Source: Candidatus Lindowbacteria bacterium RIFCSPLOWO2_12_FULL_62_27 (GTDB lineage: Bacteria; Lindowbacteria; 2-12-FULL-62-27). From it: a stretch of 64,000 bases of DNA. Positions 1 to 64,000 of the stretch are shown here, in pieces. The position numbers and the translations under genes were made by a program. The DNA lies in the NCBI GenBank assembly GCA_001784175.1, contig MFPR01000028.1, positions 327,614 to 391,613 of the forward strand, in the 5' to 3' direction. Within the stretch, counting starts at the first letter, position 1. Each line of letters begins with the position of its first letter. Below the pieces are notes generated by a model that saw only the letters and a list, made by a program, of their open reading frames with translations, did no database searches and had not been told where the DNA came from.

Positions 1-258
1 GGCGCGCGCCCACCCCCGGCCGCGAAACGGGGCATTGAGCAGAAGCGCGAAGACGAGGCCCAGCGCGAGTTCCAATGCGACGGACATCAGTGAAAACGCC
101 AGCGTGACCCGCACCGATTGCGCCAGGATCTCGTCGCCGGCCATGCGGGGCACGGACGCCGCGCCCGAGACGGCCGTCCAGAGCGTGTGCGCGAGCGGAA
201 ATCCGAGCACGCACACCAGAAACGCGCCGGCCGGGAGCAGATACCGGTGGTTCTTCAT
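1..258 (-). CDS. Sugar-type ABC transporter permease (MalF-like), 3' part outside window
   Basis: Only the first 86 codons are present; the gene runs off the left edge. The protein opens MKNHRYLLPAGAFLVCVLG, a cytoplasmic stub followed by a first membrane helix. It then shows the pattern typical of MalF/UgpA-type permeases: a second helix containing LALGLVFALLLN followed by FRGRG. The start codon at 258 overlaps the stop of the upstream binding-protein gene as ATGA, so the two are translationally coupled and almost certainly serve one importer. The expected role is one of two inner-membrane channel subunits of a carbohydrate ABC importer; no ATPase is visible in the window. The family call rests on this N-terminal pattern and the context. 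Confidence 0.75.
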   Translation of the reverse strand, partial: MKNHRYLLPAGAFLVCVLGFPLAHTLWTAVSGAASVPRMAGDEILAQSVRVTLAFSLMSVALELALGLVFALLLNAPFRGRGWARA

Positions 259-1499
259 TGCAACGCCTGCCGGATTTTTTCCGCTGCGTCCTGAATCGCC
301 TTCTCCGGCGTGAGCTGGCCGACCAGGGCCGCGCTCACGTGGCGCTGGAGAATGTCCGAGATGCGCGAATACCGGGGATGCACGGGCCGGGGCCGCGCGG
401 CGAGGAGCACCGTGTAGAGTTCCTTGAAATGCGGACTGCCCTTCAAAATGTCCGCATCGTCAAACAGAGACTTTCGCGTCGGGATCGCGCCGGTCCGGAA
501 ATGGAAAACCTTTTGTTGCGCTGCTTGCGTCGCGAACTCGATGAACGACCACGCGGCGCCCGGGTGTTTCGAATACGCCGAGATGCCGTAGCCCCAGCCG
601 CCCAGCGTCGCCGCGCTGGTCTTTCCGGCGGCGTGGACCATCGGCACGATGCCGATCTTGCCGCGCACCGGCGATCCCTCCTTCTGGCACAGCGTCCACG
701 CGTAGGGCCAGTTGCGCATGAAGACGGCCCGGCCGTCCTGGAACATCTGCCGGCATTCCTCCTCCTGATAGGTCGTCACGCCCGGCGGCGCAAGCCGGGT
801 CGGCAGGCCGGCCAGCCATTCGAGGGCGCGGACCGATTCCGGAGAATCGAGCGTCACGCGGCCCTCCGCGTCGATCACGTCGCCGCCGAATCCCCAGAGG
901 ACCTCCAAAAACGCGCACACGAGGCCTTCGTATTGCTGGCCCTGAAAGACCAGCCCCCACCGGTCCGGCGGCGATTGCAGGGCCCGCGCGAGCTCGGCGA
1001 GTTCCTCGACGGTCCGCGGCGGCACGCGTTTTTCGGCGTCGAGCAGGTCCTTGCGGTAATAGAGCATCCCGGCGTCGGATTGCATAGGTACGCGATATAT
1101 TTTGGTTTGATAGATCGATCCGCTGATGTCGCCCGGTAAAAAATCAGCCCGTTCCTCCGCCGGGAACCGGTCGTCCAGCGGCAGGATCCAGCCGGCCGCC
1201 GCGAACTTCGGAACCCAGATCACGTCCATGAACACGACGTCGTAGGCGCCGTCCTGCGCCATGAACGACGCCGCATACATGTCCTCCCGCGTGTTCGTCG
1301 CGGCCGGCCCCTCGACCAGCTCCACCCGGAGGTCGGGCCGCGCGGCCTCGAATTGCCGGATGATTTCCTTGAAGCCGCCGCCGGAATCCGGCCCCGTCAA
1401 GAGCCGGATCACCGGCCGCGCGTCCTTCGTTCCGCACCCGCCGAAAAATCCGGCGGCCACGACGCCGATCAGCGCCGCTCGAACAGCTTTCGTGAGCAT
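255..1499 (-). CDS. ABC transporter sugar-binding lipoprotein (solute-binding family 1)
   Basis: A 414-residue extracytoplasmic solute-binding protein. A hydrophobic signal of about 21 residues ends in FFGGCGT, a lipobox with Cys about 22, so it should be a lipoprotein. The mature part has the usual features of MalE/UgpB-like proteins: a mixed alpha/beta start, the DVVFMDVIWVPKFAAAGW segment in the first lobe, DAGMLYYRKDLLD in the hinge, and a GGWGYGIS segment near the end of the second lobe. An AGGAGG ribosome-binding site lies about 8 bases upstream of the ATG at 1499. It is coupled to the permease downstream. It probably delivers a sugar or sugar-like ligand to that permease; the ligand cannot be read from sequence. 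Confidence 0.85.
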   Translation of the reverse strand: MLTKAVRAALIGVVAAGFFGGCGTKDARPVIRLLTGPDSGGGFKEIIRQFEAARPDLRVELVEGPAATNTREDMYAASFMAQDGAYDVVFMDVIWVPKFAAAGWILPLDDRFPAEERADFLPGDISGSIYQTKIYRVPMQSDAGMLYYRKDLLDAEKRVPPRTVEELAELARALQSPPDRWGLVFQGQQYEGLVCAFLEVLWGFGGDVIDAEGRVTLDSPESVRALEWLAGLPTRLAPPGVTTYQEEECRQMFQDGRAVFMRNWPYAWTLCQKEGSPVRGKIGIVPMVHAAGKTSAATLGGWGYGISAYSKHPGAAWSFIEFATQAAQQKVFHFRTGAIPTRKSLFDDADILKGSPHFKELYTVLLAARPRPVHPRYSRISDILQRHVSAALVGQLTPEKAIQDAAEKIRQALQ

Positions 1500-1511
1500 C
1501 CAGACCGCCTC

Positions 1512-2897
1512 CTACAGATATTTGAATTTTATATAAGCCACCGCCAGCGCCGCGTAGGCGAGGGCGGAAATCGTCAGAAACGCAAGCGACACGCGGCCGG
1601 GTTTCAGCGGCGCCGGAAGAACGGGGCGCAGCCGGCCGTGGATCAGGACGATGAGCGCGGCCGTGAAGAGGCAGGTGCCGACAAACCCGATCAGCGCCGA
1701 CATCACGATGAGCTGGCCCGGCTGTTTCAAAAACATCGTGAGGCCGGTGACCGCCGTCAGAATCACGATCATCACGCGGTACCAGCGCCCCTCGTCGACG
1801 GCCCTCTCGCGGAAAAAATAAAACCGGATCATCTCCACGTGCACCTTCGCCACCGCGTCCGCCGTCGACAGCCATGTGTCGCACAGAAACGCGGCGGAAA
1901 TCAGAAGAAACAGCGCGCGGCCGGCCGCGCCCCACGTGACCTCGAAAAACCGGCTTTGCTCCGCCGCCAGCCGCCAGTCGTCCGGAAGGATACCCTTCGG
2001 AAACAGGATCGCGTAGGCCAGGAAACAGGTCATGTACGTCGTCAGAAGATTACCGAACACGCCGATGCCCGTGTCGACGAACAGGAAGTTCCGCCAGCGC
2101 CTGCCCTCCTTGGCAAGATCGCCGTCCGACGCGCTCGGAATCCGGCCCGCGTTCACAGGGTCCTTCGCGCAGGCGACGCCTTTGCCCAAAATCCAGTAAC
2201 TGTAAAACAACGTCCAGAACCCGCCGAGCCCCGCAAACGTGATCGCGGTGAGCAGCCGGTCGGTGTCGGAACTTTCCCAGGGCCGCGCCAATTTGTCCGG
2301 TACGATGATCGCCTTCAGAAACGCCGGCCACTGCGGCCGCAACTCGGGGCTCAGACAGCTCACGACGAGGCCCGCCAGTGTGACGAGCGACACCGCCCAC
2401 ATGATCTTCTCGATCAGCCAGTACGTCCGTTTCTGCGTGAGGAGCGCGAACATGAAAAGCAGAATGCTGAGGCTCGCCCAGAACAGGCTCCGGCCTCGTT
2501 CCGACAGGTCCGGCCAGTCGACCAGCTTCGCGAGCGCGGTGCCGCCGGCCGACGCGAACGCGCCGAACCAGAGGAAGGAAAGGATCATCAGGATCCACAA
2601 GAAAAATCCAAACGCCGGATGCAGCCGCACAAATCCACGCCAGATGCTCTCGCCGGTCAGCGCCGAATACCGGCCGATCTCAAACGTCACCGCGTATTGG
2701 AGCAGGCACGCGGGCGTCAGGAGAAACAAAAAACCGAGCCCGTACTTGGCGCACAAATACGGCCACCAGATCAGCTCGCCCGACCCCTGCGCGAGCGCCA
2801 TCCACACGATGCCGGGCCCCAGCGCAGCGCACCAGCCGCAAAACACGGGAAGGCGGCTCGTCCCGTAAGGCGCCGGCGGGCGGAAGTCGGGTTTCAT
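1512..2897 (-). CDS. Nramp-family-like divalent metal transporter, non-canonical
   Basis: A 461-residue polytopic membrane protein with about eleven predicted helices. The N-terminal GPGIVWMALAQGSGELIWW region aligns in position and pattern with helix 1 of Nramp (SLC11) transporters, where the metal-binding DPGN sequence is normally found. Here it reads QGSGE, as in divergent bacterial Nramp relatives whose substrate is uncertain. It lies between a GspG-like protein gene (14 bp away) and the sugar-binding lipoprotein gene (12 bp away) on the same strand, so it is probably co-transcribed with them. No strong ribosome-binding site is visible before the ATG. The fold family is fairly confident. 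Transport of Mn2+ or Fe2+ is not, because the defining metal ligands differ. Confidence 0.65.
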   Translation of the reverse strand: MKPDFRPPAPYGTSRLPVFCGWCAALGPGIVWMALAQGSGELIWWPYLCAKYGLGFLFLLTPACLLQYAVTFEIGRYSALTGESIWRGFVRLHPAFGFFLWILMILSFLWFGAFASAGGTALAKLVDWPDLSERGRSLFWASLSILLFMFALLTQKRTYWLIEKIMWAVSLVTLAGLVVSCLSPELRPQWPAFLKAIIVPDKLARPWESSDTDRLLTAITFAGLGGFWTLFYSYWILGKGVACAKDPVNAGRIPSASDGDLAKEGRRWRNFLFVDTGIGVFGNLLTTYMTCFLAYAILFPKGILPDDWRLAAEQSRFFEVTWGAAGRALFLLISAAFLCDTWLSTADAVAKVHVEMIRFYFFRERAVDEGRWYRVMIVILTAVTGLTMFLKQPGQLIVMSALIGFVGTCLFTAALIVLIHGRLRPVLPAPLKPGRVSLAFLTISALAYAALAVAYIKFKYL

Positions 2898-2910
2898 CCG
2901 TCGGAAGGTG

Positions 2911-3426
2911 TCAAGAACCCCCGCCCGACTTTTCCTTGGACTTTTTTTCCTTCTCCTCGACCTTCTTCACTTCGGCGTCGATCTGTTTCCGCAGTTCCTG
3001 CACGTCCGCGTCCGTGTTGCCCTCGCTCGTCAAATCGTCCTCGCTCATGAATGCCTTGTCCTGCGCGGCCGAGACCACCACGTATTTGTCGGCGTCGTAT
3101 TCGCTGATCGACACGCCCGATCCCTCGTGATGGAGGCGGCCGTTCATGTAGAGACGGTAGGGCGTCTGCCAGTAATCCTGGCCGGGATCGCGGCCGGACG
3201 CCGAAAGGTTCGACCGGCAGAACTCGTCCATCCGGATCGAGGCGCTGGAGCTTCCGACCAGCTCGTACCGGATGAGCCGGTGGATTTGTTTGAGCTCGAA
3301 GGTCGTCATCACGCGCTTGGGAAGGGCCGCCATGCTGTCGACCACTTTTTCGGCGCTCTTCAGGCTGTCGGCCGCGCAGTAGCCGATGATCGCGACGGAA
3401 AGAACTTTGCAGGCGCCGCTGATCAT
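2911..3426 (-). CDS. Small protein with type II secretion GspG-like C-terminal domain
   Basis: A 171-residue protein. It lacks the prepilin leader and long hydrophobic helix of a true pseudopilin; only a short hydrophobic stretch (CKVLSVAIIGYCA) is at the N-terminus. The middle resembles the globular end of major pseudopilin GspG: GQDYWQTPYRLYMNG, then YVVVSAAQDKAFMSEDDL, matching the usual pattern of D-x-W-G-x-P-Y followed by an S-x-G-x-D-x-k-x-x-x-D-D loop that binds calcium in GspG. The C-terminus is a lysine/glutamate-rich, probably coiled, tail. Its start overlaps the stop of the upstream cyclic-nucleotide-binding gene (ATGA). Function unknown; the GspG relation is an inference from motif spacing. 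Confidence 0.5.
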   Translation of the reverse strand: MISGACKVLSVAIIGYCAADSLKSAEKVVDSMAALPKRVMTTFELKQIHRLIRYELVGSSSASIRMDEFCRSNLSASGRDPGQDYWQTPYRLYMNGRLHHEGSGVSISEYDADKYVVVSAAQDKAFMSEDDLTSEGNTDADVQELRKQIDAEVKKVEEKEKKSKEKSGGGS

Positions 3427-5495
3427 GCGTGCAGTTCCTCCTTCCGGCGCTGTACCGTCTCCTCGACCCAGACGCCCGAGAGGACGTTCGTGCGGAGGAT
3501 TTCGAAAAAGGCGCGCCGGGGCATGGCCAAGATTTTGGACGCGTCCAGCGCCGTCACGGTCGCGACCCTGGGCGTGTCCTCAAAGAGCGCGATCTCGCCG
3601 AAATAGTCGCCGGCCTTCAGGGTGGCGATCTGTTTTTGCGCGGACCCGCCGTAATTCTTCCAGACGGCGCCCGCGCCGTCCCTCAGAATGTAGAATTCCT
3701 CGGCCGGGTCGCCCTCCCGGATCAGCACGGCGCCTTTTTGGACGTCCCGTTCCTGAATTTCCACGATGACGCGATTCATGACCTCGGGCGGAACGTCCGC
3801 GAACATCGGCAGGTCTTTGAGGAACGCCGAAAGCTGGATGACCTTGGTGATCTGATCCCGGTGCTCGGTGTGGCCGGCAAGGAACTTGTCAAAAAAATAT
3901 TTGCGCAGCGTCAGGCAGACGAGCGGAGAGGTCGCACGCACGGTCGCGGTCCTGGGCGAGTTTTGGAGCAGCGCGATTTCGCCGAAGGAGTCCCGGTCCG
4001 TCAGGCGGGCCACGACGGTCCGAAGGCCGCTGGGCGCTTCGTGGATTACTTCGGCCTTGCCGTGGAAGATGATGTAAAAGGAGTCGCCCTCGTCACCCTG
4101 CCAGACCACCGCCCGGCCGCCGGCGAAAAATTCGACCGTCACATATTCGGCGAGTTTGGCGCGCCGGTCGGCCGGGAGCGCCGCGAAGAGGGGCACGGCG
4201 CCCAGAAATTCGAGAATTTCCTTTTCGGTCAGGCGCCGCATCTGCCGCGCCAGGAAGACGGCGCGGTTCCGGAGACGGTCCAGCGGCTTTTCGAACATGC
4301 CATACACATTCGCGGCGACAAACCGAAGGACGCCAAAGACGATCAGAAGGAGCGGAAAGAACATCGCGGCCGCGAAGACGGCGGCGGACAGCCGGTCCAC
4401 CGGCCGGCCGGCATGAAGGACCGTGTCGATCAGCTGGTTCAGACTTCCGGCCGTCGCGTCTCCGACGAACCGGTAGGCGGCGTACAGCCAGAGGACGGCG
4501 AACATGCCGTACCCGATGAGGGGCGTCTCGAATTGGAACGTCGACCGGAACGACAGGATCCGTCCGATGAGTTTTCGGCGGACAAAGTGCCGGAGTGTCT
4601 CCAGAAGGCGCGTCCTGCCGGACAGCCGGTCCAGGCATTTCAGCAGTTCCCCGGGAAGAAACGGCGATCCGTCCGCAAACGAGTACGCGAGGCAGGCCGC
4701 CATCCATATCCCGGCGGCGGGCCATGCGCCGGTCAGAACCGCAACGGCGCCGATGCAGGCGAGCGCTCCGGGAAAGATGAGGGCCGCAAGATGAAACCTC
4801 AGCGTGGCGGACCACCCGCGCGTCAGAATGCCGGAATCGTCGAGCGCAACCCCGGGAACGCCGCCCTTCAGCGTCAGACCGGCCCGCGGGGGATCGGACA
4901 AGATGCCCGAGAGGAAAACATATTTGAACAAATTCTTGGACGAATGGATGACCAGGAAACTCAGGAACCAGACGCCGAGCGCGGCGCCCTCCCGGCCGCC
5001 GATGGTCAAGAGGTCAAAGCGGTCGAAATGGGCGAAGAGCACATAAAGGGCAACCCCGGCCGGCGCGACCAACAAACCGACAAATAAAAAGGAGTCCATC
5101 CATTTCGCGATCGGGCGCAGGAGCCGCGCCGGTCCCGCCGGAATCTCGATCGCCGGGCGGCAAGTGGGCTTGGGCGCGTACGGCCGGAATACCGCGTGTT
5201 TCAAAAGCGCCGATTCCGATTCGGCCGGCAGGAAAGAATGTTCGAGCAACCGGAAAATGAGGTCAAACACTTTTTTGTAGGCGTATGTCCCATGACGACT
5301 GTGGTACGCCTGCAGAAGCGCCGCCGCGCTCTTCGGCGTTCTCAGATGCTCGATCAGCTCCAGTTCCTCGGCATCCACGAACAGGAATTCGCCGCCCTCG
5401 GTCCGACGCACGACCGAGTCGTTCCGGAACGGCGAAACAGTGAACGGCCGGACGCTGATCGGTATATCCTGGACCGTCCTGAGATCGGTCGTCAT
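3423..5495 (-). CDS. Membrane protein with PqqD-like, degenerate M50-like and two cyclic-nucleotide-binding domains
   Basis: A 690-residue protein. Residues 1-90 resemble a PqqD-like peptide-recognition domain. Residues about 130-400 contain several membrane helices laid out like the M50 peptidase-type domain of YydH-like proteins. The place expected to hold HExxH reads IHSSKN, and the distal aspartate motif is replaced by FADGSPFLPGELL, so proteolysis is unlikely. Residues about 415-690 hold two cyclic-nucleotide-binding domains; each has the phosphate-cassette pattern FGEIALLxxxPRTATV (first) or FGEIALFEDTPRVATV (second). It heads the minus-strand gene run and is coupled to the GspG-like gene. 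Known: tandem CNB domains sense cAMP or cGMP. Inference: a membrane-tethered nucleotide-responsive protein. No substrate peptide is visible nearby. Confidence 0.6.
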   Translation of the reverse strand: MTTDLRTVQDIPISVRPFTVSPFRNDSVVRRTEGGEFLFVDAEELELIEHLRTPKSAAALLQAYHSRHGTYAYKKVFDLIFRLLEHSFLPAESESALLKHAVFRPYAPKPTCRPAIEIPAGPARLLRPIAKWMDSFLFVGLLVAPAGVALYVLFAHFDRFDLLTIGGREGAALGVWFLSFLVIHSSKNLFKYVFLSGILSDPPRAGLTLKGGVPGVALDDSGILTRGWSATLRFHLAALIFPGALACIGAVAVLTGAWPAAGIWMAACLAYSFADGSPFLPGELLKCLDRLSGRTRLLETLRHFVRRKLIGRILSFRSTFQFETPLIGYGMFAVLWLYAAYRFVGDATAGSLNQLIDTVLHAGRPVDRLSAAVFAAAMFFPLLLIVFGVLRFVAANVYGMFEKPLDRLRNRAVFLARQMRRLTEKEILEFLGAVPLFAALPADRRAKLAEYVTVEFFAGGRAVVWQGDEGDSFYIIFHGKAEVIHEAPSGLRTVVARLTDRDSFGEIALLQNSPRTATVRATSPLVCLTLRKYFFDKFLAGHTEHRDQITKVIQLSAFLKDLPMFADVPPEVMNRVIVEIQERDVQKGAVLIREGDPAEEFYILRDGAGAVWKNYGGSAQKQIATLKAGDYFGEIALFEDTPRVATVTALDASKILAMPRRAFFEILRTNVLSGVWVEETVQRRKEELHA

Positions 5496-5606
5496 GTCAC
5501 AGAACTACTATCTAAGCCCGCGTGCTCCGGCAACCCGCCCGGCGCGATCGCCCGTATATCCTTAACCGTCTCGACGCTCTCTTCAAAGCATGGTACACGG
5601 GCGCCG

Positions 5607-7253
5607 ATGAACCTTTCGCGGACGTTGCTCGGCTTGGCGGCCGCAGTGATCTGTGTTCTGGCGGCGCGATCCCTCATCACCAAGGGGCGTTCTGTTTCCC
5701 ATGAGGTTGAATTCGCAGGGAATGTCATCACATTTCATCCGGGGACGGACAAATTTCGCGGGCTCTCCCATGAAGAACGAGCGGACCATCTGGCCCGGCT
5801 GGCCGAAGAGGTTCTTGGATACGCCCAAACACAAACCGGACTTCAAAGCGCCGCTGATCTTGTCCCGAGGCTGCGGCCGGGCGGTCCCGGAGAAATACTG
5901 ATCGGCGGGACGGCCGATGCGAGCGCGGCAGAAACCCTGAGAAACAATGAACGCTTCGGCCAGTCCATCCCTGTCAGCGAAAAATGGAAATTTCAGATTT
6001 CAAGCCTGGTGGATGAGATCACGGAAAGAGATGGCCGGCCCCACGGACGTGCGATCTCAAGAGACGGCGCGGTGATCCGGCTGGCCGGGGTTTCAGATAC
6101 GGAATTCCGGAGCCTGCGCCTGTCGCAGGAAACCCGGCACTACATGGCCCGGGCGATGATCTACAGAGACATCGTCCTCGCGGCGGGCGCGGGGCCGAAC
6201 ATCCCGGACCATGAGAAGCTTGAGGCCCTGCTGGACTGGACGTTCGTGAATGTGTCCGCGCACTTCGAACGGGAGGTCCCTCCTTATCCCCGATTGGTCG
6301 ACTATAACGACGTCCCGCTCGGCCTCATGTTAAGAGGCATGGGCGACTGCGACCGGAGCGTGTGGGTGCTGGCGACCCTCGCGTGGCACGCGGGATTCGA
6401 AGCCAACATCGTCTACCTGCACCGGACGATCGGCGCCATCTCGTTCCACGCCGTGGCCGAAATCAAGCTGAACGGGCGGTGGCGGGCGGTCGATCCGTAT
6501 AACAACAGGTTGTACGATGAATCCGTCATCGAGCTTTCAAAACACGATCCGGATTTCAAATACGCCCGCGTGATGTTCAATCCGTTCGAGCCTGAGGGAC
6601 TCCTGCCGGCCGTGAAAGTGGCCGAGATGATCGGCCGCTTCTATGCGCCTGGCCAGAGGCTTTTTTTTGATATCCAAAAACCGGTGAAAACATTTGTCGC
6701 CGACCATTTCTCCGGAAAAAATCCGCAAGAATACATCGACCGGACAACGGCGCAAATCCTCTTGCATACCTCCCGCGGAGAATTGGTCAGGCTTCCGGGC
6801 GCCGACGTTTTCATCCGCAGATGGGATCATCCATTTCTCTTGCGGGTTTATTACTATGAGGATATGTGGCGCTTGAAAAAAGAGGCGGATTTTCCGTTCA
6901 TGAAGACACTCCGCCGCCCGAGGATTGATCAATTGACGGGACGATACAAAGAAGCCGCCCTTGCTTTCGCCTCGCTGTCCCGGGACGGGGGAGACACAGG
7001 TTTGTACGGCGAGGAGCGCGAATATTTCATGATCCTCAACGAGTATGATGAAAAGGATTTCACCTCGGTGGAAAAAAACGTCCGGGCATACAGAAAAAAA
7101 TATCCGCTAACTCCCCGCAACATCATGCTCGGATACCTGCTGGCGCACAGTCTGCACGCCCTCGGCCGACTTGAGGAGGCGGTCGGCGAATACCCCGCGG
7201 GCGCCAATTTCAAATGGCGAGGCGTCCCGCGAGGCGTCCCGCCGTCCAATTGA
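5607..7253 (+). CDS. Transglutaminase-like cysteine-protease-fold protein, exported or membrane-anchored
   Basis: A 548-residue protein read from the ATG at 5607. The frame is open far upstream, but the upstream part is antisense to the preceding gene, and the ATG gives a clean N-terminal hydrophobic helix (LLGLAAAVICVLAA). The transglutaminase core has all three expected catalytic residues: Cys248 in MGDCDRS, His281 in ISFHAV and Asp296 in VDPYN. About 250 residues follow, ending in a helical TPR-like stretch. The last residues, RGVPRGVPPSN, come from a 12-bp tandem duplication and look like a replaced C-terminus. Members of this fold hydrolyse or crosslink peptide bonds; the substrate here is unknown. 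It is divergent from the 5495 gene. Confidence 0.7.
   Translation: MNLSRTLLGLAAAVICVLAARSLITKGRSVSHEVEFAGNVITFHPGTDKFRGLSHEERADHLARLAEEVLGYAQTQTGLQSAADLVPRLRPGGPGEILIGGTADASAAETLRNNERFGQSIPVSEKWKFQISSLVDEITERDGRPHGRAISRDGAVIRLAGVSDTEFRSLRLSQETRHYMARAMIYRDIVLAAGAGPNIPDHEKLEALLDWTFVNVSAHFEREVPPYPRLVDYNDVPLGLMLRGMGDCDRSVWVLATLAWHAGFEANIVYLHRTIGAISFHAVAEIKLNGRWRAVDPYNNRLYDESVIELSKHDPDFKYARVMFNPFEPEGLLPAVKVAEMIGRFYAPGQRLFFDIQKPVKTFVADHFSGKNPQEYIDRTTAQILLHTSRGELVRLPGADVFIRRWDHPFLLRVYYYEDMWRLKKEADFPFMKTLRRPRIDQLTGRYKEAALAFASLSRDGGDTGLYGEEREYFMILNEYDEKDFTSVEKNVRAYRKKYPLTPRNIMLGYLLAHSLHALGRLEEAVGEYPAGANFKWRGVPRGVPPSN
7217..7240 (+). repeat. 12-bp tandem duplication at gene end
   Basis: The unit GCGAGGCGTCCC occurs twice in tandem, immediately before the stop codon of the transglutaminase-like gene. 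It codes for the RGVPRGVP tail. It may be a fragment of a larger palindromic element, since the preceding bases are also unlike the rest of the gene. Confidence 0.7.
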
Positions 7254-7286
7254 CACGCCCCGACGCGGTTGGCATACTCTGTGCAC

Positions 7287-8528
7287 ATGAACACCGGGCT
7301 CAAGTGCCGGGAATGCGGGCGGGAGTATCCGAATGCGCCGGTCCACGTGTGCGAGTATTGTTTCGGCCCGCTCGAAATCCGGTACGACTATGACGAAATC
7401 AAGAAGCGGCTGACCCGCGAAACCATCCTGTCCCGCCGGCCCAACATGTGGCGGTACAAGGAACTTTTGCCGCTCGACGGCGAGCCGACGGTCGGCCAGG
7501 ATGTGGGGTTCACGCCGTTCTTCAAAGCCGAGCGGCTCGGCAAGGCGCTTGGGCTGTCCAATCTCTATATTAAAAACGACGCGGTGAACCATCCGACGCT
7601 GTCCTTCAAGGACCGCGTGGTGAGCGTGGCGCTGTCGAAGGCGAAGGAGTTCGGCTTCAAGACCGTCGCCTGCGCCTCCACCGGCAATCTTGCCAATTCT
7701 GTCGCCGCCAATGCCGCCCAGGCCGGCCTCGAGGCCTACGTCTTCATGCCGGCCAACCTCGAGCAGGGCAAGATCATCGGCACGCAGCTCTACGGGGCGC
7801 ACCTCGTCGGGATCAGCGGCCATTACGACGACGTCAACCGCCTTTGCTCCGAAATCGCCGGCAAATACGGCTGGGCCTTTGTCAACATCAACATCCGGCC
7901 CTATTACGCCGAAGGCTCCAAATCCTTCGGGTACGAGCTGGTGGAACAGCTCGGCTGGAAACTGCCGGACGAAATCGTCGTCCCGATGGCCGGCGGATCG
8001 CTCATCTGCAAAATTTTGAAGTCCTTTGAGGAGTTCATTCGCATCGGGATCATCCGCGGGCCCGTCGGCACGCGGTTCCACGGCGCCCAGGGCGCCGGCT
8101 GCGCGCCGATTGTCTCCGCTGTCAAGGCCCGCATGGATTTTTTCAAGCCGGTCAAGGAACCCAAAACGATCGCCAAGTCTCTGGCGATCGGCAATCCCGC
8201 CGACGGGTACTACGCGATCAAGCAAATCCGCCAGAGTGGCGGCTGGGCGGAAGACCCGACGGACGAGGAAATCGTTGATTCGATCAAGCTCCTGGCGCGC
8301 ACCGAGGGCGTGTTCACCGAAACGGCGGGCGGCGTCACCATCGGCGGCCTGCGCCGGCTCGTGAAGGAGAAGCGGATCGATCCGGACGCGACCGTCGTCG
8401 CCTGCATCACGGGCAACGGCCTCAAGACGCAGGAGGCCGTGGCCGGCCATGTCTCGGAATTCCCGGTGATTCCGGCCAAGCTCGACGCCTTCGACGCCTA
8501 CTTCGAATCCTCCTCCAAGGCGGCCTGA
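7287..8528 (+). CDS. thrC: Threonine synthase
   Basis: A 413-residue PLP enzyme of fold type II that converts O-phosphohomoserine to threonine. The N-terminus carries a zinc ribbon with Cys7, Cys10, Cys22 and Cys25, typical of the longer bacterial and archaeal class. The PLP lysine is K108 in HPTLSFKDR. The phosphate-binding CASTGNLANS loop and the PMAGGSL glycine loop follow. I chose the ATG at 7287 over an in-frame TTG at 7269 because the zinc ribbon then starts at once. The NIL-domain sulfur-carrier gene follows after 5 bp. Threonine synthase beside a MoaD-NIL fusion is a recurrent pairing and suggests a link to homoserine-derived sulfur amino acids. Confidence 0.93.
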   Translation: MNTGLKCRECGREYPNAPVHVCEYCFGPLEIRYDYDEIKKRLTRETILSRRPNMWRYKELLPLDGEPTVGQDVGFTPFFKAERLGKALGLSNLYIKNDAVNHPTLSFKDRVVSVALSKAKEFGFKTVACASTGNLANSVAANAAQAGLEAYVFMPANLEQGKIIGTQLYGAHLVGISGHYDDVNRLCSEIAGKYGWAFVNINIRPYYAEGSKSFGYELVEQLGWKLPDEIVVPMAGGSLICKILKSFEEFIRIGIIRGPVGTRFHGAQGAGCAPIVSAVKARMDFFKPVKEPKTIAKSLAIGNPADGYYAIKQIRQSGGWAEDPTDEEIVDSIKLLARTEGVFTETAGGVTIGGLRRLVKEKRIDPDATVVACITGNGLKTQEAVAGHVSEFPVIPAKLDAFDAYFESSSKAA

Positions 8529-8533
8529 TCCGA

Positions 8534-9052
8534 ATGTCCATCACGATCCGCATCCCGACACCGCTCCGGAAGCTCACGGGCGACGCCGAGGAGGTCCGGA
8601 TCGACGCCGTGACCCTCCGCGACATGATCACGACGCTTGAGCGGCAGTACCCCGGCATCAAGGACCGGCTCTGCGACGAGTCGGGGGAAGTCCGCCGGTT
8701 CATCAACGTCTTCGTGAACGACGAGGACGTCCGGTTCATGGAGGGCCAGGCCACGCAACTCAAGGACGGCGACGTCGTGTCGATCGTCCCCGCCGTCGCC
8801 GGCGGGGCACGGATCAAGAAAAAATATTATCTGAACGTCCCGCAGAAACTCATCAAGGAGCCCCTGATCTATCAGCTCGTCAAAAAATACGACGTCGTGC
8901 CCAACATCCGCCAGGCCAGCATCTCGGACGAGATCGGCGTCGTCGCCGTCGAGATCGAAGGCGAACCCGCGTCCGTCGAATCGGCCACCAAGTTCCTCCA
9001 GGAACTCGGCGTCAGCGTCGAACCCATCGAAATCAACGTCATCGAAGGCTGA
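8534..9052 (+). CDS. MoaD/ThiS-type sulfur carrier fused to NIL domain
   Basis: A 172-residue two-domain protein. Residues 1-91 are a ubiquitin-like MoaD/ThiS domain ending in VPAVAGG (Gly90-Gly91). Residues about 96-172 are an NIL domain, the ligand-binding module otherwise found on methionine ABC transporter ATPases and ferredoxins of sulfur assimilation. Because the diglycine is internal, it must be exposed by proteolysis before it can carry a thiocarboxylate. A JAMM protease is encoded 3.2 kb downstream in the same gene string. Known: in Mycobacterium the JAMM protease Mec+ trims an extension after carrier-mediated cysteine synthesis, and MoaD-NIL fusions occur in homocysteine-forming clusters of anaerobes. 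Inference: this carrier supplies sulfur for cysteine, homocysteine or methionine synthesis. Confidence 0.85.
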   Translation: MSITIRIPTPLRKLTGDAEEVRIDAVTLRDMITTLERQYPGIKDRLCDESGEVRRFINVFVNDEDVRFMEGQATQLKDGDVVSIVPAVAGGARIKKKYYLNVPQKLIKEPLIYQLVKKYDVVPNIRQASISDEIGVVAVEIEGEPASVESATKFLQELGVSVEPIEINVIEG

Positions 9053-9100
9053 CCGTCCCGCCTATTGCTTCGCGCGCCCGGATGAAATACCTTCGGCGCC

Positions 9101-10315
9101 ATGCGGGAAGATGGCGGGAAGCCTGAGACTCTGAGTTACCGGCGGCTCAAGCTGGAGCTGCTCCTGTACGGGATTGCCGTCGCCGACGAGCGGCTGTCGG
9201 AAAAAATCCTGCCGCTGCCGATCGAGGAGATTCCGGTGATCAGCCGGCGCGTCGACCTGACGTTTCCGGACGGGACCCGCGTCAACGCGCCCCTGGAGGA
9301 CGGCTCGCCCTACCAGCTCCGCCTCCTTCGGCCGGGCGTCGCGGTCCTCTCGGGGAAAGGCATGTCGGTCGAGGCGAAGAGCATCCTGACGTCGGATTTT
9401 CACCAGCGCCGGACGTCGCTGGGCAATCCGTTTTCGGAGATCGGCCAGATCTGCGGCGGTTATTTTTTCCTGCCGCTGGCGGGCGACCCGGCCCCTGCCC
9501 CGGCCGATTCTCCCCGGCCGCCGGCCGGCCTTGCGGGCATCGCCGTCCAGCATGACCTCCGGGAAGTCCACGAAGTCCTGAAGGCGGCCTTCGATGAGGG
9601 GCTGGTCGAAGTCGTCAAGATCGCGATCCACTCGCCGACGGCCTTCGACAAGCCGGCCGTCGAGCGGCTGTTGCCGTATCTCGAAATGGTGAAGAGCAAC
9701 TTCAAGTGCATGGTGAGCCTGTCGATCTCGCCGCCGAAGGAGTTCGGGTTGCTGTCCCTCCTCTACGCCCGCGGCGTCGACGTGATCTTCTGCGACCTCT
9801 TCCTGGTGGACGAAAAACGCTCCGCGCTTCATCTGCCGGCGCGGTCGCACTTTTCGGAGGAGGACATCGTCGAAACGCTCAGCCGGCTCGTTGGCATCTT
9901 CCCGCGCGGCACGGTGCTGTCGAAACTTATTCTGGGCTGGGAGCCGATCGAAGAAACCGAGCGCGCGGCCGAACACCTGCTGTCCATCGGCGTCGTGCCG
10001 GTCCTCAGCCTCATTCCCGCCGGCCGGGACCGGCTGTCGAACGTGGTCCGCGAAGCGATTTTCGATTTCCTGCTGTCCTTGAACCTCGATCTCGACCGCA
10101 ACCTCTATTCGCGCTGGCTCCACTCGCATCTCCATCTCATTTCCGACAGCATCACGCCCAACGACAGCCTCGAAATCGACATGCGCGAAAAAGGCGCCTC
10201 CGCCTGGACCGACCGGATCCTCATGGCCCGCTGGTCCCGCCGGTCCCTTTCGAGCGCATGGGCCCTGCGGCGGTATTTCAAAGTCATCGAGGGAGGGCCG
10301 GCGTCGGATGGCTGA
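9101..10315 (+). CDS. Uncharacterised protein, TIM-barrel-like
   Basis: A 404-residue soluble protein I cannot assign. It begins with about 120 residues of mixed structure containing a GNPFSEIGQICGGYF segment. A proline-rich linker (PAPAPADSPRPPAG) follows, then a region of alternating strands and helices (VVKIAIHSP, CMVSLSISP, GVDVIFCDLFL, VVPVLSLIPAGRDR) that reads like a TIM barrel and somewhat like the distal half of radical SAM barrels. There is no CxxxCxxC cluster motif. Its last 8 bases overlap the start of the DASS transporter gene, so the two are probably co-translated and functionally linked. It may be a regulator or a processing partner of that transporter, but this is only positional. 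Confidence 0.5.
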   Translation: MREDGGKPETLSYRRLKLELLLYGIAVADERLSEKILPLPIEEIPVISRRVDLTFPDGTRVNAPLEDGSPYQLRLLRPGVAVLSGKGMSVEAKSILTSDFHQRRTSLGNPFSEIGQICGGYFFLPLAGDPAPAPADSPRPPAGLAGIAVQHDLREVHEVLKAAFDEGLVEVVKIAIHSPTAFDKPAVERLLPYLEMVKSNFKCMVSLSISPPKEFGLLSLLYARGVDVIFCDLFLVDEKRSALHLPARSHFSEEDIVETLSRLVGIFPRGTVLSKLILGWEPIEETERAAEHLLSIGVVPVLSLIPAGRDRLSNVVREAIFDFLLSLNLDLDRNLYSRWLHSHLHLISDSITPNDSLEIDMREKGASAWTDRILMARWSRRSLSSAWALRRYFKVIEGGPASDG

Positions 10316-11747
10316 CTTCGAGAACATCCAGATCGACCGCCGGCCCCTCTGGGCCGTCCTCATCTCCAAGGTCTGGCGCACGGCGCTTTTCCTCTGCGTG
10401 TTCGCCGGCCTCGTCTGGGTCCTTCGGCACAACCCACCCGCGGGTTGGACGCCGGTCAGCTTCAAGGCGTTTTCCATTTTCTGCTTCATCGTGTTCCTCT
10501 GGGCCACCGGTCTCATCCCGCCGCCCATCGCCTCGGTCTTCGCGATCGTCCTTCTGCCGATGGCGGGCGTGATCACGTCGAAGGAGGCGTTCGCGCTGTT
10601 CGGGAGCGAATCGGTTTTCTTCGTGCTCGGCGCGCTGATCCTCTCGGCCGCGATTTATATGAGCGGCCTGGCGCGCCGTCTGGCGCTGCTCTTGCTCAAG
10701 GCTTTTGCCGACACGCCCCGCCGGCTGGTCACGGTCGTCTTCCTGTTCTGCGCCCTCGCGTCCTTTTTCATGCTCGGCAACGGCGTCGCCGCCGTGATCC
10801 TGCCCATCGTCCTCTCGATCATCACGGAGCTGAAGCTCGAACGGATCCATCCCAACATTCCGAGAGCCGTGGTCACGGCGATGTGGTGGGGCACGTCGAT
10901 CGGGAGCATCGCGACGGTTCTGGGCGGCGCCCGCACCATTCTGACGCTGGCGATTCTCGAGCAGGTGACGGGCAAGTTCGTCGGATTCCCGGGCTGGAGT
11001 CTGCACGTGCTACCGATCTCGGTGGCCTTGATCGCCGTCGCCCTCTGGATCCTCCACCGGCATTTCGCGCTGCCCGAAACGTCTCTCGAGGCCCTCCGGC
11101 CCTTTCTCCAGAACCGGCTCATCCAGATCGGCCGCATGCGCGCCGCGGAGCGGTTCACCGCCCTCGTCCTCGTCCTCACCATCCTCGCGTGGGTCACGCT
11201 CGGCCGGCGCTACGGGATGGCGGCCGTGGCGCTTTCGTCCATCGTCGCATTTTTTGTGTTTCGCATATTCAACTGGGAAGAGGTGGAAGGCTACGTCAAC
11301 TGGGGCGTGATCCTGATGTACGGCGGCGCGGTCACGCTGGGCGTGGCGCTCGTTCAGTCCGGCGCGGCCGCGAAGATGACCGACCTGCTCGGCGCGCACA
11401 TCCCGGCGTCCGGCGTTCTCTTTCTGACCGCGCTCTTCGCCGTCGTGCAGCTCTTCACTCAAACCATGAGCGCGTCGGCCACCGTCGCTATCTTTCTCCC
11501 GGTCGCCCTCAGTCTCGCGCCGGCCACCGGCGTGCTGCCCGCGTCCTGCGCCTTCGCCGTCGGCGCCGCCGCCGGCCTCCATCTTTTGCTTCCGGCCGGC
11601 GGACCCAACGCGGCGCTGGCCTATTCGACCGGATATCTCAAGACAGGTGACCTGATCCGGCCGGTGGGCCTCATTTTTGTTTCGAGTGTTCTGATTTTCG
11701 CCGCCGTCGCCGGATTCTGGTGGCCCGTCCTGGACGCCGCAAGGTGA
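10308..11747 (+). CDS. SLC13/DASS family anion permease
   Basis: A 479-residue inner-membrane protein with about eleven to twelve helices and the pattern of divalent anion:sodium symporters. The WATGLIPPPIASVFAI helix is followed by the first re-entrant hairpin region FFMLGNGVAAVILPIV. The second inverted half contains FTQTMSASATVAIFLPVAL. The GNG and TMSAS positions correspond to the paired substrate/sodium-binding loops of the family, though the classic SNT is altered in both. It overlaps the unknown upstream gene by 8 bp and is 5 bp from the universal stress gene. Likely substrates are C4-dicarboxylates, sulfate or similar anions; neighbouring sulfur-carrier genes make sulfate worth testing. 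Confidence 0.8.
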   Translation: MADFENIQIDRRPLWAVLISKVWRTALFLCVFAGLVWVLRHNPPAGWTPVSFKAFSIFCFIVFLWATGLIPPPIASVFAIVLLPMAGVITSKEAFALFGSESVFFVLGALILSAAIYMSGLARRLALLLLKAFADTPRRLVTVVFLFCALASFFMLGNGVAAVILPIVLSIITELKLERIHPNIPRAVVTAMWWGTSIGSIATVLGGARTILTLAILEQVTGKFVGFPGWSLHVLPISVALIAVALWILHRHFALPETSLEALRPFLQNRLIQIGRMRAAERFTALVLVLTILAWVTLGRRYGMAAVALSSIVAFFVFRIFNWEEVEGYVNWGVILMYGGAVTLGVALVQSGAAAKMTDLLGAHIPASGVLFLTALFAVVQLFTQTMSASATVAIFLPVALSLAPATGVLPASCAFAVGAAAGLHLLLPAGGPNAALAYSTGYLKTGDLIRPVGLIFVSSVLIFAAVAGFWWPVLDAAR

Positions 11748-11752
11748 GTCCC

Positions 11753-12238
11753 ATGAAGAAAACCTCCAAACCGCCCGTCCTCCTGGTCCTGACCACCACC
11801 AAATCGGGGATCCGGTCGGAGTCGGAGGCGATCCGGGAGGCGCTGGATCGCAAGGCTCCGCTCTGCGCCCTGTTCGTCCTCGACCCCGCGCTTGCAACGC
11901 CCGCAAGTCAGAAACTTCTCAGCGCCGTCATGGGCCCCGCCGCCGCACGGCCGCTCGGGAAGGAACTTTTGAAGGACTACGAAAACCGCGCGCGCGTGCG
12001 GTTCGAGGAGATCAAGGCCGACTGCGAGGAGATCGGCGTCGAATTCGAATCCCGCGTGTGCCGCGGGCCGTTTGTGGACGAAGTCCGGTCCTACGTGCAG
12101 TCGCGCGAGCCATCGGTGGTGATTCTCCCCAAACGGCCGAAATCCTTTCTCAGCCGGATATTCATGCGCGACGAGCTGGCCATCATCAAGAGCACGGCGC
12201 CCCACACGCTGATTCGGATCATCGAGGAGGAGATATGA
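11753..12238 (+). CDS. Universal stress protein (UspA-like)
   Basis: A 161-residue protein with the alternating strand/helix plan of the Usp fold: PVLLVLTTTK (strand 1), an early helix, PLCALFVLD, a long helix, IGVEFESRVCRGP, VVILPKRP and a C-terminal strand HTLIRI. The ATP-binding glycine loop of nucleotide-binding Usps is not clearly present. The ATG at 11753 is 5 bp after the transporter stop. The gene's TGA overlaps the JAMM gene ATG. Single-domain Usps next to transporters often act as their regulators; here that is inference. Confidence 0.7.
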   Translation: MKKTSKPPVLLVLTTTKSGIRSESEAIREALDRKAPLCALFVLDPALATPASQKLLSAVMGPAAARPLGKELLKDYENRARVRFEEIKADCEEIGVEFESRVCRGPFVDEVRSYVQSREPSVVILPKRPKSFLSRIFMRDELAIIKSTAPHTLIRIIEEEI

Positions 12239-12669
12239 GAATCCTGAGGAAATGTCTCGACCGCATGATCGAGCTGGCCCGCCGCGACGCGCCCAACGAG
12301 ACCTGCGGTCTCATGACCGGCCCTCCAGGGCTTGTCCGCGTCGTTCATCCCATCAAAAACGTTTCTCCGGAGCCCCGCATCCGTTACGAATTCCATTCCA
12401 ACCAGCATGTCTACATCCTCGGCTGTCTCGAGCGCGAGGGCATACCGGTCCTCGGTGTATATCATTCCCACCCGGAATCGCAGCCCTTCCCATCCCCCAC
12501 GGACGTGGCTCGTGCCGTGCTCACGGACGGCACGCCGCTTTGGCCCGATTATCGCTACGTCATCCTTTCCCTCGAAACGCCCGAGCGGCCCCAGGCCCGC
12601 GCGTTTCGGATCTTGCAAGGCGGCGAAATCGAAGAAGAGGAGCTGAAGATAGAAGACAACGCGCCGTGA
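12235..12669 (+). CDS. JAMM/MPN+ metalloprotease (Mec-like, M67)
   Basis: A 144-residue zinc protease of the JAB/JAMM family. All elements of the JAMM active site are visible: Glu22 in NETCG, His77 and His79 in YHSHPES, Ser87 and Asp90 in SPTD. Stand-alone bacterial JAMM proteases of this size cleave after the diglycine of ubiquitin-like sulfur carriers. The MoaD-NIL fusion upstream in the same gene string is the obvious substrate. The start overlaps the universal stress gene stop (ATGA), and its own stop overlaps the next GTG (GTGA). Context and motifs together make a Mec-like role in sulfur amino acid synthesis likely, although the cleavage site is inferred. Confidence 0.85.
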   Translation: MRILRKCLDRMIELARRDAPNETCGLMTGPPGLVRVVHPIKNVSPEPRIRYEFHSNQHVYILGCLEREGIPVLGVYHSHPESQPFPSPTDVARAVLTDGTPLWPDYRYVILSLETPERPQARAFRILQGGEIEEEELKIEDNAP

Positions 12670-14918
12670 CGCCCATCCTCCATCAGGCCGGCCGGTTCCT
12701 GATTTATTTCTCCCTCCTCGTCATTCCCGTCGCCAACGCGCCGATCACCGCCGACACGCTCGAAATCAAGGCGCATCTCTTCCGAATCCTCGGCGCCGCC
12801 GCCGCGCTCCTCTCCTTCGCCGCGGCCGCGACCGGCCGGCCCCGGCATCCCGACGCAGTCGACCTGGCACTCGCCCTGTGCTGGACGGCGCTGGCCGCAA
12901 GTGTCTTCGGCGCGGACAGCCGGCCGGCGGCCCTGCCGGGCGCTCTGGACGTGGCGGCGTCCCTGGGATTTTTCGGTCTGGCCCGCACGGTTTTTTCCGG
13001 ATCGCAAAGCCCGCTGCCATCGGCGCAAATCTCAAACCGGCTGATGTGGGTGGTGGGCCTCTCGGCCGTCCTTCCCGCCCTGCTTTTTTTGGGTGAATAC
13101 AAACGGATCGGCATTTCAGACACGCTGGGCAATCAGAACGTGGTCTCGCACTATCTGATCCTGTGTCTCAGCGCGCCACTTTTTGTGCTTCTGTCTTCAT
13201 CCCCCCATGCATTGGGGGGAAAGAGGGGGGTCTCCGCATTTCTGTTTTTTCTCGCCCTCCTCTGGGTGATCTGGCTGACGGCCGCGCGCGGCGCCGTGGT
13301 CGGCCTTCTGGTGTCGGCCGCTGTCGTTGCCGTTCTCTGGACGGTGCGGGCGTGGCGCCGGATCGCGCGTCACATGCGACTCGCGCTGTGCGCCGCCTGT
13401 GTCATCCTCACGCTCGCCGCCCCCGCGCTCCTGTACCGATACGCCACCACGACCGACTTCAACGTCTCGGTCCGGTTCCTGAGCTGGAAATACTCCATCT
13501 CGCTTCTCTCGGGCAATCATCTCTGGTTTGGATGCGGCCCGGGAACGTTCAGCGCCGCCTTCGAAAAAACCAAACTCTGGATGACGGACCGCGACGCCGA
13601 ACTTTTGGGCCACCTCAGCGTTAATTACGCGCACAACGACTACGTGGAATTCGCGGTCGAACAGGGAGCGCTGGGTCTCACGGCGTTTTTGTTTCTGGTC
13701 TTCGCCAGCCTCTCGCCCCCCGCATCGCGCTGGATCGCGGGGCGGCCGCATGCCGCCGCCGGAACGGCCATGCTGGCCGCGCTCGTCGCGAGCCTGTCCC
13801 AGGCGTTTTTTGATTTCCCTTACCATGTTCCGCCGCCCCGCATGCTGTTCTACATCCTGCTTGGCGCCGTATCGGCGCCGCCCCGCGACGCGTCCGAGCC
13901 GGAGACCGCGCCTGAAACGGCGCGGTCGTGGATGGCGGCCATCGCGGTTATGGTTCTCTCGATTCTTCCCGCGTTGCCCGTCGCGCCGGTCTACTCGGCG
14001 TCGATGCTCTCTCGCGTGGCCGAATCTCCCTTCAAGTCCGGCCGATACCAGGAAGTCCGCCACCTCCACGCGATGGCCCAATTCGCCGATCCGACTCGCA
14101 GCCTCTACGCATTCCGGCGGGGTCTGGGGGAAGAGCAGGCGGGGATGCTTCAGGAGGCCGTCCAGTCCTTCAAGTCGGCGCTCGAACTTCAGCCCTATTT
14201 TCCCAATCTCTACTTCCATCTCGGTACCTCGGCCCTGAACACCGACCCGTCGCGCGCCGCGACGGCTTTCTACGCGGCGACGGCCTTCGGGGTCAATACC
14301 GTCGCCCTTCATAATCTCGCGGCCATGGGACTTGCCTTGGGCGACAGCCCCGCCGCCGCGGCGATTTACACCGAAATCGCCCGCATGAATCCCGAGGACC
14401 ATCAGGCGCGTCGCAACGCCGAGGTTCTGCTCATGCGGGAACACCGCGCCAAATCCGAAACGTTTCGGCGCGCAAGCGAATTCTACCAGCGCGGGCAGAT
14501 GGACCTCGCCGAACCGGCCGCGGAGAGGTACCTGAAAGAACAGCCGGATGATCCCGACGGCATTTTCCTCTACGCGCGCATTCTCTTTCACCGAAACCGC
14601 CAGGAGGAGTCCGGCCGGTTCTTGAAAAAATATCTCGCCCTCGTCCCGGACGACCCGGAAGGATATTATTATCTGGGGAACGTCCATTTCATGGCGAACC
14701 GGTATCCGGAATCCCTTGGCCTTTTCCTGAAGGCCGCCCGGCTGAATCCCGAATCGCCCAAAATCCATTACAACCTTGGCGTGAGCTATTTTTCTCTCGG
14801 TGACACCCAGTCGATGAACGACTGCTTCGACACGGTCCTTCGGATCAATCCAAATGTTTCGACCCGGCCGAAAATCGAGGAAATCCGGCGCGCCGCGCGG
14901 CAGGGCCGGCGGCCATGA
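12666..14918 (+). CDS. O-antigen ligase/polymerase-like membrane protein with C-terminal TPRs
   Basis: A 750-residue protein from a GTG start inside a GTGA overlap. Residues 1-410 contain about ten to twelve membrane helices and the WaaL/Wzy signature: TAARGAVVGLL, FGCGPGTF and NYAHNDYVEFAVEQGALGL, the last being the conserved periplasmic H-N-x-Y/F segment with its following G. Residues about 440-750 are tetratricopeptide repeats, for example GYYYLGNVHFMANRYPES and KIHYNLGVSYFSLGDT. The architecture matches O-antigen ligase-family proteins that attach or polymerise glycans at the outer face of the inner membrane; the TPRs probably bind a partner. The acceptor (lipid A-type core or protein) cannot be told from sequence. 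Confidence 0.78.
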   Translation: MTPILHQAGRFLIYFSLLVIPVANAPITADTLEIKAHLFRILGAAAALLSFAAAATGRPRHPDAVDLALALCWTALAASVFGADSRPAALPGALDVAASLGFFGLARTVFSGSQSPLPSAQISNRLMWVVGLSAVLPALLFLGEYKRIGISDTLGNQNVVSHYLILCLSAPLFVLLSSSPHALGGKRGVSAFLFFLALLWVIWLTAARGAVVGLLVSAAVVAVLWTVRAWRRIARHMRLALCAACVILTLAAPALLYRYATTTDFNVSVRFLSWKYSISLLSGNHLWFGCGPGTFSAAFEKTKLWMTDRDAELLGHLSVNYAHNDYVEFAVEQGALGLTAFLFLVFASLSPPASRWIAGRPHAAAGTAMLAALVASLSQAFFDFPYHVPPPRMLFYILLGAVSAPPRDASEPETAPETARSWMAAIAVMVLSILPALPVAPVYSASMLSRVAESPFKSGRYQEVRHLHAMAQFADPTRSLYAFRRGLGEEQAGMLQEAVQSFKSALELQPYFPNLYFHLGTSALNTDPSRAATAFYAATAFGVNTVALHNLAAMGLALGDSPAAAAIYTEIARMNPEDHQARRNAEVLLMREHRAKSETFRRASEFYQRGQMDLAEPAAERYLKEQPDDPDGIFLYARILFHRNRQEESGRFLKKYLALVPDDPEGYYYLGNVHFMANRYPESLGLFLKAARLNPESPKIHYNLGVSYFSLGDTQSMNDCFDTVLRINPNVSTRPKIEEIRRAARQGRRP

Positions 14919-15334
14919 GCCTTCGATCGGCCGCGCTCGCCTTTTTCGTTCTGCTCGGCCTCGTTGCGGCGGCGCTCGGCGCGGCCTCTCGCATGATCGT
15001 GCGGCGTTCCGTGCCGGTCGAACCGTTTCTGTCGGCGGCGCGCGCGTCCGAGTCGCGGGGTGAGTTGGACCTCGCCGGGCGGCTGATGGTGAAGGGCGTC
15101 TTTTATTCGGCGGAACCGGAGCGATTCATCCAGCTCGCCGCGCCCAAGTCGGCGTTTGCCGATTACCTCAACGGCCTTCTGGCGATTCGCCGCGTCGACC
15201 TGTCCGGCGCGGAAGGCTTCCTGTCGCGCGCCGCCGCGTCGGGCGCGCCGCTCCTCGCGACCCGGGCGAAGCTGCGGCTCGATCACGTGCGATACGGAAC
15301 CGGCCTGCCGCACATGGAGGAAATCCCATTCTGA
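14915..15334 (+). CDS. Hypothetical single-pass membrane protein
   Basis: A 139-residue protein with one N-terminal membrane helix (LAFFVLLGLVAAALGA) followed by a small helical periplasmic part that looks like two or three short TPR-like helices (PFLSAARASESRGELDLAGRL). It overlaps the O-antigen-ligase/TPR gene by ATGA and the next gene by TGATG, so it is expressed with them. It may be an accessory subunit of the ligase, by position only. Confidence 0.55.
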   Translation: MSLRSAALAFFVLLGLVAAALGAASRMIVRRSVPVEPFLSAARASESRGELDLAGRLMVKGVFYSAEPERFIQLAAPKSAFADYLNGLLAIRRVDLSGAEGFLSRAAASGAPLLATRAKLRLDHVRYGTGLPHMEEIPF

Positions 15335-15567
15335 TGGCGCGCTTCGCCTTCCCGGGAATTTGTCTCCTTTTCTTCGCGGCCATCTTCGCTCAAGCCCTCA
15401 CGGTCTTCATCCCGATCGTTTCAAGACTTCTGTTCGATCCCGGCCCGTCCGGCCAGGCCTTGCGCCAGGCGCTGAAATGGATATCTCTGCACCTCGCCGT
15501 CCCCCTCGCCGGCGCGATCGCCGGCGGCGCCGTCGTTGTGTTTCGACAGCGTCGAAGCTCCAGGTGA
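15334..15567 (+). CDS. Small hypothetical membrane protein
   Basis: A 77-residue protein with two hydrophobic segments (GICLLFFAAIFAQALTVF and HLAVPLAGAIAGGAVVVF) and a basic C-terminus RQRRSSR. It starts in a TGATG overlap and ends in a GTGA overlap with the DUF885 gene. The double coupling argues that it is a real gene. No family recognised. Confidence 0.5.
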   Translation: MARFAFPGICLLFFAAIFAQALTVFIPIVSRLLFDPGPSGQALRQALKWISLHLAVPLAGAIAGGAVVVFRQRRSSR

Positions 15568-17216
15568 ACCTGCGACTCGCCCGGTCCTTCGAGCGCGTCC
15601 TCGACTGGATCCGGGAAAACAAACCGCTCGAGGCCACCGCCCTCGGCATTCACGACCAGGATCATCGCGTCGATCCGCTCGCCCGCGACCGCCGCGAACC
15701 GGCGGAGCGTCTGTCGGACATCCGCGCGGCCGTCCCCGCCGGCGGGCCTCCGGACGACGCGCTGGACGCGGGCGCGCTCCGCGCCTGGCTGTCCGAGATC
15801 GCGCTCACCGAGTACGAATTCGATCTCCCGGCGCGCTCGGCCGGACACATGCTCGAAGATTTCTTGACCGCCCTCTTCCATCAGGTCAACGGAACCTACG
15901 CGGCGCCGGTCGAACGGTTCGGCGCGCTCCTCTACCGGCTCCGAGAACTCCAGCGGCTCCTCGGGCAGGTGCTCCTTGTGCTTCAGGAATCGGCCGCGCG
16001 CGGGATCGTGCCCACCGCATGGACGGAACACGGAATGGACGTCGCCGAAGACGGCGCGAAATATCTGCTGGCCATCCGGCGCGAACTTCCGCGCTGGCTC
16101 CCCTCCAAAGCCGTCGCGCCGCTGCGCCGCGCGGTGGCCGAAGAGCTGACCCGCGCGTCCCGGGCCTGCATGGAATTTCGCGCTGATCTCCAAAAACGCA
16201 TCCTTCCCAAAAGTTCGCCCCAGGCCGCCCACGCCGGGCCGAAACTGTTCGGCCGGATTTTGGTGGAGGCCCACCGGATGCCCGCGGATCCCATGCCGTT
16301 TGTGAGGGAGGCGGAAGATGAAAAAAACGAGATTCTCATGCGGCTCGAAAAACTGTCTCTGAACATCTGCGGCGACGCCGACTGGCACGCGGCCGCCGAC
16401 CAACTCGCCCGGCATCATCCGGCGGCTGGCGAACTCATCCCGGCCTTCCGGCGCGAAACCGGGAAACTTCTGCGCTTTGTCGAAGCCCGCAAGATCACGG
16501 CCATGCGCAGCGACAGCTCGCTCGAGGTCATCGAAACGCCGCCGTTTGAACGCGCCAGCATCCCGTACGCCGCCTACCAGGGCGCGCCGGCCTTCGAACG
16601 GCGCGAACGGCTCGGATATTTTTTCGTCACGCCGCCGGATCCCCGCGCCTCCGCCGCCGCGCGGCTGCGGCACCTTCGAGAGTTCCCCACCGCGTCCATC
16701 GTTCTCACGGCCGCGCACGAAGGCGTTCCCGGCCACCATCTTCAGCATCTCGTCGCCCACGCGTCGGCGCGGCCGATCCGGTGGATGGTGTGGGATTCGT
16801 TTTTCGGAGAGGGCTGGGCGCACTATTCGGAAGGTCTCGTGTTCGGCGCCGGTTTCCCCTCGGACGAGCGATCGGAGTTTTTTCTGCTCAAGGACCGCCT
16901 CTGGCGCTGCGTGCGCGTCAAACTCGACGTCCAAATCCACACTCGGAATCTCCCACTCGCCCAGGCCGCCTCCATTCTCGCCAGAGAGGCCGGACTGTCC
17001 CGCGAGGGCGCGTGGGGGGAAATTGTCCGCTACAGCCTCGAACCGACGCAACCGATGTCATACTTCGTCGGCCGCAAGTGGTTTGAGCGGCACGCAAGGG
17101 AATCGCGCCTGAGCGCCAGAGGCGGCGATGAGCCCGCCGCATTCTACGACCGCGTTCTCAGCTTTGGCGCGGTTCCGCTGCCGCTCGCGGAAAAACGCCT
17201 GTGTCAAAAACCGTGA
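15564..17216 (+). CDS. DUF885 family metallopeptidase-like protein
   Basis: A 550-residue protein from the GTG at 15564. The zinc motif AAHEGVPGHHLQH near residue 390 is the hallmark of DUF885 (HExxPGHH, a gluzincin-like variant). Downstream EGWAHYSEGLV supplies the distal glutamate segment typical of the family. The N-terminal 300 residues are helical. No signal peptide is seen, so it should be cytoplasmic. DUF885 members include dipeptidyl carboxypeptidase-like enzymes, but most are uncharacterised. The next gene begins 16 bp before its stop, suggesting joint function with the ATP-grasp enzyme, perhaps in peptide turnover and ligation. Confidence 0.75.
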   Translation: MNLRLARSFERVLDWIRENKPLEATALGIHDQDHRVDPLARDRREPAERLSDIRAAVPAGGPPDDALDAGALRAWLSEIALTEYEFDLPARSAGHMLEDFLTALFHQVNGTYAAPVERFGALLYRLRELQRLLGQVLLVLQESAARGIVPTAWTEHGMDVAEDGAKYLLAIRRELPRWLPSKAVAPLRRAVAEELTRASRACMEFRADLQKRILPKSSPQAAHAGPKLFGRILVEAHRMPADPMPFVREAEDEKNEILMRLEKLSLNICGDADWHAAADQLARHHPAAGELIPAFRRETGKLLRFVEARKITAMRSDSSLEVIETPPFERASIPYAAYQGAPAFERRERLGYFFVTPPDPRASAAARLRHLREFPTASIVLTAAHEGVPGHHLQHLVAHASARPIRWMVWDSFFGEGWAHYSEGLVFGAGFPSDERSEFFLLKDRLWRCVRVKLDVQIHTRNLPLAQAASILAREAGLSREGAWGEIVRYSLEPTQPMSYFVGRKWFERHARESRLSARGGDEPAAFYDRVLSFGAVPLPLAEKRLCQKP

Positions 17217-18628
17217 ACGTCGATCAGGTCCGGGCCGGCATGGCCCGCGAGATGCACTCGATGCCGTCGGCCGCCCGCCGGGAGATGGTCGAGACCCTGC
17301 GGACGCTGGCGATGCGGCGCAGCATCACCTACGAATACGACAAATCGAGCGGAGAAGAGCCCATCCGGATTTTGTTCCCGCCCGTCCTCCTCGATCAGGC
17401 CGATCTCAGGCCGATCTACGACGTCAGCCTCCGGATGTCTCACGCCTGCGAGCGGGCCCTCGGCCTCTTCCTGGAACGTGAGGACGTCCGGAACATCCTG
17501 CCGCTGGAATATGAAGAAGAGCGCTTTCTGTTCGGCATTTCCCCTGAGTCTCACGCGCGGTCGCCCGCGATCTGGCAGAGGCTCGACGCGGCGATGGATC
17601 CGGCCCGGCCCATGGACACGCTCCGATTCCTTGAAACCAACATGAATTCCGTTGGCGGCGTTTACTACGCGCCGGCCGTCGAAAAGCTGTCGATGGAAGT
17701 CGTGTTGCCCAAGCTCCTTCACCCGCCGCAACTCGACCGTGTATCGCCCCTCGATGATCTCGAAAAACTTCTGTACGCCCTTCTCTGCCGCCACGCCCGC
17801 CGCCTCGGGATTTGGTCCCCGGCCGAAGCCCCGTTTCCGCACGTCCCCCTGCGCGTCGCGGTGGTCGAAAACGATCCCGGCGCCGAGGGGCCCACCGAGA
17901 CGCCCGCCGCGATCGAGGGACTCTGCGCCATGGGTGCCGACGCCTTCGCCGCGCGCCCCGAGGAGTTCGAAATCCGCGGCGACCAGCTCATTCATCTCGG
18001 CCGGACGGTCGATCTCGTCTACCGGCTGTTCGAAATACGCGAACTCATGGAAATGAAACCGATCGAAGCGCTCAAGCTCGCCTTCGCCGGCAACCGCGCC
18101 GTGTCCGGCGCCGGGGGCGAGTTCGACCACAAGAGTGTTTTTGAATTGTTCACCTCGGCGGCCTTCGACCGCCTGTTCTCGGCGGAGGACCGCCGCGCGT
18201 TTCGGGCCCATGTCCTCTGGACCCGGCTGCTCAGGGAAACCTTCACCGACGCGCCGGACGGATCCAAAATCGATCTCCCAGAATTCGCCTTCCGCGCCCG
18301 CGACGCGCTTGTCCTCAAACCCAACCGCTCCTACGGCGGCGACAGCATCGTGATCGGAAGAGAAACAGACGACGGGACGTGGCAGTCAGCCGTCGATCGC
18401 GCCATGTCCCAACCGGACCGGTTCGTCGTCCAATCGGTCTGCCCCCTGGCCGAGATGCCCTTCACCGTGATCGACCCGGCCGGCGGCGCGGTCGAGGAGC
18501 GCCTCAAGGTCGTCTTCGGCCTTTCCTCCACGCCCGACGGATTCGGCATCATCGGCCGCGCCTCGCGGTCCTCCGTCGTCAACGTCGCCCGGCACGGAGG
18601 CCTCACGCCGGTCCTCCAGGCTTCTTAA
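17201..18628 (+). CDS. ATP-grasp domain protein, circularly permuted or glutathionylspermidine-synthase-like
   Basis: A 475-residue protein starting with GTG inside the DUF885 gene. The C-terminal region carries an ATP-grasp signature: ALVLKPNRSYGGDSIVIG (nucleotide-binding strand and glycine loop, Lys conserved), FVVQSVCPLAEMPF (adenine-binding strand) and a late GIIGRASRSSVVNVARHGG segment that matches the metal-binding arginine/asparagine part. This order is typical of proteins annotated as circularly permuted ATP-grasp or glutathionylspermidine synthase-like, which form amide bonds via an acyl-phosphate. The substrate is unknown. It converges on, and overlaps by 4 bp, the rhodanese gene on the other strand. 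Confidence 0.65.
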   Translation: MSKTVNVDQVRAGMAREMHSMPSAARREMVETLRTLAMRRSITYEYDKSSGEEPIRILFPPVLLDQADLRPIYDVSLRMSHACERALGLFLEREDVRNILPLEYEEERFLFGISPESHARSPAIWQRLDAAMDPARPMDTLRFLETNMNSVGGVYYAPAVEKLSMEVVLPKLLHPPQLDRVSPLDDLEKLLYALLCRHARRLGIWSPAEAPFPHVPLRVAVVENDPGAEGPTETPAAIEGLCAMGADAFAARPEEFEIRGDQLIHLGRTVDLVYRLFEIRELMEMKPIEALKLAFAGNRAVSGAGGEFDHKSVFELFTSAAFDRLFSAEDRRAFRAHVLWTRLLRETFTDAPDGSKIDLPEFAFRARDALVLKPNRSYGGDSIVIGRETDDGTWQSAVDRAMSQPDRFVVQSVCPLAEMPFTVIDPAGGAVEERLKVVFGLSSTPDGFGIIGRASRSSVVNVARHGGLTPVLQAS

Positions 18629-19050
18629 CCGGTGTAGGCGCGACCGGGCGGGTTCCCACTTTCTATCGGTAATCCTTCCTGGCTCCACCCCTTCATGGCA
18701 ATAAACCCGGATGGATCACGTGTGCCGCCGTAGCCGCCCTGAACATTGGCCAGAGACTCAAACCCCGCGGCTTCCAGTATCTGGCACGCCTTTTGCGACC
18801 GGCCGCCCGCCATACATCCGATCACCAAGCGTTTGGTTTTTGGGAATATCTTCTCCACCTTTTCCTTGAAATCCGGGTTTGGAACCATCTGTCCGGATTC
18901 ATCTCGAACCATCACCGGAACATTGTACGCCCCTTCCGGGTGCCCCGCCTCATATTCCTCCACGGTGCGAACGTCCAGATAGATCGCAGGATTTGTTGAA
19001 TCTTCCATTTGTTCAGACGCGATCCCGGGGGTAATCTGTTCGATTGCCAT
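18625..19050 (-). CDS. Rhodanese-like sulfurtransferase
   Basis: A 141-residue single rhodanese domain. The active-site loop is IGCMAGGRS with the catalytic cysteine, and the preceding AIYLDVRTVEEYEAGHPEGA is the conserved D-V-R entry strand. The loop length of six residues between Cys and the next helix fits the sulfur-specific (not phosphatase) type. A strong GGAGGTGA ribosome-binding site precedes the ATG at 19050. No signal peptide, so cytoplasmic. It could feed persulfide sulfur to the sulfur-carrier system encoded at 8.5-12.7 kb, but it is on the other strand and separately transcribed. Confidence 0.88.
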   Translation of the reverse strand: MAIEQITPGIASEQMEDSTNPAIYLDVRTVEEYEAGHPEGAYNVPVMVRDESGQMVPNPDFKEKVEKIFPKTKRLVIGCMAGGRSQKACQILEAAGFESLANVQGGYGGTRDPSGFIAMKGWSQEGLPIESGNPPGRAYTG

Positions 19051-19154
19051 TTGACTTCACCTCCACGATTTCTATGTTGCATTCCATCCTAGCATGGCAA
19101 TGGCATTAAGTTGAATACGTAACGTTTTTATCTCCCGATTCCGACAAGTACAGT

Positions 19155-20675
19155 ATGGACTCCCTCTTTGACCAGAACCGCCGGTTTCTGCAGTCGCGGT
19201 TTCCAAGCGCTTTGGAAGCCTACCAGAAGGCCGTGCCGCCGCCGGCGAGCGGGCCGGACTGGATCGAGCTTCCCCTGCCGCTGCCCGGCGCGCCCAAACT
19301 CAGGTTGTCGGCCGGGCATGACGCGTTTGTGGAGGAACATCAGAGAACGCTGGCCGGCGCCGCGAAATTCGCGGGCGCCATGGTCTGGGGCGTCCGGACG
19401 GCCGACGATCTCGAATTCTACTGGCATTCCCTTCCGCGCCGGCCTTTCGTCTATCTCGAATCCGACCCCGCCGTCTTCGCGCGCGTTCTGCAAAAGGTCC
19501 GGCTGGACCGGCTGTTCGGCGAGTCCGGCGCCCGCATCGCGTTCGCCAGCGACTGCGGGGAACTCATGTCGGAAATGGCCGTCGCGTTCGGCGAGGAGGA
19601 GTTGACGGCGTCCCGGATCGGGTTTCTCTTCGAACCCTCCCTCTTTTCCCGCCTGCTCGCCGAGGACCATCCGATGGGGCGATTCGTCAATCTGATTTTA
19701 AAAAATGTTTTTCTGAACCGCAGCGAGGAGGAAATGATGCAGGCGAAGGAGGGGCTCAAAGAGAAGCAGTTCATCGATAAAATATTTCCGCCCGCCTACC
19801 TCTACCAGTCGATGCAACGCTTCCTGAACCTCCTTGCGGTCGCGTCGCCCGGGATCCGCACCCTCTATCGCGAAATGACCCGGCCGGTGGACGCGCGGGC
19901 CGTTCTGCCGGTGTCCATCGTCATCCTCGCATGGAACCGCTGGGACCTCACCGAGCGGTGCCTGCGGGCGCTCTGCTCCCATCCGTTGCCGGCCGACAGC
20001 GAGATCATCGTCGTCGACAACGGCTCGACCGACCGCACGCCGGAGATGCTCAAGGCGCTCGCCGAAAGGCTCCCGCCGCTCCGGCCCCTGACCCTGCCCC
20101 GCAACCTGGGTCCGGCCGGCGGCCGGGACGAGGCGGCCAAGATCGCGCGCGGCAAAACGCTCGTGTTCCTCGACAACGACGTCGAGATCAAGCACGAACG
20201 CTGGCTCGACATTCTGCTGGAGCCGTTCCTGTTTTACCCCCGCGTCGGGTCCTGTGGGGCCTTCGGCGTCATCCACACGCACGACGAGTCCGAGACATGG
20301 TCGCAAAAAATCGTGTTCCCCGGACTGGTCGTACCGGTCTCGTGGATTTCCTCTTTTTGCCTTGCGGTCCGAAAGCAGGCGCTGATCGAGTGTGGCGGCT
20401 GGCGGCCCGATCTCTATCCGCTCTACGGCATGGAGGACGTCGCGCTCGGGTATGCGCTTCGCGAAGCCGGCTGGATCTCCGTCGTGCCGGGACAGTTCGT
20501 CCCCGTCACCCACGGCATGAACCACAAGGACGGGCACTACGACTACGATTTCGTGGACAGCGGAAAACGCAACTCCGAAATCTTCTCGAAAATCTGGGGC
20601 CCCCGCCGCCGCCTCCTCAACGCCGCACGCGGCAACCGGACCCTCGCCACCATCGTTTCCTCCCCTGCGGCGTAA
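19155..20675 (+). CDS. Glycosyltransferase family 2 with unknown N-terminal domain
   Basis: A 506-residue protein. Residues about 1-245 form an unidentified domain with Rossmann-like stretches (RPFVYLESDPAVFARVL, ARIAFAS), loosely like the MAF/DUF115 domain of flagellin-modification proteins. Residues about 250-500 are a GT-A family 2 catalytic domain: SIVILAWNRWDLTERCL, IIVVDNGSTDRT (UDP-binding loop), NLGPAGGRDEA, VFLDNDVEI (the DxD site, here DND) and GMEDVALGYALREAG, the late ED catalytic-base segment. It is followed after 16 bp by a NUDIX gene, a pairing repeated at 28.4-29.6 kb. Cytoplasmic; the product is unknown but a surface or secondary-metabolite glycan is likely. Confidence 0.8.
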   Translation: MDSLFDQNRRFLQSRFPSALEAYQKAVPPPASGPDWIELPLPLPGAPKLRLSAGHDAFVEEHQRTLAGAAKFAGAMVWGVRTADDLEFYWHSLPRRPFVYLESDPAVFARVLQKVRLDRLFGESGARIAFASDCGELMSEMAVAFGEEELTASRIGFLFEPSLFSRLLAEDHPMGRFVNLILKNVFLNRSEEEMMQAKEGLKEKQFIDKIFPPAYLYQSMQRFLNLLAVASPGIRTLYREMTRPVDARAVLPVSIVILAWNRWDLTERCLRALCSHPLPADSEIIVVDNGSTDRTPEMLKALAERLPPLRPLTLPRNLGPAGGRDEAAKIARGKTLVFLDNDVEIKHERWLDILLEPFLFYPRVGSCGAFGVIHTHDESETWSQKIVFPGLVVPVSWISSFCLAVRKQALIECGGWRPDLYPLYGMEDVALGYALREAGWISVVPGQFVPVTHGMNHKDGHYDYDFVDSGKRNSEIFSKIWGPRRRLLNAARGNRTLATIVSSPAA

Positions 20676-20691
20676 TAGTTCAAAATCGAAG

Positions 20692-21126
20692 ATGCGCCGG
20701 GAGGTGGTCGTGGTCCTCCCCTACGCCGGCGGCCGAGTGCTCATGCACCTGAGGGACAGGAATGCGAAATACAATCCGGAGATGTGGGGATTCTTCAGCG
20801 GCGGCGTTGAACCCGGCGAAACGCCGATGGAATGCGCGCTCCGGGAAATCGAGGAGGAAATCAATTTGAAGCCGGCGGCGATCCATAAACTCGACAGCCG
20901 CCAATCGGAGGACCTCACCCACGTCGTTTCGCACGCCTTTTACTGCGCCCTCGATGTCCCGCTCGATTCGCTCATCCTGCGGGAGGGCCTCGATTCGGGA
21001 CTGTTTACGGTGGAGGAAATTGAGAGCGGGCAACTGTATTCCGGGAAATTCAAACGGCCTTTCCCGGTGGCGCCCTTCCGCTACATTCCGAACACCGTAA
21101 AAAGACTCTTCAAACGTCTCGAATAA
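20692..21126 (+). CDS. NUDIX hydrolase
   Basis: A 144-residue NUDIX protein. The Nudix box starts GGVEPGETPMECALREIEEE and fits G-x5-E-x7-R-E-U-x-E-E, with asparagine in place of the late glycine. The preceding MWGFFSGG is typical of nucleotide-sugar or (d)NTP hydrolases. It forms a pair with the upstream glycosyltransferase and has a clear paralogue at 29171-29617, sharing VVxLPY near the start, the MWGFF(S/G)GxVE core, a SHxF(Y/F)CAL segment and SG(Q)L at the end. The likely reaction is hydrolysis of a nucleoside diphosphate linked to X; the pairing suggests a nucleotide sugar. Confidence 0.88.
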   Translation: MRREVVVVLPYAGGRVLMHLRDRNAKYNPEMWGFFSGGVEPGETPMECALREIEEEINLKPAAIHKLDSRQSEDLTHVVSHAFYCALDVPLDSLILREGLDSGLFTVEEIESGQLYSGKFKRPFPVAPFRYIPNTVKRLFKRLE

Positions 21127-21136
21127 AACTCCGGAA

Positions 21137-21152
21137 CCTGACTTTCGTCAGG
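21137..21152. terminator. Hairpin between convergent genes
   Basis: CCTGAC-TTTC-GTCAGG forms a perfect 6-bp stem with a 4-base loop between the convergent NUDIX and oxygenase genes. There is no long T-tract on either strand, so it is a weak terminator at best. Confidence 0.35.
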
Positions 21153-21159
21153 ACGGCCG

Positions 21160-22050
21160 TCAGGCGGGATTGCCCGTGTGCCGCGCGTGCACCAGGCAGT
21201 CGGTCTCCATGGTGTAGAGCCCGAAGAACCACCGGCCCTTCATGCTGCTCCAGTCGGGATTCAGGGTGTCCATGTCCACCGGATTGACGCCGTGCGTGAC
21301 CGTTGGGTAATTGATGACGGCGTCGCCGACCCGGGTCCTTCCCTCGGACGTGACCTCCCGGCCCTGCTGGTCGATGAAGTAGAGGCCGCCGGATCGAAAG
21401 TCCACGTCGAGCTGCGTCATCTGAATGCTCATGATGGTTCTTTGATGGCCCCACGGGTCCTGGTGCCGCTCGATGTAGCCGATCCCCGCGGGATAGTGCG
21501 CCACGACGATCCGGTCCACCAATCCGTCGCTCGGAATGTTGCGGACGCATTCGTCCGGGTCGAACCCGCCCCACTTCTTTGTGTAGGACCAGAACTCGTT
21601 GATCATCGGCCACACGCCGAACGGGTCCGGATTGTGGCGGAAGAAGTAGTAGTCATGGCGCGGATACTTCAGCGCGTATTTCTTCACAATGTCCGGCGTG
21701 ATGATCCGGTGAAAATTCGGGATGCCGTCCTGAACCTTGTGGAAACTCGGCTCGACGGTCTTGCCCCACTCGTGCAGCTCTTTCCGCAGCCTCCGGAGCT
21801 TGTCCTCCGGCACGACCCCGCGGATGATGTAGGCGTCGCCGGCGAACATCGACTCGGTGAATTCCCGGTCGTAACTGTCCACCCGCTTCTTGAATTCGGA
21901 GAATGTCACCTCCCGAAGCTCCCGCATGAACGCGGGCGCGTGGGAGGGCGCCTTTCCATCCGGCGGCACGCCGTTGAGACTTTCGAGTTCCGCCAGATAC
22001 TTGTTTCCCCCGCCGCTCCAGTACCTCTGAGAGGTTCGCAGATCCGCCAT
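21160..22050 (-). CDS. 2-oxoglutarate/Fe(II)-type oxygenase
   Basis: A 296-residue protein. The facial triad of the double-stranded beta-helix fold is visible: HxD in IERHQDPWG, and the distal histidine in PTVTHGVNPV, with GLYFIDQQG between them. A downstream arginine (GRWFF) could bind 2-oxoglutarate. It is the last gene of a minus-strand operon, 26 bp after the second B12-type radical SAM gene. Members of this broad family hydroxylate, halogenate or desaturate small molecules and peptidyl substrates. With two radical SAM enzymes it probably tailors the same product. No signal peptide. Confidence 0.72.
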   Translation of the reverse strand: MADLRTSQRYWSGGGNKYLAELESLNGVPPDGKAPSHAPAFMRELREVTFSEFKKRVDSYDREFTESMFAGDAYIIRGVVPEDKLRRLRKELHEWGKTVEPSFHKVQDGIPNFHRIITPDIVKKYALKYPRHDYYFFRHNPDPFGVWPMINEFWSYTKKWGGFDPDECVRNIPSDGLVDRIVVAHYPAGIGYIERHQDPWGHQRTIMSIQMTQLDVDFRSGGLYFIDQQGREVTSEGRTRVGDAVINYPTVTHGVNPVDMDTLNPDWSSMKGRWFFGLYTMETDCLVHARHTGNPA

Positions 22051-22076
22051 GAAGTCAACCCGCCTTTCTTCGGAAA

Positions 22077-24119
22077 TTAAACTTGGACGGTGGCTGAATA
22101 GATGTTGGGCGCGAAGTAGGTGACCCGGGAACCGTTTTTCCCGGTGCTCATCGCATTGAAAACCCGGCTGCCACGCACATCCAGATAGTATTTCAAAAAC
22201 CGGTCCCGCGCGCCGTGGGACGGCAACATGTCTTCCACCTCATATACGAAGTGCCCCTCTTCCAGCGGCACGCGCCGGCCCTCCGACATTTGTTCGACAT
22301 AGTCGGGCACGTCATGCTGAAGCGTCAACGTCGGCGTCGGCGGGCCTTCCCAGTGCGCCAGAAAATGGCGCTGGGTCTTGAAAAGATCCGCCATCATGGT
22401 CTCCGGAACTTCGACGTTCCGCCGCTTCAGATACTCCCGCAAGAGTTGCTCCATCTCGCCGAAAAAGTCGTTCCGCCACGCCATGGTGATCAGGTACACC
22501 GCCTCCGACGCCGTCCAGTGGGCTTCGTCAAAGCCCGGGATCACGTTCAAGTAATCCCGGTTGTCGTTGAGCAGGCCGTCGATCCGCGCGTCCAAATACC
22601 GCATGATCCCCGCCATCTTGGGGTACCGGCCCGAGGGCGCCTCCGCCAGACAGTAATCGGCAAACCCGGTCACGGGAACGCTGTATTCGTTTTTCAGAAA
22701 CATGAGCGGCACAAAGTAGCTCCGGTGGTCGTACAGCGCCAGCGTGAAAAACGCCGTCTTGTAGGCCTTCCGCCACATCTCATGCGGCATGGTCTTGGTC
22801 GAGATCACCACGTCCTCGAATTCCTCCACCACCTTGTCGGAGCCGGCCGTGCGGTAAAACCCGAAGGGGATCCGGCGCGTCTTGATTTCGTGCTCCCGGA
22901 TCTGGTCCGGCAGGGCCATCTCTGTGTTTTCGAGAATGGAGGCCAGATACACGAAAATATGGTCGTCCAGAGAATTCGTCAGCATTTCTTCTATTCCCGA
23001 CAGAAACGTGTCATAGGTCTCCTCCGGCAGGGGCAGGATGAGTTCGGTGTAGGTGGGCATGTCCTCCCGGCTGAAGGCCTCTTTCAGTTCCCGGTACGTG
23101 CTGAGCTTGATGTTCGAGCGCTTGACAGCCTTCAGGGTCTTTTCGTTGGTGCTCTGCAGGGACAGCCCGACTTTAAAGCCGACGCCGCCCTTCCGGAGCG
23201 TCTTGGCGTTGCCCATCACCTTCATCGAACTGTTCTTGACCCAGCTCACCGACAGGTACCGCGGATTGCCGTATTTTTCCTTGACGGCGACCAGCATCTC
23301 GGCGATTTCCTGGTCGCGCATCTTGATCCCGAAATTCGCATCGGCGCAGTTGATGTAGGAGATGCCGTTCTTCCCCATCCACTCCAGTTCCTCCCGCAGG
23401 ACGTTGATGTCAAAATACCGGACCTCCATCCCAATGGCCGTGCCCCAGTTGCAGAACGTGCAGGAGAAGGGGCATCCGCGGTTCGTCTCCCAGATGACGC
23501 CCGAAAACCAGTCCTTGTGGCGCGTGTACAGATCCGTGAACGTCCCGTCCAGAAACGGCGAGGGAATCGCCGCCAGGTCCTGAACGAACGGCCGCTCGCC
23601 GGTGAACACATGCTCTTTCCCGTTCCCGACGCCGGCTCGGTACGAAATCCCCTTGACCGCCGACAAATCCGGCGTGGGGCTCCGCAGGTACGCCAGCGCC
23701 AAATCTTCGAGCAGGACTTCGTCGCTGTGACACAGAATGTCCACGCACGCGTGCTTGCGGAAAAATTCCGCCTTTCGATCCTCCAGGTTCGGCACCGAAG
23801 GACCGCCGAACACCACCACGGCCTCGGGATATTCCTGCTTGACCAGCCGTGCCACCGCCAGTGTCAGTTCAATGTTCCACATGTAGACCGAAAAGGCAGC
23901 GATGGTCGGATGGTCCATCCGCGCTACGATCTTGGCGGGATCCTCCCTCAAAAACAGGATCTCTTCGAGTCGGTACCCTTTGACAATGTCCGGATTTCGG
24001 CGCAGGACAGAATAAAGCCGTCCCGCCGAAAGAGGCATGAGGTTCTTGGAAAATCCCGTCGCAAACTGGCAGAGCTGGATGCCCGGTTTCTCAACTCGGG
24101 CGAATGCCGCAGGCGCCAT
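22077..24119 (-). CDS. B12-binding-domain radical SAM protein
   Basis: A 680-residue enzyme. Residues about 1-170 form a cobalamin-binding-type Rossmann domain (AAFSVYMWNIE, VVVFGGPSVPN) without the DxHxxG base-off motif, as is common in this class. The radical SAM cluster ligands are in GCPFSCTFCNWG (CxxxCxxC) near residue 217, followed by the barrel signatures INCADANFG and the late TYTELILPLP. The last 230 residues (HEMWRKAYKTAFFTLALYDHRSYF onward, in part) are a family-specific C-terminal domain that I do not recognise. It is 23 bp downstream of another B12-type radical SAM gene and probably catalyses methylation or a rearrangement on a shared substrate. Confidence 0.85.
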   Translation of the reverse strand: MAPAAFARVEKPGIQLCQFATGFSKNLMPLSAGRLYSVLRRNPDIVKGYRLEEILFLREDPAKIVARMDHPTIAAFSVYMWNIELTLAVARLVKQEYPEAVVVFGGPSVPNLEDRKAEFFRKHACVDILCHSDEVLLEDLALAYLRSPTPDLSAVKGISYRAGVGNGKEHVFTGERPFVQDLAAIPSPFLDGTFTDLYTRHKDWFSGVIWETNRGCPFSCTFCNWGTAIGMEVRYFDINVLREELEWMGKNGISYINCADANFGIKMRDQEIAEMLVAVKEKYGNPRYLSVSWVKNSSMKVMGNAKTLRKGGVGFKVGLSLQSTNEKTLKAVKRSNIKLSTYRELKEAFSREDMPTYTELILPLPEETYDTFLSGIEEMLTNSLDDHIFVYLASILENTEMALPDQIREHEIKTRRIPFGFYRTAGSDKVVEEFEDVVISTKTMPHEMWRKAYKTAFFTLALYDHRSYFVPLMFLKNEYSVPVTGFADYCLAEAPSGRYPKMAGIMRYLDARIDGLLNDNRDYLNVIPGFDEAHWTASEAVYLITMAWRNDFFGEMEQLLREYLKRRNVEVPETMMADLFKTQRHFLAHWEGPPTPTLTLQHDVPDYVEQMSEGRRVPLEEGHFVYEVEDMLPSHGARDRFLKYYLDVRGSRVFNAMSTGKNGSRVTYFAPNIYSATVQV

Positions 24120-24142
24120 GTCCCGTCCCGGGGTGCGTCCGG

Positions 24143-25753
24143 CTAGAAGCCGAAGCTGACCGGGGTTGTCGCTTTTTCCCGGCTCATCTCGACCCCGGGA
24201 TAGGTCTGTGCGCCGGGAGACCGGTGATCGCCGTGGTGTTCCACCTCGGTCGTTTTCGAGCCGTTGTTCCCGTGGCCGTTCTTTTTCTCGCGCATTTTCA
24301 TCAGATTGTCCTGGACGCTCTTGAAGGTGCTCGTCCGGAGACCCTCCAGTTCATCCAGCGTGATGCCCATCATTTTGGAGAGCTTTTCCCGCTTCTTCTG
24401 GGTTCTGAAATTAATCCGTTCCCATTCATACGCGCGGATGATCGTGATGTCCTCGGGGGTCCACTCGTTGGACACGATCTGGGTGGTCGACCAGTTCATG
24501 TCCTTCATCTGGCCGCTCGTGTCCGCGTGGGTCGCCAGGAGATTGTTCTCCATCGCCATCTTCGCAAGCTCCGTGCCCTCCAGCGGCGTCGCGATGAAAA
24601 ACTTGGCGTAGTCCGGATCGATCTCCTGCGCGAACGCGAACGTCTGGCGGATCTCCTCCCAGGTTTCGGTGGGGAAGCCGATGATGAAGTTGGTGATGAG
24701 GTCCATCCCGGCCTCCTTGATCTTCATCGAGACATGCCGCGCCGACTCCAGCTTCACGGGCTTGTGGATGATGTCCCGCAGCACGCGCTCGGTCCCCGAT
24801 TCAACCGCGAGCGCCACCGAACAGCAGCCGGACCGCGCCATCAGATCAATGATCTCGTCGTTCATGTGAAACACCGCCACCGCGTGGGCCTTCCAGCTCA
24901 GGTTCATTTTCAGGTCGATCAGCTTGTTGCAAAATTCCTTGACGCGCGGCCGGTTGATGAAAAAGTTGTCGTCGTCCATCATGAAGGACTTGATCCCGTA
25001 GTCGGCCTGCAGCCACTGAAGTTCCTTGATGACATTGTCGACGCTCCGGTACCGGAAGGGCCCGCCCGTGATGAGTTCCACTTCACAGAAGGTGCAACCG
25101 ATCGGACAGCCCCGCGACGTCATCATGCGGGTATAGGGGTAGAGATAGGGGTGATCCACGGTGACCTTACCAACCTTGTTCGAGTACTCTCCATAATTGA
25201 CCATGTCCCAGGCCGGATACGGCAGGGCATCCAGGTTCTGAATGAAGGGGGCGCGCTGAAGCTTGTCGGGAATCGTCTGCTCTCCGTCTTTCCGGCCCAG
25301 AAACCCGGCCGGCGGAAATGAGCCGCGGCCGTTCAGATACTGGAGAAGTTCCTGAAAGACATACTCCCCTTCGCCGACGCAGATGTAGTCAAAATTCTTG
25401 TCGTTGTAGATGGTCTTGTACGAAACCGTCGCATAGACCCCGCCCACCACGGTGATGATATCCGGACTGATTTCCTTGACGTATTTCGCGCCAAGGTGAA
25501 CCGACTCCCAGTATTCGTTCGTAAGAAGGGTCAGGCCCACGAGGTCGGGATCCAGGTCTTCGATGATTTTCTTGAACTGTTCTGGAGTATAGTCATGCGC
25601 GTTCCCGTCCACGACCGTTACGTCATAATCCTTTCGGATCATCGCCGCCAGCAGACACAAGTTCATCGGATGGACATCCCAACTGGTTTTCCAGTTCCAG
25701 TCGATCCATTTCATGTTCGGCTGAACCAGCACGATCTTCTTAACGCCAGACAT
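24143..25753 (-). CDS. B12-binding-domain radical SAM protein
   Basis: A 536-residue enzyme, first gene of the minus-strand operon. The N-terminal 170 residues are the cobalamin-type domain (IVLVQPNMKW at the start, TVVDGNAHDYTPEQF, ITVVGGVYATVSY, FDYICVGEGEY). The cluster motif GCPIGCTFCEVE (CxxxCxxC) is near residue 215, then FMMDDDNFF and VALAVESGTERVL of the barrel. The C-terminus is a charged low-complexity tail with KKNGHGNNGSK. An AGGAGGGG ribosome-binding site precedes the ATG, and a near-consensus sigma-70 promoter with a palindromic operator candidate lies just upstream. BchE/HpnJ-like layout; the reaction is not predictable. Confidence 0.85.
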   Translation of the reverse strand: MSGVKKIVLVQPNMKWIDWNWKTSWDVHPMNLCLLAAMIRKDYDVTVVDGNAHDYTPEQFKKIIEDLDPDLVGLTLLTNEYWESVHLGAKYVKEISPDIITVVGGVYATVSYKTIYNDKNFDYICVGEGEYVFQELLQYLNGRGSFPPAGFLGRKDGEQTIPDKLQRAPFIQNLDALPYPAWDMVNYGEYSNKVGKVTVDHPYLYPYTRMMTSRGCPIGCTFCEVELITGGPFRYRSVDNVIKELQWLQADYGIKSFMMDDDNFFINRPRVKEFCNKLIDLKMNLSWKAHAVAVFHMNDEIIDLMARSGCCSVALAVESGTERVLRDIIHKPVKLESARHVSMKIKEAGMDLITNFIIGFPTETWEEIRQTFAFAQEIDPDYAKFFIATPLEGTELAKMAMENNLLATHADTSGQMKDMNWSTTQIVSNEWTPEDITIIRAYEWERINFRTQKKREKLSKMMGITLDELEGLRTSTFKSVQDNLMKMREKKNGHGNNGSKTTEVEHHGDHRSPGAQTYPGVEMSREKATTPVSFGF

Positions 25754-25788
25754 AGGCTCCCCTCCTCATCAGGGTTTAGAGTTTTTCA

Positions 25789-25802
25789 TCTATACGTATA
25801 GA
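25789..25802. promoter_or_regulatory. Perfect 14-bp palindrome at predicted transcription start
   Basis: TCTATACGTATAGA is a perfect palindrome located 7-20 bases downstream of the -10 box, across the expected start point of the radical SAM operon. The position fits a repressor operator. No candidate repressor is identified, although two membrane winged-helix proteins are encoded immediately upstream. Confidence 0.5.
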
Positions 25803-25808
25803 CTTGTA

Positions 25809-25837
25809 ATTCTATTCATATTTCCGAGACGTGTCAA
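25809..25837 (-). promoter_or_regulatory. Sigma-70 promoter for radical SAM operon
   Basis: On the minus strand TTGACA (25837-25832) is separated by 17 bases from TAGAAT (25814-25809). Both boxes are at or near consensus, in an AT-rich gap of a GC-rich genome, about 55 bases before the first B12-type radical SAM gene. Confidence 0.75.
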
Positions 25838-25862
25838 GAAAAGACGACAAAAAAATCAGGTA

Positions 25863-26408
25863 TTAGGTAACCCCCAGAACCCGCTTCAACAACCCGATCG
25901 CCTTCGCCTGCAGAAACATCTGCGACCGGCTGATTCGGTAGATCCCGGCGCTTTCGCGCAAGTAGCCGGCGCCGACCAGTTTGGCCAGACGAATCTTCAA
26001 TATCGTCTCATCGCTGTAGGCGTCGCGCAACTCCGCAGGCGTCGCCGAGCCGCCGGGCCGTTTGTCCAGCTCCAGCAGGATCCGGATCCGCACGGCCGCT
26101 TCGCCCATGCCGAAGACCCAGGACAGATAATGGAGGGTGAGCAGGGAATAAACGGCCGGCGTGGAGAGACCTGCCAGCCGGCGGGCAGCGATCGTATACT
26201 CGGGAAAAATCGGCGCCGTTCCAATCAACCCCCACGCCCCTGCGCAGGCGGCCATAAAGCCGCACGCGAATGAGAACGCCAGCGGCAGCGTCAATTGCCG
26301 CGGTCTCAGATACCGGAACACAATCACATGAACGACCAGAAACAAGACAAAGGCTGCTGCGGCCGCGCCAAAGACATAAAGGTCAATCCCGTGGATCCCC
26401 GCCCCCAT
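25863..26408 (-). CDS. Membrane protein with C-terminal winged-helix-like domain (paralogue 1)
   Basis: A 181-residue protein. About four hydrophobic segments occupy residues 8-110 (VFGAAAAAFVLFLVVHVIVF, LAFSFACGFMAACAGAWGLI and others). The cytoplasmic tail from about residue 112 reads like a winged helix: IRILLELDKRPGGSATPAELRD, ETILKIRLAKLVGAGYLRES and a wing GIYRIS. The gene lies 3 bp after a second protein of the same plan, so the two are probably partners. No DNA-binding specificity can be read. The arrangement suggests a membrane-bound regulator or a scaffold. The family is unknown to me. Confidence 0.55.
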   Translation of the reverse strand: MGAGIHGIDLYVFGAAAAAFVLFLVVHVIVFRYLRPRQLTLPLAFSFACGFMAACAGAWGLIGTAPIFPEYTIAARRLAGLSTPAVYSLLTLHYLSWVFGMGEAAVRIRILLELDKRPGGSATPAELRDAYSDETILKIRLAKLVGAGYLRESAGIYRISRSQMFLQAKAIGLLKRVLGVT

Positions 26409-26411
26409 GCC

Positions 26412-26924
26412 TCAGCCCCCTGCCTCGAGCCGAAACAACTGCCGGTAGGCTCTCATCAGCCGCGCCACCCGCCGGCCGCCGGGTTGAAGCGTGTACCGGG
26501 CGCCATCGAATGCGATATACCCGCTGGCGACAAGGTCGTCCAGCCGGCTCTGAACGATTCTCTCGCCGGTCAGATAGTCTTTCAACTGCACATGGCTCGC
26601 TTCCGCGCCGGCCGACCGGTTCACGAACTCCAGGATCTTCATCGACGGACTCCCGTACGGAACAAGGTTGCATTCCAGGATGTAGCAGAGGCAGAACAGA
26701 AAAAAGAGCGCCATCGACGTGAAGGCCAGCGGCACGTTCCAAAATCCCGTCCCGGCGGGCATCCCTCCCCCGACGGCCCACACCGCCCCATACACCGCCA
26801 GCCACAGGACCGCCAGTCCAAGGAGTTTCGGAAGCTCCACGCACATGACACCGGCGCGGGCCAGAAGGATATGGGTGGCCACAAACAGGAGGAAAAACAG
26901 AACCCCCATCGCGAGCCAGAACAT
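26412..26924 (-). CDS. Membrane protein with C-terminal winged-helix-like domain (paralogue 2)
   Basis: A 170-residue protein from the ATG at 26924; the frame stays open far upstream but only as antisense of the HemN-like gene. Residues 1-95 contain three to four membrane helices (FWLAMGVLFFLLFVATHILL, LLGLAVLWLAVYGAVWAV, AFTSMALFFLFCLCYI). The tail is a winged-helix-like domain: MKILEFVNRSAGAEASHVQL, RIVQSRLDDLVASGYIAFDG and RYTLQPGGRRVARL. It has the same layout as the next gene, suggesting an old duplication and a heteromeric pair. It is divergent from the HemN-like gene, with 120 bp between. Confidence 0.55.
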   Translation of the reverse strand: MFWLAMGVLFFLLFVATHILLARAGVMCVELPKLLGLAVLWLAVYGAVWAVGGGMPAGTGFWNVPLAFTSMALFFLFCLCYILECNLVPYGSPSMKILEFVNRSAGAEASHVQLKDYLTGERIVQSRLDDLVASGYIAFDGARYTLQPGGRRVARLMRAYRQLFRLEAGG

Positions 26925-27044
26925 GCCCGCGTTTCTACCGCCGCCGCCGCGTATTGTCAATACGCCGTCCACCGCCGCCGCGCGGGGCCGGTTTGACAAC
27001 TGCCGGCCGGACGGATATAGTTGGCCTGTGAAGGAGACACGAGG

Positions 27045-28430
27045 ATGAACCTGAATCCGGCGCTGATTGAGAAGTATTCGGTGATCGGCCCATACTATTC
27101 GAGCTATCCGCCCCTGGGCGAGTGGAAGGAGGATTTCCGGACGGCCGACTTTGAGCAGGCCCTCGGCCGGTTCTGCGCGGAGGACACGCCCGCCGAGCCC
27201 AACACGTACGCCTTCTATGCGCACTATCCGTACTGTATCCAGCTCTGCTATTTCTGTCTCTGTAACATGCGCGTGACGCAGGACAAGGCCGTGAAAGAGA
27301 GGGCCCTTCGCGCGCTCGCCCGCGAGATCGACTACTTCCGGCGATTCATCGACGCCCAGCCGCGCCAGCCCGTCTGCAAGGAAATCCATCTCGGCGGCGG
27401 CACGCCCTCCTTCATGGACAACGAGGATTTCGACGGATTCATCGCCGCCATCAAGTCCCTGGTCGACACCTCGACGGTCGAGGAATTCGCGATGGAGATC
27501 GACCCGCGGACCGTGACGCCCGAATCGATCACCCACTTCGCGACGAAAGGGATCAACCGGATATCGTTCGGGATACAGGATTTCAATCCCCGCGTCCAGG
27601 AGGCCGTCAACCGCGTCCAGCCCCTCGACCACGTCCGGGCCCTCCTCTCGCCTGAAATCCGAAACATCTACAAGAGCGTCAACTTTGACATTCTCTACGG
27701 TCTGCCCCTCCAGACCCGGCAGACGTTCCGGGAGACGATCGGGATCGTCAAGGAACTCATGCCGGAACGCATCACCCTCATCCGCTATGCCCACGTGCCC
27801 GGCATCAAAAAACACATGAAACTCCTCAACGAGGCCGACATTCTCTCCGAGAAGGAAAAAGTCTGCATGTTCATCGAAACGGTCGAAAGCCTCCTGGACG
27901 CCGGCTACGAGCACGTCGGGATCGACAATTTCGCCAAGCCAACCGATTCGCTCGGCAAGGCCTTCCGGAACAAGACCGTGTGGCGGAATTTCAGCGGGTT
28001 CACGCCCGGCCGCGTCAAAAACATGATCGGCGTCGGCCCGTCCGCCACCAGCATCTTTTCCGGCATCTACTCCCAGAACATCTACGACATCGGCGCCTAT
28101 CATCAGACCGTCGAGCGCGGCCAGTTCCCGCCGCTCGAACGCGGCTACCGCCTGCGCCGGGATGACCTGATCCGGCGCGAGGTCATCCTGAGGATCGCCT
28201 GCGACAACGACCTCGACTTCGACCAGATCGGCGAAAAGTTCGGGATCGAATTTCACACGTATTTCAAGGATGAACTGCAGTCGCTGGACGAGTTCGTGAA
28301 CGACGGCCTCGTGGAGCGGAACGGCCGCAGTCTCACTGTCACGCCGCTCGGGCGGTTTTTCGTCCGGCACGTCTGCAAGGTCTTCGACGGGTTTCTCAAG
28401 AGCAAGACCTATCAGATACACGGGACCTGA
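27045..28430 (+). CDS. HemN-like radical SAM protein
   Basis: A 461-residue member of the oxygen-independent coproporphyrinogen III oxidase superfamily. The cluster motif is YPYCIQLCYFCLCN with Cys64, Cys68, Cys71 and Cys73, the CxxxCxxCxC arrangement of HemN. EIHLGGGTPSFM and RISFGIQDF are the next barrel signatures, and the C-terminal HemN domain is present (LRIACDNDLDF, GLVERNGRSLTVTPLGRFFVR). An AAGGAG ribosome-binding site is 8 bases before the ATG at 27045. True HemN makes protoporphyrinogen in heme synthesis; relatives act as methyltransferases or cyclopropanases. With a glycosyltransferase and NUDIX next door, a biosynthetic relative is as likely as a heme enzyme. Confidence 0.8.
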   Translation: MNLNPALIEKYSVIGPYYSSYPPLGEWKEDFRTADFEQALGRFCAEDTPAEPNTYAFYAHYPYCIQLCYFCLCNMRVTQDKAVKERALRALAREIDYFRRFIDAQPRQPVCKEIHLGGGTPSFMDNEDFDGFIAAIKSLVDTSTVEEFAMEIDPRTVTPESITHFATKGINRISFGIQDFNPRVQEAVNRVQPLDHVRALLSPEIRNIYKSVNFDILYGLPLQTRQTFRETIGIVKELMPERITLIRYAHVPGIKKHMKLLNEADILSEKEKVCMFIETVESLLDAGYEHVGIDNFAKPTDSLGKAFRNKTVWRNFSGFTPGRVKNMIGVGPSATSIFSGIYSQNIYDIGAYHQTVERGQFPPLERGYRLRRDDLIRREVILRIACDNDLDFDQIGEKFGIEFHTYFKDELQSLDEFVNDGLVERNGRSLTVTPLGRFFVRHVCKVFDGFLKSKTYQIHGT

Positions 28431-28442
28431 GCCGGGCGTGAC

Positions 28443-29174
28443 ATGGCGGGTCCGTCCGGCGAGGTGGAAGTAACCTTTTTTGTTCCCTGCCTGAACGAAG
28501 AAAAGAACATCGTTCCCTCCATCGAAACGATCCTGGCCGCCGTCCGCATGGCCGGATGCACCTTTGAAATCATCGTCGTCGACGATCATTCCGCCGACCG
28601 GTCCGTGCCGGTCGTCGAAGACTACATGGCCCGGCATCCGGACCTGCCCATCCGCATCGTCAAGAACAGCCGGCGACAGGGCCTGTCGCGCAATTACACC
28701 GACTGCGCGTTTATCGGCCGGGGAACCTATTACAAATTTTTCGGCGGGAGCAACATGGAATTGGCCAACGATGTGGCGGCCGCGCTCAGGCTCAGGGGGA
28801 CCGCCGACATGATTGTGCCCTATCCCGTCGATGACAAGCGGACCCTCAAGAGAAGGATCATCTCGAAGCTCTACGCGAACATCGTCAGTTGGATCACCGG
28901 CTACCGCCTCCGGTATTACAACGGACCCATCCTCCACAGGCGCTACAACGTCATGCGCTGGCATGCCGACTCCTACGGCTACGGCTACCAGGCCGAAATC
29001 ATCACGCGCCTCCTCAACGAGGGCGCGACCTTCGTCGAGGTCGCCATGAGCAACTCGGACCGGGCCGCAGCCGTCAAATCGAATGCCTTCAAGCTGCAAA
29101 ACGTGCTGTCCGTCACGCACAGCCTCCTGCAGATATTATTTCGAAGCCTCCGCCGAAGGTGGTTTCACGTTTGA
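28443..29174 (+). CDS. Glycosyltransferase family 2 (dolichyl-phosphate-mannose-synthase-like)
   Basis: A 243-residue GT-A enzyme. FFVPCLNEEKNIVPSIE, EIIVVDDHSADRS and NSRRQGLSRNY are the nucleotide-sugar binding elements. The usual D-x-D strand reads YYKFFGGSNME, so the acidic metal ligands seem to be lost or shifted, which is unusual. A basic C-terminus follows (RSLRRRWFHV). It starts 12 bp after the HemN-like gene and its stop overlaps the TTG start of the NUDIX gene. Polyprenyl-phosphate glycosyltransferases have this size, but the membrane segment is not evident. If the missing DxD is real, it may be inactive or use a different metal site. Confidence 0.75.
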   Translation: MAGPSGEVEVTFFVPCLNEEKNIVPSIETILAAVRMAGCTFEIIVVDDHSADRSVPVVEDYMARHPDLPIRIVKNSRRQGLSRNYTDCAFIGRGTYYKFFGGSNMELANDVAAALRLRGTADMIVPYPVDDKRTLKRRIISKLYANIVSWITGYRLRYYNGPILHRRYNVMRWHADSYGYGYQAEIITRLLNEGATFVEVAMSNSDRAAAVKSNAFKLQNVLSVTHSLLQILFRSLRRRWFHV

Positions 29175-29617
29175 CGGCGGACGTGGTGGTGATTCTCCCG
29201 TACGTGGAAAACAGGGTGCTCCTCCAGCTCAGGGATTTCAATGCAGGCATCGTGTTCCCCGGCATGTGGGGCTTTTTCGGCGGAACGGTAGAAGCGGGCG
29301 AGGCGCCGAAGGATTCGGCGATCCGGGAACTCGTGGAGGAAATTGAATACCGGCCGGCCGAGATGCGCCTTCTGGAGACCGAAGTCGTCACGGAACTGGA
29401 CAATCTCGTTTCACATTCTTTTTTCTGCGCCCTGACCGCGCCGCTCGAAAAGCTGGTCTTGCACGAAGGACTCGATTACGGCCTTTACACGCTCGACGAA
29501 GTCCTGTCCGGGCAACTCCATTCCAGGAAATTAAACAAGCCCATGCCGGTCATCCCCGTGTCGTATGTGCCCCGCGCCGTCCGGAAATTGATGGCCCGGC
29601 TGGGCGTTATCCGGTAA
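29171..29617 (+). CDS. NUDIX hydrolase (paralogue of the 20.7 kb gene)
   Basis: A 148-residue NUDIX protein. I place the start at the TTG (29171) that overlaps the glycosyltransferase stop as TTGA, because it gives the same N-terminus (ADVVVILPY) as the paralogue at 20692. The Nudix box GGTVEAGEAPKDSAIRELVE continues with EIEY, so G-x5-E-x7-R-E-x-x-E-E is kept. It is coupled to a second family 2 glycosyltransferase, repeating the GT2/NUDIX pair found 8.5 kb upstream. It converges on the PHP gene, with 11 bp of overlap. Confidence 0.83.
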   Translation: MTADVVVILPYVENRVLLQLRDFNAGIVFPGMWGFFGGTVEAGEAPKDSAIRELVEEIEYRPAEMRLLETEVVTELDNLVSHSFFCALTAPLEKLVLHEGLDYGLYTLDEVLSGQLHSRKLNKPMPVIPVSYVPRAVRKLMARLGVIR

Positions 29618-30413
29618 TCGGATACGCCTGCCGCCGGCGCGACACGTAATAGACGGCCTCCCCGAGTCCCGCGCGGCGCGCCAAATCGACGGCCTCCGGA
29701 ATGCCGGTCCCGAACTGCGCCGGCGCGTGGCTGTCCGACCCCAGCGTGACGCACCGCCCTCCGAGCCGCACGTACTCGCGGATCGTCGGTTCGGCCGGAA
29801 AGGACTCCCGAAAGGCGTGGCGGTAGCCGGACGTGTTGATCTCGAGCGCCATTCCGCTGCGCGCGACAGCCGACAGGATTTGCTCGATCTGGCCGGCGTG
29901 CGGCGCCAGCGTGTACGAGCCGTAGACCGGGATGCTGTACCGTTTGAGGTGGTCGAAGTGGGCGAGAATGTCGAACAGCCCGGACTCCACCGTTCTCTCC
30001 ACTTCCTCGAAGTACGCCCGAAACGCCGCCTCGGCCGTCTTGCCGCGGAAATACCGGTCGCCGTGATGGAAGGGGCACCGCGCGACGAAATGGACGGCGC
30101 CGATCAGGTAGTCGAAGTCCTTGCCGGCGAAATACCGTTTGGGGGCGTCCGAAAATTCCCGCTGGTAGCTCACCTCGATCCCTTTGAGGATCGTCAGCCG
30201 GCCCTCGTATTTTTTCCGCACCGCGTCGATGTCCCGGCTGTAGCGGTCGTAGTCCAGATACCCGCAGCCGTCGTCGTCCGGGTCGAACTCGAGGTGGTCG
30301 CTGAACCCGATGCCCTGGTATCCCTTCGACAGCGCCAGTTCCGCGTAGGCCTCCATGAACGCGCCATCGTGCGAGTCCGGCGAATGGACGGTGTGAATGT
30401 GCAGGTCGTACAT
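29607..30413 (-). CDS. PHP-domain phosphatase, histidinol-phosphatase type
   Basis: A 268-residue PHP protein. The metal-binding motifs run in order: DLHIHTVHSPDSHDG at the N-terminus, GFSDHLEFD, KGIEVSY, GAVHFV, ILAHFDHLKR, LEINTSG and TLGSDSHAP at the C-terminus. This is the full trinuclear metal set of HisK-type histidinol-phosphate phosphatases. No other histidine gene is in the window, so a different phosphoester substrate is possible. It is divergent from the Smr gene. Confidence 0.82.
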   Translation of the reverse strand: MYDLHIHTVHSPDSHDGAFMEAYAELALSKGYQGIGFSDHLEFDPDDDGCGYLDYDRYSRDIDAVRKKYEGRLTILKGIEVSYQREFSDAPKRYFAGKDFDYLIGAVHFVARCPFHHGDRYFRGKTAEAAFRAYFEEVERTVESGLFDILAHFDHLKRYSIPVYGSYTLAPHAGQIEQILSAVARSGMALEINTSGYRHAFRESFPAEPTIREYVRLGGRCVTLGSDSHAPAQFGTGIPEAVDLARRAGLGEAVYYVSRRRQAYPITG

Positions 30414-30528
30414 GGGTTGGAAAATTATTTCAGTTTGCGCCGGGACGCAATACCCAGCGGTTTAAAGAAACCCACCGGGCGTGCCGATAGGTGGACAAGA
30501 AAGACATCGCAGAGGAGGTCGGAAGGGC

Positions 30529-30957
30529 ATGGAAGCCCAATTCCTGAAGATTCGCGGCCGCGAACGGATTTATCCCGTGGCCCGCATCCATTCGGACACA
30601 CAAGAAGTGGTGGTGGAAACGGAGATCGGAGAATTACCGTTCCCGATCGCCAGCGTGGAGTTCGTGTCCCTCGAGGACTTGAGGCCCCGCGTGCCGCAAT
30701 CGTTTGAGGACCGGCCGACGTCCGAAGTGGACCTTCACGGCCTGACCGTCGAGGAAGGACTGAGCGTCCTCGACCGCGCCGTCGAAAACGCCGTGGCGGC
30801 CGGAAGCTCCCATCTGCTCGTCATTCACGGAAAAGGTTCCGGAACGCTCCGGCTCGCCGTATGGGATTATCTCCGCAAGGACCCCCGCATCGGCCGGTTC
30901 GCGCTCGACCACACCTCCCTCGACCCCACCGGCGCCACGCGCGTCGACCTCCTCTAG
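30529..30957 (+). CDS. Smr-domain protein
   Basis: A 142-residue protein whose second half is a Smr (small MutS-related) domain: EVDLHGLTVEEGLSVLDRAV, then LLVIHGKGSGTLRLAVWDYL. The DLHG and HGKGxGxLR motifs are those of the MutS2 C-terminal nicking domain. The first half (YPVARIHSDTQEVVVETEIG) is a small beta domain, perhaps corresponding to the linker region of MutS2, but the ATPase is absent. A GAGGAGG ribosome-binding site precedes the ATG at 30529; a longer frame from 30481 lacks support. Possible roles are nuclease activity or ribosome rescue as in SmrB. Confidence 0.82.
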   Translation: MEAQFLKIRGRERIYPVARIHSDTQEVVVETEIGELPFPIASVEFVSLEDLRPRVPQSFEDRPTSEVDLHGLTVEEGLSVLDRAVENAVAAGSSHLLVIHGKGSGTLRLAVWDYLRKDPRIGRFALDHTSLDPTGATRVDLL

Positions 30958-31041
30958 TCCGCGGCCCGCCGCCCCAAAAATTTTTCTTCCCAAAAAGAGG
31001 ATTTTCAGGCATGGTACGGTATTTATCCTAATGGTTGGGGG

Positions 31042-32814
31042 ATGATAGGGGTGGATCTCATACAGGAGATCAAATCTCGGGCGGACATCGTGCAGATCAT
31101 TTCGGCGCACGTGCCGCTCAAAAAAGCCGGCAAGGATTACAAGGCGCGGTGCCCGTTTCACGCGGAGAAGACGCCGTCGTTTACGGTCAGCGCGGAGAAG
31201 CAGCTCTTTTATTGCTTTGGGTGTGGAACAGGTGGAGACCTGATCCGGTTTGTGTCGCTCATTGAAAAAATCGATACGGCTGAAACGATCCGCCGGCTCG
31301 CCGACCGACTCGGCATCGAGCGGCCCAGCCGCAGGGCCGGGCCGCCGGTGGAACCGCTCCGGCGCGTGATGGAGATGGCGTGCCGGTTTTACGAGGCCGC
31401 GCTTCAGGCGCCCGTCGGCGCCGCGGCGCGCGCGTATGCGGCCAAACGGAAAATGCCGGCCGATGTGTCAAAGGCCTTCCGGATCGGATACGCGCCGGAC
31501 CGGCCGGACGCGCTGACAGCGAGACTTCTGTCGAAGGGCGTTCCGGAAAAGGCGCTGATCGAGGCGGGGCTGGCCGCGGTGGATGAGCGCGGCGAAAAAC
31601 GCCTCCGGGACCGGTTTCGGGACCGGCTGATGTTTCCGATCGTGGATGGCGCGGGGCATGTCGTCGGGTTTGGAGGACGCGTGATTCGCGACGGCGACCG
31701 GCGGCCAAAATATCTCAATAGTGCGGAAAACGAGCTCTTTCACAAAGGCAAACTGCTGTTCGGGTATCACGCGATCAAAACGCAGGTGTCCGAATCTTCG
31801 CCTCCCGTCCTCGTCGAGGGATATCTCGACGTGCTGTACGCGCAGAGCGCCGGCCTTTCGGCGATGGCGGCCCTCGGCACGGCCCTGACGGACACCCAGG
31901 CCGACCTCTTGTCGCGGTTCCGCCTGCCGGTCATGCTCGCCTACGATGCGGATGCGGCGGGCCGGAAGGCCGCGGTGCGGTCCGCCGGATTGCTTCTGTC
32001 GCGCGACGTAACGGTCGGCATCCTGTTGTTTCCGGAAGGCCGGGATCCGGCGGAGATGGTGGAGCGCGGAGAGGCCGAGAAATTGCGGCAGATCGCGGCA
32101 GGCCCGGCGGACGTGTTCCGGTACCTTGTCGACGCCGCCCTGTCGATGCATCCGCAGACGCTCGAAGGCCGCCGTGCCGCGCTCGCGATGATCTGCGAGA
32201 CGGGATCGGCCATACCGGAGGGGCTGATCCGGCAGAAGCTCGTCGATGCAATCGCCGACGGATTTGGCTTGCCGCCGCAGGCCGCCGCGAGAATGGTCGG
32301 GCGCGGCGGACGCGCCGTCTCCGACGCGGCCACGCCGCAGAGCCTGACCAGTGGAAGGACCGAAGCGCTGCTCCTGGGCGAGGGCCAGAGCCGGCTCGAC
32401 TGGACGGTGATCGGCGTCACGCTCGCCCGGCCGGACCTTCTGGCGCTCGCGTACGCGGAGGTCGGCGAGGATTTCGGCGATCCCGCCGCGCAGCTCGTCT
32501 GGAACGCGATCGCGGCCCAGTACGAGCGCCGGCACGAGGTGGACTTGGAGGAACTCTACTCGGCCTTCGAAGACCGGCCGGACATGATCGACCGCCTGAG
32601 CCGGATGCGGATCAAGGCGCCGCAGGAAGCGGGCCTTGCGCCGGCCGGGTTCAAGGATATGCTCCGGCGGTTCCGGCGCGCGAGCGTCCGGCGGCAGATC
32701 GATGCGCTTCACGCGCGGCTCAAAGCCGCCGAGGCCGGCCGGCAGGAGGACGAGGTGAAGCGGCTGCTCGAAAAGGACCGCGAATTGCAGCAGCTCCTGA
32801 GCGCGACTGAATAA
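31042..32814 (+). CDS. dnaG: DNA primase DnaG
   Basis: A 590-residue primase. The CHC2 zinc finger is complete: Cys37, His40, Cys58 and Cys61 in RCPFH and FYCFGCGTGGD. The TOPRIM core follows: VLVEGYLDVL with the catalytic glutamate and LAYDADAAGRKAA with the DxD. The C-terminal 150 residues are a DnaB-interacting helical domain (LYSAFEDRPDMIDRLSRM, FRRASVRRQIDAL). The gene precedes the sigma factor by 39 bp, which is the classical macromolecular-synthesis order, but rpsU is not upstream here. The ATG at 31042 lacks a clear ribosome-binding site; the GTG nine bases on is possible. Confidence 0.95.
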   Translation: MIGVDLIQEIKSRADIVQIISAHVPLKKAGKDYKARCPFHAEKTPSFTVSAEKQLFYCFGCGTGGDLIRFVSLIEKIDTAETIRRLADRLGIERPSRRAGPPVEPLRRVMEMACRFYEAALQAPVGAAARAYAAKRKMPADVSKAFRIGYAPDRPDALTARLLSKGVPEKALIEAGLAAVDERGEKRLRDRFRDRLMFPIVDGAGHVVGFGGRVIRDGDRRPKYLNSAENELFHKGKLLFGYHAIKTQVSESSPPVLVEGYLDVLYAQSAGLSAMAALGTALTDTQADLLSRFRLPVMLAYDADAAGRKAAVRSAGLLLSRDVTVGILLFPEGRDPAEMVERGEAEKLRQIAAGPADVFRYLVDAALSMHPQTLEGRRAALAMICETGSAIPEGLIRQKLVDAIADGFGLPPQAAARMVGRGGRAVSDAATPQSLTSGRTEALLLGEGQSRLDWTVIGVTLARPDLLALAYAEVGEDFGDPAAQLVWNAIAAQYERRHEVDLEELYSAFEDRPDMIDRLSRMRIKAPQEAGLAPAGFKDMLRRFRRASVRRQIDALHARLKAAEAGRQEDEVKRLLEKDRELQQLLSATE

Positions 32815-32853
32815 ATATAGAGGGTTCAAGACAACGAAGGAGGATGACCAACT

Positions 32854-34572
32854 GTGAGTCTGCTGAAAATCAAAGGTGTTCGGAAACTGCTTGAGATTGG
32901 CCGAAAAAAGAAAAAACTGACGTACGACGAGATCAACTACTTGCTGCCCGAAACGGTGGCGAGTTCCGATCTCATCGACGATATTTTCGTCCTGCTTCAG
33001 AAGAACGGGATCCAGATCGTCGAGGATGTCGATGCGGCGGCCTTGAGCGCCAGCGATGAGGAACTGCTGGCCAAGGTCACCCGGTTCGGCGACACGGACG
33101 ACTCGATCAAAATGTATCTCCAGGAGATCGGCCGCATTCCGCTCCTGACGCCCAAGGAGGAGGTCGAGATCTCCAAGCGGTTTGACACCAACCGCAGCCT
33201 CGCCTACAAGTCGGTCCTCGGGACCTTCATCGCGGCCGACCTGTTCGAGCGCGAGGCGATCGAGGTCCGCAAGGACAAGTCGCGGATCAAAAAGCTCGTG
33301 GCAATCAAAAAGACGGAGAAGCTTTTCCCCGAGGAACTCTCCATGTGGCGCCGGCGCGTCTCAACCGGCCTCACCAAGATCAGCTTGCTGAAGCGCCGAT
33401 ACGTGCGCGCCGCGGCGAAATACCTGACCGAGGACGGCGAGCTGAAGAAGGGCGTCGAGATTCCGAAGGAACTCAAGGCCATCGCCGACAAAACCGGCGA
33501 CGCCCTGCTGGAGGTCAAGCTCAACAAGTCGATCATCTACCAGGTCCGGGACATCATCGCCGGGATCCTCGAGGAACACGACCGCGTGTCCCGGCATTCC
33601 CGCGGGATCGCCATCCGGTTCCGCACCGCGCCTGACCGCCTCCTGCGCCTGTACCGCGTGGGGTCAGATGTCGTCAAGTCGCGGGCGTCGTTCGTCAAGC
33701 GGCTGAACCTGGACGACCGGCGGGAGATCGACGAGAACCTGAAGGAGCTGGCGTCGGCGCAGGAAAATTACCAGAAGAAGGCCCGGTACCCCGTCGAAGG
33801 CCTGCGAGAGACCCTCAAGACCTACCGGTTCTACAACCGGGAGGCGCTCGAGGCCCGTGACGAAATGGTCGACGCGAACCTCCGGCTGGTCGTGTCCATC
33901 GCCAAGAAGTACACGCACCGCGGGCTCGGCTTCCTCGACCTCATCCAGGAGGGCAATATTGGACTTATGCGCGCGGTCGACAAGTTCGAGTACCGGAAGG
34001 GATTCAAGTTCTCGACCTACGCCACCTGGTGGATCCGGCAGGCCATCACGCGGGCCCTGGCCGACCAGAGCCGCACCATCCGGATCCCGGTCCACATGGT
34101 CGAGCAGATCAACAAGGTCATGCGCGAGTCCCGGAGGCTCCTGCAGAAACTCAACCGCGAGCCCAAGCCGGAGGAAATCGCCAAGGAACTCAACTGGCAT
34201 TCCGGCCGGGTCCGGCACATCATGAAACTCGCGCAGGACCCCATCAGCCTCGAAACGCCCGTCGGCGAGGACGGCGATACGTCCCTCGGGGATTTCGTCC
34301 CCGATCAGACCAGCGTGTCGCCCCTCAAGACCACCGTCGATACGCTCCTGCGCGAGCAGCTTGAGGCCGTCCTCAAGACCCTCAACGCGCGCGAGGAAAA
34401 AGTCGTCCGGCTGAGGTTCGGCCTGGACGACGGCCGGGAACGGACGCTGGAGGAAGTCGGCAACATGTTCAACGTGACGCGCGAGCGGATCCGGCAGATC
34501 GAGTGCAAGGCGCTCAAGAAACTGCGCCACCCGGTCCGCGCGAGGCTCCTGCGGGATTACCTGAAGGCCTGA
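32854..34572 (+). CDS. rpoD: RNA polymerase primary sigma factor RpoD (sigma-70)
   Basis: A 572-residue primary sigma factor from a GTG with a strong AGGAGG site 11 bases upstream. Region 1.1 lies at residues 1-75, then a region 1.2 beginning [19 protein letters not shown] non-conserved helical insert of about 160 residues follows. Region 2 contains [13 protein letters not shown] and [16 protein letters not shown] (the -10 recognition helix). Region 4 has the -35 helix-turn-helix [18 protein letters not shown]. It sits behind dnaG and converges on hpnE with 13 bp between. The consensus-like promoters seen at 25.8, 40.1 and 55.8 kb fit this sigma factor. Confidence 0.96.
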
Positions 34573-34585
34573 CCGCCTCTCTATA

Positions 34586-35893
34586 TTATATAGCGGCCGC
34601 CACAGCCTCCGCCGCGGCCTCGCCGCTCCGCACGGCGCTTTCGATCGTGCCGGGCCACCCGGTTTCCACGTAGTCGCCGGCCAGAAAGAGGTCGGGGTGG
34701 CCGGAGTCCCGGGGCGCCGGCCGGACGAGATCGGGGCGCGGCGGGAACGTGGCGTTTTTTTCAATGAAGGACACGCTCTGAACCAGTTGCGCCGCCGTCC
34801 CGAAAATCGACCGGACCTCCGCGTCCGCCGCGATGGCCAGCTCCCACTGGGACTGTTCCGCCTCGCGGTCGGCGGCGCTGATGACCGCCTGGAGATGCTG
34901 GCGGCCGTCGTAGACCCCTTTGTTGAAAATCCACTGGATCATTTTGCCCTGAACGAGACAAAATCTGAGGTCCGTCAGGACGCGGTCGTACAAGAGATGA
35001 ATCGAAATGATCGGGGAGCCGAGCGTGAACGGCCCGAGCCGTTTCGCCGTCTCCTCGACGCCCGTCGTTTCCTCCAGTATGTGTTTGGCGGCGGCCGGGC
35101 CGGTCGCAAGAATCACTTTCCTGGCGTTCAGGGCGCTCTGATCATGCAGATGTACGACGAACCCGTGGGGCCCCTCCAAGCTCAGGCGCAAAATCCGCTT
35201 GGCCGTTTTCAGAACGACGCCCTCCCGCTCCAGCGCCGGCCGGATCCGTTCGTTGAAAAGTTGAATCAGAGGCATCCTGGGAAGGCCGATGTTCATGCCG
35301 TCGCGACGGAGGAACGCGTCCCGCACAATGTGCCGTACATGGTCGGCGGCGCTCTGCGCCGGATCGAAGTTCAGGGCGCTGACCAGAAACGGGCGCCAGA
35401 ACCGCCGCTGGATCTCCTGCGTCTGGCCGAGCCGCGCCGCAAGTTCTCCCCACGTTTCGCGTGACGCGCCCGAGAAACTCAGCCGCAGCATGGCCCACGC
35501 GATCTTCGCGCGGTCCGCGAAACCCAGTCCCGGAAAGTCTCTCAGAAACGGAATGAGATGAAACGGCGGAAGAACCGGCCACGGGCGTAGCGCGTGGATC
35601 CCGCCGACGCTGTTGGCCACCGGCAGGGTCCGGCGCCAGTCGACCGCATCGGGGGCGCCGAGCGCTTCCAGAAACCCGCGCGTCCGGTCGCAGCATCCGA
35701 GCAGGACGTGCTGGCCGTTGTCGAGCGGCGCCGGCCAGTTTTTGATCTGGTAGGACGTCGCCCGGCCGCCCAGATGCGCCTTGTATTCGATGAGCGCCGT
35801 TCCCACGCCGCGCTGCGCCAGGCGGAGTGCCGCCGCGCAGCCCGCAAATCCGCCGCCCAGAACGGCAACGTCGATATGCTTGCTCTGGTTCAC
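34586..35893 (-). CDS. hpnE: Hydroxysqualene dehydroxylase HpnE
   Basis: A 435-residue FAD-dependent amine-oxidase-fold enzyme. The dinucleotide motif AVLGGGFAGCAAALRLAQRG is at the N-terminus and a late LFLAGDYVETGWPGTIESAV closes the FAD site. HLGGRATSY and LDNGQHVLLGC are typical of HpnE. It is the last of the hpnC-hpnD-hpnE set, which in bacteria makes squalene from two farnesyl diphosphates through presqualene diphosphate and hydroxysqualene. Its ATG overlaps the hpnD stop by 4 bp. No squalene-hopene cyclase is in the window. Confidence 0.92.
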   Translation of the reverse strand: MNQSKHIDVAVLGGGFAGCAAALRLAQRGVGTALIEYKAHLGGRATSYQIKNWPAPLDNGQHVLLGCCDRTRGFLEALGAPDAVDWRRTLPVANSVGGIHALRPWPVLPPFHLIPFLRDFPGLGFADRAKIAWAMLRLSFSGASRETWGELAARLGQTQEIQRRFWRPFLVSALNFDPAQSAADHVRHIVRDAFLRRDGMNIGLPRMPLIQLFNERIRPALEREGVVLKTAKRILRLSLEGPHGFVVHLHDQSALNARKVILATGPAAAKHILEETTGVEETAKRLGPFTLGSPIISIHLLYDRVLTDLRFCLVQGKMIQWIFNKGVYDGRQHLQAVISAADREAEQSQWELAIAADAEVRSIFGTAAQLVQSVSFIEKNATFPPRPDLVRPAPRDSGHPDLFLAGDYVETGWPGTIESAVRSGEAAAEAVAAAI

Positions 35894-36846
35894 CGCAGGT
35901 CCGGTCTGGCGGTGCGCGGGATCGGATAGGTGGGGTTGAAAAGCACGCTGAGGAAAATAAATGTTTTCTCAAGTCTCGACAGGGCCACGCGCCGTTCCAA
36001 AACCGGGAATCCGCCCGATTCGATCTTCACCAGAATCCTCGCATAGAGCGACGCCATCATCGCCACCGTCCGCCGCGCGACCGCGGACAGGTGCGTGAGG
36101 AGGGGATAGGCCATTTCGTAGTGCTGCCGGGCCCGGGCCGCGTTGATCGCGCACACCCGCAAAAACGCCTCCGTCGGCGTCCCGTTCAGAATGTCCGACT
36201 CCCGGCAGCCCGTCGTCGCCAGGTCCTCCTGCGGCAGGTAAATCCGGCCGCGCTGCGCATCCTCCTGGACGTCCCGCAGAATGTTGGTGAGCTGAAGGGC
36301 GATTCCGAGATTTTCCGCCATCTGTTTCGCCTGCGACTGCCGGCAGCCGAAGAGTTCCAGACAAATCAGGCCAACGCTCGACGCCACCAGCCGGCAGTAA
36401 TCCTTCAACGCGTCAAAGGTCACGTAGCGGTTCACCGTGAGGTCCCGCTCGGCGCCGTCCAGAATGAGTTCGAGATATTCGGGCGTCAGCGAGAATCGCG
36501 TCACCGTGTCCGCCAGCGCCGCCATCGCCGGATGCAGGCCCGACGTTTCGCCGGCCAGCGCCCGGCGCAGGTCACTGCGGAGTTGCCGGAGCTTCGCGAG
36601 CCGGTCGGGCGGATCAGCGCCTCCGGCGCCCCAAGTGCCGGCGTCTCCGACGCCGGCCGCGGCGGTCCCGGTGTCGGCGCCGAGGTCGGCCAGATCGTCG
36701 GCCTGACGCGCAAAGGCGTAGACGGCGAGCATCCCGTTTCGACGGGGTTGCGGCAAAAACCGGAATGCCCAGTAGAAGTTGCCGGCCTCCGCGCTCGCGA
36801 TCCGGTCGCAGTGAAGGTAGGCGCGAGACAGCGCAAGCGATGTCAT
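35890..36846 (-). CDS. hpnD: Presqualene diphosphate synthase HpnD
   Basis: A 318-residue trans-isoprenyl diphosphate synthase (squalene/phytoene synthase family). The first aspartate motif is AFARQADDLADLG and the second is RDVQEDAQRGRIYLP. The start at 36846 overlaps the hpnC stop as ATGA. Between the first aspartate motif and the next helix there is a 20-residue glycine/alanine-rich stretch (GVGDAGTWGAGG) absent from the family consensus; it is encoded by a palindromic repeat element shared with two other genes. It joins two farnesyl diphosphates at the membrane. The insertion is in a loop, and the reading frame is intact. Confidence 0.9.
   Translation of the reverse strand: MTSLALSRAYLHCDRIASAEAGNFYWAFRFLPQPRRNGMLAVYAFARQADDLADLGADTGTAAAGVGDAGTWGAGGADPPDRLAKLRQLRSDLRRALAGETSGLHPAMAALADTVTRFSLTPEYLELILDGAERDLTVNRYVTFDALKDYCRLVASSVGLICLELFGCRQSQAKQMAENLGIALQLTNILRDVQEDAQRGRIYLPQEDLATTGCRESDILNGTPTEAFLRVCAINAARARQHYEMAYPLLTHLSAVARRTVAMMASLYARILVKIESGGFPVLERRVALSRLEKTFIFLSVLFNPTYPIPRTARPDLR
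36614..36654 (-). repeat. Palindromic coding repeat element, copy A (in hpnD)
   Basis: A 41-bp GC-rich element made of two small hairpins, GGCGTC-GGA-GACGCC and GGCGCC-GGA-GGCGCT, joined by GGCACTTGG on the minus strand. Thirty-nine of its bases are identical to 49366-49404. Inside hpnD it is translated as a GVGDAGTWGAGGA loop directly after the DDxxD motif. Confidence 0.85.
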
Positions 36847-37691
36847 GATCTGGACCACACGACTTTCAAAAACTCGAACGGAAGCCGCAGGCGGCTCGCG
36901 AAATCGCCCAGCGTCGGACGCGGCGCGTTCGCGCGGGTTCGCTCCAGGATCGTCGTGCCGCCGGCGGCGAACATCGCCACCGGCCAGCGGTATCGCCAGG
37001 ACAACCGGCCGATGAGCTTCCATCCCTCCCGCATCATCGCGAGCGTTCGACGCACTTCATCATCGATCAACTCCCGCAGCGCCGGACATGCGGCTGGCCC
37101 GCCGGCGTTTGGCATATCCTCCTCGGACACGCCGAACCGCCGCAGATCCGTCCCGGGAATATAAATCCGGCCGCGATCCAGATAGTCCGACCGGACATCC
37201 TGCCAGAAATTGGCGAGCTGAAGCGCCGTGCATATCCGGTCCGACAGGCGGAACCGCTCGTCGTCCCGGTATCCCATCAGCATCAGCACCAGCCGGCCGA
37301 CGGGATCGGCGCTCCGGCGGCAGTAGTCCAGAACCTCGTCGAATGTCTCATATCTCGTTTTCGTCACGTCCTGCTCGAAGGCCGATAGAAGATCCAGAAA
37401 GGGCGCGTCGGGCAGGTCGAACGTGTGAATGGTTTCGCCCAGCGCCTCGAAGACCGGGTCTCCTCCGTAACGTCCCTGCTCGATGCGCTCGCGCATCCCG
37501 GCAAGACCCGATTTCGCATGCGCGACGTGGCCATCCGAACGGACGCCTTCGTCGGCGAAGTCGTCCGCCGCGCGCGCGAACGCATAAACAGCGGCCACGT
37601 GCGGCCGGAGCCGCCGGGGCAGCACCCGGGACAGGACGGGGAAATTTTCGTAGTGGGTTTGCGCGATGCGAATGCAGTGCTCATAGGACAT
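36843..37691 (-). CDS. hpnC: Hydroxysqualene synthase HpnC
   Basis: A 282-residue squalene/phytoene synthase-family protein with AFARAADDFADEG (first aspartate-rich motif) and RSDYLDRGRIYIPGTDL (second). Family members in the hpnCDE gene set convert presqualene diphosphate to hydroxysqualene. It lies first in the C-D-E order, consistent with other hopanoid clusters. Its start codon overlaps the last base of the family B polymerase gene, so translation is coupled to an unrelated enzyme. The assignment as HpnC rather than HpnD rests on order and on the closer fit of the downstream protein to HpnD. Confidence 0.88.
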   Translation of the reverse strand: MSYEHCIRIAQTHYENFPVLSRVLPRRLRPHVAAVYAFARAADDFADEGVRSDGHVAHAKSGLAGMRERIEQGRYGGDPVFEALGETIHTFDLPDAPFLDLLSAFEQDVTKTRYETFDEVLDYCRRSADPVGRLVLMLMGYRDDERFRLSDRICTALQLANFWQDVRSDYLDRGRIYIPGTDLRRFGVSEEDMPNAGGPAACPALRELIDDEVRRTLAMMREGWKLIGRLSWRYRWPVAMFAAGGTTILERTRANAPRPTLGDFASRLRLPFEFLKVVWSRS

Positions 37692-40084
37692 CAGAAAAGG
37701 CCGAGTTGCTCTTTCTCCACCAGCGCGTCCCGGTCATAGTCGAAGGTTTCCAGGACCCGAAGATACGCGTCGCAGAGCTTGTCACGGTAATAGTGGTAAT
37801 CCGGCGTGTGGGAGAACGGAATCCCGTCGATGTACGGCTCCACCTGCTGGGGCGTGCGGCGGCTGTTCGTGACGATCCACGAGACTTTCATGCCCGCCGG
37901 GACGTAGACGCCGAACTTCTCGGCCTTCTTCACCGCCTGCACGTGCGGCAGGCGGTCCTCGGCGCGGATCTCCTCGCCGGTTTTCTTTCTCCGCATGACC
38001 TTGTACGAACTCTCGTCCAGCGCTGTCTTCGAAATCACCAGGTCCTCCAGCTTTACGTCCCCCTCGGCCACCCGCTTGATCTCCCGGCGGCAGAGTTCCA
38101 CCGCGCCCTCGATGTCCTTCTCCATGATCCGCTCAAACAGCGCGTCGAGCGTTCTCGAAAGGAGCGGAAAACTGTCTCCCCGGCGCGTCTCGTAGCCGCG
38201 CACCACCACCTCCTGAACAGGATGCACGATCCGCCCGAAATACCGTTTCTTCATCTTGCCCAGGAAAAACGGCGACACCACTTTTTCGAACTCCAGCGTC
38301 AGCGCGCCCTGCGTGAACCGATCCGACAGTTTCTCGGCGAACCGCACGGTCCCCTCGATCGTCTGCTCGGGCGACACGACGAAAATCGAATCGGTGTCGG
38401 AATAGATGACCTTCAGGCCTTCGTCGCTCAGCTTGCTGATGATGCCCGTCGTGTAGTTCCGCGCCAGCGCCGTGATGCTCCCGCCGATGCGCCGGTCGGT
38501 GAAACGGTAGAAGCGGGACGCGAAGACGCCGTAGTGGGCGTTGGCGAGGATTTTCTGGGCGTTCTGGACGCTGTTGTAATAGCCGCGCTCCTCGGGCGAC
38601 TTGGCCGCCTTCATCTTATTCTTGCTGTCCCGCCGCGCCGTCAAGAGCCCCTTCATCACGCGCGGGAGAATCCCCTCCTTGGTCGCCGGATCGAGAAACT
38701 TCACGCCTTCCGGCGTCACGATCGTGCCCTGATCGGAAATGGTCGTGAAGCAGATGTTGTTCTGGATGATCACGCTCGGGTACAGGGACGCGAAGTCAAA
38801 CACGACGACGTTGTCGTAGAGGCCGGGGACCGGCTCATGGACGTAGCCGCCCTCGATCGCCTCGGCGTCGTCCCCGTGATGGTTGTTCGGCACCACGACC
38901 TTCTCCTTGTCGGCCGCGCGAATCAGCAGGCTGTCGATCAGGATGGAGTTACGGTCGAGCAGGCAGTCGAAGAGCGGGAGCTTGGCGACGTCGGCGATGG
39001 CCTGGTACTTTTCAAGGACCCGGATCTTCGACAGAATCTCGTGCGACAGGCGCGTGTCCTGAAGGCAGTATTCTTTGACGCGGCCCGGGTTCGTCTGCCA
39101 TTCCTCGTCCATTTTGGAAGTGTCGACGTCCAGTTTCTCCTTGCCCAAAATCAGGTGCGCCATCGCGCCCAGCGATTCGCGCTTGGGGCGCTTTTCCTTG
39201 CGCGCAAAATACCAGGAATCGGCCACCAGCCGGCCGGGAATCTCCACCGTCGTGTTCGTCCCCTTGTCCACGTATTTTTTCCCGCCGTCCTTCGCGCCGT
39301 TGCCGTCCCGGCTGTCCATGCCGCGCCGCCGGATCACGACGTCGCGGCCGTTCCGGGCCCATGCCGTCGACACGCCGTTTTGCGCGCAGCGGGCGGCGAT
39401 CAGCGGGATGTCGTAGTTGCAGATGTTGTATCCGGATACCACGTCCACATCGTCCTCGACCACGATCCGGCGGAATTTTTCCAGAATCGATTTTTCGGCG
39501 CCGTCCAGAATCTCCTCCTCGATCTTGCCCTCGAATTCCCGCACCAGACCAATGCAGATGATCTGGTTGTTCCTCAGGTTTTCGATGTCGAGCGACAGGA
39601 TCCGCAGCGGCGCAAAAAATGCGTCGACCGGCGACAGCTTCGACGCGTCGATCACGAGGTCGGTCCGATAGGGCTGTTTGGTCTTGCGCTCCTCGCCCTC
39701 GGCGCGGATGTGGCTGCCGAGGTCGTTGTCGTACAGAAACCGGCTTCGAAACACGATGTCCGCGGCCGTCGCGCCATAGCGGTCGCGGTAGACGGGCGTG
39801 TCGCCCGGCCGCGTGATGGTCACTTTGTAGGCGGTGATCGGCCGGCCTTCGCGGAACAGGGTCCGGGGCTCGAGACTGCGGACCTCGGCGTCCTTCGCCA
39901 GCGCGTCCAGCGTCGCCTGCGGCGGCTCGATCAGGTAGAAATACGGAAAGAACCCCTTGTAGAGGACCGCGATCGACTGGCCCTCCCGCGTCCGGCCAAA
40001 CATCTCGATCAGCGGAAACCGCTCCCCGTTCTCGTCGCGGTTGGTATAGGTCGCGTACAGCAATTTAAAGTCGTGCTGTTCCAT
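37691..40084 (-). CDS. Family B DNA polymerase, archaeal type
   Basis: A 797-residue replicative or repair polymerase. The exonuclease motifs are present: LSLDIEN (Exo I, DxE), GYNICNYDIP (Exo II) and YCLQDTRL (Exo III, YxxxD). The polymerase motifs follow: DFASLYPSVI (motif A, residue about 432), KILANAHYG (motif B) and YSDTDSIFV (motif C, residue about 560), with KMKKRYFG of the KKRY type. All catalytic aspartates are retained, so both activities should work. The length and N-terminal layout fit archaeal PolB rather than the E. coli Pol II. It is first in a minus-strand run with hpnC-hpnD-hpnE and has a promoter so close that the transcript may be leaderless. Confidence 0.92.
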   Translation of the reverse strand: MEQHDFKLLYATYTNRDENGERFPLIEMFGRTREGQSIAVLYKGFFPYFYLIEPPQATLDALAKDAEVRSLEPRTLFREGRPITAYKVTITRPGDTPVYRDRYGATAADIVFRSRFLYDNDLGSHIRAEGEERKTKQPYRTDLVIDASKLSPVDAFFAPLRILSLDIENLRNNQIICIGLVREFEGKIEEEILDGAEKSILEKFRRIVVEDDVDVVSGYNICNYDIPLIAARCAQNGVSTAWARNGRDVVIRRRGMDSRDGNGAKDGGKKYVDKGTNTTVEIPGRLVADSWYFARKEKRPKRESLGAMAHLILGKEKLDVDTSKMDEEWQTNPGRVKEYCLQDTRLSHEILSKIRVLEKYQAIADVAKLPLFDCLLDRNSILIDSLLIRAADKEKVVVPNNHHGDDAEAIEGGYVHEPVPGLYDNVVVFDFASLYPSVIIQNNICFTTISDQGTIVTPEGVKFLDPATKEGILPRVMKGLLTARRDSKNKMKAAKSPEERGYYNSVQNAQKILANAHYGVFASRFYRFTDRRIGGSITALARNYTTGIISKLSDEGLKVIYSDTDSIFVVSPEQTIEGTVRFAEKLSDRFTQGALTLEFEKVVSPFFLGKMKKRYFGRIVHPVQEVVVRGYETRRGDSFPLLSRTLDALFERIMEKDIEGAVELCRREIKRVAEGDVKLEDLVISKTALDESSYKVMRRKKTGEEIRAEDRLPHVQAVKKAEKFGVYVPAGMKVSWIVTNSRRTPQQVEPYIDGIPFSHTPDYHYYRDKLCDAYLRVLETFDYDRDALVEKEQLGLF

Positions 40085-40092
40085 GCCGGCCT

Positions 40093-40121
40093 ATTCTAAG
40101 TAATCGCGGGGCCTTGGGCAA
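40093..40121 (-). promoter_or_regulatory. Promoter of family B polymerase gene, possibly leaderless
   Basis: On the minus strand TTGCCC (40121-40116), 17 bases, then TAGAAT (40098-40093). Only 8 bases separate the -10 box from the ATG at 40084, so transcription would begin at or next to the start codon. No ribosome-binding site is visible, which fits a leaderless mRNA. Confidence 0.55.
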
Positions 40122-40211
40122 GTGTCCGCGCTCACACGCGGATTGTAGGGAGGACAGTTGGAGGGATTAACGTGTGATCCGGTGTCTTGAGCCGGTTCGA
40201 GGTCGGAAGGA

Positions 40212-40670
40212 TCAGACACGATTGGACACCTCTGTTTTTTTATCTCCATCGAGATGTTTGACCAGCAATAGATCGGGGGCGCCTTTTCCATTCAAGACAT
40301 ATTTGTATTCATCGACGAGGGATTTGATCAGATGTATTCCGTAGCCGGATCGGATTCTATTCTTGACGGCCTCGCGGACGGCTGTGGACGATGGATACCG
40401 TTCCAGGTCGAAGGGACCGCCAACGCCTTTAATGAGGACTTGGATGCATCTATTTGTGGCTTCGATCTCGAGCGACAAAGGCCGCGCATCCCGCCGTGCG
40501 TGGCGAATGATGTTGGAACACGCCTCTTCGACTGCCAGCGTGATCTGATAGACAGCCGATGGATCGATGCGAAGCATTTGGGTATGGGCGCCGATGGCCT
40601 GCCGGACTTTCGCAAGGTTGACGAGGGCGGGAGCAATTTCCATTGTCCACCGGGAGGGAATTTCAGGCAC
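40212..40670 (-). CDS. Anti-sigma factor kinase-like ATPase (RsbW/SpoIIAB type)
   Basis: A 152-residue GHKL-ATPase domain: TLAVEEACSNIIRHAR (N box, with the conserved E and N), IKGVGGPFDLE in place of the usual DxGxG(I/F)D, and SGYGIHLIKSLVDEYKY (G2 box). Proteins of this size in front of an STAS protein are serine kinases that bind a sigma factor or another output protein. Its ATG overlaps the STAS gene by 8 bp; an alternative start MEIAPALV is ten residues later. No dedicated sigma factor is encoded nearby, so the target lies elsewhere. The altered G1 box (KGVGGP for DxGxG) is odd. Confidence 0.8.
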   Translation of the reverse strand: MPEIPSRWTMEIAPALVNLAKVRQAIGAHTQMLRIDPSAVYQITLAVEEACSNIIRHARRDARPLSLEIEATNRCIQVLIKGVGGPFDLERYPSSTAVREAVKNRIRSGYGIHLIKSLVDEYKYVLNGKGAPDLLLVKHLDGDKKTEVSNRV

Positions 40671-41013
40671 GGGCTTGACTACCTTCTTTCTCGTTCTTCA
40701 GGAATTCGATGATTTCCGTAATCCCCAGCATATCGAACGATTCATAAATATCCTCGGGGGCATTCATGACTTTTAGAAATCCCCCGGCGCGTTCCACGGC
40801 GCCCAGGATGACCATCAATACCCCGATGCCGGCGCTGGAAATGAAGTCAAGGTCGGCGCAGTCGAGAATGACGCGGGGTTTGCCGGAGGCAACAACGGCC
40901 AGGGCCTGTTGCTCAAATTCTGGTGCCATCGTCGAGTCGATCGATCCGTTGAGGCGGATCACCGTGATGCTGGGATCCCACGACGCCGGATTCGCGCTGA
41001 ATTTAAAGTTCAT
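40663..41013 (-). CDS. STAS-domain anti-sigma factor antagonist (RsbV/SpoIIAA type)
   Basis: A 116-residue STAS domain. ITVIRLNGSIDSTMAPEFE is the first strand/helix unit, and VILDCADLDFISSAGIGVL holds the phosphorylatable serine pair (ISSAG) in the expected place. Phosphorylation by the overlapping kinase-like protein would control partner release. The two genes overlap by 8 bp, showing stoichiometric co-expression. A response regulator gene is 169 bp upstream on the same strand. Confidence 0.9.
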   Translation of the reverse strand: MNFKFSANPASWDPSITVIRLNGSIDSTMAPEFEQQALAVVASGKPRVILDCADLDFISSAGIGVLMVILGAVERAGGFLKVMNAPEDIYESFDMLGITEIIEFLKNEKEGSQARA

Positions 41014-41182
41014 CTTGAGACACCACGATGGATTCGGACCACCTCACCCCAAATTTGTGGAGGCGCCTCAGCGTTCGAGAGCGTAGAGCACGGCTTTCGC
41101 CGCCACACGTGTGCATCAAGGGCCGGCCGGGATTCTGCGCCCTGTATCGCTTGTGAATTCATCCACGCTCCTTCGTTCGCAT

Positions 41183-41665
41183 TTATTTCAATGCCTGCTC
41201 TACGGTTTCACCAAGTTTTGTCAGCTCGAACGGTTTTGTGAGAAGTTGGACGTTTGTTTTCTCGATGAATTGGCGCGCCGACGGTTCCATATCGGAGCCC
41301 GTCATCAGAATAAATTTATTGACGAGGTCGGACCGATGTTCCCGGACAAAATTGTAGAGGTCTTCGCCGGTTTTTTGCGGCATTTTGTGATCCGAAATAA
41401 TCAGGTTAAATTCTTGTTCGGTCAAATATTGGATGGCGTTATCAACCGTGGCTGCAATGAAAACACGGTATCCCTTCTGATGCAGGAAACGTCCGATGAC
41501 TTGCCGGATCGAGGGTTCATCATCCACCAGAAGGATGTCTTTTCGGACCGTCGACAACGATTGGTTATTTTTTGTCGATTGACCATTGGGTATATTGGAG
41601 ATGACTTTTTCCAACGCCTGTAGTTTTTGGTCATCTGAAAAATTTTGCTGCGGATTCGCCGTCAT
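41183..41665 (-). CDS. Single-domain response regulator
   Basis: A 160-residue protein from the ATG at 41665; an in-frame TTG at 41680 would fall at the edge of a terminator hairpin. Residues about 1-40 are a polar linker (NGQSTKNNQSLSTV). Residues about 42-160 are a receiver domain: ILLVDDEPSIRQVIG (acidic pair), LIISDHKMPQKTGED (phospho-acceptor Asp), FILMTGSD (Thr) and QLLTKPFE (Lys). No output domain, so it signals by protein contact, perhaps to the STAS/kinase pair downstream. Its leader is highly structured. The gene is more AT-rich than its neighbours. Confidence 0.85.
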   Translation of the reverse strand: MTANPQQNFSDDQKLQALEKVISNIPNGQSTKNNQSLSTVRKDILLVDDEPSIRQVIGRFLHQKGYRVFIAATVDNAIQYLTEQEFNLIISDHKMPQKTGEDLYNFVREHRSDLVNKFILMTGSDMEPSARQFIEKTNVQLLTKPFELTKLGETVEQALK

Positions 41666-41678
41666 GCGCTGCCTCGAC

Positions 41679-41696
41679 AAAAAGGGCGAGACGCCC
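41679..41696 (-). terminator. Intrinsic terminator directly before the response regulator start
   Basis: On the minus strand GGGCG-TCT-CGCCC is followed by TTTTTG, a textbook rho-independent terminator. It ends 13 bases before the ATG of the response regulator on the same strand, so it would stop transcription before the gene: an attenuator, or the 3' end of a non-coding RNA. Confidence 0.7.
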
Positions 41697-41707
41697 AGAA
41701 CTTCGTC

Positions 41708-41811
41708 GTTGCCCTGGAAGGCCTAGACGGGTTCCCTTTAGGACGCCCCGCCCGTGTATAGGCAGAGCAATCCCGTCCAGGCAACAAATCGAATATGGCT
41801 TCCAGGGCAAC
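41708..41811 (-). ncRNA. Candidate structured RNA upstream of response regulator
   Basis: A 13-bp perfect inverted repeat (41708-41720 GTTGCCCTGGAAG with 41799-41811) encloses a second 11-bp stem (41721-41731 with 41772-41782). The one imperfect pair of the inner stem is A-C if the plus strand is transcribed but U-G if the minus strand is, favouring a minus-strand RNA. The inner loop holds GCCTATACACGGGC and a further GC hairpin. The terminator at 41679-41696 follows. I recognise no known riboswitch family. Confidence 0.45.
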
Positions 41812-42118
41812 AAACTTTGCGGCCAATGCCGCACCGGGCGTATTGACTCATACAGCGTGAGGAAAGACAAGGTTCCCAAGGCGCGCGCGGATTTGCCCGC
41901 ATGGGCTTGCGGTTTGTGGGTTCGATGGCTGGTTCGTGGTGTAGTTGTTCGTCGACAGCGTCCGCCCTTCGTGTCAATTGGACGGCAAAATAGAGCATCG
42001 GAAATCCGCGGACGATGCCGTAGATATGGAACCGTCCCTGTTTTCGATTCAACGCGTTGTGTTGACTTTGTCATACATCCATGGGACACTGTGCATCGAG
42101 AAGGCGAAAGGCGCATGA
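41812..42118. other. Intergenic region, no gene recognised
   Basis: No convincing reading frame with a ribosome-binding site. Open minus-strand frames exist (to 104 and 161 codons) but two overlap in different phases and neither shows a domain. A further inverted repeat CGTCCGC/GCGGACG lies about 41965-42020, so this may extend the structured RNA. A TTGACT box at 42062 could serve the toxin gene. Confidence 0.4.
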
Positions 42119-42421
42119 ATGAACATCCTCATCACGAGAAATGCGGCCATACATATATTGAAACACGCCGTCGCCGCGCGGGAAATACGCCAGGCCGAAC
42201 GTGATCCGGCCCGCGTCGTGGTCCGGGCCGGCGGCGCGTTCTACTTTGTTTATGCCAGAACTCATTCCGGCCGTCTGCTTGCCGTCCTGATAGAGCGCCG
42301 GCCGGCCGGCCTGTTTTTGAAAACGGCGCGACCCATGGCATCGTGGGAGAAACGGCTCTACAGAGGGAAAAGGAAGATAAGGAGACACGATGAAACGGAC
42401 GAAAAAGAAGAGACTGCCTGA
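42119..42421 (+). CDS. Putative toxin of a type II toxin-antitoxin pair (BrnT/DUF4258-like)
   Basis: A 100-residue basic protein. The N-terminal part (HILKHAVAAREIRQAERDPARV) and the ending MASWEKRLYRGKRK resemble BrnT/DUF4258-like ribonuclease toxins, where a histidine-rich start and a late E-R/K-x-x-Y segment recur. It overlaps the CopG-type antitoxin gene by 32 bp, with the toxin first as in brnTA. A weak purine-rich site (AAGGCGAAAGG) precedes the ATG. The family call is tentative; the pair arrangement is the stronger evidence. Confidence 0.5.
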   Translation: MNILITRNAAIHILKHAVAAREIRQAERDPARVVVRAGGAFYFVYARTHSGRLLAVLIERRPAGLFLKTARPMASWEKRLYRGKRKIRRHDETDEKEETA

Positions 42422-42662
42422 CTTCAAACCCATGACCTCCGAGGAGGCCGTTAGGTGGTTTGAGTCGCACGACACGGGCATGTATATCGACGAGGACGAC
42501 ATCATCGATCTCGACGACGACAGCAATGATGCCATGCTGAACGTCCGGATATCGCGCTCCGTCAAGCGCGTTCTCGGACGCCTTGCGGAAACACGGGGCC
42601 TCCGCGGCGCCTCAACTTACGCGCGCCAGGTCCTCACCGAGGTGGCAAAAAAGGCCGCCTGA
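42390..42662 (+). CDS. CopG/BrnA-type antitoxin
   Basis: A 90-residue protein with AAGGAG ribosome-binding site inside the toxin gene. The start LPDFKPMTSEEAVRWFESHD matches the toxin-binding N-terminus of CopG-family antitoxins of the BrnA type. The end LNVRISRSVKRVLGRLAETR is a ribbon-helix-helix DNA-binding domain, so autoregulation of the operon is expected. An acidic linker (DEDDIIDLDDDSND) joins them. Confidence 0.7.
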   Translation: MKRTKKKRLPDFKPMTSEEAVRWFESHDTGMYIDEDDIIDLDDDSNDAMLNVRISRSVKRVLGRLAETRGLRGASTYARQVLTEVAKKAA

Positions 42663-42703
42663 CACCACGGCGCCGGCGAGCGGCAGGCTCCATCGTTCGT
42701 GGT

Positions 42704-42823
42704 TCAGTACCTCTTTCCATGTTTGTAGGGCTTGGTCCGGTTCTTGATCCGTTTCTTTTCGATTTCCGTTTCGATGTCGATCCCCAAGCCGCCACAAAGA
42801 TCAAACAGCCGGATGAACGTATG
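42704..42823 (-). pseudogene. 3' remnant of a MazG-like nucleotide pyrophosphohydrolase gene
   Basis: The minus strand between 42823 and the TGA at 42704 encodes a 39-residue peptide. It reads TFIRLFDLCGGLGIDIETE and ends NRTKPYKHGKRY. This matches the C-terminal helix and tail of MazG-like pyrophosphohydrolases (D-x-x-I-R-x-x-D-x-x-x-x-L-G-I-D-I-E followed by a K-x-x-x-N-x-x-R-P-Y-x-H-G-K tail). A TAA lies just upstream in frame and no start codon is available, so it is a truncated relic. The region is flanked by the toxin-antitoxin pair and carbamate kinase. Confidence 0.55.
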
Positions 42824-42863
42824 TTACTTGACTTTTCCCCCGCTTGCGACCAAAATCGCACGC

Positions 42864-43811
42864 ATGGCAGTCCATGGACCCCTCGTGATCGCCCTGGGCG
42901 GAAACGCCATCACGCGGCCCGGGCAGATCGGCACCATACCCGAGCAGTATCAGGCCACGCGTGAAACGTGCGAGCACATCGTCACCCTCATCGAGCGCGG
43001 CCACACCGTTCTCATTACGCACGGAAACGGGCCGCAGGTCGGAAACGTCCTCCGCCGCGTCGAGTGCGCGCGTGACGAAGTCTACCCGCTGCCGCTCGAC
43101 GTTTGCGTCGCCGACACCGAAGGTGGCATGGGATACATGATTCAGCAGTGCATGCAGAACGCCCTGATGAACCGGACCGTCCGCCGGTCCATCATTACCG
43201 TCATCACCCAGATGGTGGTCAGCCCCGATGACCCCGCTTTTCAGAATCCCACCAAACCCATCGGCCCCTTCATGGGCGTCGAGGAGGCGGAAGCCCGCCG
43301 CAAGATGGACCACTGGCAGGTGGTCGAAGACGCCGGCCGCGGATACCGCCGGGTGGTGCCGTCCCCGCGGCCGAAACGAATCATCGAGATCAACGCGATC
43401 CGATCGCTGATCCGGGAGCAGTGCATCGTCATCGCCTGCGGCGGCGGGGGAATTCCGGTCGTCGTGAACAGCGACGGCGACATCCGGGGCGTCGAGGGCG
43501 TCATCGACAAGGACCTCGCCAGCGCGCTTCTGGCGGGCGACATCGGCGCGCCGACGCTCATCATCTCCACGGGAACCGAGAAAGTGGCGCTCCACTACAA
43601 GAAGCCCAATCAGGTTCTCCTCGACCGGCTTTCGGCGGCCGAGGCCCGGCGCCATCTGGCCGAAGGGCATTTTCCGCCCGGCAGCATGGGCCCAAAAATA
43701 GAGGCGGCGGTCGAATTTCTCCAAAGGGGCGGGCGCGAAGTCATCATCACGACGCCGGACCAGATCGCCAACGCCCTCGACGGCAAAACCGGCACTCGCA
43801 TCTTGCCCTGA
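42864..43811 (+). CDS. arcC: Carbamate kinase
   Basis: A 315-residue amino-acid-kinase-fold enzyme that makes ATP from carbamoyl phosphate. The opening LVIALGGNAITRPGQ, ITHGNGPQVGN, and the late IVIACGGGGIPVV and VIDKDLASALLA are hallmark segments of carbamate kinase, including the lysine and aspartate of VIDKD. I take the ATG at 42864 because the catalytic glycine loop follows at the usual distance. It precedes the SsnA-like gene by 11 bp. In purine, agmatine or ureide catabolism it would harvest ATP from carbamoyl phosphate. Confidence 0.93.
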   Translation: MAVHGPLVIALGGNAITRPGQIGTIPEQYQATRETCEHIVTLIERGHTVLITHGNGPQVGNVLRRVECARDEVYPLPLDVCVADTEGGMGYMIQQCMQNALMNRTVRRSIITVITQMVVSPDDPAFQNPTKPIGPFMGVEEAEARRKMDHWQVVEDAGRGYRRVVPSPRPKRIIEINAIRSLIREQCIVIACGGGGIPVVVNSDGDIRGVEGVIDKDLASALLAGDIGAPTLIISTGTEKVALHYKKPNQVLLDRLSAAEARRHLAEGHFPPGSMGPKIEAAVEFLQRGGREVIITTPDQIANALDGKTGTRILP

Positions 43812-43822
43812 CCTCCCCCGCA

Positions 43823-45253
43823 TTGAGCAATCTCCTGCTTGGCCCGGCGACCGTCTGCACCTTCGGCGACCGGCCGCGCGTTCTGCAGAACGCGGCGGTG
43901 GTGGTGGCCGGTGGGATCATTCGGGAGGTCGGCCCCTGCAGAGATCTCGTAAAGAGATATCGTGAGTTCCAACGGTACGACACCGGCGGCGCCGTTCTCA
44001 TGCCCGGCCTCATCTGCGCCCACCATCATTTTTACAGCACCTTCGCCCGGGGCTTGGGCCCGGCCCGGACGCCCCGGAACTTTGTTGAAGTACTCAAATA
44101 CATGTGGTGGCGGCTGGACCGCAACCTGACGCTGGAGGACGTCTATTACTCGGCCCTCATTCCTCTCATCGAGTGCGTCCGGGCCGGCACGACCACCGTG
44201 ATCGACCATCACGCCTCGGCCTACGCCGTCCGCGGCAGCCTCCAAAAAATCGCCGAGGCCGTCCGGGCCGTCGGCGTTCGCGCCAATCTCTGCTACGAAG
44301 TCTCCGACCGGGACGGCCCGGACATCGCAGCGGAGGGCATCGAAGAAAACTGTGGGTTTCTGTCTTCCATGTCGAATCCAAAATCTAAAATCCAAAATCT
44401 AAAATCTAAAATCACAGGTTCTTTTGGCCTGCACGCCTCCTTCACCCTCTCGGACCGCACCCTGCGCGAGGTGGGGCGGCGGCTGGCGTCGTTCGACGCG
44501 GGCGTGCACGTACACGTGGCCGAGGACCTCGCGGACCGGCGGGCCGCGTTGAAGAAGCACGGGATGGGCGTGGTGGAACGGCTGGATCGCCTCGATCTTC
44601 TGTGCGACAAGACCCTTCTGGCCCACTGCATTCACATCACGCCGGCCGAACGCAGGATCATCGCGAGGAAAAAATGCATGGTGGCGCACAATCCGACTTC
44701 GAACATGAACAACGCCGTGGGAACCGCCAACCTTCTGGGTCTTTTGCGGGACGGGGTCCTCGTGGGCCTCGGAACGGACGGCATGCGGTCGAACATGCTG
44801 GACGAGGCCAAATTCGCGCCTCTGGCGCACAGGGCCGCGCTCCGGAACCCGGCGGCGGCCTTCCTCGAGTCGGCGGATCTTCTGGTCAAGGGCAATCCGC
44901 GCCTCGCCTCGCGGCTCTTCGGCGGCAGGCTGGGCGTGATCGAACCGGGCGCCGCGGCGGACCTCATCCGTCTCGAGTATCACCCGCCGACCCCCTTGAC
45001 CGACCAGACCTTCTATGGCCACCTGCTGTTTGGCTTGGCCAATGCCCGGGTGCTGGACACGATGGTGGCCGGCCGGTTTCTGATGAAGGGTGGCCGGCTC
45101 CGGCTCGGCGTTTCGGAACCCGACGTTGCCGAGGCGTCCCGGACCCTGGCCCAAAAATTCCGCGCGCGTTTCACCGCCGACCGTGCCCGGCCGGCGTCGG
45201 AGACGCATATCCGAGGCGCTGACCCGGCGTCCCGGAATAAAGTGATATCATGA
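43823..45253 (+). CDS. ssnA: SsnA-like metal-dependent amidohydrolase
   Basis: A 476-residue amidohydrolase-superfamily enzyme. I place the start at TTG 43823. LICAHHHFYSTFARG carries the HxH metal site; HVHVAEDLADRRA and LLAHCIHIT supply the next histidines, and VGLGTDGMRSN the catalytic aspartate. The order and HHF motif fit SsnA/cytosine-deaminase-like hydrolases, often with YgeY and carbamate kinase in purine or hydantoin breakdown. Two features are odd: a 39-bp heptad repeat in frame encodes NPKSKIQNLKSK in a surface loop, and the last 20 codons come from the palindromic element and a 52-bp perfect palindrome. Confidence 0.8.
   Translation: MSNLLLGPATVCTFGDRPRVLQNAAVVVAGGIIREVGPCRDLVKRYREFQRYDTGGAVLMPGLICAHHHFYSTFARGLGPARTPRNFVEVLKYMWWRLDRNLTLEDVYYSALIPLIECVRAGTTTVIDHHASAYAVRGSLQKIAEAVRAVGVRANLCYEVSDRDGPDIAAEGIEENCGFLSSMSNPKSKIQNLKSKITGSFGLHASFTLSDRTLREVGRRLASFDAGVHVHVAEDLADRRAALKKHGMGVVERLDRLDLLCDKTLLAHCIHITPAERRIIARKKCMVAHNPTSNMNNAVGTANLLGLLRDGVLVGLGTDGMRSNMLDEAKFAPLAHRAALRNPAAAFLESADLLVKGNPRLASRLFGGRLGVIEPGAAADLIRLEYHPPTPLTDQTFYGHLLFGLANARVLDTMVAGRFLMKGGRLRLGVSEPDVAEASRTLAQKFRARFTADRARPASETHIRGADPASRNKVIS
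44375..44413 (-). repeat. Heptanucleotide repeat inside the amidohydrolase gene
   Basis: Five and a half copies of AATCYAA (minus strand GATTTTR-type), 39 bp, encode a 13-residue in-frame insertion rich in Lys, Ser, Asn and Gln. The bases are strikingly AT-rich in a GC-rich gene. The same unit recurs at 56836-56867. Confidence 0.85.
45193..45226 (+). repeat. Palindromic coding repeat element, copy C (variant)
   Basis: GGCGTCGGAGACGC followed by ATATCC and GAGGCGCTGACCCGG. The ends match copies A and B, while the middle GGCACTTGGGGC section is shortened. It encodes SETHIRGADPASR of the amidohydrolase C-terminus. Confidence 0.7.
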
Positions 45254-45290
45254 TATCATGATAGCTATCATGATATCATGATATCACTTT
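45239..45290. repeat. Perfect 52-bp palindrome at the amidohydrolase/glyA junction
   Basis: A 26-bp arm starting AAAGTGATATCATGATATCA and ending GATAG is followed without spacer by its exact reverse complement, ending TGATATCACTTT. Within each arm TGATATCA-type units repeat. The stop codon of the amidohydrolase (45251-45253) lies inside it, 71 bp before glyA begins. After it comes GTGATTTCACTTTG, a decayed extra unit. It could be a transcription operator, an mRNA hairpin or a recombination site. Confidence 0.9.
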
Positions 45291-45323
45291 GTGATTTCAC
45301 TTTGATGCGGAGAGGAGCCGGGC

Positions 45324-46595
45324 ATGCTGGACGCGTTGTTTGAGTCGGACCCCGAGCTGGCGAAGATGCTGGTGCGGGAGGCGGTCCGCCAGGACGACCA
45401 CTTGGAGATGATCGCGTCGGAGAATTTCGTGAGCCCGGCCGTCCTCGAGGCGGCGGGGTCGGTGCTGACCAACAAGTACGCCGAAGGGTATCCCGGCCGC
45501 CGGTATTACGGCGGCTGCGTGCACATCGACGAAGTGGAGCGGCTCGCGCTGGAGCGCGCGAAGAAGGTGTTCGGCTGCGCTTGGGCCAACGTCCAGCCCC
45601 ACTCGGGCTCCCAGGCGAACATGGCCGTCTATTTCGCGCTTCTCAATCCCGGCGACTGGATTCTCACGCAGAATCTGGCCCACGGCGGCCATCTGACGCA
45701 CGGCTCCCCGGTGAATTTCAGCGGCAAGCTATACAAGGTATTTCATTATGGCGTGTCGCCCGATACCGGCCGGCTCGATTATGATTTCATCCGCAAGCTC
45801 GCGCGGGAATACAAGCCGAAACTGATCCTGGCCGGATGGAGCGCCTATCCCCGGCAGATTGATTTTTCTGTGTTCCGAAACATCGCCGACGAGGCCGGAT
45901 CGTACCTCATGGTCGACATGGCCCATTTCGCCGGGCTCGTCGCCGCCAAACTCCATCCCGATCCCCTCCCGCACGCCCACGTCGTCACGACGACCACGCA
46001 CAAGACCCTGCGCGGGCCCCGCGCCGGGATGATCCTGTCGAACGACGAGGAGATCGGCAAAAAGATCGACAAGGCGCTTTTCCCAGGGATGCAAGGCGGG
46101 CCCCTGTGTCACATTGTCGCCGCCAAGGCCGCCGCGCTCGGCGAGGCGCTCCGTCCGGAATTCGCGGAGTACCAGAAACGGATTCTCGAAAACGCCCGCG
46201 CCTTGGCCGAAGAACTCATCGCCGGCGGCCTTACCCTGGTGTCCGGCGGCACCGACACGCACCTCGTCCTCGTCGATCTTTCGCCCCGCGGACTTTCCGG
46301 GCAGCTCCTCGAGAACGCGCTGGACGCGGCCGGCATCACCGTCAACAAAAACGCGGTGCCGTTCGACAAGCGAAAGCCGATGGATCCGAGCGGCATCCGG
46401 ATCGGCACGCCCGCCGTCACGACCCGCGGGATGGGCGCGGCGGACATGCAGAAGATCGCGCGATGGATCTTGAAAGTGGTTGAAAAGCCGGAGGACAATG
46501 CTACACTTCGATCAGTGCGAGCCGACGTGCGCGAGCTTTGCATGCGATTCCCTTTGTATCCGGATATCATACAACGATACAAGGCCAGGGTTTAG
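45324..46595 (+). CDS. glyA: Serine hydroxymethyltransferase
   Basis: A 423-residue PLP enzyme converting serine and tetrahydrofolate to glycine and methylenetetrahydrofolate. [33 protein letters not shown] and [12 protein letters not shown] are conserved. The PLP lysine is in [16 protein letters not shown], and [14 protein letters not shown] is near the end. A GGAGAGGAG ribosome-binding site lies 8 bases before the ATG. It sits between SsnA- and YgeY-like genes, which might draw glycine or C1 units from the same catabolic route; it is also a housekeeping gene, so the link is inferential. Confidence 0.96.
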
Positions 46596-46617
46596 AATAA
46601 AGGAAGGCGGGTACGAT

Positions 46618-47970
46618 ATGAAATCCCAGAGAAAACCTGTCGTTGGACGGGGAGCTACGAAACAAGTATCTAGACAAGTATTTCTAGAGAGGGCGGAGCA
46701 TTACCGGGACGACATGGTCCGATTCCTCAGGGACCTCATCCGCATTCCGTCCGAAAGCGCGCAGGAGGAGAAGGTGGTCCGGCGGATCCAGCAGGAGATG
46801 GAGAAGCTGCAGTACGACGAGGTCGTGATCGACGGATTCGGCAATATCCGTGGCCGGGTCGGGTCCGGCCGCCGGAAATTCGCGATCGACGCGCACATTG
46901 ACACCGTCGGCGTGGGCGATCCGGACACCTGGAAGTGGGACCCGTTCGAGGGCAAGGTCGAAAACGGCATTATCTATGGAAGGGGCGCCTGCGACCAGAC
47001 CGGCGGCATGGTGAGCGCGACCTACGCGGGCCGCATCCTCAAGGACCTCGGGATCGGCGGCGATTATGCGGTGTACATGGTGGGGTCGGTCATGGAGGAG
47101 GACTGCGACGGCCTTCCGTGGTTGTACATTTTGCGCGAAGAGAATCCCGGCATCGAGTGCGTCATCATCACGGAACCGACAAACCTTCAGATTTATCGCG
47201 GCCACCGGGGCCGGATGGAGATCGAGGTCACCACGAAAGGCCTGTCCTGTCACGGCAGCGCGCCGGAACGCGGCGTCAACGCCGTCTACAAGATGGCGCC
47301 GGTCGTCAAGGAGATCGAATCGCTCAACACCCGCCTTCGGCACGACGATTTTCTCGGCAAGGGCACCGTGACCATCAGCGACATCCGCGCGACCTCCCCC
47401 TCGCTCTGCGCCGTCGCCGACAGTTGCACCATCCATCTGGACCGCCGCCTCACCGCCGGCGAAACGAAGGCCCTGGCGGTGTCGGAGGTCAAGGACGCCG
47501 CGCGCCGCGCGGGCATTCCGGACGCCCAGGTCCGCATTCTCGAATATCAGCGGCCCACGTGGACGAAGAAGGTCTACCCGATGGAGAAGTACTATCCGAC
47601 GTGGGTCCTTCGGGAGGACCATCCGCTGATCGTGTGCGCCGCCGAGGCGTACCAGCGGGCGTTGGGCGAGCGGGCGAAGATCGGCAAGTGGACGTTCAGC
47701 ACGAACGGCGTGGCGGTGGCGGGCCTCTGCGGCGTCCCCTGTTTCGGGTTCGGCCCGGCCGAGGAGAGCACCGCGCACAGTCCCATGGACCAGTGCCCGA
47801 TCGACCATCTCGTCAAGGCCGCCGCCTTTTACGCATCGTTTGTTCCGACCTATGTCGAAACCACGCGCCGTGACCAGATCCGCCTGGACGACGCCAGGCC
47901 AAAAGTCAAAAAGTCAAGAGCGGCACTTTCTGCACGCTCCGTACGCTCCGTAACGCGGTCGGGGCGGTAA
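46618..47970 (+). CDS. ygeY: YgeY-like M20 family hydrolase
   Basis: A 450-residue metallohydrolase of the M20 (ArgE/DapE) family. DAHIDTVGVGD supplies the first metal histidine and aspartate, GRGACDQTGGMVSA the bridging aspartate, VMEEDCDGL the catalytic and metal glutamates, ITEPTN the next carboxylate and HSPMDQCPIDH the last histidine. The dimerisation lid domain lies about residues 205-315. The DQTGG and MEEDCDG forms and the neighbours fit the YgeY subgroup linked to selenium-dependent purine catabolism, although no selenium gene is present here. The last 25 residues (VKKSRAALSARSVRSVTRSG) are a low-complexity tail from an AAAAGTC-like repeat. AAGGAAGG ribosome-binding site. Confidence 0.85.
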   Translation: MKSQRKPVVGRGATKQVSRQVFLERAEHYRDDMVRFLRDLIRIPSESAQEEKVVRRIQQEMEKLQYDEVVIDGFGNIRGRVGSGRRKFAIDAHIDTVGVGDPDTWKWDPFEGKVENGIIYGRGACDQTGGMVSATYAGRILKDLGIGGDYAVYMVGSVMEEDCDGLPWLYILREENPGIECVIITEPTNLQIYRGHRGRMEIEVTTKGLSCHGSAPERGVNAVYKMAPVVKEIESLNTRLRHDDFLGKGTVTISDIRATSPSLCAVADSCTIHLDRRLTAGETKALAVSEVKDAARRAGIPDAQVRILEYQRPTWTKKVYPMEKYYPTWVLREDHPLIVCAAEAYQRALGERAKIGKWTFSTNGVAVAGLCGVPCFGFGPAEESTAHSPMDQCPIDHLVKAAAFYASFVPTYVETTRRDQIRLDDARPKVKKSRAALSARSVRSVTRSGR

Positions 47971-47981
47971 TTGAGTTCACC

Positions 47982-48458
47982 ATGCCGCTAAATGATGTGC
48001 TGGAGGCGAAGGTCAAGCTGGTGGGCCTGGACGCCGCGAAGCGTCCGGTCGTGATCCTGGACTGCGGCGAGCGGGTCCTGCCGATCTGGGTGGGCAATTT
48101 CGAAGCGATGGCCATCAGTTCCGTCCTGTCGGGTTCGACTCCGCCGCGTCCCATGACGCATGACACCGCCATTAACATCATCCGCGCCTTTTCCTCCAAG
48201 CTCGACCGCGCGGTCGTGCACAAGCTTGAGAACAACACCTTTTTCGCCCGGCTCTATGTCAAGCGGCACGACGAGGAGACGCAGCACATCAAGGTCGTGG
48301 AGATCGACTGCCGGCCCAGCGACGCCATCGCGTTGTCGCTGCGGATGGAGGCCCCGATCTTCGTGAGCCGAGCCGTCCTCGACGCCGCCGGCGTCAAGAA
48401 CCTGAAAGTGGACCGCGGCTCCGGCGACGACGCGGCGCCGCCGGAAGAGGAACAGTAG
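47982..48458 (+). CDS. Bifunctional nuclease (BFN/DUF151) domain protein
   Basis: A 158-residue protein. VVILDCGERVLPIWVGNFEAMAI and RPMTHDTAINIIRA are the DUF151 core; DCRPSDAIALSLRMEAPIFVS is its usual ending (SDAIALALR). A charged C-terminal tail follows. Homologues have DNase/RNase activity in some plants, or occur in bacteria without known function. It begins 11 bp after ygeY and ends 7 bp before the HDOD gene, so it may belong to either unit. Confidence 0.85.
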   Translation: MPLNDVLEAKVKLVGLDAAKRPVVILDCGERVLPIWVGNFEAMAISSVLSGSTPPRPMTHDTAINIIRAFSSKLDRAVVHKLENNTFFARLYVKRHDEETQHIKVVEIDCRPSDAIALSLRMEAPIFVSRAVLDAAGVKNLKVDRGSGDDAAPPEEEQ

Positions 48459-48465
48459 CAGCCGC

Positions 48466-49344
48466 GTGATCGAGCGGTATTACCAAAAAGAGCCGTATCT
48501 CCCGCTTCAGCCAACGCTCCGGAAAAAACTGCAGGCCATCATGGACTCAAAGGAGGCCCAGGAGGTCCGCCGCGCGGCCATGGAGGAGGCCATCCATGCC
48601 TTTCCGCTTCTGGCCTTCAATCTGCTCAAGCTTGTGAACTCGTCGGTCTTCAATCTGAAAACCAAGGTGACCGTGCTCAAGCAGGCCGCGTCCCTGCCCA
48701 CCTTTGATCTGTTCAAAGACATGATTCAGCGCACGCCCGAGTATCCGCCCGATCTGGAGCCGGTCATGACCTTGAACCGGTTCGAGGAACATTCCCGCGC
48801 CACCGCCCTGACCGTGCAGCTTTTGGCGACGCTCGGCCGGCGGTTCAGCACGACCGACCGCGAGCGGCTCTTTACCGCCGCGCTTCTGCACGACATCGGC
48901 CGGATTTTCCTTGTGATGTCCGACCCGGACGGATACCGGAACATCCAGAAGGACGCGGGGGGATCGGGCTCCGTCGTCGAATCGGAGCGAAAATATTTCG
49001 GGACCGACCATGCGACGCTCTCGGCCCTGGCGGTCGAGCAGATCGGCATTGCCGACCCGCTGGTCCTGGACGCCATCCGCCGTCACCACGAAATCCCGAC
49101 CGGCGCCTCCATCCTGGTCGCCTATGCGGACCGGCTGGTCAAGCGATTCGGGATCGGGCCGTCCGAAGGCGGCGCCATGAGCGAGTCTGCCGCCCACGAC
49201 GAGGCGCGCCTCAAGGTGGCGCTGGAGGAGACGGTTCAAATGACCGTAGGCGAGATCATGATGCACGTTCTTTCGGAGGTCGACACACTGATGTCTTCGG
49301 GCCTGGCGCAATTCAAAAGCCTCACGGCATCGATGAGCATATGA
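48466..49344 (+). CDS. HDOD-domain signalling protein
   Basis: A 292-residue protein from a GTG. FPLLAFNLLKLVNSSVFNLK is the HDOD core helix pair. Residues about 105-215 hold HD-type residues TAALLHDIGRIFLVM (HD) and AIRRHHEIPTG (HH), so unlike many HDOD proteins a metal site may be kept. HDOD proteins act in second-messenger or two-component signalling rather than as enzymes. Its stop overlaps the ATG of the binding-lipoprotein gene as ATGA, and a hybrid kinase follows: a three-gene signalling operon. Confidence 0.8.
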   Translation: MIERYYQKEPYLPLQPTLRKKLQAIMDSKEAQEVRRAAMEEAIHAFPLLAFNLLKLVNSSVFNLKTKVTVLKQAASLPTFDLFKDMIQRTPEYPPDLEPVMTLNRFEEHSRATALTVQLLATLGRRFSTTDRERLFTAALLHDIGRIFLVMSDPDGYRNIQKDAGGSGSVVESERKYFGTDHATLSALAVEQIGIADPLVLDAIRRHHEIPTGASILVAYADRLVKRFGIGPSEGGAMSESAAHDEARLKVALEETVQMTVGEIMMHVLSEVDTLMSSGLAQFKSLTASMSI

Positions 49345-50405
49345 ACCCTCCTTCCTCCCGGCCGTCGTCGGAGACGCCGGCACTTGGGGCGCCGGAGGCG
49401 CTGACCCGGGCGCGCCTTCGGTTCATGTTCGCTGCTGTTCTGTCCCTCCTCGCGGTCCAGGCCTGCTCGACCCACGAGCTTCCGCCCGGCGGCGTGGCCT
49501 TCGGCCGGGTCCACCGGCTGGGCATTGTGCCGTGGGTGATGGACGCGCACCAGAAAAAAGTGGTGGACGCCTTTTTGGAGGCGCTGGCGCAGGCGGGCTA
49601 TTCGTCGAACACGAATCTGGAAGTGAAAATTCTGGACGCGGGCGGAAGCGTCCGCGCGCAGGAGCAGAACTTGCGGGACCTCCTCCTGTGGCCTTCCGAC
49701 CTGATTTTTTCCCTTTCGGCCGAAGGCACGCTGATGGCGAAATCCCAGGCTTCTGCGATCCCGGTCGTTTTCAGCGGAATCAGTTATCCGATGGAGATGG
49801 GTCTGGTGGAGCGCCTGGAGTTTTCATCCAACCAGATGGTGGGCATCAAGTGTTATGTGCCGGTGGAGGAGCAACTGGCGTTCCTCCTGCGCCTGATTCC
49901 CGGCGAGGTCCGGCGGCTGGGCGTGTGCCTGAAGGCGGGGGACCGGGACTCGAAGATTCTGCTGAAAGAAATCCGGGACCTGGCCGTCAAGCAGGGCATG
50001 GAGGTCATGCGGATCGAGGCGACCGACGCGACGAGCCTGATGCGCACCCTCGCGGAGGCCGGGCCGCCGGCGGACGCCTTTTATCTGGCCTGCGACGATT
50101 TCCTCCAAGGCGAGGGCGCCCGGCTGGTGATCGACCACGCCACGCGGCGGGGCATTCCGGTCATGTCCTGCGGCCAGCGCGCGGTGGAGCGGGGCGCGCT
50201 GGCCGGCGCCGTCGTGGACGAAGAGGCGGCGGCTCGGATGGCCGCGGCACAGGCCGCACAGATTCTGGGCGGCCGCACGCCCACGTCCCTCCAGACGCTC
50301 ACCGCCAGTCCGCCGAAGCTCATGGTGAACCGGTCCGCGGCGAGAAGTTTGGGTCTTCGGATTCCGCCGACGTTTCTGGGCGAAAACGTATTTATATATG
50401 AATAG
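49341..50405 (+). CDS. ABC-type substrate-binding lipoprotein (PF04392 type) of a sensory operon
   Basis: A 354-residue periplasmic binding protein of the ABC_sub_bind type (RLGIVPWVMDAHQKKVVDAF, SLSAEGTLMAKSQASAIPVVF, and the hinge VMRIEATDATSLMRTL). The lipobox is SLLAVQAC. With the ATGA start it has a 28-residue N-terminal extension encoded largely by the palindromic repeat element; the ATG at 49425 (MFAAVLSLLAVQAC) gives a normal lipoprotein signal and may be the true start. No permease or ATPase is adjacent. A hybrid histidine kinase follows after 3 bp, so it probably senses a ligand and signals to the kinase. Confidence 0.78.
   Translation: MNPPSSRPSSETPALGAPEALTRARLRFMFAAVLSLLAVQACSTHELPPGGVAFGRVHRLGIVPWVMDAHQKKVVDAFLEALAQAGYSSNTNLEVKILDAGGSVRAQEQNLRDLLLWPSDLIFSLSAEGTLMAKSQASAIPVVFSGISYPMEMGLVERLEFSSNQMVGIKCYVPVEEQLAFLLRLIPGEVRRLGVCLKAGDRDSKILLKEIRDLAVKQGMEVMRIEATDATSLMRTLAEAGPPADAFYLACDDFLQGEGARLVIDHATRRGIPVMSCGQRAVERGALAGAVVDEEAAARMAAAQAAQILGGRTPTSLQTLTASPPKLMVNRSAARSLGLRIPPTFLGENVFIYE
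49366..49404 (+). repeat. Palindromic coding repeat element, copy B
   Basis: Thirty-nine bases identical to the reverse complement of 36616-36654 in hpnD. Here the reading frame gives SETPALGAPEALT, whereas in hpnD the same bases are read in another phase as GVGDAGTWGAGGA. Confidence 0.9.
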
Positions 50406-50408
50406 GCC

Positions 50409-52622
50409 ATGCTGACGGATCTGACGAGGGCCAAGTCGTTCCGGTCGCGGGCGCTGTCGTTCTGGGTGCCGGTGGTGATTCTGGAGGCGATCGTCGCGGT
50501 GTTTCTGGCCGACTATGTGGCGCGCAAGGGATTGAACGAGCGGATCGAGTCGAGCCTGACGGAGGACGCGAAACTCCGGAGCATCGCGGTCATTCGGGCG
50601 CTGGACGAGGTAGAGGAGAAAGCGCGGCGGCTGGCGATTCATCCGGGCATCCGCCGCAGTCTGGCCGGCCGGGACCGCCTGACGACCTTTTTGCTGCTGA
50701 CGGAAAACGTCCGGATTTTTCCGATCGGCACGCGTCTTGCGGCCATCGACATGCGCGGGGCGCCGGCGGGGGAGGCGACGCACGAAGTAAGCGAAGTGGC
50801 CGCGACCGCGCGGAGCCGGCATGAGGAGGGTCTGCCGATGGTAAGCCAGGAGCAGGTCTTCGTGAAGGAAGTCGGGATCAGTTATGTTCTTCCGATTCTC
50901 TCCGGCGCCGACGTCGTCGGCAATCTCCTCGTGGACGTTCCGTGGTCGCATGTGGGCGTCGGCCTGAACCTCGGCGGCCCGAGGGATTACCTTCTGGCGG
51001 CGGACGGCAAGGTGCGGATCGCATCGCGTCGCGCGCACGCGCAGGCCTGGGAATCGGCGCATCGTCCGGCCGCATCTCCGGCGTCGAGTGGCGAGATTTC
51101 GGAGCTTTTCAATCTGGAGAGCGACCTTGCGGTGAGCCGGTCCTTCCGGAGCGGCGACGTGAATCTCGAGATCGTGAGCGTGGCGCTGGCGTCGGAGGTC
51201 GAAATTCCGCTGGCGGCCTTGCGGCGGGACCTGATGATCGCGTTCGGGTTTCTGGGCCTGGCGATTCTGGCGGTGACCGTCTACCTCACGAGGCTTCTGT
51301 CCCGGCCTCTTGCGGAGATCGACCGGCAGGTCCAGGAGATGGCGCGCGCGGGCGGCATGGAATCGCGGCGCGTGAAGGAGGGCGGGACGGCCGAGACCGC
51401 GTCGCTGGCACGGAGTTTCAACGAATTCATCATCCAGATTCAGCGCGCGCGCGATAACGAGGCCCGGCTGCTTCAGCAGCTCGCCCTGCGCGAAAAAATG
51501 GCGGGCCTCGGCACGCTGGCGGGCGGCGTCGCGCACGAGTTCAACAACGCGCTCGGCGGCATCGTATCGAACGTCGAAAGCGCCCTGCACGACGTGAGCG
51601 ACCCGTCGGTCCGGGAGGACCTGGAGCTCGTGCGCAAGGTGGCGCTGCGGGCGAGCGCGATCGCGAAAAATCTGCTGGGATTCGCGCGCCAGGCGCCGGG
51701 GACCGAGGCGACGCCGGGCAACATCATCGAGGTTCTCGAGGACACGCTGAACATCGTCAAGCAGATTTTCGCGGCCGACGGCATGAACCTCGTGAAAAAA
51801 TTCGAGCCGGCGCCCGCGCTCAAGTTCGACCGCGGCCAGATGCAGCAGGTATTTCTGAATCTCCTGACGAACGCGCGCCAGGCGATGCGCCGGGGAGACA
51901 CGCTGACGGTGAGTGTGCGTGAGGCCGGTCGGCCGGTCGGGGGCCGGGAGCGGCGGATGGTGGAGATCGCGTTCACGGACACCGGCGTCGGAATTCCGGA
52001 GGAGAATCTCAGCAAGATATTTGAGCCGTTCTTCACGACCAAAGGCGCGCTGGGCGGCGGGGAGACGCCGGGGACAGGGCTGGGCCTGTCGGTGTCGCAC
52101 ACGATCCTTCGCAACCACGGCGGCGACATCACGGTCACGAGCAAACCGGGCGCGGGAACGACCGTGAGCGTGCAGTTGCCGGTGGACGAGACCGTGGTGC
52201 GGGTGGCGCCGGCGGTGAAGACGGCGCCGGCCCCAAAAATCCGGCGGGAGAAACTGAAGATCCTGGTCGTGGACGACGAGGACTCGATCCGGGCCTCGTT
52301 GGCCAAGACGCTGCGCCGGATGAACCATGAGGTGGACGCGGCGCCGAACGGTCATGCGGCGGTGCGGATGGTGGAGACGGAGGAGTACGATCTGGTGTTT
52401 CTGGATCTACTCATGCCGGACATGGACGGGTTTGGAGTTTTCAGTCAGATGAAGGAGGCGGTGGAGGAGGGCCGGCGGCCGAGAGTGGTATTCATGACGG
52501 GCGCGCCGACGCCGCAGAATCTGGAGCGTGCGAGTTCGTTGGGGGCGCTGGGCATCATGGAGAAACCGTTCGTGGTGGAGAGCATCACGGACTTCATCGA
52601 CCGTACGCTGGCGAGCGTGTAA
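50409..52622 (+). CDS. Hybrid histidine kinase/response regulator
   Basis: A 737-residue membrane kinase. Transmembrane helices lie at about residues 14-36 (SFWVPVVILEAIVAVFLADY) and 278-298 (IAFGFLGLAILAVTVYL), enclosing a 240-residue sensor domain of the CACHE kind. A HAMP segment follows, then the dimerisation helix with phospho-acceptor His in GVAHEFNNALGG (about residue 377). The ATPase has N box NLLTNARQAM, G1 DTGVGIP and G2 GTGLGLSVSH. Residues about 617-737 are a receiver domain: KILVVDDEDSI, DLVFLDLLMPDMDG and MTGAP. Paired with the upstream binding lipoprotein, it probably reads a periplasmic ligand. Confidence 0.92.
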   Translation: MLTDLTRAKSFRSRALSFWVPVVILEAIVAVFLADYVARKGLNERIESSLTEDAKLRSIAVIRALDEVEEKARRLAIHPGIRRSLAGRDRLTTFLLLTENVRIFPIGTRLAAIDMRGAPAGEATHEVSEVAATARSRHEEGLPMVSQEQVFVKEVGISYVLPILSGADVVGNLLVDVPWSHVGVGLNLGGPRDYLLAADGKVRIASRRAHAQAWESAHRPAASPASSGEISELFNLESDLAVSRSFRSGDVNLEIVSVALASEVEIPLAALRRDLMIAFGFLGLAILAVTVYLTRLLSRPLAEIDRQVQEMARAGGMESRRVKEGGTAETASLARSFNEFIIQIQRARDNEARLLQQLALREKMAGLGTLAGGVAHEFNNALGGIVSNVESALHDVSDPSVREDLELVRKVALRASAIAKNLLGFARQAPGTEATPGNIIEVLEDTLNIVKQIFAADGMNLVKKFEPAPALKFDRGQMQQVFLNLLTNARQAMRRGDTLTVSVREAGRPVGGRERRMVEIAFTDTGVGIPEENLSKIFEPFFTTKGALGGGETPGTGLGLSVSHTILRNHGGDITVTSKPGAGTTVSVQLPVDETVVRVAPAVKTAPAPKIRREKLKILVVDDEDSIRASLAKTLRRMNHEVDAAPNGHAAVRMVETEEYDLVFLDLLMPDMDGFGVFSQMKEAVEEGRRPRVVFMTGAPTPQNLERASSLGALGIMEKPFVVESITDFIDRTLASV

Positions 52623-52633
52623 AGTCTAACCAA

Positions 52634-52702
52634 CACAATAATAAGCTATTACACCACATTTGAAAAAAACTATTGACGATGGGCGCCGACCTGTGAGATA
52701 GT
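52634..52702 (+). promoter_or_regulatory. Promoter region of the kelch protein gene
   Basis: TTGACG (52673-52678), 18 bases, GATAGT (52697-52702). Upstream are CACAATAA (52634) and CCACATTT (52654), a spacing of about 20 bp like the CACAACAA pair before the 55.9 kb regulator gene. The 130-base leader that follows contains three GC hairpins (GGGCG/CGCCC, GGCCG/CGGCC, GGAC/GTCC). Confidence 0.5.
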
Positions 52703-52835
52703 GTGGGCACTCGGGCGGAGGCGGATCGCCCGTTTGATTGGGTGTTCTTTCAAAGTCGCATACGGAGACAAAGGCCGAAGGCGGCCAAGGGGAACGGACG
52801 CGGGGTGGGTGTCCGAATCCAAGGGGGTGAGGGTG

Positions 52836-54653
52836 ATGACCAAGGTGGGGCGGCGGATAGGGTTGATCTTGTTGGTGTGCGTGTTGAGTGTTCTTTTTTT
52901 GTCTCCGGATGCGTACGCGAAACGTAGTTTCAAGTTTACCGTCTTTATCGGCGCCGATGTGCGTCTCAAACTTCTAACTCTGAATGTAATCAGCACGGTG
53001 GCCGACACCTCTCTGGCGGACGGGCCTGTGTCCGTCACGCTGATTACTCCCTCCACTTACAAATTGCGTCCCCTCGGTACTGGCGATTACTATTATCTGG
53101 ACAGAGGGTATACTCTGACCAGCGTCCCCGGCTTTCTGAGCGGCAAGGTGTGGATCGTGGGGCGGGACGACGACAAGCTCAACAACGCGGACGGATTTCT
53201 GCAATTCGAGATCAGCGACACGGCCCGGGTCTATGTCTTCTATGACGGCAATGCGCCGAGCCTGCCGGGATGGATGACGACTTTGGGATTTGCTCCGGCG
53301 GATCAGACCATCACGACCAGCAATCCCGTGGCCGACACGCTGGTGGGGTATCTGAAGATCATGACGAAGGGCGTTGTCCGGCTGGGCGGCAATGACGGGA
53401 CGGCGACCGGTGCGCAGTGCAATTATGTGGTGGTCGTCCGCCGGCCGGTCAATGGGGACTTGGGCGATCCAACGCAGCTGGCCACGACACTCATGCAGTT
53501 TCCCCGGATGGGCCACCGGGTGGTGGCAATGAACACCGGCCGTGTTCTCGTCATGGGGGGGATCGACACGTCCAACACGCTGGTTGCGAAATGCGAACTC
53601 TACGACACCGTCCCGCAGTCTTTCAGCATCAGCGGCATGATGGTCCAGCCTCGGAACAACCCGGCGGTCGTGACACTGAACGACGGCCGGATCCTGGCCA
53701 TCGGCGGGGATCTGGACGGCGTGGTGACGGTATCGAGCGGGGGCGGCAGCGTCACGGGGATCACCGCGCTTGAGAGCTGCGAAATATACGACCCGTCAAC
53801 TCAGTTTTGGACCGCGACCGCGCCCATGGCGCACAAGCGGCGCCTGCCGGAGGCGATCACGCTGGCGGATGGCCGGGTTTTTGTATCGGGGGGGGTCGAC
53901 GACACGTATGGGTTTGGGATTCCCTACACGGAGGTGTACGACCCGGGAACCAACACGTGGACCGCGGGTCCGACCATGCTCAGTCTGGGTCCCTATAACT
54001 CCGGTTCATATCCGTTTGCCGCCGGCATGCGTTACGGCCACCGCATGTCGCTCTTGGCGGACGGCCGGGTGCTGATCGCGGGGGGAATGTGGCATGGCCC
54101 GGACATGGTTGACTATGCGATGGACGCCTGCGAGATTTACGATCCGGCGAGCAACGCAATCTCGATGGCCGCGCCGATGACGGCGCCCCGCAGTCGGTTT
54201 GGCATGGTCGATTTGGGCGGCGGAAAAATCGCGGCCTTGGGTGGGCTGTTCTACCAGGCGCCTTCACCGCCGATGACGTCGGCGACCTACGTGTCGACAT
54301 CGGACGTGGAGATATACGACGCGGCGACCAACACATGGTCTCCGGCCGCGCAGCTCCCCCGGGGGATGTATGATTTTGCGTATGCGTCGCCAGCCGCCAA
54401 CCGTGTGGTCGTGTTTGACGGATACGATGTGACGGGCACGGACGCCGGGGACATTCTCCTGTACGACGGCGTATTCAACACGTGGTCGCTGGTGGGCAGT
54501 CTGGTTAAGTCCCGGAGTTTCCCGTTCTCGAACGGCGCCGGCATGGTGACGGACGTGGGCGGCAAGGACTATTTCCTGTGCGGCGGCGTCCATCTGGACG
54601 AGGCGGCCGGCCAATCGACGATTCTGTCATCGGGGGAAAGATTCAAGTACTGA
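52836..54653 (+). CDS. Secreted kelch-repeat protein
   Basis: A 605-residue exported protein from the ATG at 52836 (AAGGGGGTGAGGG upstream). The signal peptide is LILLVCVLSVLFLSPDAYA with a clean AYA cleavage site. Residues about 95-205 form a beta-sandwich-like domain containing PGWMTTLGFAP and KGVVRLGGNDG, a module often found on secreted proteins of uncultured bacteria. Residues about 215-600 are five to six kelch blades: ALNDGRILAIGGD-type motifs such as NTGRVLVMGGIDTSN, LADGRVLIAGGMWHG and GGKIAALGGLF. No catalytic Cys-Tyr pair of galactose oxidase is recognised. Likely a surface binding or scaffolding protein. Confidence 0.8.
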   Translation: MTKVGRRIGLILLVCVLSVLFLSPDAYAKRSFKFTVFIGADVRLKLLTLNVISTVADTSLADGPVSVTLITPSTYKLRPLGTGDYYYLDRGYTLTSVPGFLSGKVWIVGRDDDKLNNADGFLQFEISDTARVYVFYDGNAPSLPGWMTTLGFAPADQTITTSNPVADTLVGYLKIMTKGVVRLGGNDGTATGAQCNYVVVVRRPVNGDLGDPTQLATTLMQFPRMGHRVVAMNTGRVLVMGGIDTSNTLVAKCELYDTVPQSFSISGMMVQPRNNPAVVTLNDGRILAIGGDLDGVVTVSSGGGSVTGITALESCEIYDPSTQFWTATAPMAHKRRLPEAITLADGRVFVSGGVDDTYGFGIPYTEVYDPGTNTWTAGPTMLSLGPYNSGSYPFAAGMRYGHRMSLLADGRVLIAGGMWHGPDMVDYAMDACEIYDPASNAISMAAPMTAPRSRFGMVDLGGGKIAALGGLFYQAPSPPMTSATYVSTSDVEIYDAATNTWSPAAQLPRGMYDFAYASPAANRVVVFDGYDVTGTDAGDILLYDGVFNTWSLVGSLVKSRSFPFSNGAGMVTDVGGKDYFLCGGVHLDEAAGQSTILSSGERFKY

Positions 54654-54709
54654 AAAGCGGCAACCCCCCCCTTCCTCGCTCTGCGGTTGCATGATACGGT
54701 CACCGCGCC

Positions 54710-55699
54710 ATGACGGGTTCTTCCAAACGGATTGCCATCGCAGTCATTTTGTCGACATTGGCCGTCGCCTGCGCGGTTGCGCTGTTCATGTGGGTCCGGG
54801 CCGGGCGCGATCAGGCCTCCCGCGAGCCCCGAACGCTCCTGTCGCCCCAGGTGGAACGGACCTGGCGGCGCGCACGGCTGGTTCACATGGGAAAATTGCG
54901 TCTGCGGTTGACCGAATATCTTTCATCGACGGGCGCCTTGGGGCATGCCAGCGTTTACGTGGAGGATTTGAACAGCGGCGTCGACATGGGCGTGAACGAA
55001 CGCGTTCCGCATGAGATTGCCAGTCTCCTCAAAGTCGGCGTGATGATGGCGTGGCTGAAGCGCGACGCGGAGGAGCCGGGCCTTCTGACGAAAGCCGTGT
55101 GGGTCGACTCGTCCCACCTGACGCCCAACGATGAGATCGCCGAGAAAATGACTGCGCCGATGCCGCCCGGGCAGTATCGGATCATCACGTTGATCGAACG
55201 GATGATCATCTACTCCGACAATACGGCCGTGCAGGCGCTCAAGTCCGCAGTCTCGTACGCGTGGATGCTGGGCGTGTATGATGACCTCGGCCTTCCCAAT
55301 CCATATCACGAAAGGTTGGCGGGGGACACCTCTGCCCGCGTGCGCATCCTTTCGGCCAAGCAATACTCCCGCATCTTCAAGGCGCTTTACAACGCCTCCT
55401 ATCTGGACGAGGAGCACTCCGAGTTGGCGCTGAAGCTATTGACGCAAACCAAGTTCGATCTGGGATTGCGCGCCGTCCTGCCGGAGGGAACCCTCGCGGC
55501 CTTGAAATACGGCCTGCTGACGGACGCGCTTCATGAGAGCGGGATCGTGTATGTGAAGGACAATCCCTATCTGGTCGTGATTTTCACGCACGGCTACCGG
55601 CCGGACGAGCCTGTCGAAACGCCGCTCGGGCTGATTCGTGGGTGTGGAAAGATCGTCCATGAGTTTTTTCAAGACCTAGCGATGGAGGAGCGTCAATAG
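54710..55699 (+). CDS. Class A beta-lactamase-like serine hydrolase
   Basis: A 329-residue protein with an N-terminal signal or anchor (IAIAVILSTLAVACAVALFMWV). The serine beta-lactamase-fold motifs are: SxxK as ASLLKVG (Ser about 105), SDN as IYSDNTAVQ (about 169), and a KTG equivalent KYG (about 267). Glu166 of the omega loop is not obvious, so acyl-enzyme hydrolysis of beta-lactams is uncertain. It could instead be a penicillin-binding or peptidoglycan-processing protein. It follows the kelch gene after 56 bp; GCAACC/GGTTGC could form a weak hairpin between. Confidence 0.75.
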   Translation: MTGSSKRIAIAVILSTLAVACAVALFMWVRAGRDQASREPRTLLSPQVERTWRRARLVHMGKLRLRLTEYLSSTGALGHASVYVEDLNSGVDMGVNERVPHEIASLLKVGVMMAWLKRDAEEPGLLTKAVWVDSSHLTPNDEIAEKMTAPMPPGQYRIITLIERMIIYSDNTAVQALKSAVSYAWMLGVYDDLGLPNPYHERLAGDTSARVRILSAKQYSRIFKALYNASYLDEEHSELALKLLTQTKFDLGLRAVLPEGTLAALKYGLLTDALHESGIVYVKDNPYLVVIFTHGYRPDEPVETPLGLIRGCGKIVHEFFQDLAMEERQ

Positions 55700-55749
55700 G
55701 TCGGATTTAGACGTGTGTTGTGGCAGCCTTCCTAGAGAAATTGGTTAAT

Positions 55750-55815
55750 CACAACAAATTCAGAAAATTAGCACAACAACTATTTCTTGACATTTTCGTA
55801 ATGTAAGGTAATAAT
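55750..55815 (+). promoter_or_regulatory. Strong promoter with upstream direct repeats
   Basis: TTGACA (55787-55792), 17 bases, AATAAT (55810-55815). Two exact CACAACAA copies at 55750 and 55772 are 22 bp apart, on one face of the helix just upstream of the -35 box, fitting an activator site. The leader is AT-rich and ends in an AAGGAG site. Confidence 0.7.
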
Positions 55816-55876
55816 ATGATTGTTCGTAAAGAACGTCAAGTTTGCACCATTACTATATATAAGGAGTATACGTAAA

Positions 55877-56449
55877 ATGAACCAGCGCGAATACAGTAGT
55901 GAAGATGCGGCGAAGATATTGCATGTGACGCGGACCACGATTGGGACGTGGATCAAGGAGGGGAAGCTGAAGGCGTACAAGCTGCCGGGGGGCCGGCACC
56001 GGATACCGCATGAGTTTATGGTGGAGTTTATGAAGGAGTACGGGATCCCGATGCATTATCTGGATGCGGGGCGGCGGCGGGTACTGATCGTGGAGGACGA
56101 CGAGGCGCTCTTGCGGGGGTTGCAGAAGGCGTTTGAGCGGGACGGGCGGTATGAGATATCGACGGCGTCGACGGGGTTTGACGCGGGGTTCAAGACGAAG
56201 CAAATCCATCCACATGTCATCATCCTGGACATCAAGCTGCCGGATCTGGACGGCCGGGAGGTCTGCAAGATGCTGCGGTCGGACGCTGATTTTTCCGAGG
56301 TGAAGATGATCGCGGTATCGGGGTATTTGTCGGAAGTGGAGATCAAGGATCTGGACCAGGTGGGGTTCGACACGTTTTTGGCGAAACCGTTTTCGAGCGA
56401 GGAATTGATCACGAAGGTGGCGGAGTTATTGAGCGTGGGCGTGGCGTGA
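55877..56449 (+). CDS. Excisionase-type HTH fused to a receiver domain
   Basis: A 190-residue regulator with an unusual order: DNA-binding domain first. Residues 1-60 are a MerR-like excisionase helix-turn-helix (YSSEDAAKILHVTRTTIGTW, KLPGGRHRIPHEFM). Residues about 68-190 are a receiver: VLIVEDDEALLRG (acidic pair), VIILDIKLPDLDG (phospho-acceptor Asp, about 118), AVSGYL (Ser) and LAKPFSS (Lys). An AAGGAG ribosome-binding site is 10 bases before the ATG and a near-consensus promoter lies upstream. No kinase is adjacent. The hybrid kinase at 50.4 kb is the nearest candidate partner. Confidence 0.88.
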   Translation: MNQREYSSEDAAKILHVTRTTIGTWIKEGKLKAYKLPGGRHRIPHEFMVEFMKEYGIPMHYLDAGRRRVLIVEDDEALLRGLQKAFERDGRYEISTASTGFDAGFKTKQIHPHVIILDIKLPDLDGREVCKMLRSDADFSEVKMIAVSGYLSEVEIKDLDQVGFDTFLAKPFSSEELITKVAELLSVGVA

Positions 56450-56640
56450 TTCTGTTCTCATACTGACTTTTCGTTCACGGTAGGTCCGGTTCGAAGCCGG
56501 GGGTGGTTGATGGGAGGCAGTCGGGAGGCGGCAGGCGATCATCAAGTGCGTGGAGAAATAACAAATTCCGCGCCTGCCGTTCTTCGATAGCCCCGAATCC
56601 TCCCAAGCGAGCGCACAACACAGCTAAAAGGCGGGACAGG

Positions 56641-56675
56641 AAAACAAAAAACGCCGGAAAACCAGGTTTTCGGCG
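56641..56675 (-). terminator. Intrinsic terminator, minus strand
   Basis: On the minus strand an 11-bp stem with one bulge (CGCCGAAAACC / GGTTTTCCGGCG) is followed by TTTTTTGTTTT. It lies 277 bases beyond the tiny membrane-protein pair and would end their transcript. Between them, 56676-56951 holds the hairpin and heptad repeat below. Confidence 0.7.
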
Positions 56676-56748
56676 GCGGGGGTAGTCTTTGCCTAGTGGG
56701 GTTTGGGGTGGGGTCCTAAATTACATAGGGAAATTGGCCGAAATAATG

Positions 56749-56785
56749 AGAAGCGGCGCAGCTCTTGCCGTGAGCCGCCGCTTCT
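56749..56785. other. Strong hairpin in a gene-free stretch
   Basis: AGAAGCGGCG pairs with CGCCGCTTCT (10 bp), and inside it GCTC pairs with GAGC around a TTGCCGT loop. The whole 56450-56951 stretch has no gene I can support. The hairpin could be an RNA processing or stability signal. Confidence 0.6.
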
Positions 56786-56835
56786 GTGCATTTCTGCCGA
56801 GAGAGGGAACCCCGTCTGTGAGGGAGCCGAGTCGC

Positions 56836-56867
56836 GATTTTGGATTTTGGATTTTGGATTTTGGATT
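56836..56867 (+). repeat. Intergenic heptanucleotide repeat
   Basis: Four and a half tandem copies of GATTTTG. It is the same family as the tract in the amidohydrolase gene at 44375-44413, in inverted orientation. Confidence 0.9.
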
Positions 56868-56951
56868 ACGGAATAGGTCTATAAGTCTATGCCCGGCACC
56901 CTCTGCCCCCTCTGCCCGTCTGTCCCCCGTCGCGCACGGGGGGACCCCGCC

Positions 56952-57059
56952 TCAATCGTGTTTGGGATCTTTTACGAAAAAAATCAGATACAGGGCGCCC
57001 AAGGTCGGCACCAGCAGGGTCCACCATTCCAGCCAAGTCATTCCCAGCCATGTAGTCAT
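56952..57059 (-). CDS. 35-residue membrane protein
   Basis: A tiny gene: MTTWLGMTWLEWWTLLVPTL, then GALYLIFFVKDPKHD. One membrane helix with a tryptophan-rich start and a charged tail. An AGGAGG ribosome-binding site lies 7 bases before the ATG, and the ATG overlaps the stop of the next small gene (ATGA). The site, the overlap and the hydrophobic pattern support a real gene too short for most annotation pipelines. Function unknown. Confidence 0.65.
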   Translation of the reverse strand: MTTWLGMTWLEWWTLLVPTLGALYLIFFVKDPKHD

Positions 57060-57241
57060 TTGTGATCCTCCTTTCTCGCATACAAAATCAACAACACCAT
57101 GCCGACCAACACGGCGCCGGCCGGATAAACGAAGTGGAGTTCATGCCGAAAGATCGTCGCTGCGAGGCCGCCTAGAAGCAATCCGCGCCCGATTTCGAAG
57201 AGTATCTTGTCTTTTCGAGTCTCCCGTTGCTCGCCACCCAC
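57056..57241 (-). CDS. 61-residue membrane protein
   Basis: A small protein from GTG with a charged N-terminus (GGEQRETRKDKILFE) and two short hydrophobic segments (GRGLLLGGLAATIF, FVYPAGAVLVGMVLLILYA), ending RKEDHK. It is translationally coupled to the 35-residue gene. The pair is divergent from the giant secreted-protein gene, with 65 bp between. No family recognised. Confidence 0.6.
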   Translation of the reverse strand: MGGEQRETRKDKILFEIGRGLLLGGLAATIFRHELHFVYPAGAVLVGMVLLILYARKEDHK

Positions 57242-57306
57242 ACTCGGTTTGTACCAACAAATCAGGCCCGAGTCAAACGCGGCCCGTTGCCCGTTACGCG
57301 TTGCCC

Positions 57307-60300
57307 ATGACCGGCATTATTTTTTTTCTTATATATATAACAAAAAGTCTGACGGCGATTTTGGGGCTGACGAAGTGGACGGGGGCGGGGGAAAATAAGT
57401 CAATTAAGTCAATACCCGGCCCCGTTTTCGTTGTTCTGATTCTGACGGCTGTGGTGTATGGGCTGATGCCGGCGGCGCCGGCGGAGGGGTTGCTGTTTTC
57501 CGATACGCTGGTGTTCAGCCGGTTGTATCCCTTTCCCGGGCCGTTTGGGAGTGATTTTGAGGACGACGCGCAGTACATAGAGCTGTACAATCCGACGCCA
57601 CGGGTGGTCAATCTGGGCTCGTTTGAAATAGATTTCAGGGCGACCAATTGTGGTGACTTGGATGGCACCCAAAACTTAAACTCCATGACGGCCGGGGACA
57701 CCGACGCGATTGGGGCGTTCGGCTATTATGTGATCGGCAATTTTGACGCGGGCGACGGCGTCAATATCAAGGGCCAGAATTTTGGTGTGGGTCCGGCGTA
57801 TCTGGACGCGCTGGCGCTTTCCATCGACGACGGCGATCTGGTCAACACCGACAATATTCTGACCGGGGCCGCCAACGACGGGACGACCAACATTCAGGAT
57901 GACCACCAGCCGCTCCTGCTGGAGAACGTCGGGACGAACAATCCCGTCGATTCCATTTACATTGCCGACGGCGCCGGCACGGTGCGATATTTGGGCAACA
58001 ACGAGATGAACGGCTACGAGGCGGTGGTGCGCCTGCCGGGCCGCCGGGGATTTCACAAGCAGCACACATGGCGCGCGGGCGCGGGCATGCGGGTGTCGTT
58101 GACGAATCCGGGCGCCATTCTGACGGACTCCACGGCCATCAATTTCGTCTATGACACGAGCGGCACCAACGGTTATGCGTCGAACATTGATTCGCAGCCT
58201 CACAATACGGCCAGCCCGCGCGAGCGGCCGATTTTCCTGGTCACGCCGCTTTTGCCGACCGTCTACATGAACGACACGTTTGTGGTGGCGGTGACGGTGG
58301 TGGGCCGGTACGAGGTGTCGACGGACGCCGACTCGATGTGGCGGTTGTGGGCGTGGCCGGACGGCGCCGCGCCTGGATTTGACACGGTGGTGCAGGACTA
58401 CTCGGCGGAGACGTTCGGGCGGTTTGCGTTTTCGAACGTGAAGTTTGCGGGGGGCAACACGTATTTATACAGCGACGCCCTGGGGCGTTCCCAAGACACG
58501 AGCGGCGCGCAAGGGGATCGAAGGACCGAGTGGTGGTTCAACTCGGGTGTCTGCACATCTACGATGAAGCTTTTTTCGCGGGGGACGCCGGACTACGACA
58601 CGTGGACGAGGACGCCGGCGGACAGTGTGAACAGCAATCATTTATTGACGTACGAGGACGGGTACTGCACCGGCTACGCGTACATTTTTGTTCAGACGCA
58701 CGCGAGCGCGCGGTTCGTGCAGCGCGTCTGGACGGAGAACTCGGACACGACGAAGGCCTATGCCGGCCGCGCCGTATACATTCAGGTGGACGACACCGAC
58801 CAGGACATGACGACGGGGCTGGACAACCTGACGGTGATCGTGTGGTCGAAGCTGGGCGGCGACACAGAGCGGTATGTACTGACGGAGCACGCCTCCGGTA
58901 CGGACGGCACGTCCAACCAATTCGTCGACTCCTTCGGGCTGTGGCTTTCGGCCGACAAGGCGACAGGCGGGCTGCAGAACGACAGCATTCTGTTCGTGTA
59001 TGAGGCGGACTCGGTATTCGTGTGGTACATCGACCCCAACGACCCGATGGGCGACACGCTGTGGGGCGACACGGTTCATGTCGAGTATTCGACGTGCACG
59101 GTGGACTGGCGAAACGCCTCGTACAGCGGGGGCGCGGACACGTACACGCAGACGCTGGATTCGGGCCACATCGAGCTTCGGGACATGAACGCGAACCGGA
59201 CGCCGTGGCTGAGGGACACGATTGCGGTGATCGTGCGGAGCGACACGACCGCGGACAGCATGACGGTGGTGCTGATCGAGACGACGGAGACGAGCGGCAT
59301 CTTCCGGATCGACTATGCCGGCGCCAACCGGGTGACGTTTTCGAACACCGCGCCGCTGCCCGCGCTCTACAACGATTCTATTTTGCTTCACGTGCATCTC
59401 GACAGCGCCATCGTGGTCTACCGGGACCCCTACGACAGCCAATGGGGCGACGCGAACGACACGTCGAACGACACGGTCCGGATCCACAACTGGCAGCAGG
59501 CGGCGGTGACAGGGATGTTCGACGATGCCGCCTACACAGACGGCGTTGACACCTACTCGACGCGGGACTTTCTGTACCTCATCGTCACGGACACGGACGA
59601 GAACCGCGAGCCGCTGAAGACCGAGACCGTGGTGGTGACGGTGTGGGTGGGCAACGGCACGCTGGAGGGCGAAGCGTCGGGATTGATCCTGGACACGGAG
59701 GAGATCGTGCTGACGGAGGTGTCGACGGCCGCGGGCATCTTCCGGAACACGAACAACCCCGGGCTTCTGACCGACACCGTGATCCCGTCGGCGCAGGACG
59801 GGTTTATCTCGTGGGGCAGGAGCGACACGCTTCTTCTGCGGTACATCGACAAGGAGAACACCCACGGGTACACGACGGACACGGTCTTCGACACGGCCCT
59901 GGCCATCGAGATTCCCTCGACCGTCGCCCTTCAGATATTCGAGCAGCAGAACTACACGGACGAAGTGGACTCGTACATCACCCGGGATTATCTGTTCATC
60001 TGGCTGACGGACACGGACGAGAACCGCAATCCTCAGCGGGCCGACACCGTGTACGTGACGGTGTACGTGGGCAACGGCACGACGGAGGTGGACGCGGCGG
60101 GGTTGGTGATCGACACGGAGGTATTGATTCTGACGGAGAGTTCGAACGTGAGCGGCATATTCCGGAGCGACACCGTGGTCTTGACGGACACGGTCTCGGC
60201 GCCGGGCGTGAACGACGGTTACGTGAGCTGGGGCATCGCCGACACGCTGCATGTGGCGTACACGGACGTGACGGGTCTGGGCGAGACGGCGTCCGACACA

Positions 60301-63300
60301 GCGCTGGCCCAGGACAGCCAGTCGACGGCGCGGGTGACGCTGTTTGAGAACCGGGACTACACCGACGACGTCGACACGTATCTCGTGCGGGATCTTCTGT
60401 ACATCGCCGTGTTCGACACAGACGAGAACCGCAACCCGCAGCGCCGGGACACGGTGGCGGTGACCGTCTACGTGGGCAACGGCAGTCTGGAGGGCGACGC
60501 GGCGTCGTTGGTGCTGGACACGGAGCGGCTGATTCTGACGGAGAGCGGGAACGTGAGCGGGATCTTTCAGAGCGACACCGTCCACCTGACCGACACGATC
60601 GTCCCGTCGGCGAACGACGGCTGGGTGAGCTGGGGCCGGGAGGACACGATCCATGTGGTGTACAGCGACACGGGCAGCGACATATGGAGCGACACGGCCC
60701 TGGCGGTCGAGATCGCGACGGCCGCGCTCCTCAATATATACGATCAGCCCTACGACGACGTGGTGGACACGTTTTCGACGCGGGACGTTCTGTACATCCA
60801 GGTGGTCGACACGGACGAGAACCGCAACCCGCAGCGGTCGGACACGATCCGCGTCACGGTGTATGTGGGCAACGGCACGGCGGAGGGCGACGCAGCCGGG
60901 TTGGTGATCGACACGGAGATCCTGATTTTGACGGAGAGCACGCAGGTGAGCGGCCTATTCCAGAGCGGCGCCGTGACCCTGACCGACACGGTGTCGGCCC
61001 CGGGCGTAAACGACGGCACCGTGAGCTGGGGCCGGTCGGACACGATCCATGTCGCCTACACGGACGCGAGCGGCGCGACCGAGAATCAGAGCGACTCGGC
61101 GCTGGGCCTGGAGATCGTGACGACGGCCGCGGTGTCGGTGATCGAGGACATCGGCTTTACGGACATCGTCGACACGCTTATGACGCGGGACATTTTCTAC
61201 GTCTGGGTGCAGGACACGGACGAGAACCACAACCCGCAGCGCCAGGACACGGTGCAGGTGGTGGCCTACATCGGCAACGGCACGCTGGAGGGCGAAGCGG
61301 CGGGCTACATCATCGACACGCAGACGATCGTGCTGACGGAGAGTTCGAACGTGAGCGGGATTTTCCGAAGCGACACCTTCGTGATCAACGACACGGAGGT
61401 CCCGTCGACCGAAAACTCGCGGCTGTCCTGGGGCCGGAACGACACGCTGCACGTCACGTACACGGACGGGACGGGCACGACGGAGACCGGGAGCGACACG
61501 GCGCTGGCGCTGGAGATCGCGTCGAGCGCGACGCTTCCGCAATTTTACGAGCAGAGCAACTACACGGACGACGTCGACACGTTTCTGACGCGCGACGTCG
61601 CGTTCATTCAGATACAGGACACGGACGAGAACCGTAATCCGCAGCGGGCTGACACGATTGACGTTCTGGTGTACGTCGGCAACGGGACCCTGGAGGGGGA
61701 GGCGGCGTCGCTGGTTTTGGACACGGAGCGGCTGATCCTGACGGAGAGCACGAACGTGAGCGGGATATTTCAGAGCGGCGCTGTGAATTTGACAGATACG
61801 ATTTCACCCGCCGTCAACGACGGCACCGTGAGCTGGGGCCGGTCGGACACGGCGCAGGCCGTGTACACGGACGTAACGGGCGCGAGCGAGACGACGAGCG
61901 ACACGGCGCTGGCGATCGAGATTGCGACGACGGTGACGGTTTCGATCATCGAGGACATCGGATTCACCGACGACATCGACACGCTGCTGACGCGTGACGT
62001 TTTTTACGTGCAGGCGCAGGACACGGACGAGAACCGCAACCCGCAGCGCGCGGACACCGTGAGCGTGACCGCCTACATCGGCAACGGCACGCTGGAGGGC
62101 GAGGCGGCGGGACTGGTGCTCGACACGCAGACGATCGTGCTGACGGAGAGTTCGAACGTGAGCGGCCTCTTCCGGAGCGACACGTTCGTGATCAACGACA
62201 CGGAGGTCCCGGCGGCCGAGAACACGCGCCTGTCGTGGGGCCGGAACGACACGCTGTACATCGCGTACACGGACGTGACGGGCGCGTCGGAAACCGGGAG
62301 CGACACGGCGCTGGCGCTGGAGATCGCGACGCCGGCGACCGCCGCGATTTATGACGACATCGGCTTTACGGACGTCGCGGACACGCTGTCGACGCGGGAC
62401 ATGTTTTACGTGCAGGTGCACGACACGGACGAGAACCGCAATCCCCAGCGCGCTGACACGATCTATGTGATGGCCTACATCGGCAACGGCACGCTGGAGT
62501 GGGACGCGGCGGGGCTCGTGCTGGACACGCAGACGATGGTGCTGACGGAGAACACGAGCGTGAGCGGCATCTTCCGGAGCGACACGTGGATCGCGGTTGA
62601 CACGCAGGCCGTGTCGGCCGAGAACGGGCGGATCGAGTGGGGGTACATCGACACGCTGCACGTGACGTACACGGACGTGACGGGCACGAGCGAGACGGCG
62701 ACGGACACGGTGGTGGCGGTCGACATTACGACGACCGCGACGCTTCCGCAGTTTTACGAAAACAGCGGCTATTCGGACGACGTCGACACGTTTTTCGTGC
62801 GGGACGCCTTCTATATTCAAGTGCAGGACACGGACGAGAACCGCAATCCGCAGCGGGCCGACACGATTTTCGTTCTGGTGTACGTCGGCAACGGCACGAC
62901 GGAGGTCGACGCGGCGGGCCTGGTCATCGACACGCAGACGGTGGTGTTGACGGAGAACGGAGTTGTCACAGGCATCTTCCAAAGCGGCGGTGTGGCGCTG
63001 ACCGACACGGAGTCGCCGTCGGTCGAGAACAGCCGCGTGAGCTGGGGCCGGTCGGACACGCTGCACGCCGTGTACCGGGACGTATCGGGCGTGAGCGAGA
63101 CGACGAGCGACACGGCGCTGGCGCTGGAGATCGTGAGCGGCGCGACGCTGCCGCAATTATACGAGGAGTCCGGCTATTCCGACGATGTGGACACCTATCT
63201 CACGCGGGATTTCATGTATATCACGCTTCAGGACACGGACGAGAACCGCAACCCGCAGCGTCCGGACACGGTTTCGGTTCTCGTCTATGTCGGCAACAGC

Positions 63301-64000
63301 CAGGGGAACGGCACGGAGGTCGGCGCGTACGCGGGCGCGCTGATCATCGACACGGAGCGGATCATTCTGACGGAGACCACGGACGTGAGCGGCATCTTCC
63401 GTCGCGCGTCCATCGCCGTGACGGACACGGTCTCGGCGCCGGGCGAAAACGACGGCGTGGTGAGCTGGGGCGTATCGGACACCCTGCACGTGGTCTACAC
63501 GGACGTTCTGGGCGCGAGCGAGACGACGAGCGACACGGCGCTGGCGATCGAGATCGTGACGAGCGCGAGCCTGACCATCACACAGGACGCGGGCTACCTG
63601 GACGCGTCGGACACGTTCCGGACGCGGGACCTGTTTAACATCGTCCTTGCGGACACGGACGAGAACCGGAATCCGCAGTTGACCGACACGGTCTACGTGA
63701 CCGTGTACGTGGGCAACGGCGTGGTGGAAGGTGACGCGGCCGCGTACGTTCTGGACACGGAGGTGTTGATTCTGACGGAGAGTTCGAACGTGAGCGGCAT
63801 TTTCATGGCGACGGTGGTGGTGACGGACACGGTGTCGGCCCCGGGCGTGAACGACGGGGTGACGAGCTGGGGCCGGAACGACACGGCGCACATCGCGTAC
63901 ACGGACGTGAACGGCACGAGCGAAACGACGAGCGACACCGCGCTGGCGCTGGAGATCGTGACGACCGGCCGCGTGATTTTCTACGAGGACGCGGCCTACG
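57307..64000 (+). CDS. Giant secreted repeat protein, 3' end outside window
   Basis: At least 2,231 codons, open to the right edge. The hydrophobic segment VFVVLILTAVVYGL followed by MPAAPAEG looks like a signal peptide; the ATG at 57307 leaves a long N-terminal stretch before it, so the start is uncertain. Residues about 65-290 resemble a lamin-tail domain (FSDTLVFSRLYPFPG, YIELYNPTPRVVNLGS). From about residue 490 there are two degenerate and then eleven clear tandem repeats of 131-140 residues, each with a DTDENRNPQR-like motif, a YVGNGT strand, ILTESSNVSGIF and a VSWGRxDT segment. Acidic DxDxN loops suggest calcium binding. A surface-layer or adhesive fibre is likely. Confidence 0.8.
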   Translation, partial: MTGIIFFLIYITKSLTAILGLTKWTGAGENKSIKSIPGPVFVVLILTAVVYGLMPAAPAEGLLFSDTLVFSRLYPFPGPFGSDFEDDAQYIELYNPTPRVVNLGSFEIDFRATNCGDLDGTQNLNSMTAGDTDAIGAFGYYVIGNFDAGDGVNIKGQNFGVGPAYLDALALSIDDGDLVNTDNILTGAANDGTTNIQDDHQPLLLENVGTNNPVDSIYIADGAGTVRYLGNNEMNGYEAVVRLPGRRGFHKQHTWRAGAGMRVSLTNPGAILTDSTAINFVYDTSGTNGYASNIDSQPHNTASPRERPIFLVTPLLPTVYMNDTFVVAVTVVGRYEVSTDADSMWRLWAWPDGAAPGFDTVVQDYSAETFGRFAFSNVKFAGGNTYLYSDALGRSQDTSGAQGDRRTEWWFNSGVCTSTMKLFSRGTPDYDTWTRTPADSVNSNHLLTYEDGYCTGYAYIFVQTHASARFVQRVWTENSDTTKAYAGRAVYIQVDDTDQDMTTGLDNLTVIVWSKLGGDTERYVLTEHASGTDGTSNQFVDSFGLWLSADKATGGLQNDSILFVYEADSVFVWYIDPNDPMGDTLWGDTVHVEYSTCTVDWRNASYSGGADTYTQTLDSGHIELRDMNANRTPWLRDTIAVIVRSDTTADSMTVVLIETTETSGIFRIDYAGANRVTFSNTAPLPALYNDSILLHVHLDSAIVVYRDPYDSQWGDANDTSNDTVRIHNWQQAAVTGMFDDAAYTDGVDTYSTRDFLYLIVTDTDENREPLKTETVVVTVWVGNGTLEGEASGLILDTEEIVLTEVSTAAGIFRNTNNPGLLTDTVIPSAQDGFISWGRSDTLLLRYIDKENTHGYTTDTVFDTALAIEIPSTVALQIFEQQNYTDEVDSYITRDYLFIWLTDTDENRNPQRADTVYVTVYVGNGTTEVDAAGLVIDTEVLILTESSNVSGIFRSDTVVLTDTVSAPGVNDGYVSWGIADTLHVAYTDVTGLGETASDTALAQDSQSTARVTLFENRDYTDDVDTYLVRDLLYIAVFDTDENRNPQRRDTVAVTVYVGNGSLEGDAASLVLDTERLILTESGNVSGIFQSDTVHLTDTIVPSANDGWVSWGREDTIHVVYSDTGSDIWSDTALAVEIATAALLNIYDQPYDDVVDTFSTRDVLYIQVVDTDENRNPQRSDTIRVTVYVGNGTAEGDAAGLVIDTEILILTESTQVSGLFQSGAVTLTDTVSAPGVNDGTVSWGRSDTIHVAYTDASGATENQSDSALGLEIVTTAAVSVIEDIGFTDIVDTLMTRDIFYVWVQDTDENHNPQRQDTVQVVAYIGNGTLEGEAAGYIIDTQTIVLTESSNVSGIFRSDTFVINDTEVPSTENSRLSWGRNDTLHVTYTDGTGTTETGSDTALALEIASSATLPQFYEQSNYTDDVDTFLTRDVAFIQIQDTDENRNPQRADTIDVLVYVGNGTLEGEAASLVLDTERLILTESTNVSGIFQSGAVNLTDTISPAVNDGTVSWGRSDTAQAVYTDVTGASETTSDTALAIEIATTVTVSIIEDIGFTDDIDTLLTRDVFYVQAQDTDENRNPQRADTVSVTAYIGNGTLEGEAAGLVLDTQTIVLTESSNVSGLFRSDTFVINDTEVPAAENTRLSWGRNDTLYIAYTDVTGASETGSDTALALEIATPATAAIYDDIGFTDVADTLSTRDMFYVQVHDTDENRNPQRADTIYVMAYIGNGTLEWDAAGLVLDTQTMVLTENTSVSGIFRSDTWIAVDTQAVSAENGRIEWGYIDTLHVTYTDVTGTSETATDTVVAVDITTTATLPQFYENSGYSDDVDTFFVRDAFYIQVQDTDENRNPQRADTIFVLVYVGNGTTEVDAAGLVIDTQTVVLTENGVVTGIFQSGGVALTDTESPSVENSRVSWGRSDTLHAVYRDVSGVSETTSDTALALEIVSGATLPQLYEESGYSDDVDTYLTRDFMYITLQDTDENRNPQRPDTVSVLVYVGNSQGNGTEVGAYAGALIIDTERIILTETTDVSGIFRRASIAVTDTVSAPGENDGVVSWGVSDTLHVVYTDVLGASETTSDTALAIEIVTSASLTITQDAGYLDASDTFRTRDLFNIVLADTDENRNPQLTDTVYVTVYVGNGVVEGDAAAYVLDTEVLILTESSNVSGIFMATVVVTDTVSAPGVNDGVTSWGRNDTAHIAYTDVNGTSETTSDTALALEIVTTGRVIFYEDAAY
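59590..64000 (+). repeat. Tandem coding repeats, 393-420 bp period
   Basis: Eleven copies of the DTDEN-coding block begin at 59590, 60010, 60415, 60808, 61213, 61618, 62020, 62422, 62827, 63232 and 63652. A twelfth unit is starting at the window edge. Spacing is mostly 402-405 bp, with 393 once and 420 twice. Nucleotide similarity is high, including GACACGGACGAGAACCGC. Confidence 0.9.

Follow-up and report, generated by a model that had tools for sequence, protein, structure and literature searches.

A candidate accessory surface-glycan module in Candidatus Lindowbacteria, with two B12-type radical-SAM enzymes and a glycosyltransferase–membrane-protein core that recurs in unrelated genomes

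A GT-A glycosyltransferase, a small flippase with three or four transmembrane segments and a GT-C or YfhO protein together make up a multi-component transmembrane glycosylation architecture (PMC8035078). CsbB/GtcA/YfhO and GtrABC are the closest described systems for one part of the locus analyzed here, which likewise combines a GT2 glycosyltransferase resembling dolichol-phosphate mannose (DPM) synthase with small polytopic membrane proteins. It differs from them in that the membrane proteins match no family, carry a winged-helix-like tail and form a heteropair, and in that radical-SAM enzymes are added. These enzymes have relatives of their own: RS1 resembles TokK, ThnK and CysS over about 480 aligned residues but has no beta-lactam or NRPS context; RS2 shares its B12-binding and radical-SAM domains with HpnJ and Sden_1168, yet reaches roughly one-third of the curated cut-off for each and lies in another gene neighborhood; the third is a HemN family member in a genome in which HemE is not detected.

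The window, i.e., the whole stretch of 64,000 nucleotides that was analyzed, holds in 19155-29617 all ten genes as first described, together with two promoter-like sites:

19155..20675, + strand: GT2a, a GT2 glycosyltransferase (PF00535, E = 2e-27), flanking core gene outside the accessory block
20692..21126, + strand: NUDa, a NUDIX hydrolase (PF00293, E = 2e-15), left block edge
21160..22050, - strand: 2OG, a putative Fe(II)/2-oxoglutarate oxygenase (H196-x-D198, H253, R273), near-orphan
22077..24119, - strand: RS1, a predicted cobalamin-dependent radical-SAM C-methylase of the TokK/CysS type (TokK E = 1e-77, CysS E = 6e-52)
24143..25753, - strand: RS2, a B12-binding radical-SAM enzyme (the HpnJ and Sden_1168 models score best but stay well short of their cut-offs)
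25809..25837, - strand: sigma-70-like promoter match before RS2 (11/12, consensus match only)
25863..26408, - strand: mwh1, a small membrane protein with a C-terminal winged-helix-like domain (counterparts in G062, G086, G294)
26412..26924, - strand: mwh2, a small membrane protein paralogous to mwh1 (counterparts in G062, G086, G294)
26993..27021, + strand: sigma-70-like promoter match before HemN (11/12, consensus match only)
27045..28430, + strand: HemN, an oxygen-independent coproporphyrinogen III oxidase family member (TIGR00538, 425 vs 325 bits)
28443..29174, + strand: GT2b, a soluble, polyprenyl-phosphate-sugar-synthase-like GT2 (profile match to dolichol-phosphate mannose synthase)
29171..29617, + strand: NUDb, a NUDIX hydrolase (PF00293, E = 8e-14), right block edge

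The accessory block extends from NUDa to NUDb (20692-29617, about nine kb). NUDa, on the plus strand, starts 16 nt downstream of GT2a and is followed by 2OG-RS1-RS2-mwh1-mwh2 on the minus strand and by HemN-GT2b-NUDb on the plus strand. The block genes are tightly packed: gaps do not exceed 120 nt, mwh1 and mwh2 are 3 nt apart, and the end of GT2b shares 4 nt with the beginning of NUDb. With genes split over both strands, and with RS2 and HemN each preceded by a promoter-like site, the single operon proposed earlier is not sustained; sigma-70-like sites in the region number eight, against 2.8 expected. The block adjoins a surface-polysaccharide locus, whose Wzy_C ligase gene lies next to it in the window and has look-alikes near GT2a in the two relatives G001 and G002. 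In G001, the block is missing and GT2a directly abuts the PHP-dnaG genes. No other genome searched has the complete ten-gene set or gene order; of the gene-order conservation that the original prediction had proposed to look for, a sub-module is what survives. Recent horizontal transfer is not supported by composition because GC3 in the block (0.75-0.86) is close to that of the core neighbors (0.81-0.88), and a search for mobile-element ends, in the form of long repeats within the block and at its edges, found none.

The conserved sub-module consists of GT2b and the two small membrane proteins, both of which are present as predicted. GT2b matches the DPM synthase profile (E = 6e-8 over residues 14-214) and other GT2 types too. 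Outside its own genome, its strong relatives are only mwh-adjacent GT2s: its sole strong match is the GT2 of G086, which in turn best matches that of G062 and then that of the window. In G062, G086 and G294, three unrelated genomes that all come from a single sample of 376, an mwh2 counterpart precedes an mwh1 counterpart in tandem, always in the same order; each protein finds its own counterpart as best match, and by sequence comparison the two are distinct paralogues. In G062 and G086, GT2b-mwh2-mwh1 form an uninterrupted run on the same strand, with a B12/radical-SAM-type ORF, read from its translation, just upstream of GT2b in G086; the order in G294 is B12 radical SAM-mwh2-mwh1. A GT2b orthologue thus stands beside the pair in two of the three genomes, and a B12 radical-SAM gene in two. 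Since GT2b and the mwh genes lie on opposite strands here and are contiguous there, the two halves of the block share an evolutionary link.

Winged helices are usually regulatory. Neither mwh1 nor mwh2 reaches the cut-off of any Pfam or NCBIfam family, including GtrA- and Wzx-type flippases, and searches of plasmids found no relatives of the window mwh1 or of the G086 pair. In G294, a YfhO-like protein that narrowly misses the Pfam cut-off (E = 2.5e-6) comes after the pair, an arrangement reminiscent of CsbB/GtcA/YfhO, and a Pfam search found no GT-C glycosyltransferase in 19155-29617.

Family profile matches bear out the three radical-SAM proteins of the original prediction. Two had been called B12-type: RS2 has a B12-binding domain that, at 73.8 bits, clears the Pfam cut-off of 32.1, while the RS1 match to this domain is weak (23.1 bits), but RS1 is homologous to TokK (E = 1.2e-77, spanning RS1 residues 27-506) and CysS (E = 5.7e-52) across the N-terminal cobalamin-binding and the radical-SAM domains. 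The shared features include the cluster-binding cysteines (CxxxCxxC, present as RGCPFSCTFC) and Trp81, which aligns with TokK Trp76, located beneath the cobalt, and with the corresponding Trp of CysS. The NCBIfam KedN5 model gives 267.9 bits, below its 700-bit cut-off, so RS1 is no KedN5 member. These alignments place RS1 among the cobalamin radical-SAM methylases of the TokK/CysS type, and it is predicted to methylate an unactivated carbon. Its relatives at loci L035 and L036 adjoin asparagine-synthase-like and adenylation-like genes; RS1 alone therefore implies no glycan. RS2 scores 178.7 bits against HpnJ (TIGR03471, cut-off 578), equal to its Sden_1168 score. Its closest relatives (G120, G064 and G310) lie among genes judged from their sequences to be of sugar type, e.g., a 40% relative within a sugar-type cluster in G120.

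Both GT2 and both NUDIX genes are present, yet the duplication of a GT2/NUDIX pair is not upheld: only the NUDIX gene is duplicated. The paralogy of NUDa and NUDb is clear (49% amino acid identity, E = 9e-52), whereas the likeness of GT2a and GT2b is limited to the superfamily level (25% over 124 aa, E = 1e-5). GT2a orthologues, 55-57% identical, occur in G001 and G002 with no NUDIX gene alongside in either, and GT2a is, by this comparison, a core gene of the family and not a block member; its N-terminal 248 aa, a domain of about 250 aa, match no family. In the Nudix box GX5EX7REUXEEXGU, the initial G, the E and REUxEE are intact in both proteins, with the last Gly replaced by Asn in NUDa and by Glu in NUDb. 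In a comparable cluster of G081, a NUDIX relative comes after a radical-SAM-like gene. The GC3 of the NUDIX genes is below that of most other genes. An AlphaFold2 model of NUDa has a pLDDT of 40.

The assignment of 2OG as a likely, still putative, Fe(II)/2OG-type protein stands in part. Searches of Pfam, NCBIfam and PDB sequences gave no match, but H196, D198, H253 and R273, the HxD...H...R pattern, are conserved in a lone distant relative (26% identity) from Pseudoroseomonas cervicalis, which adjoins HMGL-like, amidohydrolase and ATP-grasp ligase genes. No closer relatives were found in genome contigs, viral contigs, phages or 386 genomes; the AlphaFold2 model has a mean pLDDT of 30.

The HemN-like protein is confirmed by its TIGR00538 score and matches E. 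coli HemN at E = 2e-90. It retains CxxxCxxCxC, including the fourth Cys, and the equivalents of Tyr56/His58 and Gly111/Gly113, catalytic residues listed in PMC10964404. Unlike HemN coproporphyrinogen III oxidase, it has Ser and Thr in its pocket in place of Q311 and I329, two residues on which a literature search gave nothing useful. HemB is found in G000, G001 and G002, and HemE has no match at E<=1e-3 in any of them (7/14 control genomes were positive). Because HemE is missing from all three and neither G001 nor G002 has an orthologue-level HemN match, HemN appears from these searches to be no shared housekeeping gene in this family, which speaks in part to the possibility, raised in the original prediction, that each gene has a separate housekeeping role.

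The recurring part, the sugar transferase with the new membrane pair and usually a B12 radical enzyme, probably helps to build or decorate a cell-surface glycan. For the whole block, the reading as an accessory cell-surface-glycan module beside the core polysaccharide locus is given a probability of about one half. It draws on the recurrence in G062, G086 and G294, the YfhO-like protein in G294, the DPM-like GT2b, the sugar-type contexts of RS2, the NUDIX relative in G081, the Wzy_C neighbor and the RS1 Trp. Among the glycan, lipid and peptide pathways first suggested, the glycan option gains support from the recurrence of the core in what look like glycan loci and from the adjoining surface-polysaccharide locus, although the duplicated pair from which it was argued was wrong. 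Against the module, the full set recurs in no other genome searched, the block has no nucleotide-sugar synthesis gene, recognized flippase or GT-C, mwh1 and mwh2 match no family and have a domain type that is usually regulatory, and the genomes with the pair all stem from one sample. HemN and 2OG show no glycan link. A literature search for B12 radical-SAM genes in O-antigen clusters gave nothing useful.

We infer the substrate, product, sugar, order of steps and single common pathway, and the roles of mwh1/mwh2, the NUDIX proteins and HemN. At the inner membrane leaflet, GT2b would use a nucleotide sugar to glycosylate polyprenyl phosphate, with the mwh2/mwh1 pair as its membrane partner, either an anchor or a transporter of the lipid-linked sugar. 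RS1 would C-methylate an unactivated carbon on the sugar or its precursor, RS2 would carry out a second B12/radical-SAM step, and 2OG would hydroxylate. The NUDIX enzymes may hydrolyze the nucleotide-sugar (or nucleotide) pool supplying each GT2, and the product would decorate the glycan made by the neighboring GT2a/Wzy_C locus.

The same enzymes could instead tailor a natural product: the TokK/CysS-like methylase, 2OG and HemN would modify a scaffold in the manner of carbapenem or cystobactamid pathways, and GT2b would glycosylate that scaffold. TokK and CysS, the closest solved RS1 relatives, make antibiotics, G261 and G383 have RS1 relatives close to adenylation-like and asparagine-synthase-like genes, and the neighbors of the distant 2OG relative fit as well. 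This is unlikely, as genes for an NRPS, a PKS, adenylation or a carrier are absent from the block, its short gaps leave little space for a RiPP precursor, and the mwh pair and GT2b point to membranes.

Tailoring of hopanoid or isoprenoid lipids, in which RS2 and RS1 would modify squalene-derived lipids from nearby HpnC/D/E and GT2b would glycosylate them, takes its appeal from genes 5-8 kb to the right, where HpnC and HpnE types pass their cut-offs and an HpnD type narrowly fails, and from HpnJ as joint top model of RS2. It is very unlikely: the HpnJ score falls far short and is equaled by Sden_1168, the nearest RS2 relatives are in sugar-type clusters, and in G001, which lacks the block, the contig that bears dnaG and GT2a also has an HpnE-resembling gene. 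The block might also be two unrelated units in a variable site, RS2-RS1-2OG (plus mwh) and HemN-GT2b-NUDb, with no common pathway. Divergent transcription from separate promoter-like sites, the absence of a conserved link between HemN or 2OG and other block genes, and the lower NUDIX GC3 would fit; the contiguity of GT2b and the mwh pair in G062 and G086 argues against it and makes it quite improbable.

An extension of the surface-glycan reading, itself improbable, is that mwh2/mwh1 are a new heteromeric membrane partner (flippase or anchor) of a DPM-like GT2 and, with dedicated B12 radical-SAM enzymes, represent a widespread new class of lipid-linked-sugar modification, which here would also have recruited a HemN that has given up heme synthesis for a new substrate. 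If the surface-glycan reading is true, a portable glycan module (GT2b, a new tandem membrane pair and usually a B12 radical-SAM enzyme) would be common to unrelated bacteria, and TokK-like radical methylation would gain a place in the chemistry of envelope glycans. The occurrence of a HemN above its family cut-off in a HemE-less lineage would caution against using HemN by itself to annotate heme synthesis, and may point to a new substrate for HemN.

The ten genes proposed in the original prediction, including two glycosyltransferase, two NUDIX hydrolase and three radical-SAM genes, are all present, and Pfam and NCBIfam identify the members of these three groups. They are laid out as follows:

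19155-20675, GT2a, the flanking glycosyltransferase
20692-29617, the block, from NUDa to NUDb, comprising
+ strand, NUDa, a NUDIX hydrolase starting 16 nt after GT2a
minus strand, 2OG (putative Fe(II)/2-oxoglutarate oxygenase), RS1 and RS2 (radical-SAM proteins), mwh1 and mwh2 (small membrane proteins with a winged-helix-like tail)
+ strand, HemN, GT2b (the second glycosyltransferase) and NUDb (the second NUDIX hydrolase)

Gaps between genes within the block do not exceed 120 nt, and GT2b and NUDb overlap by 4 nt. Promoter-like sites number 8 in the region vs 2.8 expected; sigma-70-like sites with 11/12 matches lie immediately upstream of RS2 and of HemN.

GT2a has orthologues (55-57%) in G001 and G002, both other family members compared. 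In G001, GT2a and a PHP gene are convergent and adjacent, with overlapping ends and dnaG nearby; the NUDa-NUDb block is thus entirely missing there. A single ORF in the window (12252-14918) fuses a Wzy_C O-antigen-ligase domain to a TPR tail, and a membrane protein resembling it, as judged by eye, is encoded near GT2a in G001 and G002. The absence from G001 and these look-alikes together argue that the block is an accessory unit adjoining a core surface-polysaccharide locus. In G002, different genes follow GT2a and include, within 5 kb, the closest relative of RS1 detected (30%). Elsewhere in the same genome as the window there is a second RS1-like gene (28%; L043:8513-10672), with a GT2a-like gene about 16 kb away. 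Also in the window, a rhodanese-like gene (18625-19050) has GC 0.55 and GC3 0.61, both below its neighbors, and a row at 34586-37691 encodes HpnE (hydroxysqualene dehydroxylase), an HpnD-type protein (slightly below cut-off) and HpnC of squalene synthesis, which suggests squalene or hopanoid synthesis. A family B DNA polymerase (797 aa), of a kind uncommon in bacteria, follows at 37691-40084.

The NUDIX genes are true paralogs, as proposed (49%, E=9e-52), with the catalytic residues of the NUDIX box intact in each. A duplicated glycosyltransferase/NUDIX pair is not borne out: GT2a and GT2b are kin at the GT2 superfamily level only (25%, E=1e-5), and therefore the NUDIX gene alone was duplicated, behind two different glycosyltransferases. 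Elsewhere, a sugar-type cluster of G081 contains a relative of the two NUDIX genes (L068:9301-9765; E about 1e-22), directly behind a gene whose product reads as a radical-SAM protein.

Conservation of gene order holds in part: a core recurs in other genomes, while the full combination is seen only here. A profile of mwh1 and mwh2 matches 4 other genomes of 376; three of these (G062, G086, G294) carry a tandem pair ordered as in the window, mwh2 then mwh1, in which each window protein finds its own counterpart as best match. In G086, and at a contig end in G062, mwh2 is directly preceded by a GT2b relative. At E<=1e-8, the sole match to the window GT2b outside its own genome among all fetched loci is the G086 protein (E=5e-26), whose own best matches are GT2b of G062 and then of the window. 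A B12-binding radical-SAM protein is encoded directly before mwh2 in G294, and upstream of GT2b in G086 is an ORF whose translation, read by eye, has B12/radical-SAM character. In G294 the pair is followed by a YfhO-like protein (Pfam E=2.5e-6, slightly below cut-off). The mwh proteins scanned against NCBIfam have no match, and those scanned against Pfam have at most a weak HTH match (mwh1, E=0.03). By these comparisons, which cover three instances with neighbors partly identified by eye, GT2b-mwh2-mwh1, usually with a B12 radical-SAM protein, is a conserved, undescribed core.

Of the two radical-SAM proteins predicted to be B12-type, RS2 scores above the cut-off for a B12-binding domain and RS1 below it, yet RS1 is homologous over ~480 residues to the cobalamin-dependent methylases TokK (E=1e-77) and CysS (E=6e-52). 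In TokK a Trp has been described beneath the cobalt, and the same is suggested for CysS; RS1 retains this Trp and probably acts as a C-methylase. The closest relatives of RS2 (40% in G120; 33% in G064 and G310) lie among ORFs that resemble epimerase, transketolase and phosphoheptose isomerase genes, as assessed from the ORF sequences rather than by scanning each one. At L104:2074-4782, radical-SAM/SPASM and dehydrogenase-E1 genes adjoin phosphoheptose-isomerase-like ORFs; similar sets, perhaps an unusual sugar pathway, also occur near RS2 relatives (L107-L109). 2OG matches no Pfam or NCBIfam family and has no relatives in any other of 386 genomes; with a single relative, in Pseudoroseomonas cervicalis (26%; HxD, H and R residues conserved), it is nearly an orphan.

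The HemN protein scores above the hemN model cut-off and retains the CxxxCxxCxC motif and catalytic Tyr, His and Gly residues. It has Ser and Thr at the equivalents of E. coli Gln311 and Ile329, positions that presumably line the substrate pocket; comparison HemNs keep Ile329 in 7/7 and Gln311 in 6/7. HemB is found in the window's own genome, G001 and G002; HemE is found in none of the three, while control genomes gave matches. G001 and G002 encode only a distant HemN relative (about 370 aa, 26-28% identity). The window HemN may have been repurposed.

In multi-component transmembrane glycosylation systems, a C55-P-sugar is produced by a GT-A enzyme, moved by a small 3-4-TM flippase and used by a GT-C/YfhO transferase (PMC8035078). 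By analogy, GT2b and mwh2/mwh1 suit the GT-A and flippase roles, but the block has neither a recognized flippase nor a GT-C, and membership is therefore not claimed. A profile match to dolichol-phosphate mannose synthase spans most of GT2b, with similar scores for other GT2 types. We infer a scheme in which GT2b would synthesize a C55-P-sugar and mwh2/mwh1 would act as a small flippase; RS1 would C-methylate, RS2 would carry out a second radical step, 2OG, if an oxygenase, would hydroxylate, and NUDa and NUDb could hydrolyze the nucleotide sugars serving the neighboring GT2. The block is an accessory unit that probably modifies a glycan.

Follow-up and report, generated by a model that had tools for sequence, protein, structure and literature searches.

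Rickettsia provides the best-known examples of selfish repeats within protein genes, and how these repeats move has been unexplained since 2000. The Rickettsia palindromic elements (RPEs; RPE-1 and others, Ogata 2000, 2002) are ~105-150 bp long and form one long stem (reviewed in PMC2229807, PMC10969869). We analysed a 64,000-nucleotide stretch of DNA, hereafter the window (contig 28, bases 327614-391613), and characterized a short palindromic repeat which acts in a similar way. Like the RPEs, it sits in numerous unrelated protein genes without breaking their frame and adds a peptide to them, it has no known transposase, and it is apparently near neutral. Unlike them, it is 48 nt long and consists of two separate hairpins rather than a single long stem, is translated in four frames, using both strands, where RPEs encode one conserved peptide, has ~90% of its copies within genes (about half for RPEs), and occurs in a different lineage. 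When 84,980 species genomes were scanned with the element pattern, there was no match in Rickettsia, by which we judged that the sequences are not related. The initial annotation of this DNA had likened the repeat to the Rickettsia elements; the likeness holds for function and fails for ancestry, and the element is most likely analogous to RPEs, not homologous.

Other families of small palindromic repeats were also compared. With GTAG REP/REPIN sequences and their RAYT (TnpAREP) transposases, the element shares size range, short-loop hairpins, covarying stem subfamilies, high copy number and the presence of Y1 genes in the same genome, and some REPs are also intragenic (PMC3733652, PMC3116915, PMC6006769). 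However, it has no GTAG or GTGG at the hairpin foot and no copies beside the 20 Y1 loci examined, it is mostly genic whereas REPs are mainly extragenic, and its two unequal hairpins occur in a fixed tandem order, in contrast to inverted REP pairs. The REPs with a CGTC tag, among them RPE-4 and RPE-6, are palindromic, sometimes intragenic and without a linked transposase (PMC3733652), all of which is also true of the element. In contrast to these REPs, its CGTC sits in the stem and varies (CGCC, TGTC, AGTC), with no unpaired terminal tag, its loop has 3 nt instead of 4-5, and its tail is TGAYCCG instead of CCA (PMC3733652). The element resembles IS200/IS605 in having hairpins close to its ends, in inserting 3' of a short sequence like its right end and in making no target duplication (PMC6006769), but it is far smaller and has neither an internal transposase gene nor a visible left guide tetranucleotide. 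A MITE of a DDE transposon was considered and rejected, as terminal inverted repeats with target-site duplication were not found. Because it acts like an RPE yet departs from both RPEs and REPs in these features, we regard the element as a variant of intragenic palindromic repeats. Double-hairpin elements of fungal mitochondria also have two GC-rich tandem hairpins scattered within genes; their genome type and sequence differ.

Genomes and searches

The source genome (G000, 4.39 Mb in 44 contigs) was compared with two relatives from the same family (G001 and G002). Proteins of these relatives are 40-70% identical to those of G000, and for this reason most empty sites are visible at the protein level only. 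All three assemblies are fragmented, and genes were called by a simple codon-usage method. Element copies were identified with a covariance model (CM) made from 60 distinct copies, with a match cut-off of E <=0.1. The G000 lineage looks poorly sampled, because all candidate relatives except G001 and G002 share the domain alone.

Element copies in the window

The observation that started this work, 39 identical bases in hpnD (36616-36654, minus strand) and at the start of a lipoprotein gene (49366-49404), was reproduced, and the match extends to 50 nt at 96% identity (36610-36659, minus strand, and 49359-49408, plus strand). A shortened version, noted at 45193-45226 near the end of an amidohydrolase gene, is also present and begins slightly earlier (Table 1). 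Each of the three had been described as two GGA-loop hairpins, which is correct for both full copies; the short copy has lost the loop of its second hairpin. The 48-nt unit in hpnD is listed as 49 nt since one terminal G is ambiguous.

As noted initially, the two full copies are read in different frames, as AGVGDAGTWGAGGAD in HpnD and as PSSETPALGAPEALT in the lipoprotein. In the latter, the added residues (PSSETPALGAPEALTR) are N-terminal of the hydrophobic signal segment. The lipoprotein start at 49341 is supported by the overlap of its ATG with a TGA (ATGA), read as the stop of the upstream frame. Comparison of HpnD with homologues, which had been proposed as a check, revealed that the G002 ortholog lacks the loop, the net gap there being exactly 16 residues. 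The shortened copy (~38 nt versus 49) is unique within G000; its length is not a multiple of three, and it is entered in the SETP frame and left in the GAD frame.

Table 1. Coordinates of element copies, their hairpins and host genes (window positions unless a locus is named)
Feature	Position	Strand	Evidence or remark
HpnD-like squalene/phytoene synthase (host gene)	35890..37023	-	Pfam SQS_PSY 4.6e-72; element adds AGVGDAGTWGAGGADP
Full copy within hpnD	36610..36658	-	CM match G000:C28:364223-364271
Hairpin 1 of hpnD copy, GCCGGCGTC GGA GACGCCGGC	36637..36657	-	Folding and covariation
Hairpin 2 of hpnD copy, GCGCC GGA GGCGC	36617..36629	-	Folding and covariation
Amidohydrolase (host gene)	43823..45253	+	Pfam Amidohydro_1 5e-46
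Shortened copy near amidohydrolase C-terminus	45189..45226	+	Hairpin 1 kept, hairpin 2 loop lost
ABC transporter substrate-binding lipoprotein (host gene)	49341..50405	+	Pfam ABC_sub_bind 1.8e-31
Full copy near lipoprotein gene start	49360..49408	+	CM match G000:C28:376973-377021
Hairpin 1 of lipoprotein copy	49361..49381	+	Sequence; one mismatched pair, G-to-T, GGCCGTCGTC
Hairpin 2 of lipoprotein copy	49389..49401	+	Sequence
Nested copies	G000: L073, L076, L094, L102; G002: L138		
Three-hairpin 57-nt form, G002	L235:7071-7128, L236:7260-7317, L237:2983-3040, L238:8067-8124		

Additional repeats were observed in the window. Directly 3' of the shortened element and overlapping the amidohydrolase gene end is a perfect 52-bp AT-rich palindrome (AAAGTGATATCATGATATCATGATAG/CTATCATGATATCATGATATCACTTT; window 45239-45290, G000:C28:372852-372903). 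It belongs to a second repeat family with ~15 G000 loci, some of which have a few extra central bases. Positions 59253-64000 contain at least 10 tandem repeats of ~402-420 bp, 60-88% alike and with consistent codon-length spacing, apparently part of a giant repetitive protein continuing past the window end. Rfam 15 gave no gathering-score hit within the window.

Anatomy and folding of the unit

The unit of 48 nt, or 16 codons, reads GCCGGCGTC-GGA-GACGCCGGC-ACTTGGG-GCGCC-GGA-GGCGC-TGAYCCG and contains, in this order, hairpin 1 (9 bp, GGA loop), the linker ACTTG, hairpin 2 (5 bp, GGA loop) and the tail TGAYCCG. The base 3' of the tail is G in 88/88 copies and the G 5' of hairpin 1 varies in G002; thus, hairpin 1 is the most likely start of the unit, and YCCG its end. 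In the alignment of 60 distinct copies, the hairpin feet read YCCG/G and ACTTG.

The consensus DNA fold has an MFE of -19.7 kcal/mol (z -3.3). Covariation of the stems was pronounced: 98.2% of cells were paired and two-sided changes outnumbered one-sided ones 75 to 3, while none of 500 shuffles was as good and slid structures were only 28-61% paired. This set had been found partly with a pairing filter, and the fair control is a scan in which the stem letters are free; there, complementary stems were present in 56 of the 57 exact G000 pattern matches. The GGA loops and the ACTTG linker were nearly invariant and the stems variable.

Size forms of ~24 nt (a single hairpin), 33, 48 and 57 nt were detected, all of them multiples of three; a few decayed copies had lengths that are not. 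The 57-nt form of G002 has three hairpins, with CCGCC-TGA-GGCGG in place of ACTTG, and keeps a multiple-of-three length. A truncated pair on G000:C31 (L253:7176-7219 and L253:7394-7427), one member of which is a 33-nt form, is in opposite orientation and ~200 bp apart.

Distribution of the element

A genome search for the repeat had been set beforehand as a test, and the outcome was not two copies: the 40-nt core occurred 50 times in G000 at <=3 mismatches, whereas the reversed pattern was not found at all. The halves alone were present 71 (3' half) and 57 (5' half) times in this genome, and the CM matched ~84 sites in G000, 1 in G001 and 46 in G002. The element is a dispersed repeat with ~80 recent near-identical copies. 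Chance similarity, or a single old event of gene conversion involving hpnD and the lipoprotein gene, is ruled out for practical purposes by the 50 copies against none in the reversed control and by orthologs without the insert.

We found no copies in 95 further genomes besides G000, G001 and G002. An exact pattern scan of the same 84,980 species genomes recovered a relative MAG, NC_groundwater_1274_Ag (JACQOF01), which is G002, plus four single hits; these lack the first hairpin and were read as chance. There was also no element match in viral contigs, and no match in a plasmid collection queried with 1 kb of hpnD DNA. The commonest hairpin-2 stem is GCGCC in G000 and GCCGC in G002, a difference which suggests separate expansions in the two genomes. 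The sole G001 copy (L234:3600-3648, G001:C255) is located in a Fic/DOC gene, in the arginine-rich frame. Other genes of this contig code for helix-turn-helix proteins and for apparently toxin-antitoxin-like ones, a setting which suggests that the copy arrived by gene transfer.

Empty sites and target preference

Sixteen ortholog comparisons, made with the element masked, spanned an insertion site. The net gap was exactly 16 residues in 7 of them, HpnD included, of another size >=10 in 7 and smaller in 2, and in 0/16 did the relative's ortholog carry the element at the compared site. The cleanest empty site in DNA is exact (GCGAAATTCC^GCG in G001, AAATTCC^GCG). In glutamyl-tRNA synthetase (GltX), AGSAPPAPQVPASPTPA has no counterpart in three PDB homologues. 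Further hosts include IF-2 and LepA (in their N-terminal regions), a glucosylceramidase-family enzyme and an AhpC-family protein. These results bear on the idea that the element persists because it serves its host, either as GGA-loop RNA hairpins for a CsrA-like protein or as nucleoid-protein sites. The near invariance of loops and linker beside variable stems would fit such a role, but the host genes are unrelated, the compared positions are not common to relatives, and copies occur on both gene strands, where the antisense ones would give UCC loops; we consider it very unlikely.

Insertion sites had a distinct composition, with C at -2 in 65/88, C at -1 in 71/88 and G at +1 in 88/88, followed by GCCG. 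The preferred site, YCC^G plus GCCG, thus resembles the sequence on either side of the junction formed by the element's own ends, and the base at -3 tracks the terminal Y of the element (permutation p 0.0004). The left and right flanks do not match, and we conclude that there is no target-site duplication, because the right end is always YCCG and the left end varies. Local GC skew, a crude test, revealed no replication-strand bias of orientation.

Five nested copies were identified (Table 1), each of which splits the GGA loop of another copy between G and GA; the hosts of nested copies are older copies. Given that the element makes up ~3.7 kb of the 4.39 Mb, simple proportion predicts only ~0.05 nested copies in G000. 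Hairpin loops as a general target were also considered and rejected, since the enrichment was due to the nested copies and little difference was seen among the rest.

Two other modes of spread were weighed against these data. In the first, a site-specific recombinase or an IS110-like enzyme would act on a double-stranded circular form of the element and recombine the circle junction, TGAYCC^GGCCGG, with similar chromosomal sites, which would explain why the target resembles both junction sides (YCC to the left and GGCCG to the right) and why target duplication is absent. However, strong stem covariation and nesting in loops are unexpected for a double-stranded mechanism, and this model appears unlikely. 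Alternatively, template switching, gene conversion or hairpin-primed replication errors might spread the element without a dedicated transposase. The two-sided stem changes, with almost no intermediates, resemble arm-to-arm templated correction, and the discrete sizes (24, 33, 48, 57 nt) are also compatible with such errors, whereas exact 48-bp units with fixed ends, unrelated sites, a target motif and ~80 near-identical copies are hard to explain in this way; we view copying errors as quite improbable.

Use of reading frames

Among the 77 G000 sites, 69 were inside called genes, 3 at gene edges and 5 intergenic. The gene caller labels 94% of the same DNA as coding; therefore, genes are not avoided by the element. 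Because its length is divisible by three, the unit leaves the host frame intact at any point of insertion. All frames had been described as open; in fact five of the six are, and sense frame +0 ends in TGA.

Frame use was assigned from the flanks alone, with the element removed, for 40 copies from two genomes. In sense orientation, the frame with arginines and TGA was used by no copy, GVGDAGTWGAGG by 8 and SETPALGAPEAL by 3; in antisense orientation, SAPPAPQVPASPTP was used by 8, the arginine-rich frame by 1 and VSASGAPSAGVSDAG by 20. Hence the stop-containing and the other arginine-rich frames together accounted for 1/40 copies. Measured against how target motifs are phased in these genes, the bias had a p value of 2e-4 to 4e-10, depending on the motif. 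This depletion is, as far as the sequences indicate, a signature of translation and purifying selection. In one sense copy (L088:6027) the stop codon was mutated, with GGACCC for TGACCC. Peptides predicted from the element include AGVGDAGTWGAGG and VSASGAPSAGVSDAG.

Insertion inside genes had initially been ascribed to all frames being open. This explanation survives in part, as most frames are open, but it needs the multiple-of-three length as well, and the stop and arginine-rich frames are strongly depleted. Tolerance can be explained by the unit being a multiple of three together with five of six frames being stop-free. Selection would purge insertions bringing in a stop or a peptide rich in arginine, and those adding a bland Ala/Gly/Pro/Ser/Thr linker would be retained; the element may then be viewed as selfish DNA that is probably close to neutral for its host.

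Proposed mode of movement

An exact 48-bp unit, a target preference, the lack of duplication, covarying hairpins and loop nesting can be read from the DNA itself, and from these we infer single-stranded movement by a trans-acting enzyme. In the mechanism that we propose, the 48-bp unit would insert exactly, just 3' of a YCC/G-like site; it would move as single-stranded DNA, with its folded hairpins recognised by a transposase acting in trans. The mover would most plausibly be a member of family Y1 (HUH), as for IS200/IS605 and REP elements. That the element is a non-autonomous, single-strand-type miniature mobile element moved in trans, most plausibly by a Y1 (HUH) transposase, is the explanation that we favour among those considered, at about even odds.

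The IS200/IS605 enzyme binds subterminal hairpins and cuts short sites set by a guide sequence (PMC6006769). This plan is loosely matched by the element's right half. A guide of 4 nt would not fit between target and hairpin 1, and the predicted fold pairs GGG with the terminal CCC, a possible guide pairing in which no covariation was seen on inspection. These points speak against the model, as does the lack of an orientation bias in the crude GC-skew test.

Y1 transposase genes were detected in all three genomes (8 in G000, 6 in G001 and 10 in G002). REP systems usually flank their transposase. Neither the element nor a GGA-loop hairpin was found beside Y1 genes at the 20 loci examined (of 24 in the three genomes), and this absence counts against a Y1 mover, as does the presence in G001 of six Y1 genes yet one element copy. 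Two Y1 sequence types, VTARGNNRQ and WYHVVARGNERR, were noted in both G000 and G002 and not among the six genes of G001; they provide a lead to the mover, not proof. In this family, many Y1 genes have ~290-365 codons and a C-terminal extension (L162, L163, L165-L181).

More tentatively, the element might represent a new class, a frame-neutral single-strand mobile element built of hairpin modules in 3-nt units (24, 33, 48, 57 nt), which would insert at YCC/G sites and hairpin loops, including its own, via an undescribed mover, and seed dozens of host proteins with linkers; we regard this wider reading as possible but doubtful.

Implications

The element is apparently an independent case of such repeats in an unrelated, poorly sampled lineage. 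Its near-identical copies, empty sites, target motif, nesting and internal frame controls make spread within genes testable with defined sequences. In addition, known enzymes here carry dozens of natural insertions of 16 residues, which provide material on where proteins tolerate inserts.
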